Both the position numbers and the translations under genes were made by a program. Positions 1-64,000 of a DNA stretch of 64,000 bases are shown piece after piece (position 1 is the stretch's first letter; every line of letters starts with the position of its first letter). Below the pieces are notes generated by a model. It was not told where the DNA came from, ran no database searches, and worked only from the letters and a program-made list of their open reading frames with translations. Source of the stretch: Crateriforma spongiae (GTDB lineage: Bacteria; Planctomycetota; Planctomycetia; Pirellulales; Pirellulaceae); NCBI RefSeq assembly GCF_012290005.1, contig NZ_JAAXMS010000002.1:930001-994000 (forward strand). The letters run 5' to 3'.

Positions 1-1
1 G

Positions 2-1969
2 TACTGGGGTGCCGAGACCCACAAGGGAACTCATATCGACAGCGGCAAGGGCGGGTTCATCCTGCAAGCTGATCTCGGCAAGGAAACGCTCGTGACCGAT
101 CAATCATGGAAGGTGAAATCCAACCCGGCTTACGCACTCGACAGCGGCGATACCGGGACAAGCATCATCCAGTACAACGTCCAATATGACGCCCGCGAAG
201 CGATGGAAGACTGGCAGTCGGCTGACTTTGACGATGCGGATTGGGCCGCCGCAACGCAGAAGGGAATGCCACCGACGGCGCCCTGGTACGAGCTCGTGAA
301 GAACTACGTCCCGCCGCTGGTGAATCATGGTCTGCAGTTCTACACGAGCCATCCGGAATCGAAGTTCCCGTTTTCCAGCGACGGCCAACCGATCAACGCC
401 GTGCTTGCGTTTAACCAGCAGATCACGCCGTGGTTGGAGGTCGAATGCGAGGCGGGGCTAGAAATCAAAATCACGACCGATGACCCGCACAACAAAATCA
501 GTGCGTTCTACACAACGAAAGAAGGCCGCCAATCGTTTGAAGCCTACTCTTGGATGAACGGACACCGCGTGATCTATGACATCCCGGCGGGCGTCGAAGT
601 ACTGGGTCTGAAATATCGCTGGATGAGCGTCGGCGAGATGGCGGGCTCGTTCGCGTGTAGCGATCCGTTCTACGATCGATTGTGGCAGATGGGACGCAAC
701 ACGCTGTTTGTTTGTGCGCGTGACAACTTCATGGATTGCCCCGATCGTGAGCGTGCGTGCTGGATCGGTGACGTCGCGGACCAATCGAGCTATCTCTTTT
801 ACTGCATGGATAAGTCTGGTCGCCAGCTTTTGAAGAAGGCCATTCGCACCACAATGGCCTACAGCCACGAAGGCATCTACGCGGCCCTCGGACCGCTTCG
901 ACTGCGTGAACTGCCTAGCCAGAGCTTGCAGTTTGTCGACCAGGGCGTATGGCAGTACTACTTGAACACCGGCGACATCGAAACACTGCGTTACGCATAC
1001 CCTTACGTCCGCCAATATCTCAAACTGTGGAACCCAGGCGAGGATGGCTTGCAGGTGCGCAAGAAACCATCGATGGATCATTGGAACTGGAGCGACTGGG
1101 GGCAGAAAGACACGATCGACCAACAGATCGTGATCGACTCGCTGTACTTCATGGCGCTTAACAGTGCTGTGAAGATGGCAAATGAGCTCGGCGAAACCGG
1201 AGACGTCGCGTGGTACCAAAAACGCATCGACGCGATGAAAGCCGGCTTCGACAAGAAGTATTGGACGGGTAAGTATTACTCGAGTCGTCCCGGCAAACTG
1301 CAAGACGACCGAGCGAACTGCTTGACGATTCTGTCCGGGATCGCACCCAAGGACAAACATGCATCGATCGTCCGCAATGTGTTGATTCCAAACCATTTCT
1401 GCAGTCCGCATTTCGAATGGATGGTGGAAGACGCAATGTGCCAGGCTGGCTTCCACGAAGCGGCTTTGCAGCGGATGAAGCAGCGCTACCAGTCGCAGGT
1501 CGATCGCGAGTGGCAGACCACGCTGTACGAAAAATTCCCCAAAGGCGGCACTTACAACCATGCCTGGAACGCTCCCAATGCGATTCTCGCCAAACACATC
1601 GCCGGCATCGTTCCGACCCAACCCGGTTGGCGAGAATTCCGGATCACTCCGACACTGCTGCACATGACTTCGCTCGACCAAGACATCCCAAGCGTTGTAG
1701 GGGATGTCGCCGTCAGCATGCAGCGCAATGACAGCACATTCAGCATCAACCTCCAATCCCCCGAAGGCACGACAGCCATCGTCGGAATCCCCAAGTCGGT
1801 TGGCGACATACACAACGTCCGTGTCAACGACCAAATCATATGGAAGGATGGCAAGTTCACCGGCGACAAATCCAATGTCGAATTCGCGAGCGAAGACAAA
1901 GAGCTCATCAAGTTCAAGCTTGGAAGCGGCCAGTGGAGCATTGTTTCGACGACCGCGAATGAACATTGA
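2..1969 (+). CDS. alpha-L-rhamnosidase, GH78 family (5' end outside window)
   Basis: This enzyme should remove terminal alpha-L-rhamnose from a polysaccharide or oligosaccharide. The frame is open from base 2, so the first in-frame GTG at 92 is not the true start and the N-terminus lies outside the window. The translation shows the N-terminal beta-sandwich phrase VTDQSWK, then the (alpha/alpha)6 barrel with DCPDRER (candidate general acid Glu, codon at 749) and LYEKF (candidate base Glu, codon at 1529), then the usual C-terminal beta domain with ITPTLLH. The last codons and the TGA stop lie inside a 74-bp palindromic repeat (1952-2025) that recurs after the next small gene, so the extreme C-terminus may be repeat-derived. 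It is the first of four GH78 genes in the same direction. Family assignment is firm; the substrate is inferred. Confidence 0.85.
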   Translation, partial: YWGAETHKGTHIDSGKGGFILQADLGKETLVTDQSWKVKSNPAYALDSGDTGTSIIQYNVQYDAREAMEDWQSADFDDADWAAATQKGMPPTAPWYELVKNYVPPLVNHGLQFYTSHPESKFPFSSDGQPINAVLAFNQQITPWLEVECEAGLEIKITTDDPHNKISAFYTTKEGRQSFEAYSWMNGHRVIYDIPAGVEVLGLKYRWMSVGEMAGSFACSDPFYDRLWQMGRNTLFVCARDNFMDCPDRERACWIGDVADQSSYLFYCMDKSGRQLLKKAIRTTMAYSHEGIYAALGPLRLRELPSQSLQFVDQGVWQYYLNTGDIETLRYAYPYVRQYLKLWNPGEDGLQVRKKPSMDHWNWSDWGQKDTIDQQIVIDSLYFMALNSAVKMANELGETGDVAWYQKRIDAMKAGFDKKYWTGKYYSSRPGKLQDDRANCLTILSGIAPKDKHASIVRNVLIPNHFCSPHFEWMVEDAMCQAGFHEAALQRMKQRYQSQVDREWQTTLYEKFPKGGTYNHAWNAPNAILAKHIAGIVPTQPGWREFRITPTLLHMTSLDQDIPSVVGDVAVSMQRNDSTFSINLQSPEGTTAIVGIPKSVGDIHNVRVNDQIIWKDGKFTGDKSNVEFASEDKELIKFKLGSGQWSIVSTTANEH

Positions 1970-2025
1970 TAGACGTGAATTCCATGCTCGTCGCTATTCG
2001 CGTCCGTTCCCATCCGTTTGCGGTT
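1952..2025. repeat. palindromic direct repeat, copy 1 (flanks GxxExxY gene)
   Basis: These 74 bases align without gaps to 2465-2538, with 12 mismatches by eye (about 84% identity). Each copy has imperfect inverted ends: ACCGCGAATGAAC at the left and a degenerate CCATTCGCGGT-type right end. This copy overlaps the last codons and stop of the first GH78 gene. Confidence 0.8.
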
Positions 2026-2034
2026 TCTCCCTCA

Positions 2035-2415
2035 TCAACTGCTTTGCAAGACCACTCGACGCCATTCGAGTTTGGCGTGTTTGAAATTGATTAGCAGACC
2101 AACCTGAAGCTCTGTGACTTTCAAGTAGTTCAACATCTGCCCAATCTCGTGATCGCCAATCCGCTCAACCGTTTTTGTATCCACAATCACTTGGTCAAAA
2201 CAGATCAGGTCCGGAATGTACTTGCCGAGCTGAGTGGCCTTGTATGTGATCGGGAACTCCGGTTGTTGCAGTGCGGGAATGTCGCGCAGTCGAAACTCCA
2301 CCATCAAACCGTTCTCATAGATCTTTTCATGAAAGCCGTGCCCCACCGTGTTCAACACTTCCATCGCACATCCCACGATCTTGTGACACTCTTCTTTCAA
2401 AAGCAAGTCAGCCAT
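2035..2415 (-). CDS. GxxExxY protein (PD-(D/E)XK-like nuclease fold)
   Basis: This 126-aa protein carries the family signature GFHEKIY (G-x-x-E-x-x-Y) and the sequence PDLICFDQVIVDTKT, which fits the PD...(D/E)xK core of restriction-type nucleases. The function of the GxxExxY family is not established; nuclease activity is inferred from the fold. I chose the ATG at 2415 (MADLLLKEE), where family similarity begins. The frame stays open to 2520, but the extra N-terminal residues would be encoded by the flanking repeat. The gene runs opposite to the surrounding GH78 genes and sits between two direct repeats, which suggests it arrived or duplicated as a unit. Confidence 0.75.
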   Translation of the reverse strand: MADLLLKEECHKIVGCAMEVLNTVGHGFHEKIYENGLMVEFRLRDIPALQQPEFPITYKATQLGKYIPDLICFDQVIVDTKTVERIGDHEIGQMLNYLKVTELQVGLLINFKHAKLEWRRVVLQSS

Positions 2416-2464
2416 GATCACCTCGCACACAAAACGAAAATAATTGCCCAGCCCCGTAACAAAA

Positions 2465-2538
2465 ACCGCGAATGAACGTTGATGGACGTAAATCCCATGG
2501 TCGTCGCTATTCGCGTTCATTTGCGTCCATTCGCGGTT
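2465..2538. repeat. palindromic direct repeat, copy 2
   Basis: This is the second copy of the repeat at 1952-2025, in the same orientation. Its ends are inverted: ACCGCGAATGAACG at the left and CGTCCATTCGCGGT at the right. It forms most of the leader of the following GH78 gene, ending 47 bases before that gene's ATG. Confidence 0.8.
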
Positions 2539-2585
2539 CCACGAATTCTACTAGCACTTGCTTGGTTCAATCTGACAACAAGAAG

Positions 2586-5429
2586 ATGAAAACTCTACTA
2601 CTCACCCTTTGCGTCTTCCTACTGGGCTCTAGTCCATCTTTCGGCGACGAACTATCTAAGATTATGCTGGGGCAATTGACGGTCGAACATCTGCACAATC
2701 CGATTCAACTGGACCAGCCGATGCCGCGGTTGAGCTGGAAGATTCTTTCGGATGATGAGACGACTCGTAATGTGGTGCAGAAGTCCTATCAGGTTTTGGT
2801 TGCCAGCCGGCCTGAGTTGCTGTCTGGGGAAAAGGCTGACCTTTGGGATAGCGGTGTCGTCGAGTCGGATCAGTCGGTGCTGGTGCCCTATGAAGGCAAG
2901 ACGCTGACCAGTCGCCAAACGTGCTACTGGAAGGTTCGCGTTACCGACAACCACGGTCGCCGAAGTGGCTGGTCGAATGTGGGAACGTGGTCAATGGCAC
3001 TGCTGGATCCCGCCGACTGGTCTGGTTCACAGTGGATCGGTTTGAAAGAGGACACACGTGATTCGGATTTGGCGTGTCGTTGGAGTCTGACGCTCAAGAA
3101 GTCGCTGCGATCGCACCCGTCGCCGCTGCTGCGAAAGGACGTGTCGCTGGACAAAGTCATTCGCAAAGCGATTGCCTACGTCAGCGGCGTTGGCTATGCC
3201 GACTTCTATATCAACGGCCAAAAGGTTGGCGACGCAGTGCTGGATCCGGGCCAAACGAACTACGGACAACATACTCTTTACGTTGCTCATGACGTGACCG
3301 ATTCGCTGCAGACAGGAACAAACGCGTTGGGGTTCTGGCTGGGCAACGGTTTCTATGGGCAGAACATCGGATTTGACGGAAAGTTCGGCTACGGCCAGCC
3401 GAGCGTACGAGCCAAAATTTTCATCAAATACGCCGATGGAAGTACGGACGAAATCGTGACCGATGAAAGCTGGAAAGCGACGGTCAGCCCGACGATTTTC
3501 GACAACGTGTACTGGGGTGAGACCTATGACGCGCGGCAGGAGATTGATGGCTGGGCGCAGCCTGAATTGGACGATTCCGATTGGCAAACAGCAGTGCAAA
3601 AAGAGCCGCCATGCCCGGACAATCGGCTTCGGCCTCAGTTGCTGCCGCCGATCAAGGAAGTCCAACGTCTACAGCCGGTGTCGATCAAAGAGGTGGCTCC
3701 CGAAACGTGGCTGTTCGACTTCGGCAAGAACATCGCCGGCTGGGTCGAGATGGAAGTCTCGCAAGATCCCGGTGATGTGATTGAGATCCTGCCTGCTGAG
3801 GTACTGGACAAGGTGACCGGGCGAGCGGACCAGCGGACCTACGGGGGTGCACCGGGCCGGCCCTATGAACTGTATCATGTGTGCAAAGGAGGCGGTTCCG
3901 AATCGTGGTCGCCCAGGTTCACGTATTCCGGCTTCCAGTACGTCGAAATCAGCGGACTGAAGAATCCTCCGACCAAGGACAGCGTCACCGCTGTTTTCGT
4001 TCGAAGCGATGTAAAGCGAACAGGATCATTTGAATGTTCTGAGGATCTGTTGAACGAACAATACGCAGCCAGTTTGCTGAGCTTGGAAGGCAACTGGCAT
4101 TCGCTGCCGGAAGATTGTCCGCATCGTGAAAAGTGTGGTTGGCTGGGTGACGCTCACGCGACGGCGGACCTGAGCCTGTTCAACTACGACATGAACACCT
4201 TTTACCTGAAGTACATTCGCGACATCGAAGACAGCCGTCGCAAGGATGGTCGTCTCCGTCGCGTTCGACCGAAGAGTGCGGGCGTTCCCACGATGGTGGC
4301 TCCGGGCAAACGAGCCAACCGGATCGCGAACATTGATTGGGGTGTCGCCTACCTAATTCTGCCGTGGCGTTTGTACGTTCACACGGGCGATGCGGAGGCG
4401 TTCCGTTCTCGTTTCGATCATGTGAAGGATTTCCTGGCCTACTATCGCACTTACAGAAACAAACAAGGCGTGATCGACAACGGTCTGGGTGATTGGTGCC
4501 CGCCGCGATGGGATCGCAAGCAGGCTCCTGAGTACATGGAGTGTCATCCGTACGTATCGGGAACCGCTTTCTATTTCCAGGCGTTGCACATCGCCAGCCA
4601 GATGGCGCAGGTTTTGGGCGATGACCGATACAGTCGGCAGTGCCTTGAGGAAGCGGAGGAAATCAAAACCGTGTTTGAAAAGGTTTACCTGCAGCCAATC
4701 AAGGACAGCGATCTGAAACACTACGGCAGCCAAACCGCGACGGTGATGGCGTTGAAGTTGGGAATGGTTTCCAAGGACGACACGGACGATCGTGTTGAAG
4801 GCTTGGTGCATGACATCAACGGTCTGCACGACGGTCATCATGCTTGCGGAATTCACGGACTACGGCATCTGTATACGGTGCTCGCCGAACAGGGACGAGA
4901 CGCGTTGGCTTACGAGATGCTGGCCGACACAGCGTTCCCCAGCCCAGGCTATGTGCTCAGTTGTGGTTTATCGACTTGGCCCGAACGTCGTTGGGAGTGG
5001 AAGAAGGAACGCTACTATCGCAATTCGTTCAATCACCCAATGAACGGCGGCTTCGCGGCATTCATGCACGAATCACTCGGCGGTATCAATCCGGACCCTG
5101 CATCACCCGGCTACAAGCATTTTTACTTGCAACCTCGATTGACCGCCCAACTCGCTTGGGCATCCGCCAGCACCGAATCGCCATATGGCGTAGTGCGTAG
5201 CGAATGGAAAACCGAAGGCGACATGTTCCGGTGGGAGATCGAGATCCCGGTCAACACGACCGCAACCGTACGTATTCCTTGTTCACCGAACGCCGAACTA
5301 TGGGAAAACGGTCGTCAAGTAAAAGACGCTTCGCCGGCCACCGATTCCAGAGGCGAACAATGGTTTGAGCTGAAACTCGGATCAGGAATCTTTCGCTTCG
5401 AAGTCCGCCGGCAGAAGGTAGCCGAATGA
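2586..5429 (+). CDS. alpha-L-rhamnosidase, GH78 family, secreted
   Basis: This 947-aa protein has a clear Sec signal peptide (MKTLLLTLCVFLLGSSPSFG), which fixes the ATG at 2586; an upstream ATG at 2472 lies in the flanking repeat and is rejected. The order of parts is typical of GH78: an N-terminal Ig-like domain (PRLSWKI), the lectin-like domain (VSGVGYADFYINGQKVGD), the catalytic barrel with DCPHREKCGW (Asp510, acid Glu515) and TWPERR (base Glu800), and a C-terminal beta domain. It should release alpha-L-rhamnose outside the cell or in the periplasm. It follows the GxxExxY insertion and precedes a decayed isomerase gene and another GH78 gene, so it is probably part of a rhamnan or ulvan-like utilisation locus. 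The substrate is inferred. Confidence 0.9.
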   Translation: MKTLLLTLCVFLLGSSPSFGDELSKIMLGQLTVEHLHNPIQLDQPMPRLSWKILSDDETTRNVVQKSYQVLVASRPELLSGEKADLWDSGVVESDQSVLVPYEGKTLTSRQTCYWKVRVTDNHGRRSGWSNVGTWSMALLDPADWSGSQWIGLKEDTRDSDLACRWSLTLKKSLRSHPSPLLRKDVSLDKVIRKAIAYVSGVGYADFYINGQKVGDAVLDPGQTNYGQHTLYVAHDVTDSLQTGTNALGFWLGNGFYGQNIGFDGKFGYGQPSVRAKIFIKYADGSTDEIVTDESWKATVSPTIFDNVYWGETYDARQEIDGWAQPELDDSDWQTAVQKEPPCPDNRLRPQLLPPIKEVQRLQPVSIKEVAPETWLFDFGKNIAGWVEMEVSQDPGDVIEILPAEVLDKVTGRADQRTYGGAPGRPYELYHVCKGGGSESWSPRFTYSGFQYVEISGLKNPPTKDSVTAVFVRSDVKRTGSFECSEDLLNEQYAASLLSLEGNWHSLPEDCPHREKCGWLGDAHATADLSLFNYDMNTFYLKYIRDIEDSRRKDGRLRRVRPKSAGVPTMVAPGKRANRIANIDWGVAYLILPWRLYVHTGDAEAFRSRFDHVKDFLAYYRTYRNKQGVIDNGLGDWCPPRWDRKQAPEYMECHPYVSGTAFYFQALHIASQMAQVLGDDRYSRQCLEEAEEIKTVFEKVYLQPIKDSDLKHYGSQTATVMALKLGMVSKDDTDDRVEGLVHDINGLHDGHHACGIHGLRHLYTVLAEQGRDALAYEMLADTAFPSPGYVLSCGLSTWPERRWEWKKERYYRNSFNHPMNGGFAAFMHESLGGINPDPASPGYKHFYLQPRLTAQLAWASASTESPYGVVRSEWKTEGDMFRWEIEIPVNTTATVRIPCSPNAELWENGRQVKDASPATDSRGEQWFELKLGSGIFRFEVRRQKVAE

Positions 5430-5648
5430 GATCCGTAATCGACCAATGCGACACAACACGAATAGTGCGAGATGCTTTGCGCCCCAAAATGCTGGGGGAC
5501 TGTACCCGCCAAGCTGAAAAGCAACGTCTGTAGGAACGCGAGCTTTGTCTCGGGATCTTCTTTGTCCCAAGAAATTAACGAGTGGACGCAAGTCCATTTT
5601 CCGGCGTGCTTCCCAATCACACTGCGGTAACCATTCAAGGACATCAAA
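5430..5648. other. intergenic region after second GH78 gene
   Basis: No convincing gene is seen. A short hairpin, CCCC-AAAATGCT-GGGG at 5482-5497, lies about 50 bases after the GH78 stop and could act as a transcript end, though no T-tract follows. A 143-codon open frame on the minus strand crosses this region and the isomerase remnant; it has no recognisable domain. Confidence 0.4.
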
Positions 5649-5876
5649 ATGCAAGCTGGACTGTTTGGCATCGGGCTCGATACCTACTGGTCGCAGTTTG
5701 ACAACCTGCTGGAGAACTTGACGGGCTATCGATTCAGTATCGGCGTAAAGGCATTCATAAACCAATGGTTCATGGGCGGGCCCGCCCATCACTGTGCCAT
5801 CGGAGTCGGACACATCGCCGGAAAGATCAGAAAGCTCGCCAAGCTATTGAGAACCGAAGTTCATCAAGTCTGCTAA
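5649..5876 (+). pseudogene. internally deleted L-fucose/L-arabinose isomerase-type remnant
   Basis: The 75-aa frame begins MQAGLFGIGLDTYW, followed by a short stretch ending NLTGY. This resembles the N-terminus of L-fucose/L-arabinose isomerase family proteins (about 450-500 aa). After roughly 30 residues it jumps to FINQWFMGGPAHHCAIGVGH and on to a stop, which resembles the extreme C-terminus of the same family. The whole middle, including the metal-binding and catalytic residues, is missing, while both ends stay in one frame. I read this as one large internal deletion, so the product cannot be an active isomerase. A short new gene is possible but less likely. It lies 54 bases before a GH78 gene. 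Confidence 0.6.
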
Positions 5877-5930
5877 CGCATTGTCGTAGCAAACGCCACA
5901 TCAAGCCTACCTTCACTGTCCGTCGAACCA

Positions 5931-8900
5931 ATGACACTTCTTCCAGACGATCCCAAGCACCTCACTTCGATATTGTTGTTTGCGATATTCGCAGTTTTGA
6001 CATCGACCAGTCATGCGACGGTTCAATTGACGGATCTACGTTGTGAATATCGGGTCGATCCGTTGGGAATCGAAAATATCCATCCGCGGCTTAGTTGGAA
6101 GATCATCGATTCCGACAAGACGCGAGGTCAGAAACAGACCGGTCACCGAATCCTTGTGGCGAGCAAAGAGAACAAACTGAAGCAAAACATCGGCGACCTT
6201 TGGGACACGGGGCTTGTGCCGGGGGCTCAGTCCGTGAACAACGTCTATAACGGCACTTCCTTGTCGTCTGGACAGCAGTGTTTCTGGAAAGTCTGCATCA
6301 CTGACGCATCCGGCAAGCTTTCTGATTGGAGCCCGATTGCAAGGTTCACCGTTGGGCTGCTGGATCCTACCGACTGGAAAGGCGAGTGGGTTTATAAAGC
6401 GGATCAGGAAAAGACTGATCACAACTGGTATCGCAAGAGTTTCAAGCTGTACCAAGAGCCTCGATCAGCATTCGTCTATGTGGCTTCATTTGGCTATCAC
6501 GAACTCTACGTAAATGGCGAAAAAGTGACGGACAATGTTCTCAATCCAGTCGCGTCATTCATGAAGAAGCGGATTCCATATCTCACCTATGATGTCTCGG
6601 ACTACTTGACGACGGGCGACAACGTGATCGCGATCTGGCACGCAGCGGGATGGGCACGCTGGCGACGGACGCCGGAGTATCGAAGCGTCCCATTTGTATT
6701 CAAGGCTCAAGTGGAAATCGCAACCAATGAGAACGAGCTGAGCTTTGGTTCGGATGAAAGCTGGAAATGCAAAAAGAGTTATAGCTCCTATTTTGGCGAT
6801 TGGGATGTCTTAGATTTCGGCGGGGAAATCATTGATGACCGGCTTCACGAAGAGGACTGGAACCGAGCCGACTATGACGACAGCGGTTGGGGCAATGCCC
6901 GTGTCTACCGTGCGTCGGACCTGAACGCGAAGTTCCCAGACGGCCAAACGGTCACCATCGCGATCAACAGCACCAAAGATCGAACGTTGAATGTGGGTCC
7001 GTACACCGACATCGAAGCCGAATTGACCGCGCAGATTGTCCAGCCGCAGGTTCGCTTCAAAGAAGTGAAACCGATCGAGGTCAAGGATAACCATGACGGC
7101 ACCTACCGCATCGACATGGGAGAAAACTACACCGGTTTCTTCGAGATGCACTTGTACGATGGCACGGAAGGGGAATCGGTTTTCTTTGAAATCAGCGATC
7201 GGACCGAAGTCACGATGAACTGGAATCAAAAGAGCCAATACATCTTCGGCAAAAGTGGAAAAGGACGCTTCACCAACCGTTTCAATGTGGCGGGCGGCCG
7301 GTGGGTGACCGTGTACGGCTTGTCATCCCAGCCACACCTAGACGACATCAGTGGCTACGTCGTCACCTGCGATCGCCCTCAGGTCAGTAAGTTTGAATGT
7401 TCCAATGATCTGCTAAATAGGATTTACCAAGTCAACCTTAACACCTATCTGGCCAACACACTGGACGGCATCCTGATGGACTGCCCACACCGCGAGCGCC
7501 GCGGTTGGGGTGAGGTGACGGTGGCCGCGATGTACGGCGATGCGCTACCGAATTTCGATAGCGGTGCCTACATGGAGCAATACCTGCAGTTCCAACGTGA
7601 TGCTCAATTGCATGATGGTCAAGTCCGCGCGGTGATCAACGAACAGGACCGTCCGTTTCTGATGTGGAAAGCTAACAGCCCGATCACTGTATGGGAAACC
7701 TACAAAGTGTTGGGCGATCCCAAGGTGCTGGAGGACAACTACCAGGCGATGCAACGTTGGATGCAGTGGCTCCACAATGCTTCCGACTATCAGACGGGCG
7801 GGGCACTCAAAATTGGAACGCAAGGCGCCAGGGAATTCCCAGGCCTGGGTGACTGGTGCACGCCGAGAGGCAACTTTTGGGACAGCAGCAATTCGCCAGA
7901 TGCGGCCCATTTCAATAACTGCGTTTACGCCTACATGCTGTCGTGTGCCGGGAATATCGCCAAAGCCCTTGGCAGAACAGACGACGCACACACGTATGCC
8001 GACCGCTTAAAAGCCCAGCAGCAAGCCACGCACCGGCAGTCATACGATCCGGAAACTGGAAAGTACCTAGACGGCAAACAGGTCGATCAAGCCTTTGCAC
8101 TGCTGGCTGGTGTGACGCCGGAATCTGAGAAGGCCAAAGTTCGTGCGCAGCTGGTAGAAAACTTACTTTACACGTTCCCCTACTACGACACGGGCAGTTC
8201 CGGACAGGCTTTGTACACACGCTATTTCGTCGAACATGGCGAGCGAATGGATCTGGTTTATGAATTACTGAGGGACAGGCATCATCCCAGCTATGGTTAT
8301 TTCATCGAGCAGGGGAAAACGACTTGGCCGGAACGCTGGTCGGCGGTCGGGAACAGTCAAATCCACACCTGCTACACAGGGATCGGAGCCTACTTTATCA
8401 AGGGGATTGGAGGCATTCGCGTTGATCCGGATCACGCCGGATTCAAACAGTTCTTAATCAAGCCCGCGCCGGTGGGCGACCTAGCGTATGCGAACACGCA
8501 GTACGAATCCATGCACGGCAACATCGTGGTGAATTGGCGGCGTGATGGAACCGCCGCGACCTATCACATCGAAGTGCCGCCCAACACATCGGCTACCGTA
8601 TTCATTCCGGCCACCGACAAACAGCATGTAAGGGAGAGCGACGTCCTGGCAGAGAAGTCTGAAGGAGTCACGTTTGTTGGTGGCGAGCCCAGCGATGCGG
8701 TGGGACACTATGTCGTTTATCAAGTCGACTCGGGAGTTTACAACTTCTATGTCGACGAGCTACCCGAACCACGCTTCCCAGATCCGCTGGCCAAGACGTC
8801 GAACCTATCAACGATTGGACGCATGAATGCGTCGTCCATGTTCATCGAGTCAGAAAAGCTGCCAGGGTTTGAAGCGTTCAAAGCCAACGACGAGAACCGT

Positions 8901-9182
8901 GAAACTTGTTGGAAAGCGGCTGAACCAAACCATCAGTGGATCGAAGTATCGTGGCTGAAACCACAAGAATTCAGCCGCGTCGTCATCCAGGAACAGGGCG
9001 ATCACATCACCAGCTACAAGGTATTGTATTGGACAGGAAGCGAGTGGAAGAAGCTTGTTGCGGGAGGTGAATGTGGGCGAGATCGAGTTCACGAATTCAG
9101 TCCGGTCAAGTCCACCAAATGTCGGTTGTTGATCCCAGAAGCCGCCGCGGCACCGACCATCTGTGAGTTTCAGGTGAATTGA
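5931..9182 (+). CDS. alpha-L-rhamnosidase, GH78, with C-terminal F5/8-type domain
   Basis: This 1083-aa exported enzyme starts with MTLLPDDPKHL and a hydrophobic signal segment (TSILLFAIFAVLTSTSHA). The Ig-like domain (RCEYRVDPLGI...PRLSWKI) is followed by the lectin-like domain and the GH78 barrel with DCPHRERRGW (Asp517, acid Glu522) and TWPERW (base Glu around residue 801). The last 140 residues or so (from roughly 945: ENRETCWKAAEPNHQWIEV) look like a discoidin/F5-8 type C carbohydrate-binding module, an addition not present in the other GH78 proteins here. It is 54 bases downstream of the isomerase remnant and 58 bases upstream of a sugar isomerase-like gene, consistent with co-transcription. 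Confidence 0.88.
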   Translation: MTLLPDDPKHLTSILLFAIFAVLTSTSHATVQLTDLRCEYRVDPLGIENIHPRLSWKIIDSDKTRGQKQTGHRILVASKENKLKQNIGDLWDTGLVPGAQSVNNVYNGTSLSSGQQCFWKVCITDASGKLSDWSPIARFTVGLLDPTDWKGEWVYKADQEKTDHNWYRKSFKLYQEPRSAFVYVASFGYHELYVNGEKVTDNVLNPVASFMKKRIPYLTYDVSDYLTTGDNVIAIWHAAGWARWRRTPEYRSVPFVFKAQVEIATNENELSFGSDESWKCKKSYSSYFGDWDVLDFGGEIIDDRLHEEDWNRADYDDSGWGNARVYRASDLNAKFPDGQTVTIAINSTKDRTLNVGPYTDIEAELTAQIVQPQVRFKEVKPIEVKDNHDGTYRIDMGENYTGFFEMHLYDGTEGESVFFEISDRTEVTMNWNQKSQYIFGKSGKGRFTNRFNVAGGRWVTVYGLSSQPHLDDISGYVVTCDRPQVSKFECSNDLLNRIYQVNLNTYLANTLDGILMDCPHRERRGWGEVTVAAMYGDALPNFDSGAYMEQYLQFQRDAQLHDGQVRAVINEQDRPFLMWKANSPITVWETYKVLGDPKVLEDNYQAMQRWMQWLHNASDYQTGGALKIGTQGAREFPGLGDWCTPRGNFWDSSNSPDAAHFNNCVYAYMLSCAGNIAKALGRTDDAHTYADRLKAQQQATHRQSYDPETGKYLDGKQVDQAFALLAGVTPESEKAKVRAQLVENLLYTFPYYDTGSSGQALYTRYFVEHGERMDLVYELLRDRHHPSYGYFIEQGKTTWPERWSAVGNSQIHTCYTGIGAYFIKGIGGIRVDPDHAGFKQFLIKPAPVGDLAYANTQYESMHGNIVVNWRRDGTAATYHIEVPPNTSATVFIPATDKQHVRESDVLAEKSEGVTFVGGEPSDAVGHYVVYQVDSGVYNFYVDELPEPRFPDPLAKTSNLSTIGRMNASSMFIESEKLPGFEAFKANDENRETCWKAAEPNHQWIEVSWLKPQEFSRVVIQEQGDHITSYKVLYWTGSEWKKLVAGGECGRDRVHEFSPVKSTKCRLLIPEAAAAPTICEFQVN

Positions 9183-9240
9183 TTGGTAGCAACCTGACCC
9201 GGCCATCCCGTTGGACAACCCTAAGAGCGAGCAATAACAG

Positions 9241-10164
9241 ATGATGCGACGAAGAAACCTGCTATGCGCCTCGTTGGCGACTGCGTTGTCACCGCTTTGT
9301 ATGCGGTCCACTGGGGTTTGCCATGCTCAGGATACAGACCAATCGAGAGTGAAAAGTAACGTCCGATTGAAACTGGGGCTTAATGCATTCACTTTCAACA
9401 CAGCACTGATCTCAGGGGAGATGACACGCAACGATGTGATCGACTTCTGCTGCCGTCATCAGATTGATGGGGTGGATATGACGGGATACTACTTTTCACA
9501 GTATCCGGAGGTTCCCGACGATCAATCGCTGTTGGAGTTCAAGAAGTATGCCTTCGAGAATGGTGTCATCATCAGCGGGACGGGCGTAAAGAATGATTTC
9601 TCAGTGGCCGATTCGGAGCTATTCCAAAAGGAAGTGCAGTTAGTCAAAAGCTGGATCCCCGTGACGGCCAAAATGGGAGGCGATGTGCTGCGAGTCTTCT
9701 CCGGGAAAAGATTGCCCCAATCCCAGGACCGCAACGCCTGTTTTGATCGAATGGTTCAAGCATTTCGAGACTGCGCAAAGATGGCCGCTGACCATGGCGT
9801 GATCCTTGGTGTCCAGCCCCATCATGACTTTCTGAAAACGGCCGATCAGACCATCAAACTGCTCGACGCCGTGAACGAACCTTGGCTGAGGGTCGTGTTG
9901 GATACCGGCAGTCTGCGAAACGAGTATGTTTATGATGAAATCGAAAAGCTGTTACCCTATTCAGCGACGTGGCAATTAAAAAAAGATGCCTGGATCGACG
10001 GAACAATGATGCCGGTCGATCTGCCTCGGATCAAGTCGATCATCCACAAGGTTGGCTATCGTGGCTTTTTGCCATTCGAGCTAACAGGGAGCTTTGATGA
10101 TTTGGCCGCACGTCGCATGGAGGCCACAGACTTTTGCACATTGATCCAAGAAAAACTTCTCTGA
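9241..10164 (+). CDS. sugar phosphate isomerase/epimerase (xylose isomerase-like TIM barrel), exported
   Basis: This 307-aa protein has a twin-arginine-like N-terminus (MRRRNLLCASLATAL) followed by an AP endonuclease 2/xylose isomerase-type TIM barrel. Visible barrel phrases include LGLNAFTF, IDGVDMTGYYF, GVQPHHD, VLDTGSL and FLPFELTG. The acidic and His residues in these phrases are the expected metal ligands. Planctomycetes carry many such proteins with export signals and mostly unknown substrates. The position behind the GH78 genes suggests a role on a released sugar or sugar acid. The ATG at 9244 is an equally good start. Confidence 0.75.
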   Translation: MMRRRNLLCASLATALSPLCMRSTGVCHAQDTDQSRVKSNVRLKLGLNAFTFNTALISGEMTRNDVIDFCCRHQIDGVDMTGYYFSQYPEVPDDQSLLEFKKYAFENGVIISGTGVKNDFSVADSELFQKEVQLVKSWIPVTAKMGGDVLRVFSGKRLPQSQDRNACFDRMVQAFRDCAKMAADHGVILGVQPHHDFLKTADQTIKLLDAVNEPWLRVVLDTGSLRNEYVYDEIEKLLPYSATWQLKKDAWIDGTMMPVDLPRIKSIIHKVGYRGFLPFELTGSFDDLAARRMEATDFCTLIQEKLL

Positions 10165-10482
10165 TTGCATGATCTCACTCGGAGCAAAACTCCGGATCAG
10201 CATCTTGCCTTCATGCCTAGGCATCGTGATTCAGCGTCGCGACTGTCCAAGCAACTCGCCGCAGCGGAACGAATGAAATCCAACAAAGTTCCGATGAAGA
10301 AATAGAGAGTCGCGCTGGGTGAGTCGCGTAGGAACCAAGTCAGAGACCGACACAAATGCGATTCTCGATTCGCAGGTTTTGAGAACCGCAGATTTGATGC
10401 AATCAGGTGATTGACGCTGGCAGACCGAATCGGCATGGCCTCTGACCTGAAATACGTTGAAACAGGCTGTCTCTGCAGGTGG
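10165..10482. other. convergent intergenic region, no gene seen
   Basis: This region lies between the 3' ends of the isomerase-like gene and the BNR_4 gene. A 97-codon minus-strand frame (10197-10490) has no recognisable family features and overlaps the end of the BNR_4 gene; I see no convincing gene or terminator. Confidence 0.4.
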
Positions 10483-11862
10483 CTATTCAAGCTTCACGTC
10501 GATCACAGTGATATTCTTGCCTTTTTGGCCGATGATCGATGTCCAACCGTCGTGTGATGGGCGTTGGAGATCGAGTGACAACTTGCTGTCTTCGAAGGTG
10601 GATTCAAAACCAGATGCGAGGACCTTGAATTTCGTCGGATCGGCTGGGTTGGTTCGATAGAAAGTGTCATTGGATACAAGGTAAAGGTTGCCATTGTAGG
10701 TCAAAAGCTTTCCAAGCTGTGGCGCTTGCATTCGTGTCCAATCGCCGGCTTGGGGATCACGCTGGTAAATCGTCGGATCGCCGTTAGGGCCGCGTGCCAG
10801 AACATGAACTCGGCTTTCCTCGTCGACGACCATCGACCCGCCGTTGCGATAGCCGTGTCCAGGCGGGATCTTCATGACAGTGATGCCGGTGCTGTCGGCA
10901 GTGATGAATTCGAGACCGCGTGTTGCGACCAACCTCCCGTCGTTGTTACACCAATGAATCCCTCCGTCGTCACTGTAGGCGTAGCAAAGGTCGTGTGAGG
11001 TGCGATGATCCGGGTTGTCTCGCCAGCACCACGTCAAGTGGCATCTACCGTGTTGGAACACCAACCCAAACGGATACGCGTTCACGGTTCCGTCACCACC
11101 AGACCAACGTTGGTCGATGAACTGACTGGACGGTTCATCACGCGGTGACCAAGATCCGCCTGAGTAATGAAACAGATGTGAGTTTGCGGCCCCGGACCCA
11201 CCACCGAGGCGCAGGTACAACAGCATCGAATTGCCGTGCGAGACGAAACTCGGATACGTCACGCTTTCTAGTTTGGGAGCGGTTTGGTCGACGATCTTCT
11301 GAGCGTCATTGCGGTGGCTGCGACTGTCTATGATTCCCAAGTGATTTTGAACGATCCCGAACAATTTCTCGTTCCAAACGACCCGTTCTGGGGCCTTGGC
11401 GATTGGTTGGATACTGCGGCGATACCGCAGAGTTGACAGGTGGTGGTCAAACGACAGATGAATATAACCATCGGACGAGATCCCCATTGCAACCTTCTCG
11501 TGACCGTCTCCGAATCCGCGTGAGATCACGCCGCCCTTTCCGCGATCGCCAGTGCTGGTCCGTTGGTAATCGGATAAAGACACGACAGCCCAGGGACCAT
11601 CCGGCAGCTTCCGTCTGGCTACCGAAACCTGCTTTGCGTCATCCCAGTAGGCGGCATATTGCCAACCGCTGAACGTCTGAAGTGCCCCCGGGCCGAAGTT
11701 CCATTGTGAATGCCGATCCACAATATCTAAAGGCATGCCGTTTTCAGAAACCAACGAACGCTGGATACCGTTTGCCATCAGACCCGTTACCGCAGGAGCA
11801 TCAGCGTGCAATAGGCATGATTGAAGAAGTAGTGCAATGGACGCAACGTGTCTCGCGATCAT
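10483..11862 (-). CDS. BNR_4 repeat (beta-propeller) protein, secreted
   Basis: This 459-aa protein starts with a Sec signal (MIARHVASIALLLQSCLLHA). It contains the BNR_4 family landmarks: GWQYAAYWDDAKQVSVARR, HEKVAMGISSDGYIHLSFD followed by HHLSTLRYR, and later blades with NGGSMVVDEESRVHV. BNR_4 proteins are seven-bladed propellers; some relatives are polysaccharide lyases such as the PL24/PL25 ulvan lyases, others have no known function. It is transcribed away from the GH78-GH10 gene and lies within the rhamnosidase block, so a lyase or binding role on a rhamnose-containing glycan is plausible but unproven. Confidence 0.75.
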   Translation of the reverse strand: MIARHVASIALLLQSCLLHADAPAVTGLMANGIQRSLVSENGMPLDIVDRHSQWNFGPGALQTFSGWQYAAYWDDAKQVSVARRKLPDGPWAVVSLSDYQRTSTGDRGKGGVISRGFGDGHEKVAMGISSDGYIHLSFDHHLSTLRYRRSIQPIAKAPERVVWNEKLFGIVQNHLGIIDSRSHRNDAQKIVDQTAPKLESVTYPSFVSHGNSMLLYLRLGGGSGAANSHLFHYSGGSWSPRDEPSSQFIDQRWSGGDGTVNAYPFGLVFQHGRCHLTWCWRDNPDHRTSHDLCYAYSDDGGIHWCNNDGRLVATRGLEFITADSTGITVMKIPPGHGYRNGGSMVVDEESRVHVLARGPNGDPTIYQRDPQAGDWTRMQAPQLGKLLTYNGNLYLVSNDTFYRTNPADPTKFKVLASGFESTFEDSKLSLDLQRPSHDGWTSIIGQKGKNITVIDVKLE

Positions 11863-12464
11863 CTTGTTTCCGTTCAGAGTTCCACTGGAATATCAAACGC
11901 TCTTGCGTCGACGCCATTATCACGGATGAATCAACGGTTCTTAGTTCATTCGAGTGTCAGATGCCGAGCGTGAATTCTACACCGATTCATCCACCACTCT
12001 GTTCGGCGACCGAGATACCTTTCGCGCCTGGGAATCCAAAACGGTCTTGCTGCAGAACTTGACCGAGGACCGACACATTTTTCGCGACGAATCACCAACG
12101 GTCGTTGACAGCACAACGCGAGGCGATGCGGCTTCGCCTCCGACGAGGTTTGCACCAAGCGGCTCTTGCGACAACATCGGGTACAGAAATCAGAAGACCA
12201 AGAAACTGGACGAACCAGCGTACCAACATCGCCCTACTTCTTTCAATATTCCAGTCGTCCCTGGCAACCGAGGGACGACTCCGGTGACCTAGAAACCTTT
12301 GCACGGAAACAGCCCACACCGGAAGGCCTTCGGGCAGGCGGTACTATCGTGCTAGTTTCCGATTCGATTGTCCAGGTTTTCATCGACCTCACGGCTAAAC
12401 TGCACCTTGGATTGGGAGGCGTCCAAGCCTCCAACACCAGAATGAACAAGCAGCGAACCGTGTG
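11863..12464. other. divergent regulatory region between BNR_4 and GH78-GH10 genes
   Basis: About 600 bases contain no convincing gene. A perfect 10-bp inverted repeat (AGTCGTCCCT, 8-nt loop, AGGGACGACT) lies at 12253-12280. Nearer the start, CTTGGA (12406-12411) can pair with TCCAAG (12422-12427), while GGAGGC (12415-12420) can pair with GCCTCC (12427-12432). These two stems are mutually exclusive and lie 33-59 bases before the GH78-GH10 start. Confidence 0.5.
12253..12280. promoter_or_regulatory. perfect 10-bp inverted repeat in GH78-GH10 leader region
   Basis: The arms AGTCGTCCCT and AGGGACGACT are perfectly complementary with an 8-base loop. It lies 185 bases upstream of the GH78-GH10 start and far from any upstream gene end, so it is more likely an operator or leader structure than a terminator. 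Confidence 0.4.
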
Positions 12465-15400
12465 ATGAAAAACTTTCGACCCGTTTTCCTGTCCGCATTG
12501 TTTCTATGGGCAGGGTCTGCGCCGAGCTTTTCCGCCGGCCTGCAACCTCATTCGCTGACGGTGGGAGAAGGGTTTGCCGACCCGATTGGCTTTTACGATC
12601 CCTCACCTGTTTTCTCATGGAAGTTGCCGGCGGATAGCGGTGTGACTTCCCAGTCTGCCTATCAGATCATCGTGACGGATGTTCCTCAAACTCGGGCAAC
12701 ACCGCTTTGGGATTCAGGAAAGATCGTGTCGGATCAATCCACATGGGTGCCCTACAGTGGTCCGGCGCTAAAGTCTCGCCAGCAAATCGTTTGGCGAGTC
12801 CGATTTTGGGATGACCAGGGCCGCCGTTCGCAATGGAGCAATGATGCGACCATTGAGATGGGACTGTTGTCCAATTCCGATTGGAAAGCGGACTGGATTG
12901 AGGTCGAAGGCGAAACGGCAGCGGCGGATGAAATCACGATCTTGAAAGCGGAGTACGGAAGTCGTGAAGGAACCTCTGCGCAAGTGGTCGACGTCACGGC
13001 CCGACTGTCCAGAGCCATCGATCGCGGCGTTATCCCGTTCCCTGTGACGAACGCGAGACTGGGCGGAGATCCGGCGCCAGACACCGCCAAGACCTTGTGG
13101 GTCGAATTTCAGTTCAACGGCGTAACGAAGAAGGCGACCGTAGCGGAGAACAAGCGGTTCAGCCCGTTGCCGCCCTGGACGGCCCACCCCGGTTACTACT
13201 TCCGTCACAAATTTGACGTCCGCGCACCGATCACCAAAGCCAGGTTGTATGGATCAGCACTTGGCATCTGTGAATTTCATATCAACGGCCAACGCGTCGG
13301 CGATGACGTTCTGAGCCCTGGTTACACAGCCTATTCCAAACGAGTGGAATCGCTGGCTTATGACGTGACCGACATGATCCATGAAGGTGATAACGCTATC
13401 GGTGCCTTGCTGGGGGAAGGTTGGTACGCGGGACGATTGTTGCTGAGCAAGCCAACCGAGCTTCGAGAGTTGAATCCAAAACTGATTGGTCAACTGGAGC
13501 TTACATTCGCAGACGGAACCGTCGAAACGATCACAACTGACGATACGTGGCGTGGGACCGATCAAGGCCCCATCCGGGCAGGCGGCTTTTACCATGGTGA
13601 AGACTACGACGCGACGCAAGAGTTGGGCAATTGGAATCGCCCCGACTACGACGATTCCGCTTGGAAACCCACCAAGTCAACCAAGCTGGACAAACAACGT
13701 TTGATTGTGCCGAAACGAATGCCGCCGGTCCAATGCATGAAACAAGTTGCGGCAACTCAGCTAACGGAACCCGAACCGGGGCGTTATGTCTTTGATTTCG
13801 GCCAAAACCTAGTTGGTGTTCCCGATATCAATATCCCTGTAATGAAAGGCGAGAAAGTTCAAATACGCTTTGCCGAGATGCTTCAACAAGATGGGTCGTT
13901 GTATACGGAGAACTACCGCAGCGCGCGATCTCAGGCGACTTTCCAGGCTGCCAAGGACGGGACGATCCATTACCAACCCTCATTGTCCTTTTTTGGCTTT
14001 CGATACGTGGAACTCAGCGGTTTGTCCGCAGGTGCGAAGCTGACGAAAGATGCGGTGGTCGCGAAGGTCCTACATACCGCGTTTCATTCCAGTGGTGAAT
14101 TCGCTTCGTCACACGACAAGTTGAATCAACTGCAAAGCAACATCCGCTGGGGTCAAATTAGCAACTTTGTAGATATCCCGACCGACTGTCCGCAGCGGGA
14201 TGAGCGACTCGGCTGGACCGGTGACGCACAGGTTTTCTTGCCAACATCGTTCTTCAACTATGACGTCTACTCGTTCTGGGCACGCTGGCTGCAGAGTGTT
14301 CGCGACGAGCAAAACGCCGACGGCGAGATACCGCATACCGTTCCGGCCGGTGGATTCGGCTATGCCAGTCCCGGCTGGGCCGATGTGATCGTGACGGCAC
14401 CGTGGCAAATTTATGTACGTACCGGCGACCCTAGCATCCTGCATGACAATTATGCCGCGATGCAAAGATGGGTGTCCGTTTACGAAAACCGATCGAAGAA
14501 CCTCATTCCAAATCTGAAAGGCTGGGGCGATTGGCTGCAGCCGTACACAGAATCGGATCGCAAAGGTGACACGGCTCAAGATCTGATCGCGACGGCCTAC
14601 TTCGGTCGCGACGCTCGTATTCTGAGTTGGGCCGCCGAGGCCATTGGTAAAGAAGACGACGCGGCGCGTTACGAAAATTTGCACGCATCGATTCGAACGG
14701 CATTCACGAATCGCTACTTTCCCGAGAACGAAATTCACGTCGGCGCAGACACCCAGACTGCTTGCTTGATGGGTCTTGGCTACGACTTGATCGAAGCTGA
14801 TCAGCGGGATCGAGTCGCCGGAATCCTAATGACAAAATTCAAGGAAGCCGACCGACACCTGAGGACTGGATTCCTGGGCACGCCCTTGTTGGCCCCCGTG
14901 TTTGATGAACTCGGGCACCCAGAAATCTGCTACGAGTTGCTTTTCAAAGAAAGCTATCCGTCGTGGTTCTATTCGATCAATCAGGGTGCGACGACAATGT
15001 GGGAACGTTGGAATAGCTACAGCCATGCCGACGGTTTCGGCGACGCCAGCATGAACTCGTTCAACCACTATGCGTACGGCGCGATTGGTCAATTCTTGTA
15101 CGAGCGTGTCGCGGGCCTGTCACCTGATCCCGAACGGCCGGGCTACAAGCACTTCTTCGTTCGCCCGCTGGTCGATGGACCACTCGATTCAGCATCGGCG
15201 GAACTTGAAACACCCTATGGGACTGCTAAGAGCCAATGGCGGCGCTCCGACGACGGGATCATTGTCGAAGCCGTGGTGCCGCCGAACGCCACAGCGACGG
15301 CCGAACTTCCGGCGGACGGAGCGGTCGACATTCAGCACAATGGCCAAACAGTTGAAAAGACAACCACTGATGCGGACATGATCCTGGTCACGCTGCAGCC

Positions 15401-17237
15401 AGGAACCCATCGCTTGGCAATCAAAACGAGCCACGATTCACAACCGGATCAGATTGTGCCTCCCAAAGGTGGCCAACCCGCGATGTCGTTTGCCCCGCAG
15501 ACCAAACTGGAATTTGCATCCCAGAACGTAACAGCGGAAGCAGGATGGGCAGAAGCAACACAAATGCCATTCAGCGATTTGTACCGGGTTGAATGCGACG
15601 AACGCTTCACAACCCCATCCGACGTGAAGCTTTGCATTCCCATTGACGAAACGATCCAGACTGGCGACGTCGTTCTGGTTTCCTATTGGATCTGTCGCCC
15701 CAAAGCGGGCGGCCAACCGAACAACGTGTACCTTTCCATCGGCGATCCGTCTGGAAACGGGGTCTATCAAAACAAGCTGTCCGCATATCGAGAGTGGAAA
15801 CAACACGTTCGATCGTTCGTGGCAACGGAGACAATCGACGCATCGACCGACGTGGTTCGATTCGATCTTGGGGAAGCGGGCACGGTCGTGGAGCTCGCCG
15901 ATTTCCAGCTGGTCAATTATGGCAGTGACTACGACATCGAATCGCTGCCGAGATCGACCGTGATGTACGCGGGACGCGAAGAAGATGCTGCATGGCGAAT
16001 CAACGCGTGGGAGCGAATAGAGAAAATTCGCAAGGGCGACTTGGAGATCGAAGTTGTCGACGCCCAGGGCCAACCTGTACCCAATGCGAACGTCCATGTC
16101 GCCATGCAAAAGCACGCCTTTGGGTTTGGGAACGCGGTCAACGCCGAGATGCTGGGCGCACCTCAGAGCGACTTCCCCATCACCCCGAAGAAGAAAATTC
16201 CTGTCAGCTGGAACGACGCACAAAAGTACCGCGAAATCGTCAAGCAATACTTTGACCGCGTGACCTTCGAATCAGAACTTCGGCCGCATAATTGGCAAAA
16301 CTTGAGTTCAGACAATCCCGTCTGGCAGCGACGCAAAGACATTTTGCTGAACCGAACACTGCCATGGTTGCTTGAAAACAACATTGCCGCGCGAGGCCAC
16401 TACATCGGCTGGGCTCCAATGGACTTCAACGCTTTCGAAAAACAGTTCATCGGCAAACCGGACGAGCACCGCAAGTGGCTTTGGGGACACATGGCCGATG
16501 TATTGCCGGCCACCAGCCAGTACGTCAAAGAGTGGGATACGATCAACCACATCATCGGCTGGGGACAGCATACCTACGAGAAGGAATACGGGAGCCCGAA
16601 AATTTACGCCGACATCATGGCCGAAGCTCGAAGATTGGCTCCCAATGCATCGCATGCCATCAACGAAGGCAAAGTGCTGCCGGACGGTTACAAACGTGAG
16701 CCTTACAAAAAAATCATTCGTTACCTGAACGAACAGAACCAAGGCCCTGACATGGTTGGATTCATGGGGCACTTCGGATTGACATCGCTGACGCCTCCCG
16801 AAGAACTGCTGAGGGTTTACGATGAGTTTGGGACCATCGCACCGCGACTACAACTAAGCGAGTTTGATGTGGATGCAGGCGATGACGATGAACTCCAAGC
16901 CGACTACTTTCGCGACGTCATGATTGCTTCCTTCAGCCATCCGAACTTCGAAGCAATCTGCCAATGGGGATTTTGGGAGCCGTTACATTGGAAACCTGCC
17001 GCTGCCCTGTGGCGGAAGGACTGGACACTGAAACCCGCCGGAAAGGTCTTCGTGGATCTGGTCGCCAAACAATGGTGGACGGACGAAACACTGGTGACGC
17101 CCGACGATGGAACGTGCAAGACGCGAGGTTTCTTGGGCACGTACCAAATCACGGTCACGAGCGAGGGGATGACGGCGGAACAAACGGCCAGCCTGGAACG
17201 CAGCGGAACAACACTGCGGATACGGCTTGGCCAGTAG
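12465..17237 (+). CDS. GH78 alpha-L-rhamnosidase fused to a GH10-like domain
   Basis: This 1590-aa two-enzyme protein has a signal peptide (MKNFRPVFLSALFLWAGSAPSFSA); I chose the ATG at 12465 over the GTG one codon earlier. Residues to about 960 form a full GH78 protein with the canonical DCPQRDERLGW (Asp574, acid Glu580) and TTMWERW (base Glu847). A CBM-like stretch follows (about 1010-1160). The rest resembles planctomycete GH10-like proteins (KGDLEIEVVDAQGQPVPNA, then HAFGFG and a TIM barrel ending ICQWGFWE). The GH10 nucleophile motif is kept (LSEFDVD, Glu1466), but the acid/base motif reads WDTINH, placing His1362 where glutamate is expected. A non-standard or lost activity in this half is therefore likely. 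It precedes a sulfatase gene by about 90 bases. Confidence 0.87.
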   Translation: MKNFRPVFLSALFLWAGSAPSFSAGLQPHSLTVGEGFADPIGFYDPSPVFSWKLPADSGVTSQSAYQIIVTDVPQTRATPLWDSGKIVSDQSTWVPYSGPALKSRQQIVWRVRFWDDQGRRSQWSNDATIEMGLLSNSDWKADWIEVEGETAAADEITILKAEYGSREGTSAQVVDVTARLSRAIDRGVIPFPVTNARLGGDPAPDTAKTLWVEFQFNGVTKKATVAENKRFSPLPPWTAHPGYYFRHKFDVRAPITKARLYGSALGICEFHINGQRVGDDVLSPGYTAYSKRVESLAYDVTDMIHEGDNAIGALLGEGWYAGRLLLSKPTELRELNPKLIGQLELTFADGTVETITTDDTWRGTDQGPIRAGGFYHGEDYDATQELGNWNRPDYDDSAWKPTKSTKLDKQRLIVPKRMPPVQCMKQVAATQLTEPEPGRYVFDFGQNLVGVPDINIPVMKGEKVQIRFAEMLQQDGSLYTENYRSARSQATFQAAKDGTIHYQPSLSFFGFRYVELSGLSAGAKLTKDAVVAKVLHTAFHSSGEFASSHDKLNQLQSNIRWGQISNFVDIPTDCPQRDERLGWTGDAQVFLPTSFFNYDVYSFWARWLQSVRDEQNADGEIPHTVPAGGFGYASPGWADVIVTAPWQIYVRTGDPSILHDNYAAMQRWVSVYENRSKNLIPNLKGWGDWLQPYTESDRKGDTAQDLIATAYFGRDARILSWAAEAIGKEDDAARYENLHASIRTAFTNRYFPENEIHVGADTQTACLMGLGYDLIEADQRDRVAGILMTKFKEADRHLRTGFLGTPLLAPVFDELGHPEICYELLFKESYPSWFYSINQGATTMWERWNSYSHADGFGDASMNSFNHYAYGAIGQFLYERVAGLSPDPERPGYKHFFVRPLVDGPLDSASAELETPYGTAKSQWRRSDDGIIVEAVVPPNATATAELPADGAVDIQHNGQTVEKTTTDADMILVTLQPGTHRLAIKTSHDSQPDQIVPPKGGQPAMSFAPQTKLEFASQNVTAEAGWAEATQMPFSDLYRVECDERFTTPSDVKLCIPIDETIQTGDVVLVSYWICRPKAGGQPNNVYLSIGDPSGNGVYQNKLSAYREWKQHVRSFVATETIDASTDVVRFDLGEAGTVVELADFQLVNYGSDYDIESLPRSTVMYAGREEDAAWRINAWERIEKIRKGDLEIEVVDAQGQPVPNANVHVAMQKHAFGFGNAVNAEMLGAPQSDFPITPKKKIPVSWNDAQKYREIVKQYFDRVTFESELRPHNWQNLSSDNPVWQRRKDILLNRTLPWLLENNIAARGHYIGWAPMDFNAFEKQFIGKPDEHRKWLWGHMADVLPATSQYVKEWDTINHIIGWGQHTYEKEYGSPKIYADIMAEARRLAPNASHAINEGKVLPDGYKREPYKKIIRYLNEQNQGPDMVGFMGHFGLTSLTPPEELLRVYDEFGTIAPRLQLSEFDVDAGDDDELQADYFRDVMIASFSHPNFEAICQWGFWEPLHWKPAAALWRKDWTLKPAGKVFVDLVAKQWWTDETLVTPDDGTCKTRGFLGTYQITVTSEGMTAEQTASLERSGTTLRIRLGQ

Positions 17238-17328
17238 TGCGGTCGCATCCGTCGATCGACACTCCACTGCCCACTGCCCTGCCCCGGGCAACCCGCGATT
17301 GCGCCACCCTCAAACAACAAAGCAGACG

Positions 17329-18768
17329 ATGCCCCACGCCGAACAGATTCCCTTCACAACACGTTGTCTCATTACCGCGTGCGTGGGCGTCGTGTTTGCC
17401 TTGCCGCTGCGAGCGGAAACGCATAGCGATGCAGCCAAGCCGAACATCGTCCTGATCCTCGCCGACGACCTGGGTTTCAATCAGATCGGAGCCTACGGCG
17501 ATACACCAATCAAAACACCGCACCTGGATCAGCTGGCCAGAAACGGAATCCGGTTCACCAATGCTTATTCGGGAAACACCGTCTGCTCTCCATCACGGGT
17601 GTCGCTGCTGACCGGGCGAGACGGACGCCTGTTGCACGACAATTCCAACAAAGTCCAACTGCGTGACATCGACGTGACGATCGCTCATGTCTTGAAGTAC
17701 GCAGGTTATGACACCGCCCTATTCGGTAAATACTCGGTTGGATCGCAGATGGGCGTCACGGATCCGTTGGCGATGGGATTCGACACATGGTACGGCATGT
17801 ATTCGATTCTCGAAGGCCATCGACAGTACCCACAGTTTCTTTGGCGCGATGGCCGGAAGATCCGCATCGCTGAAAACGAGGGGGGACGCAAAGGTGCCTA
17901 TGCGCAAGAGCTGTTTGCCGACAAGGCCATCGACTACATCGCACAACAACATCAAAACCCGTTCTTCGTGATGCTAAACTTTTCATCGCCGCACGCGGAA
18001 CTGGCGGCACCCGAAGAATTCGTTGCCCCCTACCGAAAAGTCTTTGACGAAACACCTTACTCGGGCATGTCCACTGGCGAACCGGCCGACAAATACGCTT
18101 GGTATTACCCCGAACCCGTTGACCAACCACGGGCGACTTTGGCTGGCATGGTGACCGCATTGGATGCGTACATCGGACGAATCGTCGAACGACTCCGGAA
18201 ACTGGGCATTGCGGACAACACGCTGATCCTTTTCACCTCCGATAACGGACCGCACGATGAGGGTGGTGGTGATCCCGAGTTTTTCAAAGCTGCCGCGCCC
18301 TACCGAGGCATGAAACGGGACTTGTTTGACGGAGGCATCCATGTGCCGATGATCATCCATTGGCCCGCCAGAATTCGAACGGGACGAGTGGATGACACGC
18401 CGTGGGCCTTTGCGGATGTGCTGCCGACGTTTGCCGAACTGGCTGGCGTTTCGCTGACCGCGGTTCCCCGCGTTCAAACCAATGGCATCTCCATTGATCG
18501 CCGCTTAAGCGATTCGCCGCAACCGATCGGCGAACGGATGTTGTATTGGGAATTCGGCAAACAAGCCGGCGACCCAAACTCGGGAATCGTCGGCGAGGTG
18601 TTTCAAGCGGCGCGTGAAGGTCGATGGAAAGCGGTGCGTTACGGGCTGGACCAACCAACCCAGATTTATGATCTCGAATCCGACCCTGGCGAACGGATGG
18701 ATCTTTCCAATCAGCGACCAGATCTGCACCAAAAATTCCAAGAACTTTTCGAGACGTACGCCCGCTAA
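17329..18768 (+). CDS. S1 family sulfatase, secreted
   Basis: This 479-aa sulfatase has a signal segment (CLITACVGVVFALPLRAE) after the ATG at 17329; the longer frame upstream lacks a sensible signal peptide. The N-terminal metal site KPNIVLILADDLG and the formylglycine motif CSPSR (Cys86) followed by LLTGR are intact. FTSDNGPHDEGG supplies further metal ligands. It should hydrolyse sulfate esters on a glycan; activity needs conversion of Cys86 to formylglycine by a maturation enzyme not found in this window. It lies directly behind the GH78-GH10 gene in the same direction, so a sulfated rhamnose-containing substrate fits. The specific S1 subfamily cannot be fixed from reading alone. Confidence 0.88.
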   Translation: MPHAEQIPFTTRCLITACVGVVFALPLRAETHSDAAKPNIVLILADDLGFNQIGAYGDTPIKTPHLDQLARNGIRFTNAYSGNTVCSPSRVSLLTGRDGRLLHDNSNKVQLRDIDVTIAHVLKYAGYDTALFGKYSVGSQMGVTDPLAMGFDTWYGMYSILEGHRQYPQFLWRDGRKIRIAENEGGRKGAYAQELFADKAIDYIAQQHQNPFFVMLNFSSPHAELAAPEEFVAPYRKVFDETPYSGMSTGEPADKYAWYYPEPVDQPRATLAGMVTALDAYIGRIVERLRKLGIADNTLILFTSDNGPHDEGGGDPEFFKAAAPYRGMKRDLFDGGIHVPMIIHWPARIRTGRVDDTPWAFADVLPTFAELAGVSLTAVPRVQTNGISIDRRLSDSPQPIGERMLYWEFGKQAGDPNSGIVGEVFQAAREGRWKAVRYGLDQPTQIYDLESDPGERMDLSNQRPDLHQKFQELFETYAR

Positions 18769-18801
18769 ATCTGGCGTTTAAAATTCGCCCTCTTCAGATA
18801 T

Positions 18802-21228
18802 TCAATCGCCTGATTGCAGATCAACCTTCAGCAGTACCACGCCTTGTGAATTCAAAGACAAGTCGGTCCCAATGTCTTGGCCTGTCAACAAGTCCGTGAC
18901 AGAAACCGGCTTGTCGTGATCGAAGGCGATCTGTAGTTCGGCGTCGTGCTTACCCAGGTTGAGGATGCTGACCAAATAGCTGCCGTCGTCTTGCTTGACC
19001 GCTTGCCAACGACAGCTCTTGCGATCGCTGCCGTTGGCTTCGACCAATTTGAAGGGAGGCATGCTACTGGCGATTTTGCGGAGGGCAATGTCACGAATCT
19101 GCTTTGGACTTGGGTTGTTCTCCAGTAAAACCAGCCTGCCTTGGCCGGCTTCAAGACGCTTCGCATGTGGGTTTCCGTACTCGTCCTTGGCCAGACTTTT
19201 CTCCCCATCCACAATCACTGTCCCACCTTGATCCAAATACGATTGCAAAGCATCCAACTCTGCCACCGTCACGTACGGCGTGCGGTAAACGAGAATGGCA
19301 TCCCAAGACGCATTGTCTTGACTCTTGATGATCTTTTCCGTTGCAAATCCCATCGGAAAACCTTCAAAGAACAGCTCCTCGTACAATGCAAACTGCTCGG
19401 TCATGTGCGAACGTTTGTTGATGGCCGATGTTTCCGAGTGGAACAGTCGCAACGGCCGCCGCTGCTTTCGCAAAGCAATGACCTCTTCCGAGAAGCTGTT
19501 CAGATCCAACATGACCTGGGTATAGGCGTTGGCGATGTGTGGCTGTTGGTTGACCGAACCTGCGAAAGATCCTGCTAACGCCAGATCAGCGAAGTTCAGC
19601 TCGCCCTCCAAACGGTCTTCCGGCGAACCGTCAGGGTCACGAGCCCAGAACCAGGCGAAATTGGCGTCCATTCCGTGAAGCGTTGCCAACCAATAGACAC
19701 ACTTCACGTATTGCGTCGAAAGATCGAGCTTTCGCCAACGCGCTGCCGACAGAAAATGCGATTCCGAATTGATGTGGATGCTGTCCGGTGCGACGGATTC
19801 CATGAAATCGTAGGACATACAGAGCTCTTCCCAATAGAACGCATAGTGCTGTTCCCACGGTTCGGGTTCGTTCGTATAACTCCGTCGCGTCGGTCGTGCT
19901 TTGGCATCGTCACCGATGATGGACGTCAACTGCGTCAACGATTCGATATCAATACCATGCGCACGATCGTTGTCGGTATAGTGGTGCGGAATGAGTTTGA
20001 TGTGAGTGTCCGCATCCGGATTGCCCTTTCGCAACTCACTCTGAAGCAACCCATACCAGGCAATGACCCGGTCCATGTTGTAGCGTGCCCAATCGTAAAA
20101 GACCGGCGTGCCACGGGTCTGTGCAGAGATGGGTATTTGGATTTGGACGGTTTCGAAACCCAGAAACTGCGTCTCCCAATTTTGATTGAGCCGGTTGATG
20201 TCACCGGAATACTTTGCACGCAGCCACTGGCGGAATCCTTCCAGCGTGTAGGACGAGATCTGCTGCATCTCGCCGGTTCGCCGCGTCCAATTGCTCGCGA
20301 TCGAATGCCAATGCGGTTCATTGGCCAGAATGTATCCAAGCCGGGTCACCCTTTTTCCACGAGTCAGCACACCGGTTTCCCGGGCGATCGTTCCCCAGAC
20401 TTCTTTGACCAACGGGTTGTCGATATCGAATCCCGTGAACGTGCTGCGACCAAAACGCACCTCGGGTTCACGCCTCTGCACCCACTCGGGAATCCCCTGC
20501 ATCCAATACAACAAAAAGCCGACATTAGTGTCATCAATTTCCGTCACTTCTCGCAGCAATTCTTGATCCAGTGAACGATCTTCTTTCAACAGGAATGAGT
20601 TGATCGCACGATCGTATTCGGGCGGATACAGGTTTTCGCCGCCGTGATAGATCGCTCCCAAGTGATCGTTGTAGACGCCGCCATCGCTAAGTGGACGTCC
20701 GACAGATTTTGAGAAGTAGTCGTAAAGAAACACCGGCTTTCCGTGGCTCACCAGCATGTTGTCGCCGACTTCCACGTTTCGCCAATCGATCTTGTTGACG
20801 GGACGTCTTCGGATTTCGCCGTTGATGACCTTGGACAGCGTTTCGATCGCCTGGTCCAGTGTCACGACAACCATACGGCGTTGAAATTCAGGAATCTCTT
20901 TGGCCAGGGTTTCACTCTGCTGTTCGTAGGGTCCGTATTGGGCGAACAAATAGGCCACCTCACTTGGATGGTCTTCATCCCAATCGGCGAACTTCAGGAA
21001 CTGCTCGGCAAACCAGAGCGTTGATTCCTCTCGGGTGACATCCATTCCCTTGTCTTCGGCTTCCGCCATCCTTTCTTTTAGCACGCCCATCTTGCGGACC
21101 GCTTCCTTGGCCAAAGGATTTTCCACTTGGGTCACAACCGGCTTGTCACCGCACGCGTTTTCCGTGGCAACAGCCCAACCAAGCAGCACGCTTAAGACAA
21201 CGACGACATGGGATGGATTTATTCGCAT
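18802..21228 (-). CDS. GH42-like (clan GH-A) glycoside hydrolase, secreted
   Basis: This 808-aa protein begins with a signal peptide (MRINPSHVVVVLSVLLGWAV); the ATG at 21228 is four bases past the stop of the upstream regulator gene. The central barrel contains LGYILANEPHW (candidate acid/base Glu), FRQWLRAKYSGDINRLNQNW (typical of GH42 beta-galactosidases) and IHINSESHF (candidate nucleophile Glu). A trimerisation-like domain (YRTPYVTVAELDALQSYLD) and a C-terminal beta domain follow. An N-terminal region of about 150 residues is not part of standard GH42. Related families acting on red-algal galactans (GH167, GH50) are possible alternatives. It is co-oriented with the FadR regulator and likely acts on galactose-containing oligosaccharides. 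Confidence 0.7.
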   Translation of the reverse strand: MRINPSHVVVVLSVLLGWAVATENACGDKPVVTQVENPLAKEAVRKMGVLKERMAEAEDKGMDVTREESTLWFAEQFLKFADWDEDHPSEVAYLFAQYGPYEQQSETLAKEIPEFQRRMVVVTLDQAIETLSKVINGEIRRRPVNKIDWRNVEVGDNMLVSHGKPVFLYDYFSKSVGRPLSDGGVYNDHLGAIYHGGENLYPPEYDRAINSFLLKEDRSLDQELLREVTEIDDTNVGFLLYWMQGIPEWVQRREPEVRFGRSTFTGFDIDNPLVKEVWGTIARETGVLTRGKRVTRLGYILANEPHWHSIASNWTRRTGEMQQISSYTLEGFRQWLRAKYSGDINRLNQNWETQFLGFETVQIQIPISAQTRGTPVFYDWARYNMDRVIAWYGLLQSELRKGNPDADTHIKLIPHHYTDNDRAHGIDIESLTQLTSIIGDDAKARPTRRSYTNEPEPWEQHYAFYWEELCMSYDFMESVAPDSIHINSESHFLSAARWRKLDLSTQYVKCVYWLATLHGMDANFAWFWARDPDGSPEDRLEGELNFADLALAGSFAGSVNQQPHIANAYTQVMLDLNSFSEEVIALRKQRRPLRLFHSETSAINKRSHMTEQFALYEELFFEGFPMGFATEKIIKSQDNASWDAILVYRTPYVTVAELDALQSYLDQGGTVIVDGEKSLAKDEYGNPHAKRLEAGQGRLVLLENNPSPKQIRDIALRKIASSMPPFKLVEANGSDRKSCRWQAVKQDDGSYLVSILNLGKHDAELQIAFDHDKPVSVTDLLTGQDIGTDLSLNSQGVVLLKVDLQSGD

Positions 21229-21232
21229 GGGT

Positions 21233-22000
21233 TCATTCGTGAGATTGAACGGAAGATTCAGGTTGTGGATTTGGCAATAGTGTTGATGGACGCTTTCCAC
21301 CGCCCGCTTTTTTAATACGGGCTCGTGCGTCACCCAGCAACGTTCGCATCGCGTGATCTGCAGCGACCGAGTCGCGGTCCCAGATCGCTTGCATGACGGA
21401 TTGGTGCAGCGGAATGGACTTGCGGTTTTCGGCCGATTGACGATTGGTCACTCGGATGCTGGATTTCAAAGCAGCCCGGATCACGTTGGCGACCGGAGAG
21501 AAGAAGGGGTTGCCCGTGGCATGCAGAATCGACGTATGAAATCGCAGATCCGCCACCAGAAAGGCCTCCGCATTTTCCACCGCTCCTTCCATCGCCTGGA
21601 ACGCATCACGAATGGTCTGCAGCTGGTCATCACTGGCACACTGGGCGGCAAACGCCGCGGCGGCTGGCTCAAGACCGAGACGAAATTGAGTCAGATGCCT
21701 CAGCAGGCGTCCGTCGACGTCGGTTTGCGCCTGCCATTCCAACACATCGGGGTCCAAGAAATTCCAGGAAACGCTGGGTAAGACCGTGGTCCCCAGCTTT
21801 GCCCGCGATCGGATCAACCCCTTGGCGGCCAATGACTTGACGGCCTCGCGGATCACCGTCCGACTGACTCCCATTCGTTCGCACAGCACGCTTTCGTTTG
21901 GAATAGCCTGGCCTGGCTGGATCTCGCCTCCCAGGATCTGGCGTCCGAGATCGTGCACGATCTGCGCGCACAGGTTTTTGCGAATCGTCAAATTCTTCAC
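21233..22000 (-). CDS. GntR/FadR-family transcriptional regulator
   Basis: This 255-aa regulator has an N-terminal winged helix (NESVLCERMGVSRTVIREAV, then KSLAAKGLIRSR) and an all-alpha FCD effector domain (LGLEPAAAAFAA, DLRFHTSILHATGNPFF, HQSVMQAI). FadR-group members such as DgoR and UxuR respond to sugar acids or their breakdown intermediates. It is divergent from the sugar-acid genes starting at 22141, and the gap holds a perfect t-GT-n3-AC-a operator (22033-22043). It is therefore probably a ligand-released repressor of both directions. The downstream GH42-like gene follows after 4 bases, so the two are likely co-transcribed. Confidence 0.85.
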   Translation of the reverse strand: MKNLTIRKNLCAQIVHDLGRQILGGEIQPGQAIPNESVLCERMGVSRTVIREAVKSLAAKGLIRSRAKLGTTVLPSVSWNFLDPDVLEWQAQTDVDGRLLRHLTQFRLGLEPAAAAFAAQCASDDQLQTIRDAFQAMEGAVENAEAFLVADLRFHTSILHATGNPFFSPVANVIRAALKSSIRVTNRQSAENRKSIPLHQSVMQAIWDRDSVAADHAMRTLLGDARARIKKAGGGKRPSTLLPNPQPESSVQSHE

Positions 22001-22032
22001 CTCGTCTGCACACCGCCGGGTTGCACTTCTTT

Positions 22033-22043
22033 TTGTATTACAA
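22033..22043. promoter_or_regulatory. candidate FadR-type operator
   Basis: TTGTATTACAA is a perfect inverted repeat around one central base and matches the FadR-subfamily consensus TNGTNNNACNA at every fixed position. It lies 33 bases before the regulator start and 98 bases before the enolase-family gene, in AT-rich sequence. Confidence 0.6.
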
Positions 22044-22140
22044 TATGCTAATTAACGCTGATCGACAAGGCTAGCACGAACCGGCCGCACGCCGGGTCCG
22101 ATTTCCCGGGCGTTTCATTCACACCACGGCGTCAAGGAAC

Positions 22141-23307
22141 ATGAGTTCGACCACCAAGATTGCCACCATCCGGACCTACCACCTGCGTGACCATCTCGAG
22201 GAACCGTTCGGTTTTTCACAGTGGTATTACGACACTCGCAACACGCTGTGGGTCGAGATCGTCGCTGAAGACGGAACCACCGGCTGGGGCGAATGCTACG
22301 GTCCGTCGGAGGTTTACCAGACGGCAATCGATCGCTTCTATGCCCCGCGTCTGTTAGGCCAGGATGCGTTAGTAACGGACCGGAATTGGCAACTCATGTG
22401 GCGAGCCTCTTTGGACTTCGCACGTGGCGGCGTGATGATGGGCGCGATGTCGGGGATCGACATGGCCCTATGGGATCTTCGTGGCAAGATCCTGAATCAA
22501 TCGGTGTGTGAAATGATGGGCGGTCGCCATTGCGACACGGTTCCCTGCTATGCAACCGGGATGTATTTCAAAGACATGCCGGAAGACGACCTGATTCGAT
22601 CGATCGTCGATGAGGCCTCCTCCTATCAACAGCAGGGTTTTGCCGCGCTAAAAATTAAAGTCGGCAAGAACCCAAACTTTGATACTCAACAAGTCGAATC
22701 CCTTCGTCATGCCTTGCCCGACATGACGATGATGGCCGATTCGAATCATGCGTTTGACTTGCCCGAGGCGATCCGAATGGGTCGTGTCTTGGAAGCCAAC
22801 GACTTCCGATGGTTCGAAGAACCGCTGTCACCGGAGTTTGAGAACCAGTTTCGTCAGCTTCAAGACAAGTTGGACATTCCGATCGCCACCGGCGAATGTG
22901 AACAAACAAGATTCGGATTTGAACGTTTGCTCAGAACCGGTGGCGTTCAGATCGCACAACCCGACCTTGCGTATTGTGGCGGCCCTTCAGAAGCACTGAA
23001 GATTCGAACGCTGGCGTCGGCCAAAGGTATCAATGTCATCCCGCATGCTTGGGGGACAATGCTAAACCTGGCTTCGGCGACGCACTTCCTGGCCAGCGGC
23101 TATCGCGAACCGGGACGTAAGGAGATCGACGCGTTGATGTTGGAATTCGATCGCACTCCGAACGCGTTACGGGACGAACTTTTCGACGTTCCTGTCGTTG
23201 TCGAAAACGGTGTGGCCACTGTGCCAACCGGCCCGGGGCTGGGTGTTATCGTCAATGAGCAAAAGATGCAATCGTTCGTGGTCAACCGAACAGAACTGAA
23301 GGTCTAA
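22141..23307 (+). CDS. enolase-superfamily sugar-acid enzyme (cycloisomerase or dehydratase)
   Basis: This 388-aa protein belongs to the mandelate racemase group. It has KIK (Lys171, Lys173) for proton abstraction, metal ligands Asp200 (ADSN), Glu226 (FEEP) and Glu252 (TGECE), and His302 (IPHAW). Members act as sugar-acid dehydratases, or as cycloisomerases that open 3,6-anhydrogalactonate to a 2-keto-3-deoxy acid. The neighbours (aldose-type dehydrogenase, KDPG aldolase, KDG kinase, GH16, GH127) favour the cycloisomerase reading. A galactonate or rhamnonate dehydratase remains possible. It heads the operon opposite the FadR regulator and is cytoplasmic, with no signal peptide. Confidence 0.8.
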   Translation: MSSTTKIATIRTYHLRDHLEEPFGFSQWYYDTRNTLWVEIVAEDGTTGWGECYGPSEVYQTAIDRFYAPRLLGQDALVTDRNWQLMWRASLDFARGGVMMGAMSGIDMALWDLRGKILNQSVCEMMGGRHCDTVPCYATGMYFKDMPEDDLIRSIVDEASSYQQQGFAALKIKVGKNPNFDTQQVESLRHALPDMTMMADSNHAFDLPEAIRMGRVLEANDFRWFEEPLSPEFENQFRQLQDKLDIPIATGECEQTRFGFERLLRTGGVQIAQPDLAYCGGPSEALKIRTLASAKGINVIPHAWGTMLNLASATHFLASGYREPGRKEIDALMLEFDRTPNALRDELFDVPVVVENGVATVPTGPGLGVIVNEQKMQSFVVNRTELKV

Positions 23308-23423
23308 ATAGCGGCGGATTTCTGGTGGACGTGCCAACAAATCACCAAGCACAACGCCTGTTCTATCCCCCACCGCGATAGGAATCGACAACTCGTTTCC
23401 ACACGAAACTGAAAGCTTGAAAC

Positions 23424-24860
23424 ATGCCCGATCAAACGTTTTCACTGTGGGTCGACGGCCGGGCGACCCATACCGGCAAGACTTTCGAAGTCATCAATCC
23501 GGCGACGGAGGATGTCATTGCGGAAGTATCCGAAGTTGACGCCGATACGGTGCAGCGGTGTTTGGATTCCGCCAACAACGCATTCCCGGCTTGGTCCAAA
23601 ACACCACTTTCAAAACGCAAGGCGATCATCGATCGGTATGCAGAACTTCTAGAATCCCATCGCGATGAGATCGTTGATCTTTTGATCGCAGAAACCGGCA
23701 AACCCATCGACAACGCCGAGTACGACTTTGGCATGTTGACGACTTGCTTACGGTTTTTCTGCGAGGAAGCGGCGCGGATCGACCAACCGGTGATCCCTGA
23801 TCCGGATGGGAACTTTCTGAACTATGTTCTTCGTCAGCCATTGGGCGTGGTGGTCGGTTACCTGGCCTGGAACTTTCCTCTTTTGAACCTTGGCTACAAG
23901 CTCGGTCCCATCCTTGCCTCCGGCTGTACCGGGATCATCAAACCATCACAGTTGACCCCGCTGGCATCGCTGCGATGCGCCGAATTACTGGGCGCAGCCG
24001 GTGTTCCGGCGGGGGTCATCAACGTGATTGCCGGAACGGACTATGACGTCACAGGCCCACTGTTGGAAAGTGATATTCCGTCGATGTTTACGATGATCGG
24101 TTCGACGCGAGCCGGCGTGGGGGCGATGAAGTCCGCGTGCACAAACGTCAAACACTTCTCCGTCGAACTTGGCGGTAACGCCCCGGTGCTGGTGTATGAC
24201 GATGCCGACATCGAAGCCGCCGCCAACAGTATCGTCGACTTGAAATTCGCTAACTCGGGGCAAGTATGCGTTTCGCCCAATCGCTGCTTCGTCCACGAAT
24301 CGGTTTATGAGGAATTCATTACCAAAGCGGCCGCAAGAGTCGGCGGTATCGTGTTGGCAGCCGGTCGTGGCGAAGGCCGTCGGATGGGGCCGATGTTGAC
24401 GGGTAAATCGCGAGACCGGATGAGCCAACTGATCCAGTCGGCCATCGACAACGGTGCCTCGGTCGTTTGCGGTGGCAAAGCCCCGGAAGATCTTACCAAG
24501 GGATACTTTTTTGAGCCAACGATCCTGCGTGATGTCAAGAAAGACATGCAGCTATCATGCGACGAAATCTTTGGTCCGGTCCTGCCCGTGATTCCCTTTA
24601 GTGATGACGACGATGAAATCGCACTAGCCAATGATACGGAGTATGGGCTGGCCGCATATGTCTACACCACCAATCTGAATCGCGGGCTTCGCGCCGGGGC
24701 AGAAATTCAAGCGGGCAGCGTTTGCGTCAACGAAGTTCACTACGCCGTCCATCTGCCGCACGGCGGATTGAAGCAAAGTGGAGTCGGCAAAGACTGTTCT
24801 CGCTACAGCTTGCAAGAGTACCTGACACTGAAACGAGTCTCCGTTCGCGTCCCCTCCTGA
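23424..24860 (+). CDS. NAD(P)-dependent aldehyde dehydrogenase
   Basis: This 478-aa ALDH has the Rossmann region (LAWNFPLLNLGYKLGPILAS), the base Glu248 in ELGGN and the catalytic Cys282 in SGQVCVSPNR, with FGPVLPVIPF near the C-terminus. In this neighbourhood the likely reaction is oxidation of a free aldose, such as 3,6-anhydrogalactose, to its acid. That acid would be the substrate for the enolase-superfamily protein upstream. Succinate-semialdehyde-like or lactaldehyde activity cannot be ruled out by sequence alone. The ATG at 23424 is 116 bases after the upstream gene. Confidence 0.85.
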   Translation: MPDQTFSLWVDGRATHTGKTFEVINPATEDVIAEVSEVDADTVQRCLDSANNAFPAWSKTPLSKRKAIIDRYAELLESHRDEIVDLLIAETGKPIDNAEYDFGMLTTCLRFFCEEAARIDQPVIPDPDGNFLNYVLRQPLGVVVGYLAWNFPLLNLGYKLGPILASGCTGIIKPSQLTPLASLRCAELLGAAGVPAGVINVIAGTDYDVTGPLLESDIPSMFTMIGSTRAGVGAMKSACTNVKHFSVELGGNAPVLVYDDADIEAAANSIVDLKFANSGQVCVSPNRCFVHESVYEEFITKAAARVGGIVLAAGRGEGRRMGPMLTGKSRDRMSQLIQSAIDNGASVVCGGKAPEDLTKGYFFEPTILRDVKKDMQLSCDEIFGPVLPVIPFSDDDDEIALANDTEYGLAAYVYTTNLNRGLRAGAEIQAGSVCVNEVHYAVHLPHGGLKQSGVGKDCSRYSLQEYLTLKRVSVRVPS

Positions 24861-24978
24861 TTCGTCGTGAACGAAGGCACGAATCGCGGAATCTTAGATT
24901 TCTTACCTCGTCACAGAGTCCTGGAAACGCTTCGTCCTGCCGTGCTTCCTTCTGCCTGCCATTAAGAATTTTAGCTTG

Positions 24979-25635
24979 ATGATTTTCCCAACTGAGATCA
25001 TTGATCGACTGAAACGATGTCGCGTCGTGGCCGGATTTTCCGTCGATCACATTGACCATGCGATACCAATCGCCGAAGCACTCTTGGCCGGCGGCATTGA
25101 TGCGATCGAGTTGACGTTGCGCACCGACGCGGGGATCGACGCGGTCAATGCGATCTGTCGACAAGTCCCCGATATGCTGGTCGGCGTGGGCACCATTCTT
25201 ACCCCTGACGCTACTGCGGCCGTCGCCCGGGCGGGCGCCGCTTTCGGCGTCGCTCCTGGCCTGAATCGTCGCGTGATCGAAGCGGCCAAAGATGCCGGCT
25301 TACCTTTTGCACCCGGGATCATGACACCATCGGAATTGGAAACTGCGATCGAATCCGATTGTCGCTTTGTCAAATTCTTTCCAGCCGAAGCATCCGGGGG
25401 CGTGACTTTCCTAAAAAGTCTGGCTGCTCCTTACAAGCATCTCAAAATCGAATACTTCCCGTTGGGCGGCGTGTGCATGGACAACATGCTGGATTACCTG
25501 CGAATACCAGAAGTCGCCGCGGTGGGTGGTTCATGGATCGTCAATAAACAGATGGTGGAAAACGGGGACTGGGCGGGCCTGCAATCACGGGCTACCGAAG
25601 TCGTGAACGCTTTGAAAACGGGAGGCGAACGTTGA
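24979..25635 (+). CDS. 2-keto-3-deoxy-6-phospho-sugar-acid aldolase (KDPG/KDPGal type)
   Basis: This 218-aa class I aldolase cleaves 2-keto-3-deoxy-6-phosphogluconate or -galactonate to pyruvate and glyceraldehyde 3-phosphate. IDAIELTLRT supplies the catalytic Glu, GVGTILTPD is a family loop, and FVKFFPAEASGG holds the Schiff-base Lys132. I chose the ATG at 24979; a TTG one codon earlier is less likely. The TGA stop overlaps the TTG start of the kinase gene, so the two are translationally coupled. It is the last step of the predicted sugar-acid route. Confidence 0.88.
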   Translation: MIFPTEIIDRLKRCRVVAGFSVDHIDHAIPIAEALLAGGIDAIELTLRTDAGIDAVNAICRQVPDMLVGVGTILTPDATAAVARAGAAFGVAPGLNRRVIEAAKDAGLPFAPGIMTPSELETAIESDCRFVKFFPAEASGGVTFLKSLAAPYKHLKIEYFPLGGVCMDNMLDYLRIPEVAAVGGSWIVNKQMVENGDWAGLQSRATEVVNALKTGGER

Positions 25636-26723
25636 ATTCAGTTGTTGTCACCTTTGGCGAAATCATGGGGCGATTGGCAGCCCCCGAACATTTGCGGTTG
25701 CGTCAAACGCGCACACTGGACGTCACCTATGCGGGTGCCGAAGCCAGCGTGGCGGCATCGATTTGCAACTTCGGCGGCCAAGCACGGTTCGTCACCGCGC
25801 TGCCCAAGCATGCATTGGCCGACGCGACGATGGATTCGATTCGCTCGGTCGGCATCGACGCCAGCTATATCCTGCGAACCGACACCGGTCGCTTGGGAAT
25901 GTATTATTTGGAAACCGGTGCGAATCAGCGGCCAAGTCACGTGATCTACGATCGCGCCGATTCGGCGGTCGCGATCACCCCGGCGGATGCCTACGACTGG
26001 GATGCAATCTTCAAGGACGCCAGTTGGCTTCATCTCAGCGGTATTACGCCGGCGTTGTCCTGCAATGCCGCCGATGCAACGCGTGTGGCGGCAACACAGG
26101 CAAAGAAGGCGGGGGTAACCGTTTCGATCGACTTGAACTTCCGCGGCAAGCTTTGGAAATGGGATTCCTCCCTGCAACCGCGCGAACTGGCACGTCAGAC
26201 CATGAAAGGCATCTTGCCGCATGTCGACGTCGTCATCGCAAACGAAGAGGACTGTCACGACGTTCTGGGTATCCAAGCGGGCCAGACGGATGTCCATTCG
26301 GGAACCCTTGAAACTTCGCATTATCCCGACGTGGCTCGACAGGTGGTCCAGCAGTTCCCAAACATCTCCAAGGTCGCCATCACGCTGCGTGAAAGCCTGT
26401 CGGCCACCCATAACAACTGGGGCGCGATGTTGTACGACGCGGCCAACCAGGCTTCGTGCTTCTCGCCCATCAATTCGGATGGGGATTATCAGCCCTATCA
26501 AATCAAAAGCATCGTCGACCGAGTGGGCGGTGGAGATGCTTTTGCCGGTGGGTTGATCTTTGCACTGTCCACCGACGAATTGTCACAGCCACAAACGGCA
26601 CTGAATTATGCCGTCGCTGCGTCGTGTTTGAAGCATTCCATCAAGGGTGACTTCAACTACTCGACTCGCCAAGAGGTCGAGCGACTGATGGGTGGTTCGG
26701 CTTCGGGTAGGGTCGTTCGTTGA
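25632..26723 (+). CDS. 2-keto-3-deoxy sugar-acid kinase (PfkB family)
   Basis: This 363-aa PfkB-family kinase should phosphorylate a 2-keto-3-deoxy acid to feed the aldolase upstream. Visible features are YAGAEASVAASICNFG near the N-terminus, the substrate-side SIDLNFRGKLW, and the ATP/catalytic signature DRVGGGDAFAGGLIF with the base Asp. The start is TTG at 25632 inside a TTGA overlap with the aldolase stop; a good Shine-Dalgarno GGAGG at 25621-25625 supports it. The GH16 frame behind it also opens with TTGA at 26720, but a better ATG exists there. Confidence 0.87.
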   Translation: MNSVVVTFGEIMGRLAAPEHLRLRQTRTLDVTYAGAEASVAASICNFGGQARFVTALPKHALADATMDSIRSVGIDASYILRTDTGRLGMYYLETGANQRPSHVIYDRADSAVAITPADAYDWDAIFKDASWLHLSGITPALSCNAADATRVAATQAKKAGVTVSIDLNFRGKLWKWDSSLQPRELARQTMKGILPHVDVVIANEEDCHDVLGIQAGQTDVHSGTLETSHYPDVARQVVQQFPNISKVAITLRESLSATHNNWGAMLYDAANQASCFSPINSDGDYQPYQIKSIVDRVGGGDAFAGGLIFALSTDELSQPQTALNYAVAASCLKHSIKGDFNYSTRQEVERLMGGSASGRVVR

Positions 26724-26749
26724 TCGAGAAAGAAATAGCAGGTAGCAAG

Positions 26750-28480
26750 ATGAAATACGTTCCATCTTTATTGGCAACGCTGGCGGTATTGGCATGCATG
26801 CCCTCTTCCGTCGGGGAAGCGGAATCACCAACCGACGCCGTTTCCAACACATCGTCGCCAAAGGCGCCCGCCCCGGCGTCGGACCCGGACAACGAGGGTG
26901 GCTGGGTGTTGAATCCCGACATCAGTGATGAATTCAACGGTCCGCAGTTGGACCAGGACAAGTGGTTTGTCGAAGGCACCGATGGCGAATACTACATCTG
27001 GAAAGGTCGGCCGCCGTCCCAGTTTGCTCCGCACAATGTACTTGTCGAAGACGGCAAGCTAAAAATCCGCAGCCAATGGGAGCCGGAATTCGAATTTGCG
27101 AAAGAAGATTATGCTGACGGTGCGCACAACGACACCTACGGTGTTTGGGAAGGTCAACCGTTTCCAGTGACCACCGGCGGTGTGATCAGCAACAAACGAT
27201 TCTTATATGGATACATGGAAGCACGCACCAAGGCGGGTAACGCTTCGATGACCAGTTCGTTCTGGGCGATCGGATACCAAAGCGAATTGGATATCTATGA
27301 ACAGATCGGAAATCCAGCGATCAAAACGGGCGATATTCAAGAAGACATGTGGAAAGCGTCCGTGCATGACTGGTCGCCTCCGGCGAAACGCCCGACACGC
27401 CGTTTCGGTTTGAAAACCAAACTGCCGTTTCGGGTGGCCGACGATTTTCATGTCTATGGTGCCGAATGGGGCGAAGATTATTTGAAGCTGTACCTTGATG
27501 GCGAATTGATTTGGGAAACATCGCGCGAACGCGAAGGCAAAAGTTGGGTACTGAACAATCCGCTGGAAATCTGGTTCGATTCGGAAATCTTCACTTGGCT
27601 CGGAATGCCCACCCAAGAAGGGCTGCCGATGGACTATGAAATTGACTACGTCAGGGTCTGGCAGAAGCCTTCAAAACATCTACTGGCAAGGCAGTTCTTT
27701 GGTTTTGAAGGGCCGATTTTGTTTCAAGACAATCCAAAGCCGAACATGCTGGTGCCCGAGAGCAGCGAAGTCAATCAGTACCAGCAGTTTTGGCAATTCG
27801 GCGAAGATGCACTCACGCGGTTTTCAATCACCAAAGACCAAGCGGTACAGGGAATCAAAAGCCTACGCTTCGATCCGAACGGCTTGAACGTCCATGTTTC
27901 GGCGGTGACTCCCCCGGCCGCGGTCCAGATTCCTGACGGCCAGTTTGATTTGTCCTTGTCGGTCTTTTTGGATAAAGACTGTGGGTTGCAATCGCTGAAT
28001 GTCAGCCTCTCTGATCCAGAAGTCATCTTGGACAGCTTCGATTTGAAAGGCGTCCCGAAAGAACAATGGGTGAAGATGACCAAAACATTCAAACGTGATC
28101 AAGCATCAGGCGATAGTGATCGATTGCGTTTGCGTATCATGAAGGACCAGGTGGAACCGGGCGAAGGGATGATCTACATCGACGACATCTCCATATCCGC
28201 TCATGATCCATCAGCTCCCGTACCTGCAATGAGTGTCATTCAACGGAAGACCCTCAAGAAGTCGCCCAATGACATGACGATGCAGGAGTTTGTCGACATG
28301 GAAAAGGCAAAGTGGAAGAAGAACGGCTGGCCATGGAACCAGCAGGCGGTTGAAGCCAACTTCAAAGAAATGGATGTCGACCAGAACGGCTTGGCGTCGG
28401 GTCAGGAACGTCAAACGTGGTTCGCCAAACGTGCCGCGGAAGTGGCCAAGGAAAATTCGGCAAAAATCCAGTCGCCCTGA
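26750..28480 (+). CDS. GH16 family endo-hydrolase with C-terminal EF-hand, secreted
   Basis: This 576-aa exported enzyme starts at the ATG at 26750 (MKYVPSLLATLAVLAC), preferred over a TTG at 26720. DISDEFNGPQLDQDKW opens the GH16 jelly-roll. The catalytic motif ELDIYE (nucleophile Glu179, Asp181, acid/base Glu184) is intact. Neighbouring phrases (GGVISNKRFLYGYMEARTKA) resemble agarase, porphyranase or kappa-carrageenase relatives more than laminarinases. A CBM-like beta-sandwich (about 330-480) follows, then an EF-hand-like loop (DVDQNGLASGQE) near the C-terminus, possibly calcium-binding. The attack point is probably a beta-linked galactan; the exact subfamily is uncertain. Confidence 0.8.
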   Translation: MKYVPSLLATLAVLACMPSSVGEAESPTDAVSNTSSPKAPAPASDPDNEGGWVLNPDISDEFNGPQLDQDKWFVEGTDGEYYIWKGRPPSQFAPHNVLVEDGKLKIRSQWEPEFEFAKEDYADGAHNDTYGVWEGQPFPVTTGGVISNKRFLYGYMEARTKAGNASMTSSFWAIGYQSELDIYEQIGNPAIKTGDIQEDMWKASVHDWSPPAKRPTRRFGLKTKLPFRVADDFHVYGAEWGEDYLKLYLDGELIWETSREREGKSWVLNNPLEIWFDSEIFTWLGMPTQEGLPMDYEIDYVRVWQKPSKHLLARQFFGFEGPILFQDNPKPNMLVPESSEVNQYQQFWQFGEDALTRFSITKDQAVQGIKSLRFDPNGLNVHVSAVTPPAAVQIPDGQFDLSLSVFLDKDCGLQSLNVSLSDPEVILDSFDLKGVPKEQWVKMTKTFKRDQASGDSDRLRLRIMKDQVEPGEGMIYIDDISISAHDPSAPVPAMSVIQRKTLKKSPNDMTMQEFVDMEKAKWKKNGWPWNQQAVEANFKEMDVDQNGLASGQERQTWFAKRAAEVAKENSAKIQSP

Positions 28481-28700
28481 AGTGATGCACTGCGTCGCAA
28501 ATGAACGACGGCAAGCAGACAATCCGATAGCGTCCTCGCCGCGTTGGCTTTGTTGGTGGCGTTTTCCAGCACCTCCCCACGGCCATGTCGGAACTGTCGG
28601 AAAATGCTTGCGACGAAACGACTGATTGGGACGCCGAAACATTCGGCAAGCTCCGATACGAAACGATTGGGCTGTGATCAAACACAAGGCGAAGCCACTC

Positions 28701-30278
28701 ATGAAATCATTCGAACGCAACGCACTGATCTACTCGACGATCGTCGCCATGGGTGGCTTTCTGTTTGGTCTCGACGCGGCGTTGATCGCCGGAACCGTCG
28801 ACTCCATCACCCAGCAGTTTTCGCTCGACTCGCTTCAACTGGGAAATGCGGTGAGCGCCCCGGCCCTGGGCGTGTTGATCGCACTGCCTTTTGCCGGGTG
28901 GATCTGCAACCAGTTCGGACGCAAGAAGGCGATCTTACTGATTGCCATCTTGTATCTGATCTCCGCTGTCTGTTCCGCGTACGCGGTCAACTATGAAATG
29001 CTCGTGGGCGCCCGTTTTTTGGGGGGACTGGCATTCAGTTCGATCTCACTGGCATCCATGTACATCGGGGAAATCGCGCCGCCGAAACTGCGTGGCAAGC
29101 TGGTTTCCATGACACAGATCAATATCGTCATCGGACTCTCGGGTGCCTATTTCATCAATTATCTCATCCACTACTGGGCCACGTCCGGTACTGGGCTGGC
29201 GGGATCGCTGGGAATCGATGAAGCCAACATGTGGCGTTGGATGCTGGGATCGGAGATCCCCGTCGCCATTGTTTGGTTCTTCTTGCTGCTGATCATTCCC
29301 GAAAGCCCCGCTTGGTACGTTTCAAGGCAGCGTGACGAAGATGCCGCTAAGACCCTCGGAAAACTTCTGCCCGCGGACGAAGTGACCGCTCATTTATCGG
29401 AGATGAAACAGAGCCTTCAGCTTGGCGCGTCGAGCCGATCGATGGGTGCGCAACTTCGAGAGATCTTCAGCCGTCCGATGCGATTGACTTTCATCATCGC
29501 GTTGACGATCGCAATCGCTCAACAGGCGACCGGCATCAACGCGATTCTGTTCTACGCACAAACCGTCTTCAAACAGTTGGGCGGAGGAACGGATGCCGCA
29601 TTCGTACAAGCTATTTGGGTCGGATTGACCGGTATCGTGTTCACGGTCCTGGGATTGCTTCTGGTCGACAAGCTTGGGCGGCGACCGTTGATCATCGGAG
29701 GCATGGTGTGGATCATCGCCAGCTTGGGAATCTGTGCTTATGGATTCCACAAAGCCCGATACACGTTGCCGGCGGATGCGGTCGCCGAACTAGAAGATTT
29801 TTCCGACCCGCAACGTTTGGATCCGCTTGTTGGTCAACCTTTTCCAAGCGACATCGCGTTCAAAAACGCGGTCAACGACGCGATCGGCCCAGATGATGCC
29901 CGCAAGTTCCAGGGGGCGTTGCTGGAACGATCGATCAAGATGCCGGCGACGCTGGTCTTGATCGGCATTCTCAGTTTCATTGCGGCTTTTCATTTCTCGG
30001 TGGGCCCAGTCATGTGGGTTTTGTTTTCCGAGATTTTTCCAATCTCGGTGCGCAGCATTGCGATTCCGCTATTCACCATCGTGACGAGCCTAACGAACTA
30101 CATCGTCCAGAAGTTCTTCCCCTGGCAGCTGGAAACCATGGGCATGACATCGATATTCCTTTTCTATGCCGGCACCGTTTCGATCGGCTTGGTCATCCTG
30201 TTCTTCACGCTGGTTGAAACGAAGAACATGAGCATTGAAGAAATCGAGCGTACACTCCGTCCGAAGGCCCAGTCATGA
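28701..30278 (+). CDS. MFS sugar porter
   Basis: This 525-aa inner-membrane transporter belongs to the sugar porter family. It shows GFLFGLDAALIAG in TM1, FGRKKAILL after TM2, RFLGGLAFSSISLASMYIGE followed by IAPPKLRG, PESPAWYVSRQR at the central loop, QQATGINAILFYAQ in TM7 and LGRRPLIIGG. An extra hydrophilic loop of about 65 residues (around 29755-29935) separates two late helices. I chose the ATG at 28701 (MKSFERNAL). The stop overlaps the next start (ATGA), so it is coupled to the GH127 gene. It likely imports the mono- or disaccharides released by the locus enzymes. Confidence 0.88.
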   Translation: MKSFERNALIYSTIVAMGGFLFGLDAALIAGTVDSITQQFSLDSLQLGNAVSAPALGVLIALPFAGWICNQFGRKKAILLIAILYLISAVCSAYAVNYEMLVGARFLGGLAFSSISLASMYIGEIAPPKLRGKLVSMTQINIVIGLSGAYFINYLIHYWATSGTGLAGSLGIDEANMWRWMLGSEIPVAIVWFFLLLIIPESPAWYVSRQRDEDAAKTLGKLLPADEVTAHLSEMKQSLQLGASSRSMGAQLREIFSRPMRLTFIIALTIAIAQQATGINAILFYAQTVFKQLGGGTDAAFVQAIWVGLTGIVFTVLGLLLVDKLGRRPLIIGGMVWIIASLGICAYGFHKARYTLPADAVAELEDFSDPQRLDPLVGQPFPSDIAFKNAVNDAIGPDDARKFQGALLERSIKMPATLVLIGILSFIAAFHFSVGPVMWVLFSEIFPISVRSIAIPLFTIVTSLTNYIVQKFFPWQLETMGMTSIFLFYAGTVSIGLVILFFTLVETKNMSIEEIERTLRPKAQS

Positions 30279-32239
30279 TTGACACCACGAACAGCCCGCA
30301 TGTCAAGCTCCGCAGCATTCCCATTGCAGATTGTCGATGGACCGAAGGGTTTTGGGCGGACAAGTTCCAACAGTGCCAAGACGTCATGATCCCGTACATG
30401 GGATCGCTACTGAAAGGCGACATCGGCCACGGTCTGAACAACTTCAAGATCGCCGCCGGAATGATGGAAGGCAAACATCAGGGATTCGCCTGGCATGATG
30501 GGGATTTCTTTAAGTGGATGGAGGCCGCCGTCTACGTCTATTCGATCAATCGTGACTCATCGATTCTCGACGAACTCGACGAGATTCTGGAGATTGTCGC
30601 CAAGGTGCAGGAAGACGATGGTTATCTGCATACCCAAATCCAGATTGAAAACATCGGCCACTTTTCCAATCGCAAATACCACGAGATGTACAATTGCGGG
30701 CACTTATACACGAGTGCTTGTGTACATCATCGAGTGACGGGCAAACGCAATTTCCTAGACATTGCGATCAAGAACGCCGACCTGCTCTACAAGCTGTTCC
30801 AGCCGCGCCCCAAAGAACTCTGCCGCTTCGGTTTCAACCAATCCCAGATCATGGGATTGGTTGAACTGTATCGAACGACGCGCGACAAACGCTACTTGGA
30901 ACTTGCCGAAATCTTCATCAACAATCGTGGGCAGTCGGAAGTCGTCGACGACCCCAGCACCGAAGGATATCCCATTGGGGACATGGTTCAGGAACGTGTC
31001 CCGCTGCGAGAGGAAACTGAGGCAGTCGGGCACGCGGTGCTAGCACTGTACTACTACGCCGGTGCAGCCGACGTGTTCGCGGAAACGGGCGAAAAGGCAC
31101 TGATCGACGCGCTCGACCGTCTGTGGCACAACGTTTGTGAACAGAAGATGTATGTCACCGGTGCCGTTGGACAAGCTCACTTCGGCGCGTCGACGCGACG
31201 CGATAAAATCGAAGAGGGTTTTTTGGACGCCTACTTGATGCCGATGGCAACCGCGTACAACGAAACGTGCGCAAACATTGCCAACGCGATGTTCAATTTC
31301 CGTTTGTTGGGCATCCATGGCCAATCAAAGTATGCCGACATCATGGAACTGGTGGCGATGAACAGCGCCCTGGTCGGTATCGGCCTGGGCGGCAAGGACT
31401 ACTTTTACGCCAATCCACTACGACTCAATCGCGGCCAGCGGGATTATCAAGATCATCGCGATTGCACCGAAAGCCCGATTCGCGAACCGTACATCGAGTG
31501 CTTTTGCTGCCCGCCCAACTTGGTTCGCACGATTGCCAAACTTTCCAACTGGGCTTACAGCCTGACCGACAACGGTGTGGCAGTGAACCTGTTTGGTGGC
31601 AACCGCCTGGAGACAAAGCTGACCGACGGGTCGGATTTCACACTGACCCAGCAATCGGCCTATCCCTTCGAAGGCGCAATCCGATTCACCGTTGAGAAGT
31701 GCCGGCAGAGGCCCATCGAGATCTTGCTTCGCATTCCGGATTGGGCTGACGGTGCAAAACTGTTGGTCAACGGAAGTCCCATGGGCATCAATGTCGAACC
31801 AGGCTCGTTTTCCAAAATCGAGCGATCGTGGGAATCGGGTGACACGATTGAGCTAAATCTGCCAATGGATGTGACCCTGATGAAGGGGCATCCGCTGATC
31901 GAAGAAGTTCGAAACCAAGCGGCAATCAAGGTGGGACCGCTTGTGTATTGCTTGGAATCACCGGACCTTCCCGACGATGTCCGCACGCTGGATGTGCATT
32001 TACCGTCGGACATTGATTTAAAAAAGGAAAGTGATCCGGAGCTACTGGGCGGAATCACCACGCTCAGCGGCGAGGTCTTGGTGCGAAGCGAACAACGCCA
32101 GCAGATGTACGGACGACTGCACGACGGCCAACCGTGGCGAACGATCCAGACGCGTTTCGTGCCCTACTTCGCGTGGTCCAATCGTGGTGAGGCCGAAATG
32201 ACCGTCTTCCTGCCGATTGTATGGAGCCAACGGACATAG
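30275..32239 (+). CDS. GH127 family glycoside hydrolase (DUF1680), cytoplasmic
   Basis: This 654-aa protein has no signal peptide. The (alpha/alpha)6 barrel holds WHDGDFFKWMEAAVYV and AYNETCANIA (Glu330, Cys332), then ECFCCPPNLVR (Cys411, Cys412). These match the zinc-binding Glu and three Cys of characterised beta-L-arabinofuranosidases. Some GH127 enzymes from carrageenan loci are instead 3,6-anhydro-D-galactosidases. Here the dehydrogenase, cycloisomerase-like enzyme, kinase and aldolase favour that second activity, which would release anhydrogalactose after import by the coupled MFS gene. Arabinofuranosidase is the main alternative. Confidence 0.83.
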   Translation: MIDTTNSPHVKLRSIPIADCRWTEGFWADKFQQCQDVMIPYMGSLLKGDIGHGLNNFKIAAGMMEGKHQGFAWHDGDFFKWMEAAVYVYSINRDSSILDELDEILEIVAKVQEDDGYLHTQIQIENIGHFSNRKYHEMYNCGHLYTSACVHHRVTGKRNFLDIAIKNADLLYKLFQPRPKELCRFGFNQSQIMGLVELYRTTRDKRYLELAEIFINNRGQSEVVDDPSTEGYPIGDMVQERVPLREETEAVGHAVLALYYYAGAADVFAETGEKALIDALDRLWHNVCEQKMYVTGAVGQAHFGASTRRDKIEEGFLDAYLMPMATAYNETCANIANAMFNFRLLGIHGQSKYADIMELVAMNSALVGIGLGGKDYFYANPLRLNRGQRDYQDHRDCTESPIREPYIECFCCPPNLVRTIAKLSNWAYSLTDNGVAVNLFGGNRLETKLTDGSDFTLTQQSAYPFEGAIRFTVEKCRQRPIEILLRIPDWADGAKLLVNGSPMGINVEPGSFSKIERSWESGDTIELNLPMDVTLMKGHPLIEEVRNQAAIKVGPLVYCLESPDLPDDVRTLDVHLPSDIDLKKESDPELLGGITTLSGEVLVRSEQRQQMYGRLHDGQPWRTIQTRFVPYFAWSNRGEAEMTVFLPIVWSQRT

Positions 32240-32495
32240 GAATCTGCCGACCAACATGCAAGCTTGGACAGCCATCGCGTAATGTTGCCCAATCGGGTGC
32301 CAACTTCGATACCTGCCATCGGATTTCCCCAACTGGAACACGGTGTACAGCGTCTTTCGAAGACGACGATTGGATGGAACCAGGAGGCCAACCGTGACTT
32401 TGTCGCCAATTTATGGGCAATCTCAGAGACAGCGGGAGTCTACTAGAATTGGTGATGATCGCTTTTGATGCTAGACCTGGGGATTTCTCCCGCTT

Positions 32496-33029
32496 ATGAA
32501 ACATGACCAGCCGGAAAACGTCGAGGAACAGTTCGTGCAGATGTTTGCCGGACATGAGCGCGACCTGCGCGCGTTTGTTCGGTCGATGGGGCTAGACTGG
32601 GCCGCCGCCGACGACGTGATGCAGACGGTCAGCCTGGTGATGTGGCGTAAGTGGCATGAATATGATGTCGATTCGGACTTCATGAAATGGGCTCGGGTGA
32701 TCACCCGATTCGAGGTGCTGAAGTACCGCCGCAAGATGGCCAGGGACCGGCATGTCTTCCGTGAAGATGTCATGTCGCTGCTGGCGGGCGTCGTTGAAGA
32801 GGTAGACGCCAGCAGTTCAAGCGATGAGTTTCGGGACGCGTTGCAGGCGTGCCTGAAAATGCTTCCGGAAAAATCAGGACACCTGATTCGAGCAGCCTAC
32901 GCTGGAGACCGGACAATTCGCGAAGTCGCCGACGATGTCGGTCAATCCGCGACCGCGTTCTACAAGACGCTCAATCGGATACGCGAAAAGCTCCGCCAGT
33001 GCGTTCGGCAGCGTCTGAATGCGACGTAG
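32496..33029 (+). CDS. ECF RNA polymerase sigma factor (Rhodopirellula/Verrucomicrobium type)
   Basis: This 177-aa sigma factor has a region 2 with AADDVMQTVSLVMWRKW and FMKWARVITRFEVLKYRRK, and a region 4 helix-turn-helix with TIREVADDVGQSATAFYKTL. This layout is that of the planctomycete/verrucomicrobial ECF group that typically lies next to a FecR-LamG protein. The gene starts at ATG 32496 and ends 67 bases before the FecR-like gene. It probably controls itself and the sulfatase/PSD1 block downstream. Confidence 0.87.
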   Translation: MKHDQPENVEEQFVQMFAGHERDLRAFVRSMGLDWAAADDVMQTVSLVMWRKWHEYDVDSDFMKWARVITRFEVLKYRRKMARDRHVFREDVMSLLAGVVEEVDASSSSDEFRDALQACLKMLPEKSGHLIRAAYAGDRTIREVADDVGQSATAFYKTLNRIREKLRQCVRQRLNAT

Positions 33030-33096
33030 CAGCGGGCGCCAGAGATTTTGATGTTGTTTTTTCGGGCAATCTCCTGGCGATCGGGAGTCTGTCTGT

Positions 33097-34749
33097 ATGG
33101 ACAATCATCGCCTGAACGAACTCACGCTGGCCCATCTCGATGGATGTATTTCGGACAGCGAATTTGCTGAGTTACAGCAATTGCTGGAATCAGATGCCGA
33201 TGCGCGTACCCGATATGTGGAAATGGCACGGCTTGACTCCGAGTTGCGGGAGTCCGGGGGAGCGTTTGACGAACCCGCGAGTGAAAAATCACCGCAGCTA
33301 TCAACTTGGTCTCGTATGCCACGAGTCGCTCAGACGCTGGTCATTGCTGCCACCGTTCTGATTCTACTGGTACCGACGTGGATGATGGTTCGCCCCGACA
33401 GACCGGTTGGCAACCAAGTTGGGGGCACAACGAATGCAACTCCGTCAAAGCCTGTGCGTAGTGTCGCAGTCATCTCCGCCGAAGCGGATGCGGTGTGGAC
33501 GGCAGAGGATGGAAAACGAATTGGCAAAGGTACGGCACTTGAACCCGGCATGCTGAATCTGGCGGAAGGCCTGGCTCAGATCGACTTTTTCAGCGGCGCC
33601 TCCATGACCCTGTCGGGTCCCACCGTGATTGAACTGAGGAGCAGGAATCTGGCTGTTTTGCATCGGGGACGTGTTCGGGCGAATGTCCCTCCTGCTGCTC
33701 GCGGCTTTGAAATTCAGACAGCAGATGTGCGACTCGAGGATCTCGGTACAAGCTTCGGAATCGTTGCGGGCGACAACGGTCAGTCGGATGTCGTTGTGTT
33801 TGACGGCGAAGTTCGGGCTGTTGACCGCGAGGCGGATGAACTTTCTCTTCTCGCCGGTGACACGGCTCACCTCGTCGAAGGTGAAGCGACAATGTCTTCA
33901 AGTCAAGAATTGGGGGAGTTTCCAGACATCCTGGCGATCATCGAACGGTCTGGCGACCTTGTCCAGTCTCGCTATGCCCGTTGGAAAGCGGCAGCAACCG
34001 ACAGACGCAGCGACCCACGCCTGATCGCCTATTACGATTTTGAGAACCTGACAGACACTTCCCGCCGCTTGGCAAATCGCGCGGTCGCTGGCTCCGGCAG
34101 CGAACTGGATGGTGGCATTGTTGGTGCTCGGGTCGCCGATGGCAGGTGGCCCGGTAAACCGGCATTGGATTTTCGTGGTGAAGGCGACCGCGTACGGTTC
34201 AACATCCCGGGCGAGTTCGACGCCATGACACTGTATGCGTGGGTTCGGATCGACGCTTTGGACAGGGACCTGAACTCCTTGTTTCTAACCGACCACTTCG
34301 ATCCCGGAGAAATCCATTGGCAACTGTCGGTGCATGGATCGTTGCATTTCGCGACCAGTCCTATTGGTGTTCCACCCGCGCCGGCCGGCTTTGAAGTTGC
34401 ACCTAATGAACAGATTCAAGCCGAGAACCGTCGGTTCTGGTCAGAAAACTTTTGGGACGCCAGCCAGAGTGGGCATTGGTTTCTTCTGGCAACAACGGTG
34501 GATCGCGCAAAGCAACCGAGTGTTGTTCACTACATCAATGGCCAACCCGTTGGATTCAATGGTGGAAGCAACATGGATCGACCGCTTCCAAAACTGCGAA
34601 TCGGATATGCCGATCTCGGAAACTGGACGGATCCGATCTGGGCCAAGGCCATTCGTTCGCTGAATGGACGCATTGACGAGTTTGCCATCTACTCCGCTGC
34701 GCTTGAAGCGAATGAAATCCGCACCATATATATGCAGGGCAGACCATGA
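33097..34749 (+). CDS. membrane FecR-domain protein with LamG-like C-terminus
   Basis: This 550-aa protein is the usual partner of this kind of sigma factor. The N-terminal 80 residues or so (LTLAHLDGCISDSEFAELQQ) form an anti-sigma-like cytoplasmic part, one membrane helix follows (TLVIAATVLILLVPTWMMV), then a FecR domain (LNLAEGLAQIDFFSGASMTL, DLGTSFGIV) and a concanavalin/LamG domain with MTLYAWVRIDALD and GRIDEFAIYSAAL. It probably senses a periplasmic signal and adjusts the sigma factor. Its stop overlaps the start of the next frame by ATGA at 34746. Confidence 0.83.
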   Translation: MDNHRLNELTLAHLDGCISDSEFAELQQLLESDADARTRYVEMARLDSELRESGGAFDEPASEKSPQLSTWSRMPRVAQTLVIAATVLILLVPTWMMVRPDRPVGNQVGGTTNATPSKPVRSVAVISAEADAVWTAEDGKRIGKGTALEPGMLNLAEGLAQIDFFSGASMTLSGPTVIELRSRNLAVLHRGRVRANVPPAARGFEIQTADVRLEDLGTSFGIVAGDNGQSDVVVFDGEVRAVDREADELSLLAGDTAHLVEGEATMSSSQELGEFPDILAIIERSGDLVQSRYARWKAAATDRRSDPRLIAYYDFENLTDTSRRLANRAVAGSGSELDGGIVGARVADGRWPGKPALDFRGEGDRVRFNIPGEFDAMTLYAWVRIDALDRDLNSLFLTDHFDPGEIHWQLSVHGSLHFATSPIGVPPAPAGFEVAPNEQIQAENRRFWSENFWDASQSGHWFLLATTVDRAKQPSVVHYINGQPVGFNGGSNMDRPLPKLRIGYADLGNWTDPIWAKAIRSLNGRIDEFAIYSAALEANEIRTIYMQGRP

Positions 34750-37700
34750 GAGGAAAAACACTTCGATACCAGCACGAAGCGCGAGCGAGCGAATCACTGA
34801 TGGCAGAACTCACTTGCTTGCGTTTCGTGCTTGTGCTTGTCGTTATCCTCGGCATAGAAACCAACAGTCTGTTCGCGCAAGAAGACGTTGCCAACAACGA
34901 AGGGTTGCCGATCGAGATTCTTAAAGGGGAATCTCCCTTCACGCCGAACGCACAATGGAAACAACTCAGCAACGGGCACGCCGGATGTGAAGGATCCCAA
35001 TGGGAAATTCGCAATGGCGAATTCGCGCTGATGTATGCCGCCCACCACGATCGCCTGGCATTCCGCTGGACTGAGTCAAAGGGACTGGAGGTCTGGCGAG
35101 ATGATTCGCCCGAAGCGACATCGTTCAGACCCGATGGAAGTGGTGGCTACTACGTCGTTGAACAAACCACTCGGCAGCTCACTCGTTGGAACTCCAAAGG
35201 GCAACAGGTTGCGATCCTTGCCGATCGCTACCAGGGAAAGCGTCTGAACCGTCCCAATGATTGTGTGGTGCACTCCGATGGAAGCGTCTGGTTCACCGAT
35301 CCCGATTGGCTTTTCAATCAACGTCCAGGCGACACCAAAGAACTCGCCGGCCAGTTCGTGTTTCGGTTCGATCCGCGAGATAACTCCCTCCGGAAGATGG
35401 TGGACGGATTAGACAAACCCAATGGGATCGCCTTCTCGCCGGATGAAAGGTGGTTGTTTGTGACCGATAGTGCTACCAAGAACCTCTATCGTTGGAAGAT
35501 CAACAACAAGAACGAATTGGATCGGCGTGAAGTCTTCGCAACATTCGCCGATACGGGCAACGACGGAATTGCATTTGATCGGTTCGGACGACTTTGGTGC
35601 TGCACGAAGGCTGGCCTCGCCATCTTGAATGAGTCGGGCCAAACCAAGACGGTTGTTAAGACGCCCGGCAAACCCACGTCGGTTGCGTTCGCGCCGGCGC
35701 CTTCGCGAAGCATCGCCGTCACAACCCGTGATGCCTGCTACATCACGGAGCTTGCCGAGGAAGATGCTGGACAACCCCAGTTGGTTGATCGAGCGGGCGA
35801 TGACCGGAAAGAGGACTCCGAAATCCTATTCGTCCGGCGCGTTGCCCCCCTGCTACGCGAGAAGTGTCTTGGCTGTCATGGAAACGACCCCGATTTCATT
35901 GAGGGATCGCTCGACTTGCGAACACGTGAGGGATTGCTGTCGGGTGGTGACAGCGGCGAACCTGCTATCGTTGTCGCAGCGCCGCAGGACAGCCCGCTGT
36001 ACCTTGCTTCGACCCGCCAGAGCGACGACTGGTCCGAGATGCCTCCCAAAGAGGCGGAGCAATTGTCGGCCGAAGAACTCCAATGGCTATATGATTGGAT
36101 CGATTCGGGTGCCCAGTGGCCAAGCGACGATCGCCGCCGCGAAATTGAAGAAACGTACGAAGACGAATGGTCAGTGGAGGATGGAATCGTCGTGCAGACT
36201 TCGGGCGGTTTGGATTCTCACTGGACCAATCGCAAGTACGATCCAGCGGGACTCTGGGCCTACCAACCGTTGCAACAATACCAGCACGACGCGCAAGGCA
36301 GTGAATCAAACACAGGATCTCGCTCGAATGGTGCTCACTCGGGAATTGCTCAGTCGGACAGTGCACACTCGCTTGCGCGTCGTGCTAGTAAGAATCATCA
36401 AAACCCGATTGATGTCCTGATTGACGAAGCGTTGCCCGACGAGTTGGTGGCTGCACCGAGAGCTGATCGAAGAACGCTGATTCGGCGAGCCACCTATGAC
36501 TTGACGGGCCTTCCGGCGACTCCCGAAGAAGTCGATGCGTTTGTCAACGATTCAGGTTCGGATCAACAGGCCTTTGCCAAAGTCGTGGATCGATTGTTGA
36601 GATCACCCCACTATGGCGAGCGGATGGCCCAGCACTGGCTAGATGTCGTTCGCTACGCCGACTCATCAGGCTTTGCAAATGACTATGAACGCGGCAACGC
36701 TTGGCGGTATCGCGATTACGTGGTGCGTTCGTTCAACGATGACAAGCCGTATGATCAGTTTATTCTTGAACAAATTGCGGGAGACGAACTGTATCCCAAA
36801 GATCCAGAGATGATTGTGGCGACTGGGTTTCTACGCATGGGCCCATGGGAATTGACTGGCATGGAAGTCGCCAAAGTAGCCCGACAGCGGTTTCTTGATG
36901 ATGTGACCAACAGTGTTGGTGAGACATTCCTGGCCCATTCATTGCAATGCGCACGGTGCCACGACCACAAGTTCGATCCTGTTCCCACACGAGACTATTA
37001 TTCCATCCAAGCGGTGTTCGCGACGACGCAACTGGCCGAGCGAAAAGCCGAGTTTGTCCCCGACGAGAACACCACCGGTTTTGACGAGCAGGCGTACCTC
37101 AAGCAAAAACTGCAACAACATCAACAGGCTCTCGACGAACTGGATTCGGTACTGCTGCAGAACGCCCAGCGGTGGTATCAACAACAGGGGAAATCCCCGG
37201 AGTCCTGGGATCGTGCAATTGCCGACCTTAAAGCGAAGGGTCGCAAGAAGAACCTGTTTAGCGACGCCCGGTCGGCGATGATTAAGTCGGGTATCGCTGA
37301 AAATGAATACCCGCCAAAGCTGGTCGGCTTTACCCCGGAGCAGTTTGGACGCGAACGTGTCGCGAGGAAAGGGATTGAGCGTTTGAGATGGGAGCTGGAG
37401 CGGTATCAGCCGTATGCACTCGCTGTCTACAACGGTCGAACGAGGGACGTGAAGGGCATCTACGCGCCGACGCGAATTCCGAAGGACCGTTTTCACAAAG
37501 GCGAACTCGAGCAAACCGCGATCTTAACCGGTGGCGATCCGTTTTCACCGGGCGAGCCGGTTTCGCCGGGGACACTGAGTGTCGTCAACGACCAAGTCAC
37601 TCCGTCAATTCCCGACACCACCAGCGGACGACGCGCCGCGTTTGCACGCTGGATCGCTGACGCGAAGAACCCTTTGACCACACGCGTGATTGTCAATCGG

Positions 37701-38663
37701 CTGTGGCTCTGGCACTTTGGCACAGCGATCGCCGGAAATCCGAACAACTTTGGATCCACTGGGCAGCGACCGACACATCCACTTCTGCTCGACTGGCTGG
37801 CATCGACGTTCGTCGAAGAGGGCTGGTCGGTGAAGGCGATGCATCGTCGCATCATGCTGTCCGATGCCTATTGCAGATCTGGAAGTCACCCCGACCCAAA
37901 GCGATTGCGAGAGCTCGATCCTGAAGGAATCAGCTACGCCGTCTTTCATCCGCGACGTCTGAGTGCCGAAGAGTTACGGGATTCGATGCTGGCCGTCACA
38001 GGTGAACTCAACCCAAAGCTTGGTGGCATACCCTGTCGACCCGAAATCAGTCAGGAAGTCGCGCTTCAACCGCGACAAGTGATGGGAACGTTCGCTGCTG
38101 CATGGACACCCAATCCGTTTCCCGATCAGAGACATCGTCGCTCGATCTATGTGCTCAAGCTGCGTGGTCTGATTGACCCGATGCTGGAAGTCTTCAATTC
38201 ACCCTCCCCCGACTTTTCCTGTGAGCAGCGAGAAACATCGACGGTCACACCGCAGGTGTTCAACTTGTTCAATGGCCGGAACACACACAATCGTGCGTTA
38301 TCGCTGGCTGCACGTGTCTTGAAGGAAACGGACAACGACCGCGACGCGATCCGGCGGTGCTTCCAACTGACACTCTTGCGTGAACCGACGCCGACCGAGT
38401 TGGAGGAATTCCTCGCGCACTGGCACCAGACAGAAAATTCGTTGCCCACCGATCCACCCTTTCGCGGCGCTCCGCCACTGGAAGTCCTCCGGGAAGCGGT
38501 CGAGGAAAACACGGGCGAGAAGTTCACGTTTGTGGAACGCCTCTTTTCAAACGCCGACTTCGTTCCTGATCTGAGACCGGCCGACGTCGACCGTCGCACA
38601 CGAGCATTGTCAGACGTCTGTCTGGTGATCCTGAATTCAAACGAGTTCGTGTATGTGTATTGA
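34746..38663 (+). CDS. SMP-30/gluconolactonase-cytochrome-PSD1 fusion protein
   Basis: This 1305-aa exported planctomycete protein has an N-terminal SMP-30/gluconolactonase-like propeller (RPNDCVVHSDGSVWFTD, DKPNGIAFSPDERWLFVTD). A PSCyt1 heme motif CLGCH follows (about residue 374), then PSCyt2/DUF1549 (LIRRATYDLTGLPATPEEVD, CARCHDHKFDP) and PSD1/DUF1553 (TTRVIVNRLWLWHFG). The start is uncertain: ATG 34746 overlaps the upstream stop, whereas ATG 34800 gives a compact signal peptide (MAELTCLRFVLVLVVILGIE). A REP palindrome spans this N-terminus (34768-34834), and a second one (36281-36390) is translated in frame as a linker rich in Ser, Ala, His and Gly between PSCyt1 and PSCyt2. The family's function is not known; electron transfer or sugar-lactone handling is only a guess. 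Confidence 0.85.
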   Translation: MRGKTLRYQHEARASESLMAELTCLRFVLVLVVILGIETNSLFAQEDVANNEGLPIEILKGESPFTPNAQWKQLSNGHAGCEGSQWEIRNGEFALMYAAHHDRLAFRWTESKGLEVWRDDSPEATSFRPDGSGGYYVVEQTTRQLTRWNSKGQQVAILADRYQGKRLNRPNDCVVHSDGSVWFTDPDWLFNQRPGDTKELAGQFVFRFDPRDNSLRKMVDGLDKPNGIAFSPDERWLFVTDSATKNLYRWKINNKNELDRREVFATFADTGNDGIAFDRFGRLWCCTKAGLAILNESGQTKTVVKTPGKPTSVAFAPAPSRSIAVTTRDACYITELAEEDAGQPQLVDRAGDDRKEDSEILFVRRVAPLLREKCLGCHGNDPDFIEGSLDLRTREGLLSGGDSGEPAIVVAAPQDSPLYLASTRQSDDWSEMPPKEAEQLSAEELQWLYDWIDSGAQWPSDDRRREIEETYEDEWSVEDGIVVQTSGGLDSHWTNRKYDPAGLWAYQPLQQYQHDAQGSESNTGSRSNGAHSGIAQSDSAHSLARRASKNHQNPIDVLIDEALPDELVAAPRADRRTLIRRATYDLTGLPATPEEVDAFVNDSGSDQQAFAKVVDRLLRSPHYGERMAQHWLDVVRYADSSGFANDYERGNAWRYRDYVVRSFNDDKPYDQFILEQIAGDELYPKDPEMIVATGFLRMGPWELTGMEVAKVARQRFLDDVTNSVGETFLAHSLQCARCHDHKFDPVPTRDYYSIQAVFATTQLAERKAEFVPDENTTGFDEQAYLKQKLQQHQQALDELDSVLLQNAQRWYQQQGKSPESWDRAIADLKAKGRKKNLFSDARSAMIKSGIAENEYPPKLVGFTPEQFGRERVARKGIERLRWELERYQPYALAVYNGRTRDVKGIYAPTRIPKDRFHKGELEQTAILTGGDPFSPGEPVSPGTLSVVNDQVTPSIPDTTSGRRAAFARWIADAKNPLTTRVIVNRLWLWHFGTAIAGNPNNFGSTGQRPTHPLLLDWLASTFVEEGWSVKAMHRRIMLSDAYCRSGSHPDPKRLRELDPEGISYAVFHPRRLSAEELRDSMLAVTGELNPKLGGIPCRPEISQEVALQPRQVMGTFAAAWTPNPFPDQRHRRSIYVLKLRGLIDPMLEVFNSPSPDFSCEQRETSTVTPQVFNLFNGRNTHNRALSLAARVLKETDNDRDAIRRCFQLTLLREPTPTELEEFLAHWHQTENSLPTDPPFRGAPPLEVLREAVEENTGEKFTFVERLFSNADFVPDLRPADVDRRTRALSDVCLVILNSNEFVYVY
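34768..34834. repeat. REP-like palindrome A (over start/signal peptide)
   Basis: The left arm is AGCACGAAGCGCGAGCGAGC and the right arm, reverse-complemented, is AGCACGAAACGCAAGCAAGT. It overlaps the alternative start at 34800 and encodes part of the signal peptide of the PSD1-family protein. Confidence 0.75.
36281..36390. repeat. REP-like palindrome B (inside coding sequence)
   Basis: The left arm AGCACGACGCGCAAGGCAGT matches the reverse complement of the right arm, AGCACGACGCGCAAGCGAGT, apart from a local swap. The 110-bp element is wholly inside the PSD1-family gene and keeps the reading frame open. Confidence 0.8.
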
Positions 38664-38673
38664 GACCTCAAAT

Positions 38674-38746
38674 ACTAGCACGACGCGCAAGCGAGTGAAC
38701 CCAGCTCTCGAATTCTCACGGGGACTCGCTTGCGCGTCGTGCTGGT
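38674..38746. repeat. REP-like palindrome C
   Basis: The left arm AGCACGACGCGCAAGCGAGT and the right arm ACTCGCTTGCGCGTCGTGCT are exact reverse complements, separated by about 27 bases. It starts 11 bases after the PSD1-family stop codon and lies upstream of the transposase gene. Confidence 0.85.
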
Positions 38747-38752
38747 CTATTC

Positions 38753-38779
38753 ATTCACTCGCAGGCGCTTCGTGCTGGT
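38753..38779. repeat. REP-like half-element next to transposase start
   Basis: ATTCACTCGCAGGCGCTTCG followed by TGCTGGT resembles one arm of the neighbouring palindromes. It ends immediately before the first ATG of the transposase gene. Confidence 0.6.
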
Positions 38780-39307
38780 ATGGAGAACACGATGAGTGAA
38801 CGACCGTTTAATGCCGACGAGCCAATCGCTTTCTTCCTTACATGGACCGCTTACGGCACGTGGCTTCCCGGAGACGATCGCGGATGGCACCGTTGGGGAA
38901 AAGGCGGAATCCAACCATCCGATGAGCGGATCCAAGAGTCCGCGAGGTCTGAGATGAAGAAATCGGCGTTTTTCTTGTCTGTTGATGATCGCGAAATCGT
39001 CGAAGAGACAGTGAAACGCCACTGCGAGATTCGCGAATGGACGCTGCACACGGTCAATGCACGATCGAATCACGTCCATGTCGTTGTTACCGCGTCGGGA
39101 TACGATCCGAAAACCGTTCGCGACCAGTTCAAAGCTTGGTGTACTCGGAAGCTGAAACCGTTTCATCCCGGACGCGAGCGATTCTGGACCGAAGGCGGTA
39201 GCCAGCGTTGGATCAACCATGACGATGATCTGGAAGCAGCCGTGCTGTACGTCGGAGAAGCCCAAGACAGAAAAGATCGCGAGGAACACCCGGGGTACGA
39301 AAGATGA
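38780..39307 (+). CDS. REP-associated tyrosine transposase (RAYT, Y1/IS200-like)
   Basis: This 175-aa protein belongs to the Y1 HUH transposase superfamily. It shows FFLTWTAYGTWLPGDDRGW at the N-terminus, typical of RAYTs in aquatic bacteria, the HUH metal motif in NHVHVVV, and a candidate catalytic Tyr in AVLYVGEAQD. RAYTs are single-copy domesticated transposases that process REP palindromes. The gene sits among at least five such palindromes, with one half-element touching its start and full elements on both sides. The start may be ATG 38780 or 38792 (MSERPF). It interrupts a metabolic gene block without breaking a gene. Confidence 0.88.
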   Translation: MENTMSERPFNADEPIAFFLTWTAYGTWLPGDDRGWHRWGKGGIQPSDERIQESARSEMKKSAFFLSVDDREIVEETVKRHCEIREWTLHTVNARSNHVHVVVTASGYDPKTVRDQFKAWCTRKLKPFHPGRERFWTEGGSQRWINHDDDLEAAVLYVGEAQDRKDREEHPGYER

Positions 39308-39350
39308 GCCAATACAAGAGGAATAGTGACCAATCGAGATTTGCACTTAT

Positions 39351-39435
39351 TAACACGCAGCGCAAGCAAGTTGATCAAGCAAGTGGCCCCCGCAACGAGA
39401 ACGCAGAGAGTCACTTGCTTGCGCTGCGTGCTAGT
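39351..39435. repeat. REP-like palindrome D
   Basis: The left arm ACACGCAGCGCAAGCAAGTT pairs with the right arm ACTTGCTTGCGCTGCGTGCT, about 44 bases away. It lies between the transposase gene and the sulfatase gene; its arm sequence differs slightly from copies A-C (GCAGCGC in place of GACGCGC). Confidence 0.75.
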
Positions 39436-39511
39436 ATCAGAAGGAAAACCGACATCAGCTACCTCAATCGAAGCGCAACCCGGAACACAAAACTCACCAA
39501 GCGGAACAAAG

Positions 39512-41044
39512 ATGAAGTCAACGAGACCTACAACACTTCTTCGTTCATCGTTCTGCCTTCCTCCTTCTGCCTTCGCTACATTCCTTCTTCTTTCATCCTT
39601 CTGCCTTCATCCGTCGGCCTTCGCACAGAATGTATTATGGATCATGGCCGACGACCTTCGGCCTCAACTCGGTTGCTACGGCGATGAAGTGGTCATATCG
39701 CCACACATTGACCAGTTTGCGCAGCGGGCATTGCGATTCGACCATGCGTACGTGCAAAGTGCGGTATGCAGCCCGTCCCGCAATTCAATGCTCAGTGGGC
39801 TTCGCCCAAACACGACGGGCTTACGTGGGTTTGGTACAAAAGTGCGTGATGTGATACCCGACATTGTCACTCTTCCCCAGCACTTCAAGAATCACGGCTA
39901 CGAAACCCGAGCATTTGGCAAGATCTTTCATATCTACGATGAATCGATGCTCGGTGATGAAGACGATGCCCAATCGTGGAGCGAACCCACTCGATGGCCC
40001 GAAGTTCCCGTGTGGGGACCTGAGCAGAACGCACTTCGCGACCGGCAGATCGCCGCAGCAAAGAAAACCGGAAAAGAGTTCAAGCATCCGCACGATTGGC
40101 CGCGAGCCGAAACATGGGATGATAGCGACATCCCTGACGATCAGATGCAGGACGGCGACACCACAGCAGCCGTCGAGAAATATCTGGATTCGCGGCAAGG
40201 AGATCAAACGCCGTTCTTTCTGGCGGTTGGATTTCTGCGGCCGCACCTGCCCTTTAACGCTCCCCAAAAGTACTGGGATCTCTACGACCCTACGACGCTT
40301 CGCCTTCCCGCGTTCCGTCAGCTTCCGAAAAACGTTCCCGCGTGGGTCGTGAACCGAGGCATCGTCAAGAACTATCACAACATGCCGTCGCTGGAAGAAA
40401 CCGATTCCGCGTTCCTGCAGCGATATCTGCAGGCTTACCTGGCGTGCATCAGTTACGTCGATGCTTGCTTTGGTCGTTTGATGGAGGCTCTTGAAAAGTC
40501 GGGGCATGCCGAGAACACGATCGTCGTGTTCATGGGCGACCACGGTTACCAAATGGGTGAGTATGACTCTTGGGGCCACAAGCACTCGAACTTTGAAATC
40601 TCGACCCGTGCACCGTTGCTGATTTCGTCGCCAAAGATGGCGCGAGCGGGAGCATCGTCAAACGCACTTGTTGAATTCCTTGACCTGTATCCGACGCTTT
40701 GCGATCTCGCGCATTTGCCCAAGCCTGAACACTTGGAAGGTATCAGCTTTTCGGACCTACTAAACGACGACACAAGCGTTCGTGACGCCGCATGCAGCGA
40801 GATGAAACGGCAAGGGCGTCTCGGCCGAAGCATCCGAACCGCCGAATTCCGATACACCGAATGGCGTGATCCAAAGAACAACATCGTGGCTCGTGAGCTG
40901 TATGACCATCGAAACGACACGACGCCCGGACAGCTCGAAATAGAAAACATTATCAGCGACCCAAAGATGACACACGTTGTCAGTCATTTGAGTCAGCGTC
41001 TGAATCAGCTCGTCCCAGCAAAAACGGAGAAATTGCATGAATAA
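39512..41044 (+). CDS. iduronate-2-sulfatase-like S1 sulfatase, secreted
   Basis: This 510-aa sulfatase has intact VCSPSRNSMLSG (formylglycine Cys86). MADDLRPQLGCYGDEVVISP and PNTTGLRGFGT, then AFGKIFH, are close in form to iduronate-2-sulfatases, so a 2-sulfated uronic acid or similar residue is a plausible target. FMGDHGYQMGEYDSWGHK provides metal ligands. The chosen ATG at 39512 gives a signal peptide built from imperfect repeats of a TTCTGCCTTC-like unit (residues about 8-38). An upstream extension of the frame to 39326 would translate REP copy D and is rejected. Its stop overlaps the DUF1501 start by 8 bases. Confidence 0.85.
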   Translation: MKSTRPTTLLRSSFCLPPSAFATFLLLSSFCLHPSAFAQNVLWIMADDLRPQLGCYGDEVVISPHIDQFAQRALRFDHAYVQSAVCSPSRNSMLSGLRPNTTGLRGFGTKVRDVIPDIVTLPQHFKNHGYETRAFGKIFHIYDESMLGDEDDAQSWSEPTRWPEVPVWGPEQNALRDRQIAAAKKTGKEFKHPHDWPRAETWDDSDIPDDQMQDGDTTAAVEKYLDSRQGDQTPFFLAVGFLRPHLPFNAPQKYWDLYDPTTLRLPAFRQLPKNVPAWVVNRGIVKNYHNMPSLEETDSAFLQRYLQAYLACISYVDACFGRLMEALEKSGHAENTIVVFMGDHGYQMGEYDSWGHKHSNFEISTRAPLLISSPKMARAGASSNALVEFLDLYPTLCDLAHLPKPEHLEGISFSDLLNDDTSVRDAACSEMKRQGRLGRSIRTAEFRYTEWRDPKNNIVARELYDHRNDTTPGQLEIENIISDPKMTHVVSHLSQRLNQLVPAKTEKLHE

Positions 41045-42431
41045 CCGCCGTGAGTTTTTATACGGCCTGGGGACGTCCCTGGGCAGCATTGCTTTTTCTG
41101 CGATGCTGGCAGACGAAGCACGCGCCGATGGAAAGCAGAGCCCGCTTGCTCCCAAGGACGGTCATTTTCCCGCGAAAGCAAAGAATTGCATCTTTCTGAT
41201 GATGGAGGGCGGACCGTCTCACATCGATACCTTCGATCCAAAGCCTGCGCTCAAAGATCTACATCTCAAAGAGTTTGTCCGAGAAGGACAGCAGAAATCG
41301 GCAATGGAGAGCGGAAAACGGTATTACGTGCAGAGTCCGTTCAGCTTCAGCAAGCACGGCCAAAGTGGCGCCGACATGGCTGACAACTGGGTACACCTCG
41401 CAAAGGTCGCCGATGAACTCTGTTTCTATCGAGGCTGCCAAGTCGACAGCGTGAATCACCCCACCGCCATGTACCAAATGAATTGTGGGAATCGCTTCGG
41501 GGGTGATCCAGGAATTGGTGCCTGGGTCACGTATGGGCTTGGTTCGATGAATCAGGATCTGCCGGGTTTCCTGGTGTTACCGGAAATCTCATACCCACAG
41601 GGTGGAGCTGCGAATTGGAGCAATGGTTATCTCCCGGCGTTTTATCAAGGGACGCCACTGCGACCTAAAGGCTCTCCCATCCTGGACCTTCAACCACCTT
41701 CTGGCGTGACTCCCCAGCGACAACGCCGCAATCTGGATCTGCTTGCGCGAATGAATACGCGGCACTTACAGCAACATCCTGAACACCGGGAGCTATCAGC
41801 TCGACTAGAGAGTTACGAACTGGCATTTCGGATGCAGACGGAAGTGCCCGAGGCGATCGATTTGTCGGGCGAAGATCAGCGAACGCTGTCGATGTATGGG
41901 ATCGGAAACGAAGCGACCGATGCATTTGGGCGGAAGTGTTTGCTCGCTCGAAAGATGGTCGAGAAGGGTGTTCGATTCGTACAGCTTTACAACGGCACCT
42001 GGGACAGTCACGACTACATCGAACGGGCCCACGAGAATCTCGTCCGTGGCGTCGACCAACCGATCGCCGCGTTGATCGCTGACCTAAAGGATCGGGGCCT
42101 CCTGGAAAGCACATTGATCGTTTGGTGCGGAGAGTTTGGAAGGTCGCCGGACAACGGAGTGCGCGGCGGTACCGCCTATGGACGTGACCACAACGCAAAC
42201 GCGATGACGATCTGGCTAGCCGGCGGCGGTTGCAATGCAGGACACACGATCGGAGCCACCGATGAAGTGGGGATGACCGCCGTCGAAGAAGTACATCACG
42301 TTCGCGACTTCCACGTCACACTACTTCGGTTACTCGGGCTCGATGACAACAAGCTGACGTACTATCACGCCGGGCGTTTCAAGCAACTCAGCCAGTTCGG
42401 CGGCAAGGTGATCGAGGAACTCATTGCCTAA
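41037..42431 (+). CDS. DUF1501 protein (sulfatase-like fold), Tat-exported
   Basis: This 464-aa protein starts with a Tat-type N-terminus (MNNRREFLYGLGTSLG) and carries DUF1501 landmarks: CIFLMMEGGPSHIDTFDPKP, DVNHPTAM-like DSVNHPTAMYQMN, TLIVWCGEFGRSP and GRDHNANAM. The family belongs to the alkaline phosphatase/sulfatase superfamily, but its activity is unknown. In planctomycetes it typically pairs with a PSCyt/PSD1 protein, as here. It overlaps the upstream sulfatase gene by 8 bases, so the two are translationally coupled. REP palindrome E lies 34 bases after its stop. Confidence 0.87.
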   Translation: MNNRREFLYGLGTSLGSIAFSAMLADEARADGKQSPLAPKDGHFPAKAKNCIFLMMEGGPSHIDTFDPKPALKDLHLKEFVREGQQKSAMESGKRYYVQSPFSFSKHGQSGADMADNWVHLAKVADELCFYRGCQVDSVNHPTAMYQMNCGNRFGGDPGIGAWVTYGLGSMNQDLPGFLVLPEISYPQGGAANWSNGYLPAFYQGTPLRPKGSPILDLQPPSGVTPQRQRRNLDLLARMNTRHLQQHPEHRELSARLESYELAFRMQTEVPEAIDLSGEDQRTLSMYGIGNEATDAFGRKCLLARKMVEKGVRFVQLYNGTWDSHDYIERAHENLVRGVDQPIAALIADLKDRGLLESTLIVWCGEFGRSPDNGVRGGTAYGRDHNANAMTIWLAGGGCNAGHTIGATDEVGMTAVEEVHHVRDFHVTLLRLLGLDDNKLTYYHAGRFKQLSQFGGKVIEELIA

Positions 42432-42464
42432 AGCGAATGGGCAAGCTACTTGCTTACTTTCCTT

Positions 42465-42534
42465 ACACGAATGAAGCGCAAGCGAGTGAATCACGTACTG
42501 CAAACTCACTCGCTTGCTTGCGCTTCGTGCTTGT
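42465..42534. repeat. REP-like palindrome E
   Basis: The left arm contains GAAGCGCAAGCGAGTGAATC and the right arm ACTCGCTTGCTTGCGCTTCG followed by TGCTTGT, with a 4-base CTTG duplication in the right arm. It lies between the DUF1501 and Gfo/Idh/MocA genes. Confidence 0.75.
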
Positions 42535-42595
42535 ATCGAGGTGGCTCCAAACGTTTCCCAGCTAGTCCACTAACCCACAACCATTGAAACCAACC

Positions 42596-43774
42596 ATGAA
42601 CCAAAACCCCAACCAACTTGACCGTCGACGATTTTCCCAGATCAGCTTTGCCACAATGCTCTCTACTGGTGTTGCTCCGGCAATGATTGGCCGTGCATCC
42701 GCCGTCGAACCAACGAGAAAGCTCGGTTTGGCCGTTGTTGGCCTTGGAGGCTACGCAACCTCATCGATCGCTCCGGAAGTCTCCTCCTGTCAGCATGTCC
42801 GGCTCGCTGGCGTCGTGACGGGTGACGCGGAGAAGGGAAAGTTATGGGCGCAAAGACATGGATTTAAGGAAGACGCGATTTATGACTACGACACCATCGA
42901 CAAGATCGCCGGCGACGATCGGATCGACTTCGTCCACATTGCACTTCCCAATTCGATGCACGCGGAGTTTGCGATCCGTGCCGCGAAGGCAGGCAAACAC
43001 GTCATGGTTGAAAAACCAATGGCGATTTCCAGTAAGGAGTGCGAACAGATCATCGCCGCCGCAAAACAGGCAGGCGTACTGCTGGGCGTCAACTATCGAT
43101 TGCACTGGGAGCCGCACCACGTTCGAGCAATCGACAAACTTTCGGGCGGGGCCGTCGGAAATCTGACCAATGGCAACTACGAATTCTCGTGGGGCTATGC
43201 TCGCGCATTGATGGGAAAGAACAAGGACCGGATCAAGAAGTGGCTGCTTAACCCGACGATGGCCGGCGGCGGCGCCTTGTTCGATACCGGTGTCTATCCC
43301 ATCCAAGCCGCGTGCTATCTGACAGGGCGAGAGCCGGTTGCAGTGCGCGGACTTCCCACAACATTTCATCATGATCTGTTTCCCGACGGCGTCGAAGAAA
43401 CCATGAGCTATGAGCTGTTGTTCGACGATGGTTTTCAGGCACTTTGCCGTGCAAGCTACAGCCAGTCGTTTCACCAATGCACCACGTTGGGGCCCAAAGG
43501 GTCTGTTGAGATTGTTCCTGGCGATTCCAGAGGCAGCGTTTTCGGTCAGTCCGGTGGAGGCAATCCGAGCCCAAAACGCCTGCTGGTCAATCGGAAAGAG
43601 GTTGTGCTTGAACAAACGCTTCAGCAAGCAGACTTGCTGGACGCATTCGCCCAAGCAATTATCCGCGGCGATAAGACGTTCAAGACACCCGGGGAAATGG
43701 GTCTAAGGGATATTCGTATCGTCGAAAAGATCTATGAATCAGCTGCCAGCGGCGGAGTTCGCGTCAACCTATAA
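42596..43774 (+). CDS. Gfo/Idh/MocA family oxidoreductase, Tat-exported
   Basis: This 392-aa protein has a twin-arginine signal (DRRRFSQISFATML), a Rossmann fold (LGLAVVGLGGYATS) and the family signature EKPMA, followed by VNYRLHWEPHH and AGGGALFDTGVYPIQ. It should oxidise or reduce a sugar or sugar derivative with a tightly bound NAD(P). The exported form is common in planctomycetes. I chose the ATG at 42596; a TTG at 42584 is possible. It follows the DUF1501 gene after a REP palindrome and may share its transcript. The substrate is unknown. Confidence 0.86.
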   Translation: MNQNPNQLDRRRFSQISFATMLSTGVAPAMIGRASAVEPTRKLGLAVVGLGGYATSSIAPEVSSCQHVRLAGVVTGDAEKGKLWAQRHGFKEDAIYDYDTIDKIAGDDRIDFVHIALPNSMHAEFAIRAAKAGKHVMVEKPMAISSKECEQIIAAAKQAGVLLGVNYRLHWEPHHVRAIDKLSGGAVGNLTNGNYEFSWGYARALMGKNKDRIKKWLLNPTMAGGGALFDTGVYPIQAACYLTGREPVAVRGLPTTFHHDLFPDGVEETMSYELLFDDGFQALCRASYSQSFHQCTTLGPKGSVEIVPGDSRGSVFGQSGGGNPSPKRLLVNRKEVVLEQTLQQADLLDAFAQAIIRGDKTFKTPGEMGLRDIRIVEKIYESAASGGVRVNL

Positions 43775-43877
43775 ACTGAAGCCGATCGAAACAGCGTGAT
43801 CGTTTTGGCGAGATCTGGCGGTCGAACCTCGGACGCTGACTCACGCCCTACCATCAAGAGAGAGCCCAGGATCGTAG

Positions 43878-43935
43878 GCGGTGCCGAAAACACCGCAAAA
43901 TAGGGCGGTTTTCGCGGGTCCAGCGGTTCGGACCC
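43878..43935 (-). terminator. candidate hairpins after tRNA-Arg
   Basis: Two perfect 6-bp inverted repeats, GCGGTG/CACCGC (43878-43896) and GGGTCC/GGACCC (43916-43935), lie 46-103 bases beyond the tRNA 3' end. They could stop transcripts from either side, but no long T-tract follows. Confidence 0.35.
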
Positions 43936-43980
43936 GAGAGCGAACTTGCGGGCCATGCCGAGTTCGCAAATTGAAAAGAG

Positions 43981-44054
43981 TACACCCGGAGGGATTCGAA
44001 CCCCCAACCCTCGGTTCCGAAGACCGATGCGCTATCCAGTTGTGCCACGGGTGC
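43981..44054 (-). tRNA. tRNA-Arg (anticodon TCG)
   Basis: Read on the minus strand, the 74 bases fold as a cloverleaf: acceptor stem GCACCCG/CGGGTGT (closing G-T wobble), anticodon stem TCGGT/ACCGA around the loop CTTCGGA (anticodon TCG, reading CGA), and T-arm GGGGG-TTCGAAT-CCCTC. The discriminator is A and CCA is not encoded. The D-stem has one A-C mismatch. Confidence 0.92.
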
Positions 44055-44233
44055 AGCTGTTGAAGCTCAATTTGTTTGGCTGGTTGGCCCCGGGATCGAC
44101 CGGGACCCAACCAAACAAACCACGATTGTACCGCATCTGGGGTAAACTCCAAGTCCGTTGGCCCGGCGAGTTTTGCCAATTCGTTTCGGCTTGTGCAATA
44201 AGCGGTTCGTGCCCCTTTCTTCGGATCAGATCA

Positions 44234-45313
44234 ATGCCTGACCGCCCCCTGAATCGTCGTCATTTCCTTGGGCGTGCGACGGTCGGACTGAGCACCGGCT
44301 TAGCGGTTTCCGCGACGGGATCGGCCGAGCCGCCGCAGCGATCCGTCCAAGGGAATACGAAAAGTGGTCGTGACGTCGATCGCAGAAACGTTTGGGTGGC
44401 CAGCGTTTGCCAGCACAAACTGTCTGCGCAGACACCGGAAGAGATGTCCACAAAAGTTCTGCGGCGGATGAAGGAAGTCGTTCCCACGAATCCCGACATC
44501 ATCTGTTTGCCAGAGTGTTTTCACGTCGCCAACATTCACGGCGGCGGTCGCCCACCGTTGCCCGATACCGCGGAAGTCCCCATCGGAAAGATCTCTCGAC
44601 CCTTCGCGGAGTTTGCCCGAGACCACCGGTGCTATGTGATTTGCCCGATCCACACGATCGATTCAGGACGTTATTACAACAGTGCCGTCATCATCGATCG
44701 GGCGGGACGCCTGGTGGGCGAGTATCGAAAGATCAATCCGACCGAAGACGAACTGAAGAACGGCATCACGCCGGGCCCCATCGACCCACCGGTATTCGAT
44801 TGCGATTTTGGACGCATCGGCGTGCAAATTTGCTTCGACATCAATTGGCAATCCAATTGGCAGCGACTTGCTGAGAAGGGCGCGGAGATCGTCTTTTGGC
44901 CGTCCGCGTTCGCCGGCGGGCAAATGCTTAACGCGATGGCAGCGACCTACAAGTACCACGTCGTGTCGGCAACGCGAATCCAGTCATCCAAGATCATCGG
45001 GCCCATGGGCGACGACGTGATTTCCTCGGGTCGGTTTGGCGAAGTCATCTACGGCCCGCTGAACTTGGAATCCGCGGTCATTCAAGGCTGGCAAGATATC
45101 GCCAAACTGGAACGAGCGGTGACCAAGTACGGTCGCAAGTTGAAGATGACGGTCAAGCACGATGAAGCCTGGGCGTTGATCGAAAGCCTGGACGATTCGG
45201 TCGACGTTGATTCGGTCCTTGAAGAGTTTTCGATCGAGACGTCACGCGACATGTTGATGCGGAACACTAGGCTGCAAAATCAGTTTCGAGTTCTGCCGGA
45301 CGACGAACCGTAA
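44234..45313 (+). CDS. nitrilase/carbon-nitrogen hydrolase family protein, Tat-exported
   Basis: This 359-aa protein has a twin-arginine signal (NRRHFLGRATVGLS) and a complete nitrilase-superfamily triad: Glu94 (CLPECFH), Lys166 (EYRKINP) and Cys200 (VQICFDINW). It should hydrolyse an amide or nitrile C-N bond; the substrate is not predictable. I chose ATG 44234, because the longer frame runs back through the tRNA gene. Its last 34 bases overlap the 3' end of the opposite sulfatase gene, so the two transcripts converge. Confidence 0.85.
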   Translation: MPDRPLNRRHFLGRATVGLSTGLAVSATGSAEPPQRSVQGNTKSGRDVDRRNVWVASVCQHKLSAQTPEEMSTKVLRRMKEVVPTNPDIICLPECFHVANIHGGGRPPLPDTAEVPIGKISRPFAEFARDHRCYVICPIHTIDSGRYYNSAVIIDRAGRLVGEYRKINPTEDELKNGITPGPIDPPVFDCDFGRIGVQICFDINWQSNWQRLAEKGAEIVFWPSAFAGGQMLNAMAATYKYHVVSATRIQSSKIIGPMGDDVISSGRFGEVIYGPLNLESAVIQGWQDIAKLERAVTKYGRKLKMTVKHDEAWALIESLDDSVDVDSVLEEFSIETSRDMLMRNTRLQNQFRVLPDDEP

Positions 45314-46902
45314 TCGCCGCCCGTAAGGCTATTGAGCACCGACGTTTGCCACTGCGTCAATTCGCCAAACATCTCGTCGGCTATCTTGCGTCGCGGTTCG
45401 GCCAAGTTGTCAGATTCGCTTGGGTCGTCGCGAAGGTTGTACAGTTCCAGTACTTGATCGTCACCAAGGCCGGTGACAATCAGCTTGTACTGGTTTGCCA
45501 ACCAAACCCGTGTGCCGCCGTAGTCCGCATTTGTTGTGTCCGGATGGAAGTAGTTGACGAAGTTGCGTGTCGGAATGCCCTTCATCAATTTGACCAAAGG
45601 CGTCGTCCCGGTCTGTTGCTGCTGGGTCAGATACGGCTGGTCCTTGTGCGCGTTCTTCGTATCAAAACTCCAGAAACCGATCGGCTGAGAGCGAGGTTCT
45701 GAGCGGCCTTCAAGGATCGGCATCAGGCTGATTCCATCGAGCGGACGATCGGGGACATCGACATCCAAAACATCGCAGATGGTTGGCAGGATATCGCTGG
45801 TGACCGAATTGAAATCGGTGCTTGTAGGCGTCTTGATCCTAGCGGGCCACTCAATGATTCCCGGCACGCGGACACCGCCCTCGTAGTGATTGCCTTTTTG
45901 ACCACGAAGCGGCGAAGTGATGATGCCATCGCCCGGCGTTCCGTTGTCGCCGCAGTACCAGATCAATGTGTTGTCGCGCAGATCATTCTGCGTCAGCCAG
46001 TCACGAAGATCACCAATCGCGCGGTCCATCGCCGTGATCTCCGCATAGCGTTCTTGCAAGACATCGCGCAACGGTCGTGTGGTTGGCGAGCCCGTTTCAT
46101 TGCTGGTCAGTCGAAAGGACCTTTCGGCATACTCCGCGGGCAAGTCGTCGTACAGTGCCAAGTCCTCTGGCAATCCACTGTATGGTTCGTGTGGTGATCC
46201 GAACCAAATCACCGTCAACGAAGGCTTGCCGGATTGCTTCGCACTGGCCAAGAAAGGCTTGGCTGCATCGATCAGAATCTGCGAGCTTTCGCCTTCGATC
46301 TTTTTTGGCGGACCACCGTCGCGTGACAGGACGGGATCGAGTTCGAAGAAGTTGTCGTGCGAAAGCCACGTGTCAAATCCCATCGCACCGGGACTGGTTG
46401 GCGAGTCGGCCTTCACCGGTCCGACGTGCCACTTGCCGAAGTGACCGCAGGCGTAACCGGCATCGCCCAACAAGTCCGCGATCGTGATTTCTTCCGGGCG
46501 GATGGAGTAGTTCGGGGTGAAGGTTCCGTAACGATTCGGATGACGTCCGGTCAGCACACTGCCCCGAGTCGGCGAGCACGTCGGATGCGCCGCGTAAAAC
46601 CGATCCAAACGCAGGCCGGTGGCCGCCATCTGGTCCAGCACCGGCGTCTTCAAATGCGGGTGGCCGTTGTATCCGGTTTCATCCCAACCATGATCGTCCC
46701 CCATCAGCAAAACGATGTTCGGGCGATCATCGGCGACCACGGGAAATGCGGTGCACGCCAACAAGCCCCAGGCAAACAACGTGACGTTCAGGCCGAAACG
46801 AATCGAAACTGCAAAGGGGATGGCCGCGTGCCAATCCGTTGCGGCGGAGATCCGTCGGCGGAGTGAACCATGCAATGCAAGCCGAACGTTTGAGAGAGAC
46901 AT
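45280..46902 (-). CDS. S1 family sulfatase (arylsulfatase A-like)
   Basis: This 540-aa sulfatase has metal-site RPNIVLLMGDDHGWDETGYN and the formylglycine motif CSPTR (Cys109) followed by GSVLTGRHP; GKWHVG and YCGDNGTPGDG are further active-site elements. The N-terminus is long, with a hydrophobic segment (VTLFAWGLLACTAFPVVA) preceded by about 37 basic or polar residues. No later ATG is available before it, so the start at 46902 is kept. It converges on the nitrilase-type gene with a 34-base overlap. The sulfated substrate is unknown. Confidence 0.87.
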   Translation of the reverse strand: MSLSNVRLALHGSLRRRISAATDWHAAIPFAVSIRFGLNVTLFAWGLLACTAFPVVADDRPNIVLLMGDDHGWDETGYNGHPHLKTPVLDQMAATGLRLDRFYAAHPTCSPTRGSVLTGRHPNRYGTFTPNYSIRPEEITIADLLGDAGYACGHFGKWHVGPVKADSPTSPGAMGFDTWLSHDNFFELDPVLSRDGGPPKKIEGESSQILIDAAKPFLASAKQSGKPSLTVIWFGSPHEPYSGLPEDLALYDDLPAEYAERSFRLTSNETGSPTTRPLRDVLQERYAEITAMDRAIGDLRDWLTQNDLRDNTLIWYCGDNGTPGDGIITSPLRGQKGNHYEGGVRVPGIIEWPARIKTPTSTDFNSVTSDILPTICDVLDVDVPDRPLDGISLMPILEGRSEPRSQPIGFWSFDTKNAHKDQPYLTQQQQTGTTPLVKLMKGIPTRNFVNYFHPDTTNADYGGTRVWLANQYKLIVTGLGDDQVLELYNLRDDPSESDNLAEPRRKIADEMFGELTQWQTSVLNSLTGGDYGSSSGRTRN

Positions 46903-47259
46903 GACGGAACCTAGGATTGCCGCGAGGGAGGGAAGGAGAGATCCAGGCGGGACGGAACGCGACGATCGAACGCGTGTCGCTTTGGCGATGCCTTTTGGCA
47001 GGCGGGCAAACGGATCGAACCAGTCTAGCCGCCCTGTCGTGAGGCCGCCAAATCCGCCACGTGACCAAATCCGCCACGTGACCAGGCAAAGCGGTGGGAA
47101 ATGCCGTTGGCGACATCGCGTGGTGTGAAAAGCCGACTTGCGCCGGCTGGTCTAGGCCGCCGAGCGACCGGGACGGTAATATGACGGCGGTGCCGGCGCG
47201 ATCGCCTGCGCTTCGATGCTTTTCATCTTTTCGGTTTCTTTTGCTGACGCCCGCGAATT
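46903..47259. other. intergenic region with short tandem repeat
   Basis: No gene is seen. A perfect 17-bp tandem duplication, AAATCCGCCACGTGACC, occupies 47050-47083. The region separates two divergent genes and should hold promoters, but no clear consensus is visible. Confidence 0.5.
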
Positions 47260-48501
47260 TTGGCTGACTCGGTACCCTCTGGCGGCTTCAACGATTCGCG
47301 TCGGGCGGCGTGCGATGCGTCTGGATTTGCCCGGCATTTCGGATTGACGCTTTCCAGCGACCTGATCGACTGGATCGACCAAGCGTTGTGGAGGCACACC
47401 GGGTGCGGCGAATTTCACGAAGCCGTTGACCCCGCATCCTTGATGGACGATCCGGCCGACGCGATTTGGCCCGGTCTGATGCCGCCCGATTTTCTGCCGC
47501 TGATCGGCAACGGTCGTGGCGATTGGATTTGCGGCCGCGTCAGTGCCGCGGGGACTGTCGATCGATTCGTCCACTGGTATCACGGCGGCGGCGACTGGAT
47601 TCCGTGGGGCAACCACTTGGGCGAAGCTGTCTTATTCGATGTTTGGTGCCCGTTGTTACCGGGACCGGGTCGACGTCACGCGATCGAACCCGATGATCCG
47701 CGGGCCGGTGCCTGCTTGAGCGGCGACCATCCGTGGGTCCGGTGGGCAGCCGACACCGCGCATCCTGGGGCACGAGAATTGATGCAGCACGCGCTTGCCC
47801 AGACATCTCTTTCCGGCAATGAGAAAGTGACGGCATCCCTGGGTTTGGCTGACGGGATGATCCGACATGGCATCGCAGAGGTGGCGGTGCGATGCGAAAT
47901 GATTCAGAACCATCGTGATGACTGGCCGTTGATCGGCAAGCACGCTTCGGCGGCTGCCCAGACGGACCCCGATCTGGCATGGGCCTGGGAGTGGTTGGCC
48001 ATGTCACACGATCGGCTGGGACAACCGGTATCGGCGGCCAACTGTTTCGCGAAAGCCGCCTGCTGTTCGGCGTTCACCGATCAAGCCGTTCGGATGCGAC
48101 CGCCGGGCATCGAATTGGGGGATGCGGAGAATCAAGCCGTGAAGCTGTCGGTGGCTTGGTTGCGTCAGCAGCACGTCCGTGTCGATGAATTGGCGGAAAT
48201 CTCGTCGATACAGCAGCGTTATGTGTCGATGTTGGTGCAGACCGCCCCGTCACACTGGCAACAATCCGCCCACGATTTTTGGCTGGAAGCCGCCGAAGGG
48301 TCCGAGAAGGGTGGAAATGGGACCGAAGCGGTGAATTGCCTGATTCGATCGGGCTGGGATTTGGGAATCCAGCCGCTGTCGGTTTATGGTGACGTCTTGA
48401 ATCGGCTGGCTGAAATGGCGGATCGCGTTGGCGACGGTCGGGCGAGGCTGTGCCAAATACACGCCGACTGTTTTCGCCAGCGGTATCAGGGACTGGGCTG
48501 A
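47260..48501 (+). CDS. SMI1/KNR4 (SUKH)-like protein
   Basis: This 413-aa protein has an N-terminal region resembling the SUKH fold (LMPPDFLPLIGNGRGDWI, then VHWYHGGGDWIPWGNHLGEA). The C-terminal half is helical with repeat-like segments (WAWEWLAMSHDRLGQPVSAA). SUKH proteins often act as immunity proteins or binding modules; no toxin gene is visible beside it. The start is uncertain: the frame opens only 15 bases before TTG 47260 and holds no ATG or GTG near the N-terminus. It lies 124 bases before the APS kinase gene. Confidence 0.6.
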   Translation: MADSVPSGGFNDSRRAACDASGFARHFGLTLSSDLIDWIDQALWRHTGCGEFHEAVDPASLMDDPADAIWPGLMPPDFLPLIGNGRGDWICGRVSAAGTVDRFVHWYHGGGDWIPWGNHLGEAVLFDVWCPLLPGPGRRHAIEPDDPRAGACLSGDHPWVRWAADTAHPGARELMQHALAQTSLSGNEKVTASLGLADGMIRHGIAEVAVRCEMIQNHRDDWPLIGKHASAAAQTDPDLAWAWEWLAMSHDRLGQPVSAANCFAKAACCSAFTDQAVRMRPPGIELGDAENQAVKLSVAWLRQQHVRVDELAEISSIQQRYVSMLVQTAPSHWQQSAHDFWLEAAEGSEKGGNGTEAVNCLIRSGWDLGIQPLSVYGDVLNRLAEMADRVGDGRARLCQIHADCFRQRYQGLG

Positions 48502-48625
48502 CACGACCGGTCGCAATCGGACGCCCCCCCCCTGCAAGGGAACGTTGGACGCCGAAATGTCGCGGTGTTGACGGGTCGACGGCGACCATGAATTTGAACG
48601 TTTTATCAGTGCAAGAAGAATCGAG

Positions 48626-49306
48626 ATGACCGACATCGTTTGGCACCAAGGCACGGTCAGCCGACAGGACCGCGAACAACTGCTGGCCCAGCGAGGCTGC
48701 GTTGTGTGGCTGACCGGACTGAGCGGTTGCGGAAAAAGCACGATCGCCAATGAACTGGACCGGCTGCTGACGTCCGCCGGTCGCGCGACGATGTTGCTGG
48801 ACGGGGACAATATTCGTCACGGTTTGTGCGCGCCGCCGGCGATGTTGGCCGGCGAACATGGCGATGCCTTTGCAGAGCGTTTCGGGCTGGGATTTGGCGA
48901 AATCGATCGCGAGGAGAACATCCGCCGGATCGGATCCGTGGCCGCCCTGATGGCATCGGCCGGGTTGATCACGTTGACGGCTTTTGTCAGCCCTTACCGT
49001 CGCGACCGCGACCGGGCGCGAAAGATCGTCGAAGCGGCGGGCGAGAAAGGCGATTTCCTGGAGGTGTTCGTCGACACACCGTTGGAAATCTGTGAAAAGC
49101 GCGACCCCAAAGGGCTGTACAAAAAAGCACGCGCCGGCGAAATCAAGAACTTCACCGGCATCAGCGACCCCTACGAATCGCCCGCGGATCCGGAAATTCA
49201 CCTGCGGGGCGGCGATGATCGGACGCCCACCGAACAGGCCCAAGAGATCTTCGACTTTTTGGCCGGGCACGGACGTTGGACTGCGGCCACCGAATCGGCG
49301 GGTTGA
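48626..49306 (+). CDS. cysC: adenylyl-sulfate kinase
   Basis: This 226-aa enzyme phosphorylates adenosine 5'-phosphosulfate to PAPS in sulfate activation. The P-loop GLSGCGKST begins at residue 31; MLLDGDNIRHGLC, FGEIDREENIRRIGSVA and FVSPYRRDRDRAR are the APS-binding and family motifs, and DPKGLYKKARAGEIKNFTG followed by ISDPYE is the usual C-terminal signature. It is a stand-alone kinase, not fused to sulfurylase. With many sulfatases nearby, it may help handle released sulfate, but this link is inference. Confidence 0.93.
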   Translation: MTDIVWHQGTVSRQDREQLLAQRGCVVWLTGLSGCGKSTIANELDRLLTSAGRATMLLDGDNIRHGLCAPPAMLAGEHGDAFAERFGLGFGEIDREENIRRIGSVAALMASAGLITLTAFVSPYRRDRDRARKIVEAAGEKGDFLEVFVDTPLEICEKRDPKGLYKKARAGEIKNFTGISDPYESPADPEIHLRGGDDRTPTEQAQEIFDFLAGHGRWTAATESAG

Positions 49307-49426
49307 TCGGCGGAAACGGATCACGGACGATTGCCGGTTTTTGACGTTGCGTCGCCAAGCCGTGACGCTACACTACGCGGCGAATCTTTGAATAAAGCAG
49401 TGTATTAGGACGAGACATTCAGTCGA

Positions 49427-49696
49427 ATGACCATTTCGAAAGAACGTAAACAAGAACTGATCGGCGAACACGGCCACGAAAACGGTGACACCGGAAGCCC
49501 GGAAGTCCAAATCGCCATTTTGACCGAGCGAATCAACGGCCTGACCGAACACATGCGAACGCACCGCAAGGATTACGCGTCGCGTCGTGGTTTGCTGGGA
49601 CTGGTCAGCCGTCGCCGTCGCCTGTTGGATTACGTCCGTGGCGGCGATCCCCAGCGTTATCTGGATATCATTGGAAAACTGGGCATTCGTAAATAG
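49427..49696 (+). CDS. rpsO: 30S ribosomal protein S15
   Basis: This 89-aa protein has the full S15 pattern: [35 protein letters not shown] and [20 protein letters not shown]. It binds the central domain of 16S rRNA. It precedes pnp, the order conserved in most bacteria. Confidence 0.97.
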
Positions 49697-50053
49697 CCCA
49701 AAAGGGCCGCGACCCGAGCGACGATGGCAACAGCCGCTTTTCAGTTCGCCCGAGTCGGGCGGCCCGGCTTCCACCTGTTTTCCATCATCTTTCGTTCGGG
49801 CGCCGGCTTTCTGACGCGGCGATGTGATAGGCTCGCGCCCGGCTTGACCGTCGGCTCGGAATGCCCCGCCTGATCTTGGGCAGCTTTCGGCACGACCTTC
49901 TTGCAGTCTCTGGCTGATCGAATTGCCGCCCCCCCCGTCGCTTTTCGGGCTGGGGTGCCGCTGTCTTGACATTCGGCAACCCGTCGCGAATGCGGCTGTC
50001 CGGTCTGGGTGGAACCGGAATCTGTTGTCTGTTTGTATTAGAGAGAAGTAGAA
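49697..50053. other. rpsO-pnp intergenic region
   Basis: No gene is seen in 357 bases. A 6-bp hairpin with a 3-base loop (CGCCCG-AGT-CGGGCG, 49747-49761) could be a terminator for rpsO or a structured pnp leader; in other bacteria a hairpin here is an RNase III and PNPase autoregulation site. The pnp start is GTG at 50054, preceded by GAGAGAAGTAGAA. Confidence 0.45.
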
Positions 50054-52303
50054 GTGACTGTGAATAAAGTTCGCGTGGAGCGAAAGATCGGACGTCAAGT
50101 GTTGTCGTTCGAAACCGGCCAGTTGGCCAAGCAAGCCGCCGGCAGCGTGCTGGTGCAATACGGCGACACGACGGTGCTGGTCGCCGCCGCCAGTGGCCCG
50201 CCACGACCGGGAATTGATTTTTTCCCGCTGATGTGTGACTACCGCGAGCGATTGGCCGCGGCTGGTAAATTCCCCGGCGGATTCTTGAAACGTGAAGGCC
50301 GCCCGAGCACCAAGGAAACGCTGAGCGCGCGGCTGATGGACCGCCCGATTCGTCCGCTGTGGCCCAACGGCTACAAGGACGAAGTCCAAGTGCAAGCCTT
50401 TGTTATCGCCAGCGATCTTCAAAACGACGGCGATGTGTTGGCCATGAACGGTGCCGGTGCCGCCCTGCACATCAGCCCCCTGCCCTTCAAGGGTCCGGTC
50501 GCCAGCGTCCGCGTCGGCAAAGTCGATGGCGAACTGATCGCGTTCCCGACACACGACGACTTGGTCGAAAGTGAACTGGACATGATCGTCAGTGGTGACC
50601 GCGAAATGGTCGCCATGATCGAAGGCTTCGCCAACGAGATGCCCGAAGACCAGATGGTCGAAGCGATCCAGTTCGCACACAAGACGATCCGCGAAGTGAT
50701 CGAGCTGCAGGAAGAGCTGTATGAAAAGGTCAATCCGCAAAAGATCGAATACGTCGAACCGGAAGACGACGGTCTGTTGCAACGTCTGACGGACACCTAT
50801 TACGACGAATTCAAGGCCGCCCAACAAACGTCCGGCAAGCTGGAACGTGCCGAAGCCGTTCGCGCGCTGCGTGATCGTGCGATGGGCGAAGTGATCCCCG
50901 ATCCCAGCGCAGAAGGCGCGATCGACGTCAATCGCTTCAAGTCCGTCTGGCATGACTTGGAAGAAAAGGTCGTCCGCGATCTGATCATCGCCGGCACCCG
51001 ACCCGACGGACGTGACCGTGAAAGCCTGCGTCCGATCTACTGCGAAACGGACCTGTTGCCGCGAGTCCACGGTTCGGCCTTGTTCCAACGTGGCGAAACC
51101 CAGGCATTGATCACGATCGCACTGGGAACCGCACGCGACGAACAACGCGTCGACGGCTTGCAGGATGAGTACAGCAAGAAGTTCATGCTGGACTACAACT
51201 TTCCGTCCTTCTCGGTCGGTGAATGTCGTCCGATCCGCGGTCCGGGACGTCGTGAAATCGGTCACGGTGCGTTGGCCGAACGAAGCGTTGCACCGGTGTT
51301 GCCCGGCGCGGACGATTTCCCCTACACGATTCGTGTGATCAGCGATATCACCGAATCCAACGGGTCCAGCAGCATGGCCACCGTTTGCGGTGCGACGCTG
51401 GGCTTGATGGCTTCGGGAGTTCCGATCAGCAACCCGGTCGCCGGCATCAGCGTCGGCTTGGTCCAAGACAAGGACAACAAAGACAGTTGGGTCTTGTTGA
51501 CCGACATCTTGGGCACCGAAGACCACTTTGGTGACATGGACTTCAAGATCGCTGGAACGCAAAACGGTATCACCGGTATCCAGTTGGACCTGAAGATCAC
51601 CGGTATCAGCGAAGAAATCATTCGTGCGACGCTGAAGCAATCACGTCTGGCTCGCATCGAGATCTTGAAGAAGATGCTGACGACGATCCCGCGTCCGCGT
51701 CGTGAAATCGCCGCCACCGCGCCGCGTTTGCTGCGTACCAAGATTTCCCCCGACAAGATCGGTGCCCTGATCGGCCCCGGCGGAAAGAACATCCGCACGA
51801 TCCAAGAAACGACCGGCAGCGTGATCGAAGTCGACGACGACGGCACCGTGTTGGTGGCCAGCAGCGACAAGCAAAGCGCCGAAGACGCGATGCGTCAGGT
51901 CGAAGCCTGCACCGCCACCGTTCAAATCGGCAAGATCTACGACGGAACGGTCAGCAGCATCAAGGAATTCGGCGCGTTTGTCGAAATCCTGCCTGGCCGC
52001 GATGGACTGGTTCACATCAGTGAGATGTCCAGCGGATTCGTCAGCAATATCGACAGCGTCATCGGCGTCGGTGACCCGATGAAGGTCTTGGTCATCGATG
52101 TCGACGAACACGACCGCGTCAAGCTGAGTCGTCGTCGCGCCCTGGAAGAACTGGGCGAGGAAGACGAATTGGCCGGTGCCTTTGAAAGCGAAGGCGGCGG
52201 GGATCGCGATCGTGGCGACCGTGACCGAGGCGATGACGATCGTCCGCGTCGACGCCGTGGCAGCAGTGGCGGTGGCGGTGGCCGTCGCAACCGACGCTCG
52301 TAA
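50054..52303 (+). CDS. pnp: polyribonucleotide nucleotidyltransferase (PNPase)
   Basis: This 749-aa enzyme degrades RNA phosphorolytically from the 3' end. Two RNase PH-like cores are visible: the first with [20 protein letters not shown] and [20 protein letters not shown], the second with [13 protein letters not shown] and the catalytic stretch ending [20 protein letters not shown] domain ([17 protein letters not shown]) and an S1 domain ([18 protein letters not shown]) follow. The last 35 residues or so are an Asp-Arg and Gly-Arg rich tail, an added RNA-binding or protein-binding extension. The start codon is GTG. Confidence 0.96.
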
Positions 52304-52388
52304 TCGTCGTTGGTCTTCGCCACTGTCAGGCGACCGCCGCATCATCCGGCCAATCCCGAAAACCGGTGGATCGGCGGCCAGGCTTACC

Positions 52389-52418
52389 GGCGGCCTCTAG
52401 TTTTTCGGCTAGGCCGCC
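52389..52418. terminator. candidate bidirectional terminator between pnp and kinase gene
   Basis: GGCGGCCT and AGGCCGCC are perfectly complementary, separated by 14 bases that include TTTTT. The hairpin lies 86 bases after the pnp stop and overlaps the 3' end of the convergent kinase gene. Confidence 0.5.
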
Positions 52419-53341
52419 CGATTCAATTGACGTTTGGCCGACGTCCTGAAACGTTCTCGATCGCCCTTTCCGCTCAGCGGATGGGCGATTTTTTTTAGGG
52501 CACGGTGCATCGCCACGGCGGTACGAAAGCGTTTCGACGGCACCGGATCAATCGCCTTGCGAACCAGAGCCACAAAGTCGCGTGAAACGCCGCGCCGAAG
52601 TTTGTTGAATCCCGGCAACGGTGGTTGAAACGGGTACTCGGGCAATTCGCCGGCAAGCATGCGGTAGATGATCAGCCCCAGTGAGAACACATCGCTGTGA
52701 TAGGCCGGTCGTCCCATCGCCTGTTCCGGCGCGATGTAGCCCAGCGTTCCCGAGGCCGAATCGTCGTAACAGCCGTGTTCGATACGGGCCAAGCCGAAAT
52801 CGGTCAGACGCACTTCATTGTCGTCAAACAGAATGAAGTTTTCCGGCTTCAGGTCGCGGTGCAGCACCTCGTGGCTGTGGGCATAGGCGACCGCATCGAC
52901 CATCTGATAAATCATCACCATTGCGGTGGCACGCGACATCCGCCGCATCATTCGATCCGCCAGGGTTTCAATGCCCAGCGGAAACACCATCACAAACAAG
53001 CCGTCGATGACACGTGCGTCGTGCAGGGGCAAAACACCGGGATGCTCCAGCGATGCCATGATGTCGACTTCACGACGCAGGTCATCCATCGACTGGGTGT
53101 TGCTGACATAACGTGCGTCGGGAATTTTGATCGCAACGTGACAGCGTTCCAGCTGATCGTAGGCCGAATAGACGGTCGCAAAACCGCCTTCGCCCAGCCG
53201 GCTTTGCAACCGATAACGATCCAGCCGCGTCCCCGATCGAATCGAATCGGGGTGGATCGAGCCGGGAAACAGTCGTAAACGGGCGGTCACAGGCACATCC
53301 GCGGATCGCGAGCACGCAGGGGGCGAAGACAGGCGAAGCAT
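52409..53341 (-). CDS. Hanks-type serine/threonine protein kinase
   Basis: This 310-aa soluble kinase has GEGGFATVYSAYD (glycine loop), VAIKIPDAR (ATP-anchoring Lys), HRDLKPENFIL (catalytic loop), DFGLARIEHG (metal-binding loop) and GYIAPEQAMGR (substrate loop). It has no membrane segment or sensor domain, so it is a minimal cytoplasmic kinase with a short basic tail. About 45 residues precede the kinase domain. Its target is unknown; it may be co-transcribed with the TrkA-C membrane gene upstream on the same strand, 73 bases away. Confidence 0.92.
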   Translation of the reverse strand: MLRLSSPPACSRSADVPVTARLRLFPGSIHPDSIRSGTRLDRYRLQSRLGEGGFATVYSAYDQLERCHVAIKIPDARYVSNTQSMDDLRREVDIMASLEHPGVLPLHDARVIDGLFVMVFPLGIETLADRMMRRMSRATAMVMIYQMVDAVAYAHSHEVLHRDLKPENFILFDDNEVRLTDFGLARIEHGCYDDSASGTLGYIAPEQAMGRPAYHSDVFSLGLIIYRMLAGELPEYPFQPPLPGFNKLRRGVSRDFVALVRKAIDPVPSKRFRTAVAMHRALKKIAHPLSGKGDRERFRTSAKRQLNRAA

Positions 53342-53413
53342 TTCAAACGGCTTGTCTTCCCTCGAATGGTTATCGACCGCTGGACGGGAATTCTTCAGTT
53401 GCGGATCGATCGT

Positions 53414-54220
53414 CTACTGGGCCAATTTTTGCTGCTGATCAGCCAGAATTTCCTGATAGTCACGCACTGCACGCCGATGCGCCTGATAACCACGGTTCCC
53501 TGAGCGCCGCTGGTCCAGTTCCTTCAGACGCTCGATCGGTCCGTACATGACCAAGGTGTCGCCGACGCAGATCTTTGTGGTCGCCATCGGCGCGCCGATG
53601 TACTGATCCGCCTGGACGCTGTGGACGCCCAAAATCAACACGCCTTCGCGCGGCAAATCCAGATCGATCAACGTTTTGTCCGACAACCAGTCGCCCGGAT
53701 CGACGCGCATTTCCGTCACCGCGAATCCTTCCTGCAGGTTCAGCACCGCGACGTAGTCCCGAACGTCCAGGTCGGTGAACCGACGCAGCGACCAAGCGAT
53801 GATTCGATTCAACCGTCGTTCCACCCACCGACTGCGGGCCAATAGCAGCAACAACGTCACACCGATAAACAACACGATCAAGGTCGTCCACCAGGTCTCG
53901 TTATTCTTGGCGTCCAACATCGACACCATCAGCGAGGCTCCCACGGTGGCCAGACCGATGTTGCCGAACAGCATCAACATCATCGCGATGCGACGTCGGA
54001 CGGGATGATTGACGATCGATTCAGCCTCGGTCGTCGTGAAACCGACGCCACTGAAAGCACTGCGAGCCTGGAATCGAGCCGCCTCGCGACTGAGGCCGGT
54101 CAACATCAGGGCCATCGCTGCGACTCGGGTGATCAACAGCGACACCGAAAGCGTCAATAACAGGGTGATGATTGCTGCCACCGATCGATCCTTCACAAGG
54201 GAACCGGTGAAGCTTGGCAA
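53414..54220 (-). CDS. membrane protein with TrkA-C (RCK_C) domain
   Basis: This 268-aa protein has three predicted membrane helices (about residues 13-41, 78-102 and 109-130). Between the first two lies SAFSGVGFTTTEAES, reminiscent of a K+ transporter selectivity segment. A cytoplasmic RCK_C domain follows (GDWLSDKTLIDLDLPREGVL, GDTLVMYGP). Its role may be ligand-controlled ion transport or its regulation; no full TrkH channel is visible. The start is TTG at 54220, as no ATG exists near the first helix; GTG at 54196 is an alternative. Confidence 0.68.
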   Translation of the reverse strand: MPSFTGSLVKDRSVAAIITLLLTLSVSLLITRVAAMALMLTGLSREAARFQARSAFSGVGFTTTEAESIVNHPVRRRIAMMLMLFGNIGLATVGASLMVSMLDAKNNETWWTTLIVLFIGVTLLLLLARSRWVERRLNRIIAWSLRRFTDLDVRDYVAVLNLQEGFAVTEMRVDPGDWLSDKTLIDLDLPREGVLILGVHSVQADQYIGAPMATTKICVGDTLVMYGPIERLKELDQRRSGNRGYQAHRRAVRDYQEILADQQQKLAQ

Positions 54221-54295
54221 ACGGGTGCATTCCCATCAATCGGGACTTCAAAATACGCCCGTTTCCGCCGTTGCCGGCGGCAATCACGCGTCAGG

Positions 54296-56113
54296 TCACG
54301 GCGACAATCGTTCCAACATCATCAACCGAAACTCGATCGCTTGGTCGCCTGGAATCTCGGTCGCGTGCAGCGAAAGCTTTTGGGGCCCCGCCTGCAGATC
54401 GATTTCCCCGACCGGGAGATCGGCCCACCGCTTCACGTAGCCTTCCTGACGCGGAAACAAGTCTTCATCGGCGCCGATCAGGGGCACATCGTTGGGCTTC
54501 TGCACGACGGCGGAAACGCTCGCCCCACGCGCCGTCAGTTTCAGACGCGTGCCGACCGACGATGCCGGGCAAGCGTACTTGATCATGACCTTATAACGCC
54601 CCGCTTCCGCAACATGAACATCCCAGTCGATCGTTTCGTCCGTGGATGTCCAGTTTCCAAAGAACGTGCAATTGGGAAATCTGTTGGACCGCTGAATATC
54701 GCCGGTGCTGTTCGCATCACGTGCGGGCAACTGCGTCAGTGCCATGTCGGGATGGCCGATGATGAACGGTCGCGATTCGGGGTCAATCGCATTGCTTGCC
54801 AAGGTCGATTCGGTGGCCCGGCGTAACGCGTCGGAAAGCTCTGATGCAACCTGCGGTAACTGCTGAGCCAAATCGACGTCTTCGACCGGATCCGATTGGA
54901 TATCGAACAATTGGCCGGTGCTGTGATAGCGATACTGGCTGGACCGCACGCTGGCCTTGTTCTTCCACCATGAAAACAACAACCGATCGTCCGATGATTG
55001 CGGTGAATCACCGGTTAGTACGGCGACTTGGGAAACACCGTCGATTTTGTGGGCGTTCATTCCATCATGATTCGCCGCGAATCGCTGGCGGTCTTGTTCG
55101 CTAATTCCCGCCAACTGCATCAGCGTGGGCATCAAATCGATCGCCCCCATGACCTGATTGACTTCCGTACCTGCGTCGATCTTGGCCGGATACCGGACCG
55201 TACATGGTGACCGCAATCCGCCTTCGTTGACCGACCCTTTGCGACCACGAAGCCCCGCGTTCCAGCGTGCCTTGTTTGGACCGTTGTCACTGAAATAGAT
55301 CACGATCGTTTCATCGGCGATGCCCTGTTCGTCCAGGCACTTCAGGACACGTCCGACGTTGTCGTCGATGTTGGCCACCATCGCCAACGCGGCGCGGGTG
55401 AAGTCTTTGTTTTCCTGTTTCGCGTTGTTGGGATCCGGATCGCTCGTGATGTCACGGTTTCGATACTGTTGCCAGTATTCGTCCGGCGCCTGCATGGGTG
55501 AATGCGGCGTGTTGTACGGCAGATAGACAAAAAACGGCTGATCCCCGCTTTGACGTATGAAGTCGATCGCGTGATTGGTCAAATCATCAACGATGAACCC
55601 CTCGCCTTCGACCAAACGCCCGTTGTGTTCCAACATCGGCGAGTGGTAGTTGCCCCAATGTCCGCTGCAAAAACCATAGAAATCATCGAACCCACGAGAA
55701 TTCGGATGATAGGGTGCCTGCATTCCGTTGTGCCATTTGCCATAGGCGGCGGTTCGATAACCGGCATCGCGAAACAGATCAGCCACGGTGACTTCATCCG
55801 TATTCATTCGCTCGCCACCGGACGAAGTACTGGTCACTCCCATGCGTGTGTGATAGCGACCGGTCAGAAACTCGGCTCGTGTCGGTGAACAGACGGCACA
55901 CACATAGAAGTGCTGAAGCCGCGCCCCGTCACGTGCCAGTGAATCGATGTTGGGCGTTTGAAAGTTGGGATTTCCGGTCCAGCTAAGGTCACCGAACCCC
56001 TGATCGTCGGCCAGGATCACGACCACGTTGGGACGATCGTCGGCCGGCAAATTGCCAACGCCTTTGACCAAAACAAAAAGCACCAACGTTGCGAAGCGAT
56101 GAATTTTCAGCAT
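54296..56113 (-). CDS. S1 family sulfatase with C-terminal beta domain, secreted
   Basis: This 605-aa sulfatase starts at ATG 56113 with a signal peptide (MLKIHRFATLVLFVLVKGVG); the longer frame to 56221 has none. RPNVVVILADDQGFGDLSW and CSPTR (formylglycine Cys75) followed by AEFLTGRYHTRMG are intact, as is YFSDNGPNKARWN. After the sulfatase core (about 450 residues), a C-terminal part (TFFGNWTSTDETIDWDVHV, YKVMIKYACP) resembles a carbohydrate-binding beta-sandwich. It lies 104 bases downstream of a TIM-barrel isomerase gene on the same strand. Confidence 0.87.
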   Translation of the reverse strand: MLKIHRFATLVLFVLVKGVGNLPADDRPNVVVILADDQGFGDLSWTGNPNFQTPNIDSLARDGARLQHFYVCAVCSPTRAEFLTGRYHTRMGVTSTSSGGERMNTDEVTVADLFRDAGYRTAAYGKWHNGMQAPYHPNSRGFDDFYGFCSGHWGNYHSPMLEHNGRLVEGEGFIVDDLTNHAIDFIRQSGDQPFFVYLPYNTPHSPMQAPDEYWQQYRNRDITSDPDPNNAKQENKDFTRAALAMVANIDDNVGRVLKCLDEQGIADETIVIYFSDNGPNKARWNAGLRGRKGSVNEGGLRSPCTVRYPAKIDAGTEVNQVMGAIDLMPTLMQLAGISEQDRQRFAANHDGMNAHKIDGVSQVAVLTGDSPQSSDDRLLFSWWKNKASVRSSQYRYHSTGQLFDIQSDPVEDVDLAQQLPQVASELSDALRRATESTLASNAIDPESRPFIIGHPDMALTQLPARDANSTGDIQRSNRFPNCTFFGNWTSTDETIDWDVHVAEAGRYKVMIKYACPASSVGTRLKLTARGASVSAVVQKPNDVPLIGADEDLFPRQEGYVKRWADLPVGEIDLQAGPQKLSLHATEIPGDQAIEFRLMMLERLSP

Positions 56114-56217
56114 GCTTGGATTCCTATCAATCGATCGTGCGAGCGACGCACACAGCGGGCCGCACACTGTGCAGGGTGGGCCGATGGTTTTCAATGCAAG
56201 GGAAAAAGAAAACGCCG

Positions 56218-57144
56218 TCAAATACCGGCGTCGGTCATCCAGCGATCAAGCGTCGCCAAGTCATCGCGTATCGCATCGATATGTTTGGGGACCAATGCCG
56301 GATCGGCATGGTCCAAGTATTCTTCGTGCAATGAAATCGGTCCGCTGAAATCGGAATCGGCCAGCATCTTGAAGAACGCGGGATCGACCATGCCCTGCCC
56401 CAACGGAACATTGATCACTTTCGTGCCGTCCCAATCAAAGTCTTTGACATACACCGTATCGATGTGGGGCCGAATCAGTTGGAACGTCAACGGCCAACTG
56501 GTTCCACCTTCCACAGTGGCGTGACGAATGTCGTAGGCGACGGCCAAGTCTTTCGGATCGATGCCGTTCAAGATGTACCGTAGATCCCACAACGGTGCGC
56601 CCATCGTGTTGCGTCCGGCATGGTTCTGGTACAGACCACAAATCCCCAGCCGCTCATTCAATTCCGCCAAGTCAATCAGTTTCTGTTTCCACTGGTCCAA
56701 CTGTGGCACGATCGGCTTGGACAAATCGTATTTGAAGTAACCCAGTCGATAGCGACGCACACCCAGGTCGGCGGCGACTTTCAACAGTTCACGATTGGTG
56801 GCGTCATCGGCGTTGTTGATGGCCGACGTCAGCACGGTGATTTCCAAATCACGTTTCTGTAGTGCTTTCACCAGCTTGGGCAGCTTCTGGGCAGCGTCCT
56901 TCGGTTCGACATGACCGCGTGGTCGGACCGGTGCTTCCAATCCATCGAACCCCAGATCGGCGACGCGAGCCGCCAAGTCGTCAAACGAAAGCGATGTCAG
57001 CGGCTTGGTGAATACACACAGGGGAATCGATCGCTTGGCGGGCCGGTCGGGCGATTGTGCCGACGCACGGTGGGGCTTGGGCATTGCCGCCGCCAACGTC
57101 ATCGCGGCGGAGGAAACCAAAAAAGTGCGGCGTTGCGCTTTCAT
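56218..57144 (-). CDS. sugar phosphate isomerase/epimerase (xylose isomerase-like), Tat-exported
   Basis: This 308-aa protein has a signal with QRRTFLVSSAAMTLAAA and an AP endonuclease 2-type TIM barrel: LGFDGLEAPVRP, YRLGYFKYD, LYQNHAG, VAYDIRHAT, VYVKDFDWDG and ISLHEEYLD. The acidic and His residues fit a metal site. The ATG at 57144 starts the signal; the frame upstream to 57336 is a chance extension. It shares a strand with the sulfatase gene downstream, suggesting a role in sulfated-sugar use. The substrate is unknown. Confidence 0.8.
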   Translation of the reverse strand: MKAQRRTFLVSSAAMTLAAAMPKPHRASAQSPDRPAKRSIPLCVFTKPLTSLSFDDLAARVADLGFDGLEAPVRPRGHVEPKDAAQKLPKLVKALQKRDLEITVLTSAINNADDATNRELLKVAADLGVRRYRLGYFKYDLSKPIVPQLDQWKQKLIDLAELNERLGICGLYQNHAGRNTMGAPLWDLRYILNGIDPKDLAVAYDIRHATVEGGTSWPLTFQLIRPHIDTVYVKDFDWDGTKVINVPLGQGMVDPAFFKMLADSDFSGPISLHEEYLDHADPALVPKHIDAIRDDLATLDRWMTDAGI

Positions 57145-57437
57145 GATGATCCGATCAAAGAATCCAGCCGATCGACGCGCACAGCGTCTGCCGACGACGG
57201 CGGGAAATTTGGCTGAAAGGGAGGTGGGGGAAGGATGCACAGGCGGATTGGCCCGAATACGCCATCCACGATACTGAACGCCCCCAGCATAAACGCGCGG
57301 ACGTTCCGGTGGGGATTGGGAGTGCAATCGGGTCAATCTGCGCCGCCACAGACGACACGAACGATCGCCCGCCGAACATCGATGCAGGCCGCGGCAACGA
57401 ATGTCACCTGGCGGCCAAAAGAAGGGCCCACGACGTC

Positions 57438-58379
57438 TTAGCGCGGCTGGTCAGACGTCGAATCCGACACCATCGCTTCAAAACGTTTGCCCGCGACCGC
57501 ACGATAGCGTGATCGAACCGAATGATCGGGGACCAGACAAATCGCTTCGCCCGTGAATCGCTTCTGCATCTGAGCATCGGTCCAGCTGACCAAGCCAATC
57601 GCCGGATCTCCGATCAGCCACAAACCATCGTCGGTTCGCCCCAACACGGTGATGGCATGACGCTCCTGTGACGCCCCGAACCATCGGCTTAGCGAACCGT
57701 CGGAATCTTCCACCCCAAGTCGCACGATCGCCACGTTGGGAACCTGGCCTCGATGAATCCACTGTCGCGAGTCGGGGGATGCCGGCTGAGGCTTCAGCCC
57801 TGCGTGGGCACTGGCCAATGTCAGACCACGGTACAAACCCAGCGGTTCGGTTCCCCAGCGGCTGGTGAAACAGGTCGCCATCAAGTCCTTTTCGCTGGAC
57901 CGAATGTCATGTTCGGACAGCAACGTCGCAGCCGAAGCCGGACCACAAGTCGATGGATGCGATTGCAGACAAACACCGCGTCGCCACCCGATCCAGTCTT
58001 CGTCCAGCACCGTCGCCGGCGCGATCCAGGGGCGGGCAAAGGGGCCGACCCAAAAACAGCCCGCCAGGATCCACAACAACCCGACCGTCGCCGGACGATG
58101 CCAGCGATGCAGCCCTGGTGTGGCCGTCGCCAACCCCGCGGTGAAGCACAGAATCGCAGGCATCCAGTTGGCCCAAAAAATTGCCTCGGCACTGGGCAGA
58201 ATCACCGCCCACAGCAAACGGCCGCTCAAAACCCAAGCCGCAACGAGTGCCAGCACCACCACCATCGAAAACAGCAGGGGCGAAACCTGATTCTGGCGTC
58301 CCAGACGCCGTCCGGCCGCCCAGCCGCCTAGACCGAGACCGGCTGCCGCAAATAGGGCGGCTATCGTCTCCAAGGTCAT
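57438..58379 (-). CDS. membrane-anchored peptidase C39-like protein
   Basis: This 313-aa protein has about four N-terminal membrane helices (residues 5-20, 36-52, 66-86 and 98-112). A papain-like C39-type domain follows, with Gln139 and Cys145 (STCGPAS), His241 (RHAITVLGR) and Asp258 (IGDPAIG) in the right order for a catalytic set. C39 peptidases usually cut double-glycine leader peptides and are fused to ABC transporters; here no ABC part or precursor peptide is visible. It may process another protein or be a bare protease. Confidence 0.7.
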   Translation of the reverse strand: MTLETIAALFAAAGLGLGGWAAGRRLGRQNQVSPLLFSMVVVLALVAAWVLSGRLLWAVILPSAEAIFWANWMPAILCFTAGLATATPGLHRWHRPATVGLLWILAGCFWVGPFARPWIAPATVLDEDWIGWRRGVCLQSHPSTCGPASAATLLSEHDIRSSEKDLMATCFTSRWGTEPLGLYRGLTLASAHAGLKPQPASPDSRQWIHRGQVPNVAIVRLGVEDSDGSLSRWFGASQERHAITVLGRTDDGLWLIGDPAIGLVSWTDAQMQKRFTGEAICLVPDHSVRSRYRAVAGKRFEAMVSDSTSDQPR

Positions 58380-59034
58380 GACACGGCTCCTCCAACAGGT
58401 GGTAACTACACTCCGTCTTCTTTGTGAATTTTTCGCAAAGATTTAGGCCATTCTACGTGAATAATGATCGGAATTCCATCCAAGTTTAGCTCACGAGAAA
58501 TGCAGTGCCGGAGATGAAATCCGACTGTTTCTGTGACCTAAAGTCTCAAAAATGGACAATGGAGGAAGAATACCGACCATTAATTCGCCAGTCCACGTCA
58601 TTTGAGCCTCTAAACCGCTCGCAATCGTGGATGCGACCTTCTTGACGCTTGCCGACGCAAATCACGCGCCTGGCATGAAATTTTTTTGAAGAAACGTCCC
58701 GGGCCGCTGGGCCCCCAGTCCTCCCAGACTCTCTATACCTCACAAAACGGAGGCGAGACTGGGGTCCGGATCTGACAAGTCGGATGGCCGCCGCGAAGCA
58801 AAGCAGTGCTTGCCAGCCGGGTCAGCATTCCCGGCCGGGCTCGAATGCCGATTTGCGAGACGGCGCGGCGTGAAAAATGCGGCAGAGCGCCGGCAAAGCC
58901 GCTTGGTAAACGCGGCGAAAGAATTGCCTTGAAATCAGGCGGCTGCATTGGGCTCGGCCCGACTGCTTCGGACCGAGCGGGTTCTGGTCAATTCAGATCT
59001 GGACTAATTTGCGTGACCCAAATGAGGCGATGAT
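58380..59034. other. gene-free region with inverted repeats
   Basis: About 650 bases hold no convincing gene; the first half is more AT-rich than its surroundings. An 11-bp stem with one mismatch (GGCCCCCAGTC with GACTGGGGTCC) spans 58710-58767. A second stem-loop is at 58952-58978. A 75-codon plus-strand frame (58806-59033) has no family resemblance. Confidence 0.45.
58952..58978 (-). terminator. candidate terminator after DUF1080 gene
   Basis: An 11-bp stem with one internal mismatch and a 5-base loop (GCTCGG-C-CCGA, CTGCT, TCGG-A-CCGAGC) lies 57 bases beyond the DUF1080 stop. There is no following T-tract on the minus strand. Confidence 0.45.
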
Positions 59035-59766
59035 TCAGTCCAGCGGCAACAGCTTGATGTTCTTGAACCGGACCACCATCGCGGGGCCACGGTGCAGCTG
59101 CAGGGCGATCACACCCGACTTGGCGGCTTTGTCGGACTGATGGTCGATCGTCTCGCTGACCTTCGCACCATTGATGTAGTGGATCAAATGATTTCCGTCG
59201 GCGACCACGCGGAACTCGTTCCATTTTCCGGGATGGATCCCGGCGGCTAATGCTTGGGAATCTGCAAACGTCTCCGGCGTCTTCTTGCCGTCTGCACCGA
59301 TGGTCACCTTGGTCCCGCGCAAGGTCAGGATGCCGCGTGCTTTTTCCTCGTACAGGATGCCGGCGAACTTGTTGGCAAAATCGATGTCGGCCTGGTAACC
59401 CGAAACGACGAACTTGTCTTGGTCGATCACGCGGCTGCGATACTGGATCCCTGAATTGCCGCTTTCGATCTTGAACATCAGGACCAATTGGAAATTCGAA
59501 GGCTGTCCGTCTTTCCAGACCAAGAACGTGTTGCCGTCGATCGGATCGTCTTCACTGGTGCGTCCCACGATCGCACCGTCTTCGACCGACCAAAGATCAT
59601 CGCGGCCTTCCCAGCCGTCCAAGTCTTTGCCATTGAACAGAATCACCGGCTGAGTGATCGTTTGGTCATCAGCACCCGCGGCAACATCGTCCGCATCGAC
59701 GGATGCCGAGAGTCCAATCAAGGTGCAAACACAGAACAGAGCGCAGCGACGCAGGAGGGCCAACAT
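59035..59766 (-). CDS. DUF1080 (3-keto-disaccharide hydrolase) family protein, secreted
   Basis: This 243-aa protein has a signal peptide (MLALLRRCALFCVCTLIGLS) and the DUF1080 jelly-roll pattern: ILFNGKDLDGWEGRDDLWSV, GNTFLVWKDGQPSNFQLVLM, SGNSGIQYRSRV and MVVRFKNIKLLPL. Members include 3-keto-glycoside hydrolases and uncharacterised secreted sugar-binding proteins. I chose the ATG at 59766; the longer frame to 60039 overlaps the end of the dihydroorotase gene. Its role here is unknown, but exported forms are common in planctomycetes. Confidence 0.87.
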   Translation of the reverse strand: MLALLRRCALFCVCTLIGLSASVDADDVAAGADDQTITQPVILFNGKDLDGWEGRDDLWSVEDGAIVGRTSEDDPIDGNTFLVWKDGQPSNFQLVLMFKIESGNSGIQYRSRVIDQDKFVVSGYQADIDFANKFAGILYEEKARGILTLRGTKVTIGADGKKTPETFADSQALAAGIHPGKWNEFRVVADGNHLIHYINGAKVSETIDHQSDKAAKSGVIALQLHRGPAMVVRFKNIKLLPLD

Positions 59767-59965
59767 ATTGATCAGTCCACAAGATGGGGAGAGAAATTCG
59801 TGGGGCGGGAAGACAACGAACTGACGTCGAACCGATGCAAATGCGACGGTGTCGAATTCATTTCGCCCCCACAGCTTAGCTGAAACGGTGGCACGATCGG
59901 CGCCGGTTCCGTTGCTTTGGCCGGTGTCAACAATCTCGGCCAGGTTCGCACCAAAGTCGGGAAAC

Positions 59966-61324
59966 CTAGCGGGGCCCGATTCCATCGGTCGTGGCCCAGA
60001 ACCCGCCGCGGGCGTGATCGAACAGCGGTTTTTGTCCACGGTGATTCACGTCGAAGCCGTCACGCCGGCTCCAAACACGGTGCCCCGCGACGAAGGTTGC
60101 GATCGGCCAACCGGTCGTCGTTACGCCATGCCAGGGACTCCACCGCGACTTGGTGTGCTGGTGCTGATCCAGAATGGTTTGGGACAGTGCCATGTCCACC
60201 AAGACCAGGTCCGCATCGTAACCGTTTTCGATTCGACCTTTCCCCGTAATGCCCCAAACCCGTGCCGGTGCGTCGCACATCCAGGAAGCGACGTCGGTCA
60301 AACGACAGCGGTCTTGGCTGACTTGGTTCAACATCAACGCCAAACTGTTTTCGACGGCGGGCAAGCCGCTGGGTGATTTCGGATAGGCGACCGATTTTTC
60401 ATCCAACGTGTGCGGCGCGTGATCGGTGGCGATGACTTGGACATCACCATCCAACAATGCTTTCCACAACCCGTCATTGTCGGCGGCCGTTTTGATCGAC
60501 GGATTCATTTGAATCCGTGTTCCCAGTCGCTGGTAATCGTCGACGTTGAAAAACAAATGATGCGGGCAGACTTCCGCAGTGATCCACGGTTGTTGACCGC
60601 GAATCAGTGGTACTTCCGCCGCAGTCGATACGTGCAGAACGTGAAAGCGATGCTGATGACGAACCGACAAGTCGATCGAACGTCGCGTGGCGATCAACGC
60701 GGCCGATTCATCACGAATCCGTGAATGGTCGCGGACATCCGTCGTGTCGGCGTACTTGGCACGGTTGGCATTGACCGTCGATTCGTCTTCGCAGTGCGCA
60801 CAAATCGGCAGATCGGTTTCGGCGAAAATCCGTTCCAGTGCCTCCTGTTGATCGACCAACAGATTGCCCGTGCTGCTGCCGATGAAAATCTTGATGCCGG
60901 GAAAGTTGGCGTCCGACGCGGCTTTCAGTTCATCAACATTGTCCGGCGTGGCACCGATGTAAAAGCCGTAATTGACCAGCGACTTTTCGGCTGCCAACGC
61001 TTCTTTGGCTCGGATGCCGTCACAGGTCACCGCGGGCGGCACCGTGTTGGGCATTTCCAGGAATGTCGTCACACCGCCCGCCGCGCAAGCGCGCGACGCG
61101 GTCGCCAAGTCTTCCTTATGGGTCAGCCCGGGGTCGCGAAAATGGACTTGGTCATCCACAACACCGGGCATCAGATGCAGCCCCTTGGCGTCGACGATTT
61201 CATCGGCCGCGGCATCCGGTGACGCATCGGTATCGGCGATGCGGCCGTCGCGAACCAACACGTTGCAAGTTCGAACGCCGTCCGGAAAGACGACTTGAGA
61301 TCCGCGAATCAGCAGGCTGGACAT
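59966..61324 (-). CDS. pyrC: dihydroorotase
   Basis: This 452-aa amidohydrolase catalyses ring closure of carbamoyl aspartate in pyrimidine synthesis. It has [35 protein letters not shown] (expected carbamylated-lysine region), [10 protein letters not shown] and [13 protein letters not shown]. The first metal His is replaced by Gln (DQVHFR), as I recall for the Bacteroidetes-type dihydroorotase subgroup, so it is probably a normal variant. The ATG at 61324 (MSSLLIRG) is preferred over the one three codons upstream. Hydantoinase or allantoinase is a weaker alternative. Confidence 0.85.
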
Positions 61325-61388
61325 GGCGATCAAGAAAAATCAGCGTGAAAGGGGCAAGCGGTTGCGGGGCTTCGACTGACCGCGCAGC

Positions 61389-64000
61389 TTATCGCCCCGC
61401 GCCGGATCGGCCAACGCCGCGGCGGAACGCCTCGAAGGCTTCACGAAACGCTGCCGGGGGCCGCGAACGTTCACCGGAATCACGCAACCCGCGATCGATC
61501 ACGCCGTCCTGGCGACCACCGGAACGCACGGTATCGGATTGTCGAAGCCCCAGGCTGCGAAGCGCATCTTCGAACTCATCAAGCTGGCCCGGCTGTCCGG
61601 CCTGATCGGCCATGTCGCGCATCTGTGACCAGCGCTGGCGGAAACGTTCCAGGTCGTCGGCGGTCCAATTCAACTGTTGCAGTAGTTCCTTGTCCGGCTG
61701 GTCCTTGGTCCTTTCCAGATAGTCCAACACGAGATCCGTCGCCTGTTTGGCATAGTCCAGATCGACCGGATCCGGTGGCGTGGCCGGGGGCGATGCCGTG
61801 TCCGATGTCGCACTGGTTGCCGAATCTCGACCAGAACTTGACGACGCGGTCCCCTGCGTCCCGGCTTCATCGTTGGCGGCCGACGATTCGCTGGCACCGC
61901 CGGGGCTGGGCGATCCGGCCGCATCGGTTGGGGATCCCGGATCGCCCGGCATCGACGGTTCGCCGGCATCGTCTTGTCCGGCCGGGTTTGAATCCGTTGG
62001 ATGGTTCTCCGGTGACGTGGATTCTGCTGTACCTGCATCCTGGGGTGCAGATGTTCCGTCGGTGCCGGCATCAGGTGCGTCGCCCGTCTCATCGCCGGAA
62101 GTTTCACTGGCGGCGTCGCCGGTGGATTCGTCGCCGGCGGTTGGCCCCTGCGATCCCGATGGCGGATCATTTGGGGGTTTTCCCGAGTCGGCGGTTCCCG
62201 TTTGTGGCGACTCTTGATCGGACGAGGACTCGGCGATCGATTCATCGCCCGGTTCGTTTGACGGTGAGACACCGGAGGATTCCTCGGTTGCGTCGCGAGT
62301 GGTGGTCGATTCTTCGTTCTGCTGATTCGAACCACCCGCCCCCTGGTTCGGCGACGACGGATCGTTTTGGTCGGATTGCGATTGGTTGCCGGAACCACCC
62401 GAGTCCTGGTTTTGCTTCAAGAATTCTTGAATCCGCTCGAACGCATCGCCGTCGTGACTGGGCGGCGTGTCCGGTGTTGCGTCCGGATCCGGTTGTCCGC
62501 CGGAGCGTTGCCCTTCCGAATTCGCCAAACGACCGTCGCCACCCGAATCCTCCGGTGCATTCGATGGTTCGCCGGTGTCACCATCGCTGCCGGATGTCGC
62601 CGCTTCATCGACACTGGACGAATCCCCCGGTGCTTCATCACGATCCGTCCCCTGCCCCGTTCCGGCCTGGGGATTTTGATCCGCGTTCTGGTCGCCGCCG
62701 GATCCCCCTTGCTCTGCGCCGGCTTGACCGGACTCGGGATCCGCCGCACCACCGCCCTTTCCTGCGGTCGATTCGCCGGGGTCGGATTCGCCGGGGTCGG
62801 ATTCGCTCGTCCCATCGCTGTCGTCGCCCGCGTTGTCGGAACGATTTCCGCCGGAACTGTCACCGCCGGAACGGGCATCGCCCGAATCGCCTTCGCCGGA
62901 ATCTTGCGCTGACGAATCTTCGCCGCCGTCACTGGAGCCATCCTGGGGTTCTCCGTCGCCGTTTGGGTCGGATGGGGCATCTTCGCCCGCATCGGAATCG
63001 CCCCCACCATTGGCCCCGGTGGAACCTTGCCCCTCTTGGTCTCCAGCACCCTGTCCATCACCGCCTTCGTTTGCGCCATCACTGTCGCCATCGCCTTCGG
63101 TATCATCCGATGATTCGTCGCCGCCGGACGATGCGTCGCTTTGGGCCGATGATGACTGGTCACTTGATGGTTCCGGACGAGACATACCATCATCGCCCGC
63201 CGGTGTGTTGTCCGACCGCGGCTCCGGTTCAACCCAGCGCAACTCCACGGGATCAGTGACATTTTCGTTGGGGCGGATTTGATCGTCGGTAACGCTGTAC
63301 CGATTGTCGGTAGCGATCGCGCGAATCCGAACGACATCGCCAGCATTCAAACGCATCCGATCGGCGCGGACGGCGAATTCTGCGATTTGGTTGCCGGTCT
63401 TCCCCGCCATCGACGGATGCATCAAGTCGGACGTTGGTGGAGCTTGCCACAGCATGCGTGGTGGAACCGGCCGACCGTTGACGTCGATCAGCAACCGCAC
63501 TTGGTTCAATCCAAAGTCGGGATCACTTGCGTGGACTTCAATCACCTGCTGGGCATCCAGCGGGATTTCTTTGGGACTTTGCGTCGGCACGACGATGGTG
63601 ACATCCGGCTTCAAGTCCGCGACGCATTCGATCGGGTACACAATCGGATCGGGATTCGATTGATCGTCCTGATCCCAAATGCGGACACGGTAGGACGTGG
63701 GATTCGTGTCGGTATCGGATCGGCGAAGCACAAATTCGGTTTCCCAGGTCCCATCGTCTTCCGCCGAACCCGCGGGCTTCATCGCAAACGATCGACCGGT
63801 CGCAACCACGCGATCACCGACCGAGGCGGGGTTGGTTTGCACGACGGCTTTGCGCAGCGGTCGATTGCCCCGCACACGAATGCGAACCTTGGTCCCATCG
63901 ACGGCGCGAATCGGTCCCGATGACTGTCGCCAAGATTCAATCCCGGTGTATTCCGGAGGCGTCAGTTCAATCGATTCCAAGCTGACCACCGGCACATCGC
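61389..64000 (-). CDS. large acidic low-complexity protein, C-terminal part (N-terminus outside window)
   Basis: The frame is open to the right edge, so the N-terminus is missing; 870 residues are visible. The first 270 or so form beta-rich repeats (IELTPPEYTGI, DPDFGLNQVRLLIDV, VRIRAIATDNRYSVTD) like planctomycete DUF4175-type proteins. About 450 residues rich in Ser, Gly, Asp, Pro and Glu follow, without a clear fixed repeat. The last 120 residues or so are a folded-looking helical tail with DYAKQATDLVLDYLERTKDQ and QLNWTADDLERFRQRWSQM. The protein is probably membrane- or envelope-associated; its function is unknown. Confidence 0.75.
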   Translation of the reverse strand, partial: DVPVVSLESIELTPPEYTGIESWRQSSGPIRAVDGTKVRIRVRGNRPLRKAVVQTNPASVGDRVVATGRSFAMKPAGSAEDDGTWETEFVLRRSDTDTNPTSYRVRIWDQDDQSNPDPIVYPIECVADLKPDVTIVVPTQSPKEIPLDAQQVIEVHASDPDFGLNQVRLLIDVNGRPVPPRMLWQAPPTSDLMHPSMAGKTGNQIAEFAVRADRMRLNAGDVVRIRAIATDNRYSVTDDQIRPNENVTDPVELRWVEPEPRSDNTPAGDDGMSRPEPSSDQSSSAQSDASSGGDESSDDTEGDGDSDGANEGGDGQGAGDQEGQGSTGANGGGDSDAGEDAPSDPNGDGEPQDGSSDGGEDSSAQDSGEGDSGDARSGGDSSGGNRSDNAGDDSDGTSESDPGESDPGESTAGKGGGAADPESGQAGAEQGGSGGDQNADQNPQAGTGQGTDRDEAPGDSSSVDEAATSGSDGDTGEPSNAPEDSGGDGRLANSEGQRSGGQPDPDATPDTPPSHDGDAFERIQEFLKQNQDSGGSGNQSQSDQNDPSSPNQGAGGSNQQNEESTTTRDATEESSGVSPSNEPGDESIAESSSDQESPQTGTADSGKPPNDPPSGSQGPTAGDESTGDAASETSGDETGDAPDAGTDGTSAPQDAGTAESTSPENHPTDSNPAGQDDAGEPSMPGDPGSPTDAAGSPSPGGASESSAANDEAGTQGTASSSSGRDSATSATSDTASPPATPPDPVDLDYAKQATDLVLDYLERTKDQPDKELLQQLNWTADDLERFRQRWSQMRDMADQAGQPGQLDEFEDALRSLGLRQSDTVRSGGRQDGVIDRGLRDSGERSRPPAAFREAFEAFRRGVGRSGAGR

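Follow-up and report, generated by a model that had tools for sequence, protein, structure and literature searches.

GH10 is a textbook two-carboxylate retaining family. Among described systems, the closest to the GH10-like domain considered here is the xylanase XynA (7d88/7d89/9rhv), which resembles it over the whole fold, including the N-terminal beta domain and the C-terminal extension, at 24% identity, and shares its nucleophile and WDxxN motif. The two differ at the acid/base position, which is Glu182 in XynA but His here; in the triplet that is NDY in XynA and NEG here; and in the QGH motif of XynA, whose Gln is Met here. GH10 barrels with His in the acid/base position are also known from the Xyn10A mutants N127S/E128H and T82A/N127S/E128H of Streptomyces olivaceoviridis (2d20, 2d22, 2d24, 5gqd, 5gqe). 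These are engineered, however, with the Asn before the His made Ser, whereas here the Asn is retained and a strand-5 Glu stands alongside the His. Such mutants were the only other GH10 proteins with this His to be found, and a search of open-licence papers gave no description of a natural His-type GH10.

Parallels to parts of the system exist elsewhere. In the GH117 anhydro-galactosidases the general acid is a His aided by a carboxylate (PMC11574756), an arrangement that a His-Glu pair here may resemble, but this is another family, acting on the alpha-1,3 bonds of agar, and no sequence relation to it is claimed. In the ulvan pathway of Formosa agariphila, the S1_25 sulfatase-GH78 fusion P36 likewise joins GH78 to an enzyme of the same pathway (PMC8511951), although the partner is a sulfatase there and a GH10-fold enzyme here.

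The gene analyzed lies in a 64,000 nt stretch of Crateriforma spongiae DNA, referred to below as the window.

Domain structure of the fusion protein

The ORF encodes a 1591-residue protein (Table 1), and its translation confirms the description given in an earlier reading made from the letters of the window (the sequence-only reading): a GH78 half, complete in all Pfam domains and motifs, fused to a GH10-like half. The start codon is ATG at 12465 or GTG at 12462; residue numbers used here count from the ATG, and counting from the GTG would make the catalytic residues His 1363 and Glu 1467 in place of 1362 and 1466.

Every domain of a GH78 rhamnosidase is present in the N-terminal half (6-hairpin domain, E 7e-111, Pfam), whose nearest solved GH78 relative is the rhamnosidase 3w5m (E 2e-188, PDB). 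The motifs DCPQRDERLGWTGD and MWERW can be read in the sequence; by its complete domain set and catalytic motifs (DCPQRDERLGW, MWERW) this half belongs with the GH78 rhamnosidases. For the CBM4-like module that follows, no sequence match was found among solved structures. Its predicted fold (AlphaFold2 pLDDT 93.4) is a CBM4-type beta-sandwich, with a fold-search match to CBM4-2 of the Rhodothermus marinus xylanase (Z 15.7, 2.4 A over 144 residues, 10-12% identity).

Residues 1251-1531 match PF00331, Glyco_hydro_10 (E 7e-19, Pfam), and the 444-residue GH10 unit is predicted with AlphaFold2 pLDDT 95.5 and pTM 0.92 to form the GH10 (beta/alpha)8 fold. GH10 xylanases head the fold search, the top structural match being 7d88 (XynA; Z 42.6, 2.1 A over 358 residues). 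The sequence-only reading had assigned the GH10-like domain to 16035-17237; GH10 is indeed there, but this range covers only part of the unit, the ancestral GH10 gene including the CBM4-like module from ~15411.

Table 1. Features of the fusion gene and its surroundings, in window coordinates.
Feature	Coordinates	Strand	Remarks
GH78 genes (three)	92-1969, 2472-5429, 5931-9182	+	Pfam
BNR_4 beta-propeller protein	10483..11862	-	nearest solved relative is an L-Rha-alpha-1,4-GlcA lyase
Fusion gene	12462..17237	+	signal peptide-like start, GH78 alpha-L-rhamnosidase, CBM4-like module, GH10-fold barrel with His at acid/base site
GH78 half	12549..15344	+	Ig_Rha78A_N, Bac_rhamnosid_N, Bac_rhamnosid, 6-hairpin, C-terminal domain; Pfam residues 30-961
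CBM4-like beta-sandwich module	15411..15938	+	~170 residues; once part of a separate GH10 gene
GH10-fold unit	15903..17234	+	small N-terminal beta domain, (beta/alpha)8 barrel, C-terminal beta extension
His1362	16548..16550	+	acid/base position, right behind barrel strand 4; column of E182 in XynA
Glu1401	16665..16667	+	at the end of strand 5 of the barrel; NEG in place of the canonical GH10 NDY; Glu in all His-type members
Glu1466	16860..16862	+	nucleophile, barrel strand 7; column of E280 in XynA
S1-type sulfatase	17329..18768	+	directly downstream of fusion; CSPSR motif; Pfam Sulfatase E 5e-63

Histidine at the acid/base position

The motifs WDTINH and LSEFDVD are both present, and the spacing of 104 residues between the catalytic positions, given in the sequence-only reading, is borne out by translation. 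Alignment by phmmer and with a 59-sequence profile places WDTINH on WDVNNE and LSEFD on VTEYD of the xylanase 7d88; since 7d89 is the inactive E182A/E280A double mutant of the same xylanase, the aligned columns are its catalytic pair. In the predicted structure, strand 4 comprises domain residues 208-215, with the His at 216, and strand 7 comprises residues 316-324, with the Glu at 320. A misaligned strand, with some other Glu at the acid/base site, is rejected on the strength of the pairwise and profile alignments and the strand assignment in the model. The claims that WDTINH is the equivalent strand, with His at the acid/base position, and that Glu1466 in LSEFDVD is an intact nucleophile therefore agree with the alignments to 7d88/7d89, in which Glu1466 pairs with E280 of XynA and is invariant. 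The structure prediction that had been suggested as a check is GH10-like, and at the level of sequence and secondary structure it offers no other Glu at the acid/base position.

Compared feature by feature with GH10, the domain has the Glu nucleophile on strand 7 (T/S-E-x-D), invariant in 59 sequences, but in place of the Glu acid/base after strand 4 (WDxxNE) it reads WDTINH, with His across the clade of relatives described below. The canonical -1/+1 residues (WH on strand 3, QxH on strand 6, NDY on strand 5) are likewise replaced, most of the clade having WA/WG, MxH, and NEG; the strand-6 His is retained in the clade, and many relatives with the usual acid/base Glu (Glu-type) also lack the strand-3 WH, having WP. 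Judged from the alignments and the model, the domain is a GH10 derivative by fold and ancestry; because WDxxNE is not conserved, the name "GH10-derived His clade" is used here rather than GH10 xylanase.

Distribution and ancestry of the His clade

Searches covering 98 relatives, 392 genomes of the phylum, and the GTDB contig collection yielded 90 nearly full-length domains, with contig counts biased towards His members by the inclusion of EWD[TA]INH[IV] among the two seed patterns of the contig scan; the phylum search was run without that seed. In a tree computed without the His and strand-5 columns, the His members (31, plus the remote member L109) all fall on one side of one branch (bootstrap 100, SH-aLRT 94). 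L109 reads WDITHP, keeping the His but not the residue before it. Members are mostly Planctomycetota and Verrucomicrobiota, and include Rhodopirellula maiorica, R. rubra, R. sallentina, Rubripirellula obstinata, Bythopirellula, Roseibacillus, Haloferula, Brevifollis, and Lentisphaerota bins; a split Spirochaetia record (L061) likewise reads WDTVNH. The homologue search proposed in the sequence-only reading thus returned a whole clade carrying the same His. Decay of a single gene or a sequencing error is rejected, the His being found in 32 relatives from many genomes.

Identity within the clade averages 51%, with a minimum of 30%. No variation is seen in the His, the nucleophile Glu, the strand-5 Glu, the strand-6 His, or the strand-8 Trp; just 35 of 441 columns are equally conserved. 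In the Glu-type relatives compared, the acid/base Glu is kept in 53 of 53. As read from these sequences, the acid/base Glu would have been replaced once by His, in a GH10-derived clade; this forms part of the best explanation, which taken as a whole has roughly an even chance of being right.

A second, unfused His-type GH10 gene is found in the same genome (G000:C5:234450-235805; L023, L039), at 53% identity. Outside the His clade, L123 has Asp in the acid/base column (WDVIND), as does L119 (WDVVAD), which also lacks the nucleophile Glu and may be a true pseudo-enzyme.

Coupled changes and selection

Sites in or near the active site, located by homology, were compared between 31 His-type and 53 Glu-type members. 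The acid/base His itself is present in 31/31 and 0/53, respectively. The strand-5 Glu is likewise universal in the His-type set (31/31) and found in 15 of the 53 Glu-type members, the remainder having Asp (37) or Asn (1). Met replaces the Gln of the QxH motif, two residues before the strand-6 His, in 97% of His-type members vs. 0% of Glu-type ones, and Gly replaces the Tyr/Phe after NE/ND in 90% vs. 2%. On strand 3, WA or WG is found in the His clade where Glu-type members mostly have WP. At the sequence level, these coupled changes are the signature of a rebuilt active site, not of one lost residue.

The carboxylate at the end of strand 5, invariant in the clade and different from the Asp of most Glu-type relatives, could conceivably have taken over the acid/base role, leaving His1362 as an auxiliary residue that binds sulfate or carboxylate or tunes the pKa in what would still be a retaining glycosidase. 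Relatives with a normal acid/base Glu can also have Glu at the position of Glu1401, however, so another role for it is compatible with the data, and such a shift is considered fairly unlikely.

Of all parts of the fusion protein, the barrel is under the tightest constraint. Relative to the congeneric G001, dN/dS is 0.058 for the barrel, 0.136 for GH78, and 0.395 for the CBM-like module; with TBK1r as the reference, where synonymous sites approach saturation, it is 0.043, 0.083, and 0.187. This bears on whether the barrel is catalytically dead and retained as a lectin-like, sugar-binding targeting module for the GH78 half, as the absence of the acid/base carboxylate and several other -1/+1 residues unlike those of xylanases might suggest. 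Against such a module stand the invariance of the nucleophile Glu, strand-6 His, and strand-8 Trp and a dN/dS below that of the GH78 partner; moreover, most members are unfused to any other enzyme and already have a CBM4-like module. A dead barrel is thus an unlikely explanation. The sequence-only reading had offered a changed mechanism, a sugar-binding role, or lost activity: the first is favored, because the His and the nucleophile are invariant in the clade and purifying selection is strong, lost activity is disfavored, and pure binding is possible but weaker.

Origin of the fusion and gene neighborhood

Among the loci seen, the fusion occurs in three genomes only, and so is rare, as had been supposed: this one (G000), G001, with 96% identity in the GH10 part, and Planctomycetes bacterium TBK1r (L042). 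Elsewhere in the clade the His-GH10 is mostly a gene of its own, ~430-730 codons long and usually encoding the same CBM-like module as well. L043 and L045 each carry, ~150 bp upstream of the His-GH10 gene and in the same orientation, a gene that matches the GH78 half of the fusion, and in L047 and L051 a match to it is found near the His-GH10 gene. The simplest origin for the fusion is from two adjacent cooperating genes. This two-gene ancestor, the clade itself, the coupled strand-5 Glu, and the Gln-to-Met and aromatic-to-Gly exchanges are additions to the sequence-only reading.

GH78 genes are found near 12 of 28 His-type loci (two of the 12 being fusions themselves) vs. none of 39 Glu-type loci, and S1 sulfatases near 16 of 28 vs. 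1 of 39, a contrast confounded by taxonomy because the Pirellulaceae are rich in sulfatases. Four of the six GH78 domains of this genome fall within window positions 92-17237. The sulfatase directly downstream of the fusion has close homologues near the His-GH10 gene in L043, L048, and L081, and the BNR_4 protein has homologues near those in L043 and L047. No GH78 or sulfatase was found near the second genome copy (G000:C5, L039) in the stretch examined. A search of this genome for GH88/GH105 gave no match, so that no evidence is seen for the usual lyase pathway of ulvan breakdown.

Other neighbors may be further partners: in Bythopirellula the His-GH10 gene adjoins a GH106 rhamnosidase gene (L046:9404-12937), and in Rubripirellula it adjoins a GH2 gene (L055:9697-12405). 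In the window, positions 18802-21333 (- strand) encode an 843-residue protein with weak Pfam similarity only (Melibiase_C, below cut-off) and no NCBIfam match; this gene also adjoins the fusion in G001. A row at 21233-32239, consisting of a GntR/FCD regulator, enolase-superfamily dehydratase, aldehyde dehydrogenase, KDPG-type aldolase, PfkB kinase, GH16-like protein, sugar transporter, and GH127, lies beside the rhamnosidase genes and looks like an oxidative sugar-acid catabolic cluster.

Possible mechanism and substrate

In ulvan, beta-D-GlcA, alpha-L-IdoA, or beta-D-Xyl, 1,4-linked, alternates with alpha-L-Rha3S, and a GH78-sulfatase fusion acts on this polymer (PMC8511951). To hydrolyze an ulvan-type chain, an alpha-L-rhamnosidase has to take turns with a beta-D-glycosidase, a pairing that the two halves of the fusion would match. 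The barrel has most likely stayed a retaining beta-glycosidase, and the favored reading gives it a His, or perhaps a His-Glu pair, as acid/base for cutting beta-D-(1,4) linkages to L-rhamnose within a rhamnose-rich, sulfated glycan; the chances for and against this combination of catalysis, dyad, and substrate are about equal. Doubtful, and offered tentatively, is the proposal that the clade is a natural GH10-fold family whose His-Glu acid/base would hydrolyze bonds of the type beta-D-glycosyl-(1,4)-L-rhamnose-sulfate; GH10 is not known to have such an activity or such a catalytic set.

In the proposed mechanism, Glu1466 would attack the anomeric carbon, while His1362, in its protonated form, would protonate the leaving oxygen and afterwards, once neutral, activate water. 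From the neighboring strand, Glu1401 may act as partner to the His and adjust it in the way that Asp does in the His/Asp dyads of GH117 and GH3 NagZ. As target, a beta-D-sugar (xylose or glucuronic acid) 1,4-linked to L-rhamnose-3-sulfate or similar in an ulvan-type polymer is likely. With L-rhamnose-3-sulfate in the +1 site, the sulfate would lie next to the scissile oxygen, where it would repel a carboxylate; an imidazole would not be repelled, and the aromatic-to-Gly exchange would make room in the site. Every other linkage, the alpha-L-rhamnosyl one, would fall to the fused GH78, and an alternating copolymer would be clipped by the two halves in turn.

Precedents for a His general acid are the His/Asp dyad of GH117 and the GH3 beta-N-acetylglucosaminidases (PMC11574756). 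In the GH10 barrel itself, Xyn10A N127S/E128H gave trapped Michaelis complexes and covalent intermediates (PMC5811086; 5gqd/5gqe). Since the E128H mutants trap intermediates, a lone His is probably a poor acid/base in a normal xylanase, and the natural clade presumably needs its other changes for turnover. A published assay of a protein from the clade did not turn up.

A His in place of Glu could also let an anionic acceptor reach the glycosyl-enzyme, as has been claimed for the His-type GH3 N-acetylglucosaminidases, making the domain a retaining phosphorylase or transglycosylase. Work by Macdonald in 2015 reportedly links the His acid/base of these GH3 enzymes to phosphorolysis. The fusion has a signal peptide-like start, however, and would be expected to be exported to where phosphorolysis is less useful, and no sugar-phosphate enzyme is tied to the clade, making this quite improbable.

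A barrel turned lyase or dehydratase, with the His as base acting on uronic acids of the polymer, has parallels in the uronate dehydratases of the ulvan and chondroitin pathways, one of which was first filed as glycoside hydrolase GH154 (PMC8511951, PMC12269599). The nucleophile Glu and strand-6 His are fully retained, though, as a hydrolase requires, and a GH88/GH105 partner is missing from this genome; such a conversion seems very unlikely. The ulvan dehydratase P29_PDnc was considered as an identity for the domain and rejected, the available part of its paper making no link to GH10. For the retaining beta-glycosidase favored here, ulvan is a candidate substrate polymer, the counter-points being the absent GH88/GH105 match and the second copy without such neighbors.

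Implications

The automatic annotation of His-clade proteins as beta-xylanases is probably wrong; the clade is a candidate enzyme for beta-linked bonds to sulfated rhamnose. As a natural clade minus one carboxylate and still under strong selection, it lends itself to a direct test of why some glycosidases use histidine. The presence of the His in a whole branch suggests that a textbook active site has been rebuilt for an unusual, probably sulfated and rhamnose-rich, sugar chain.
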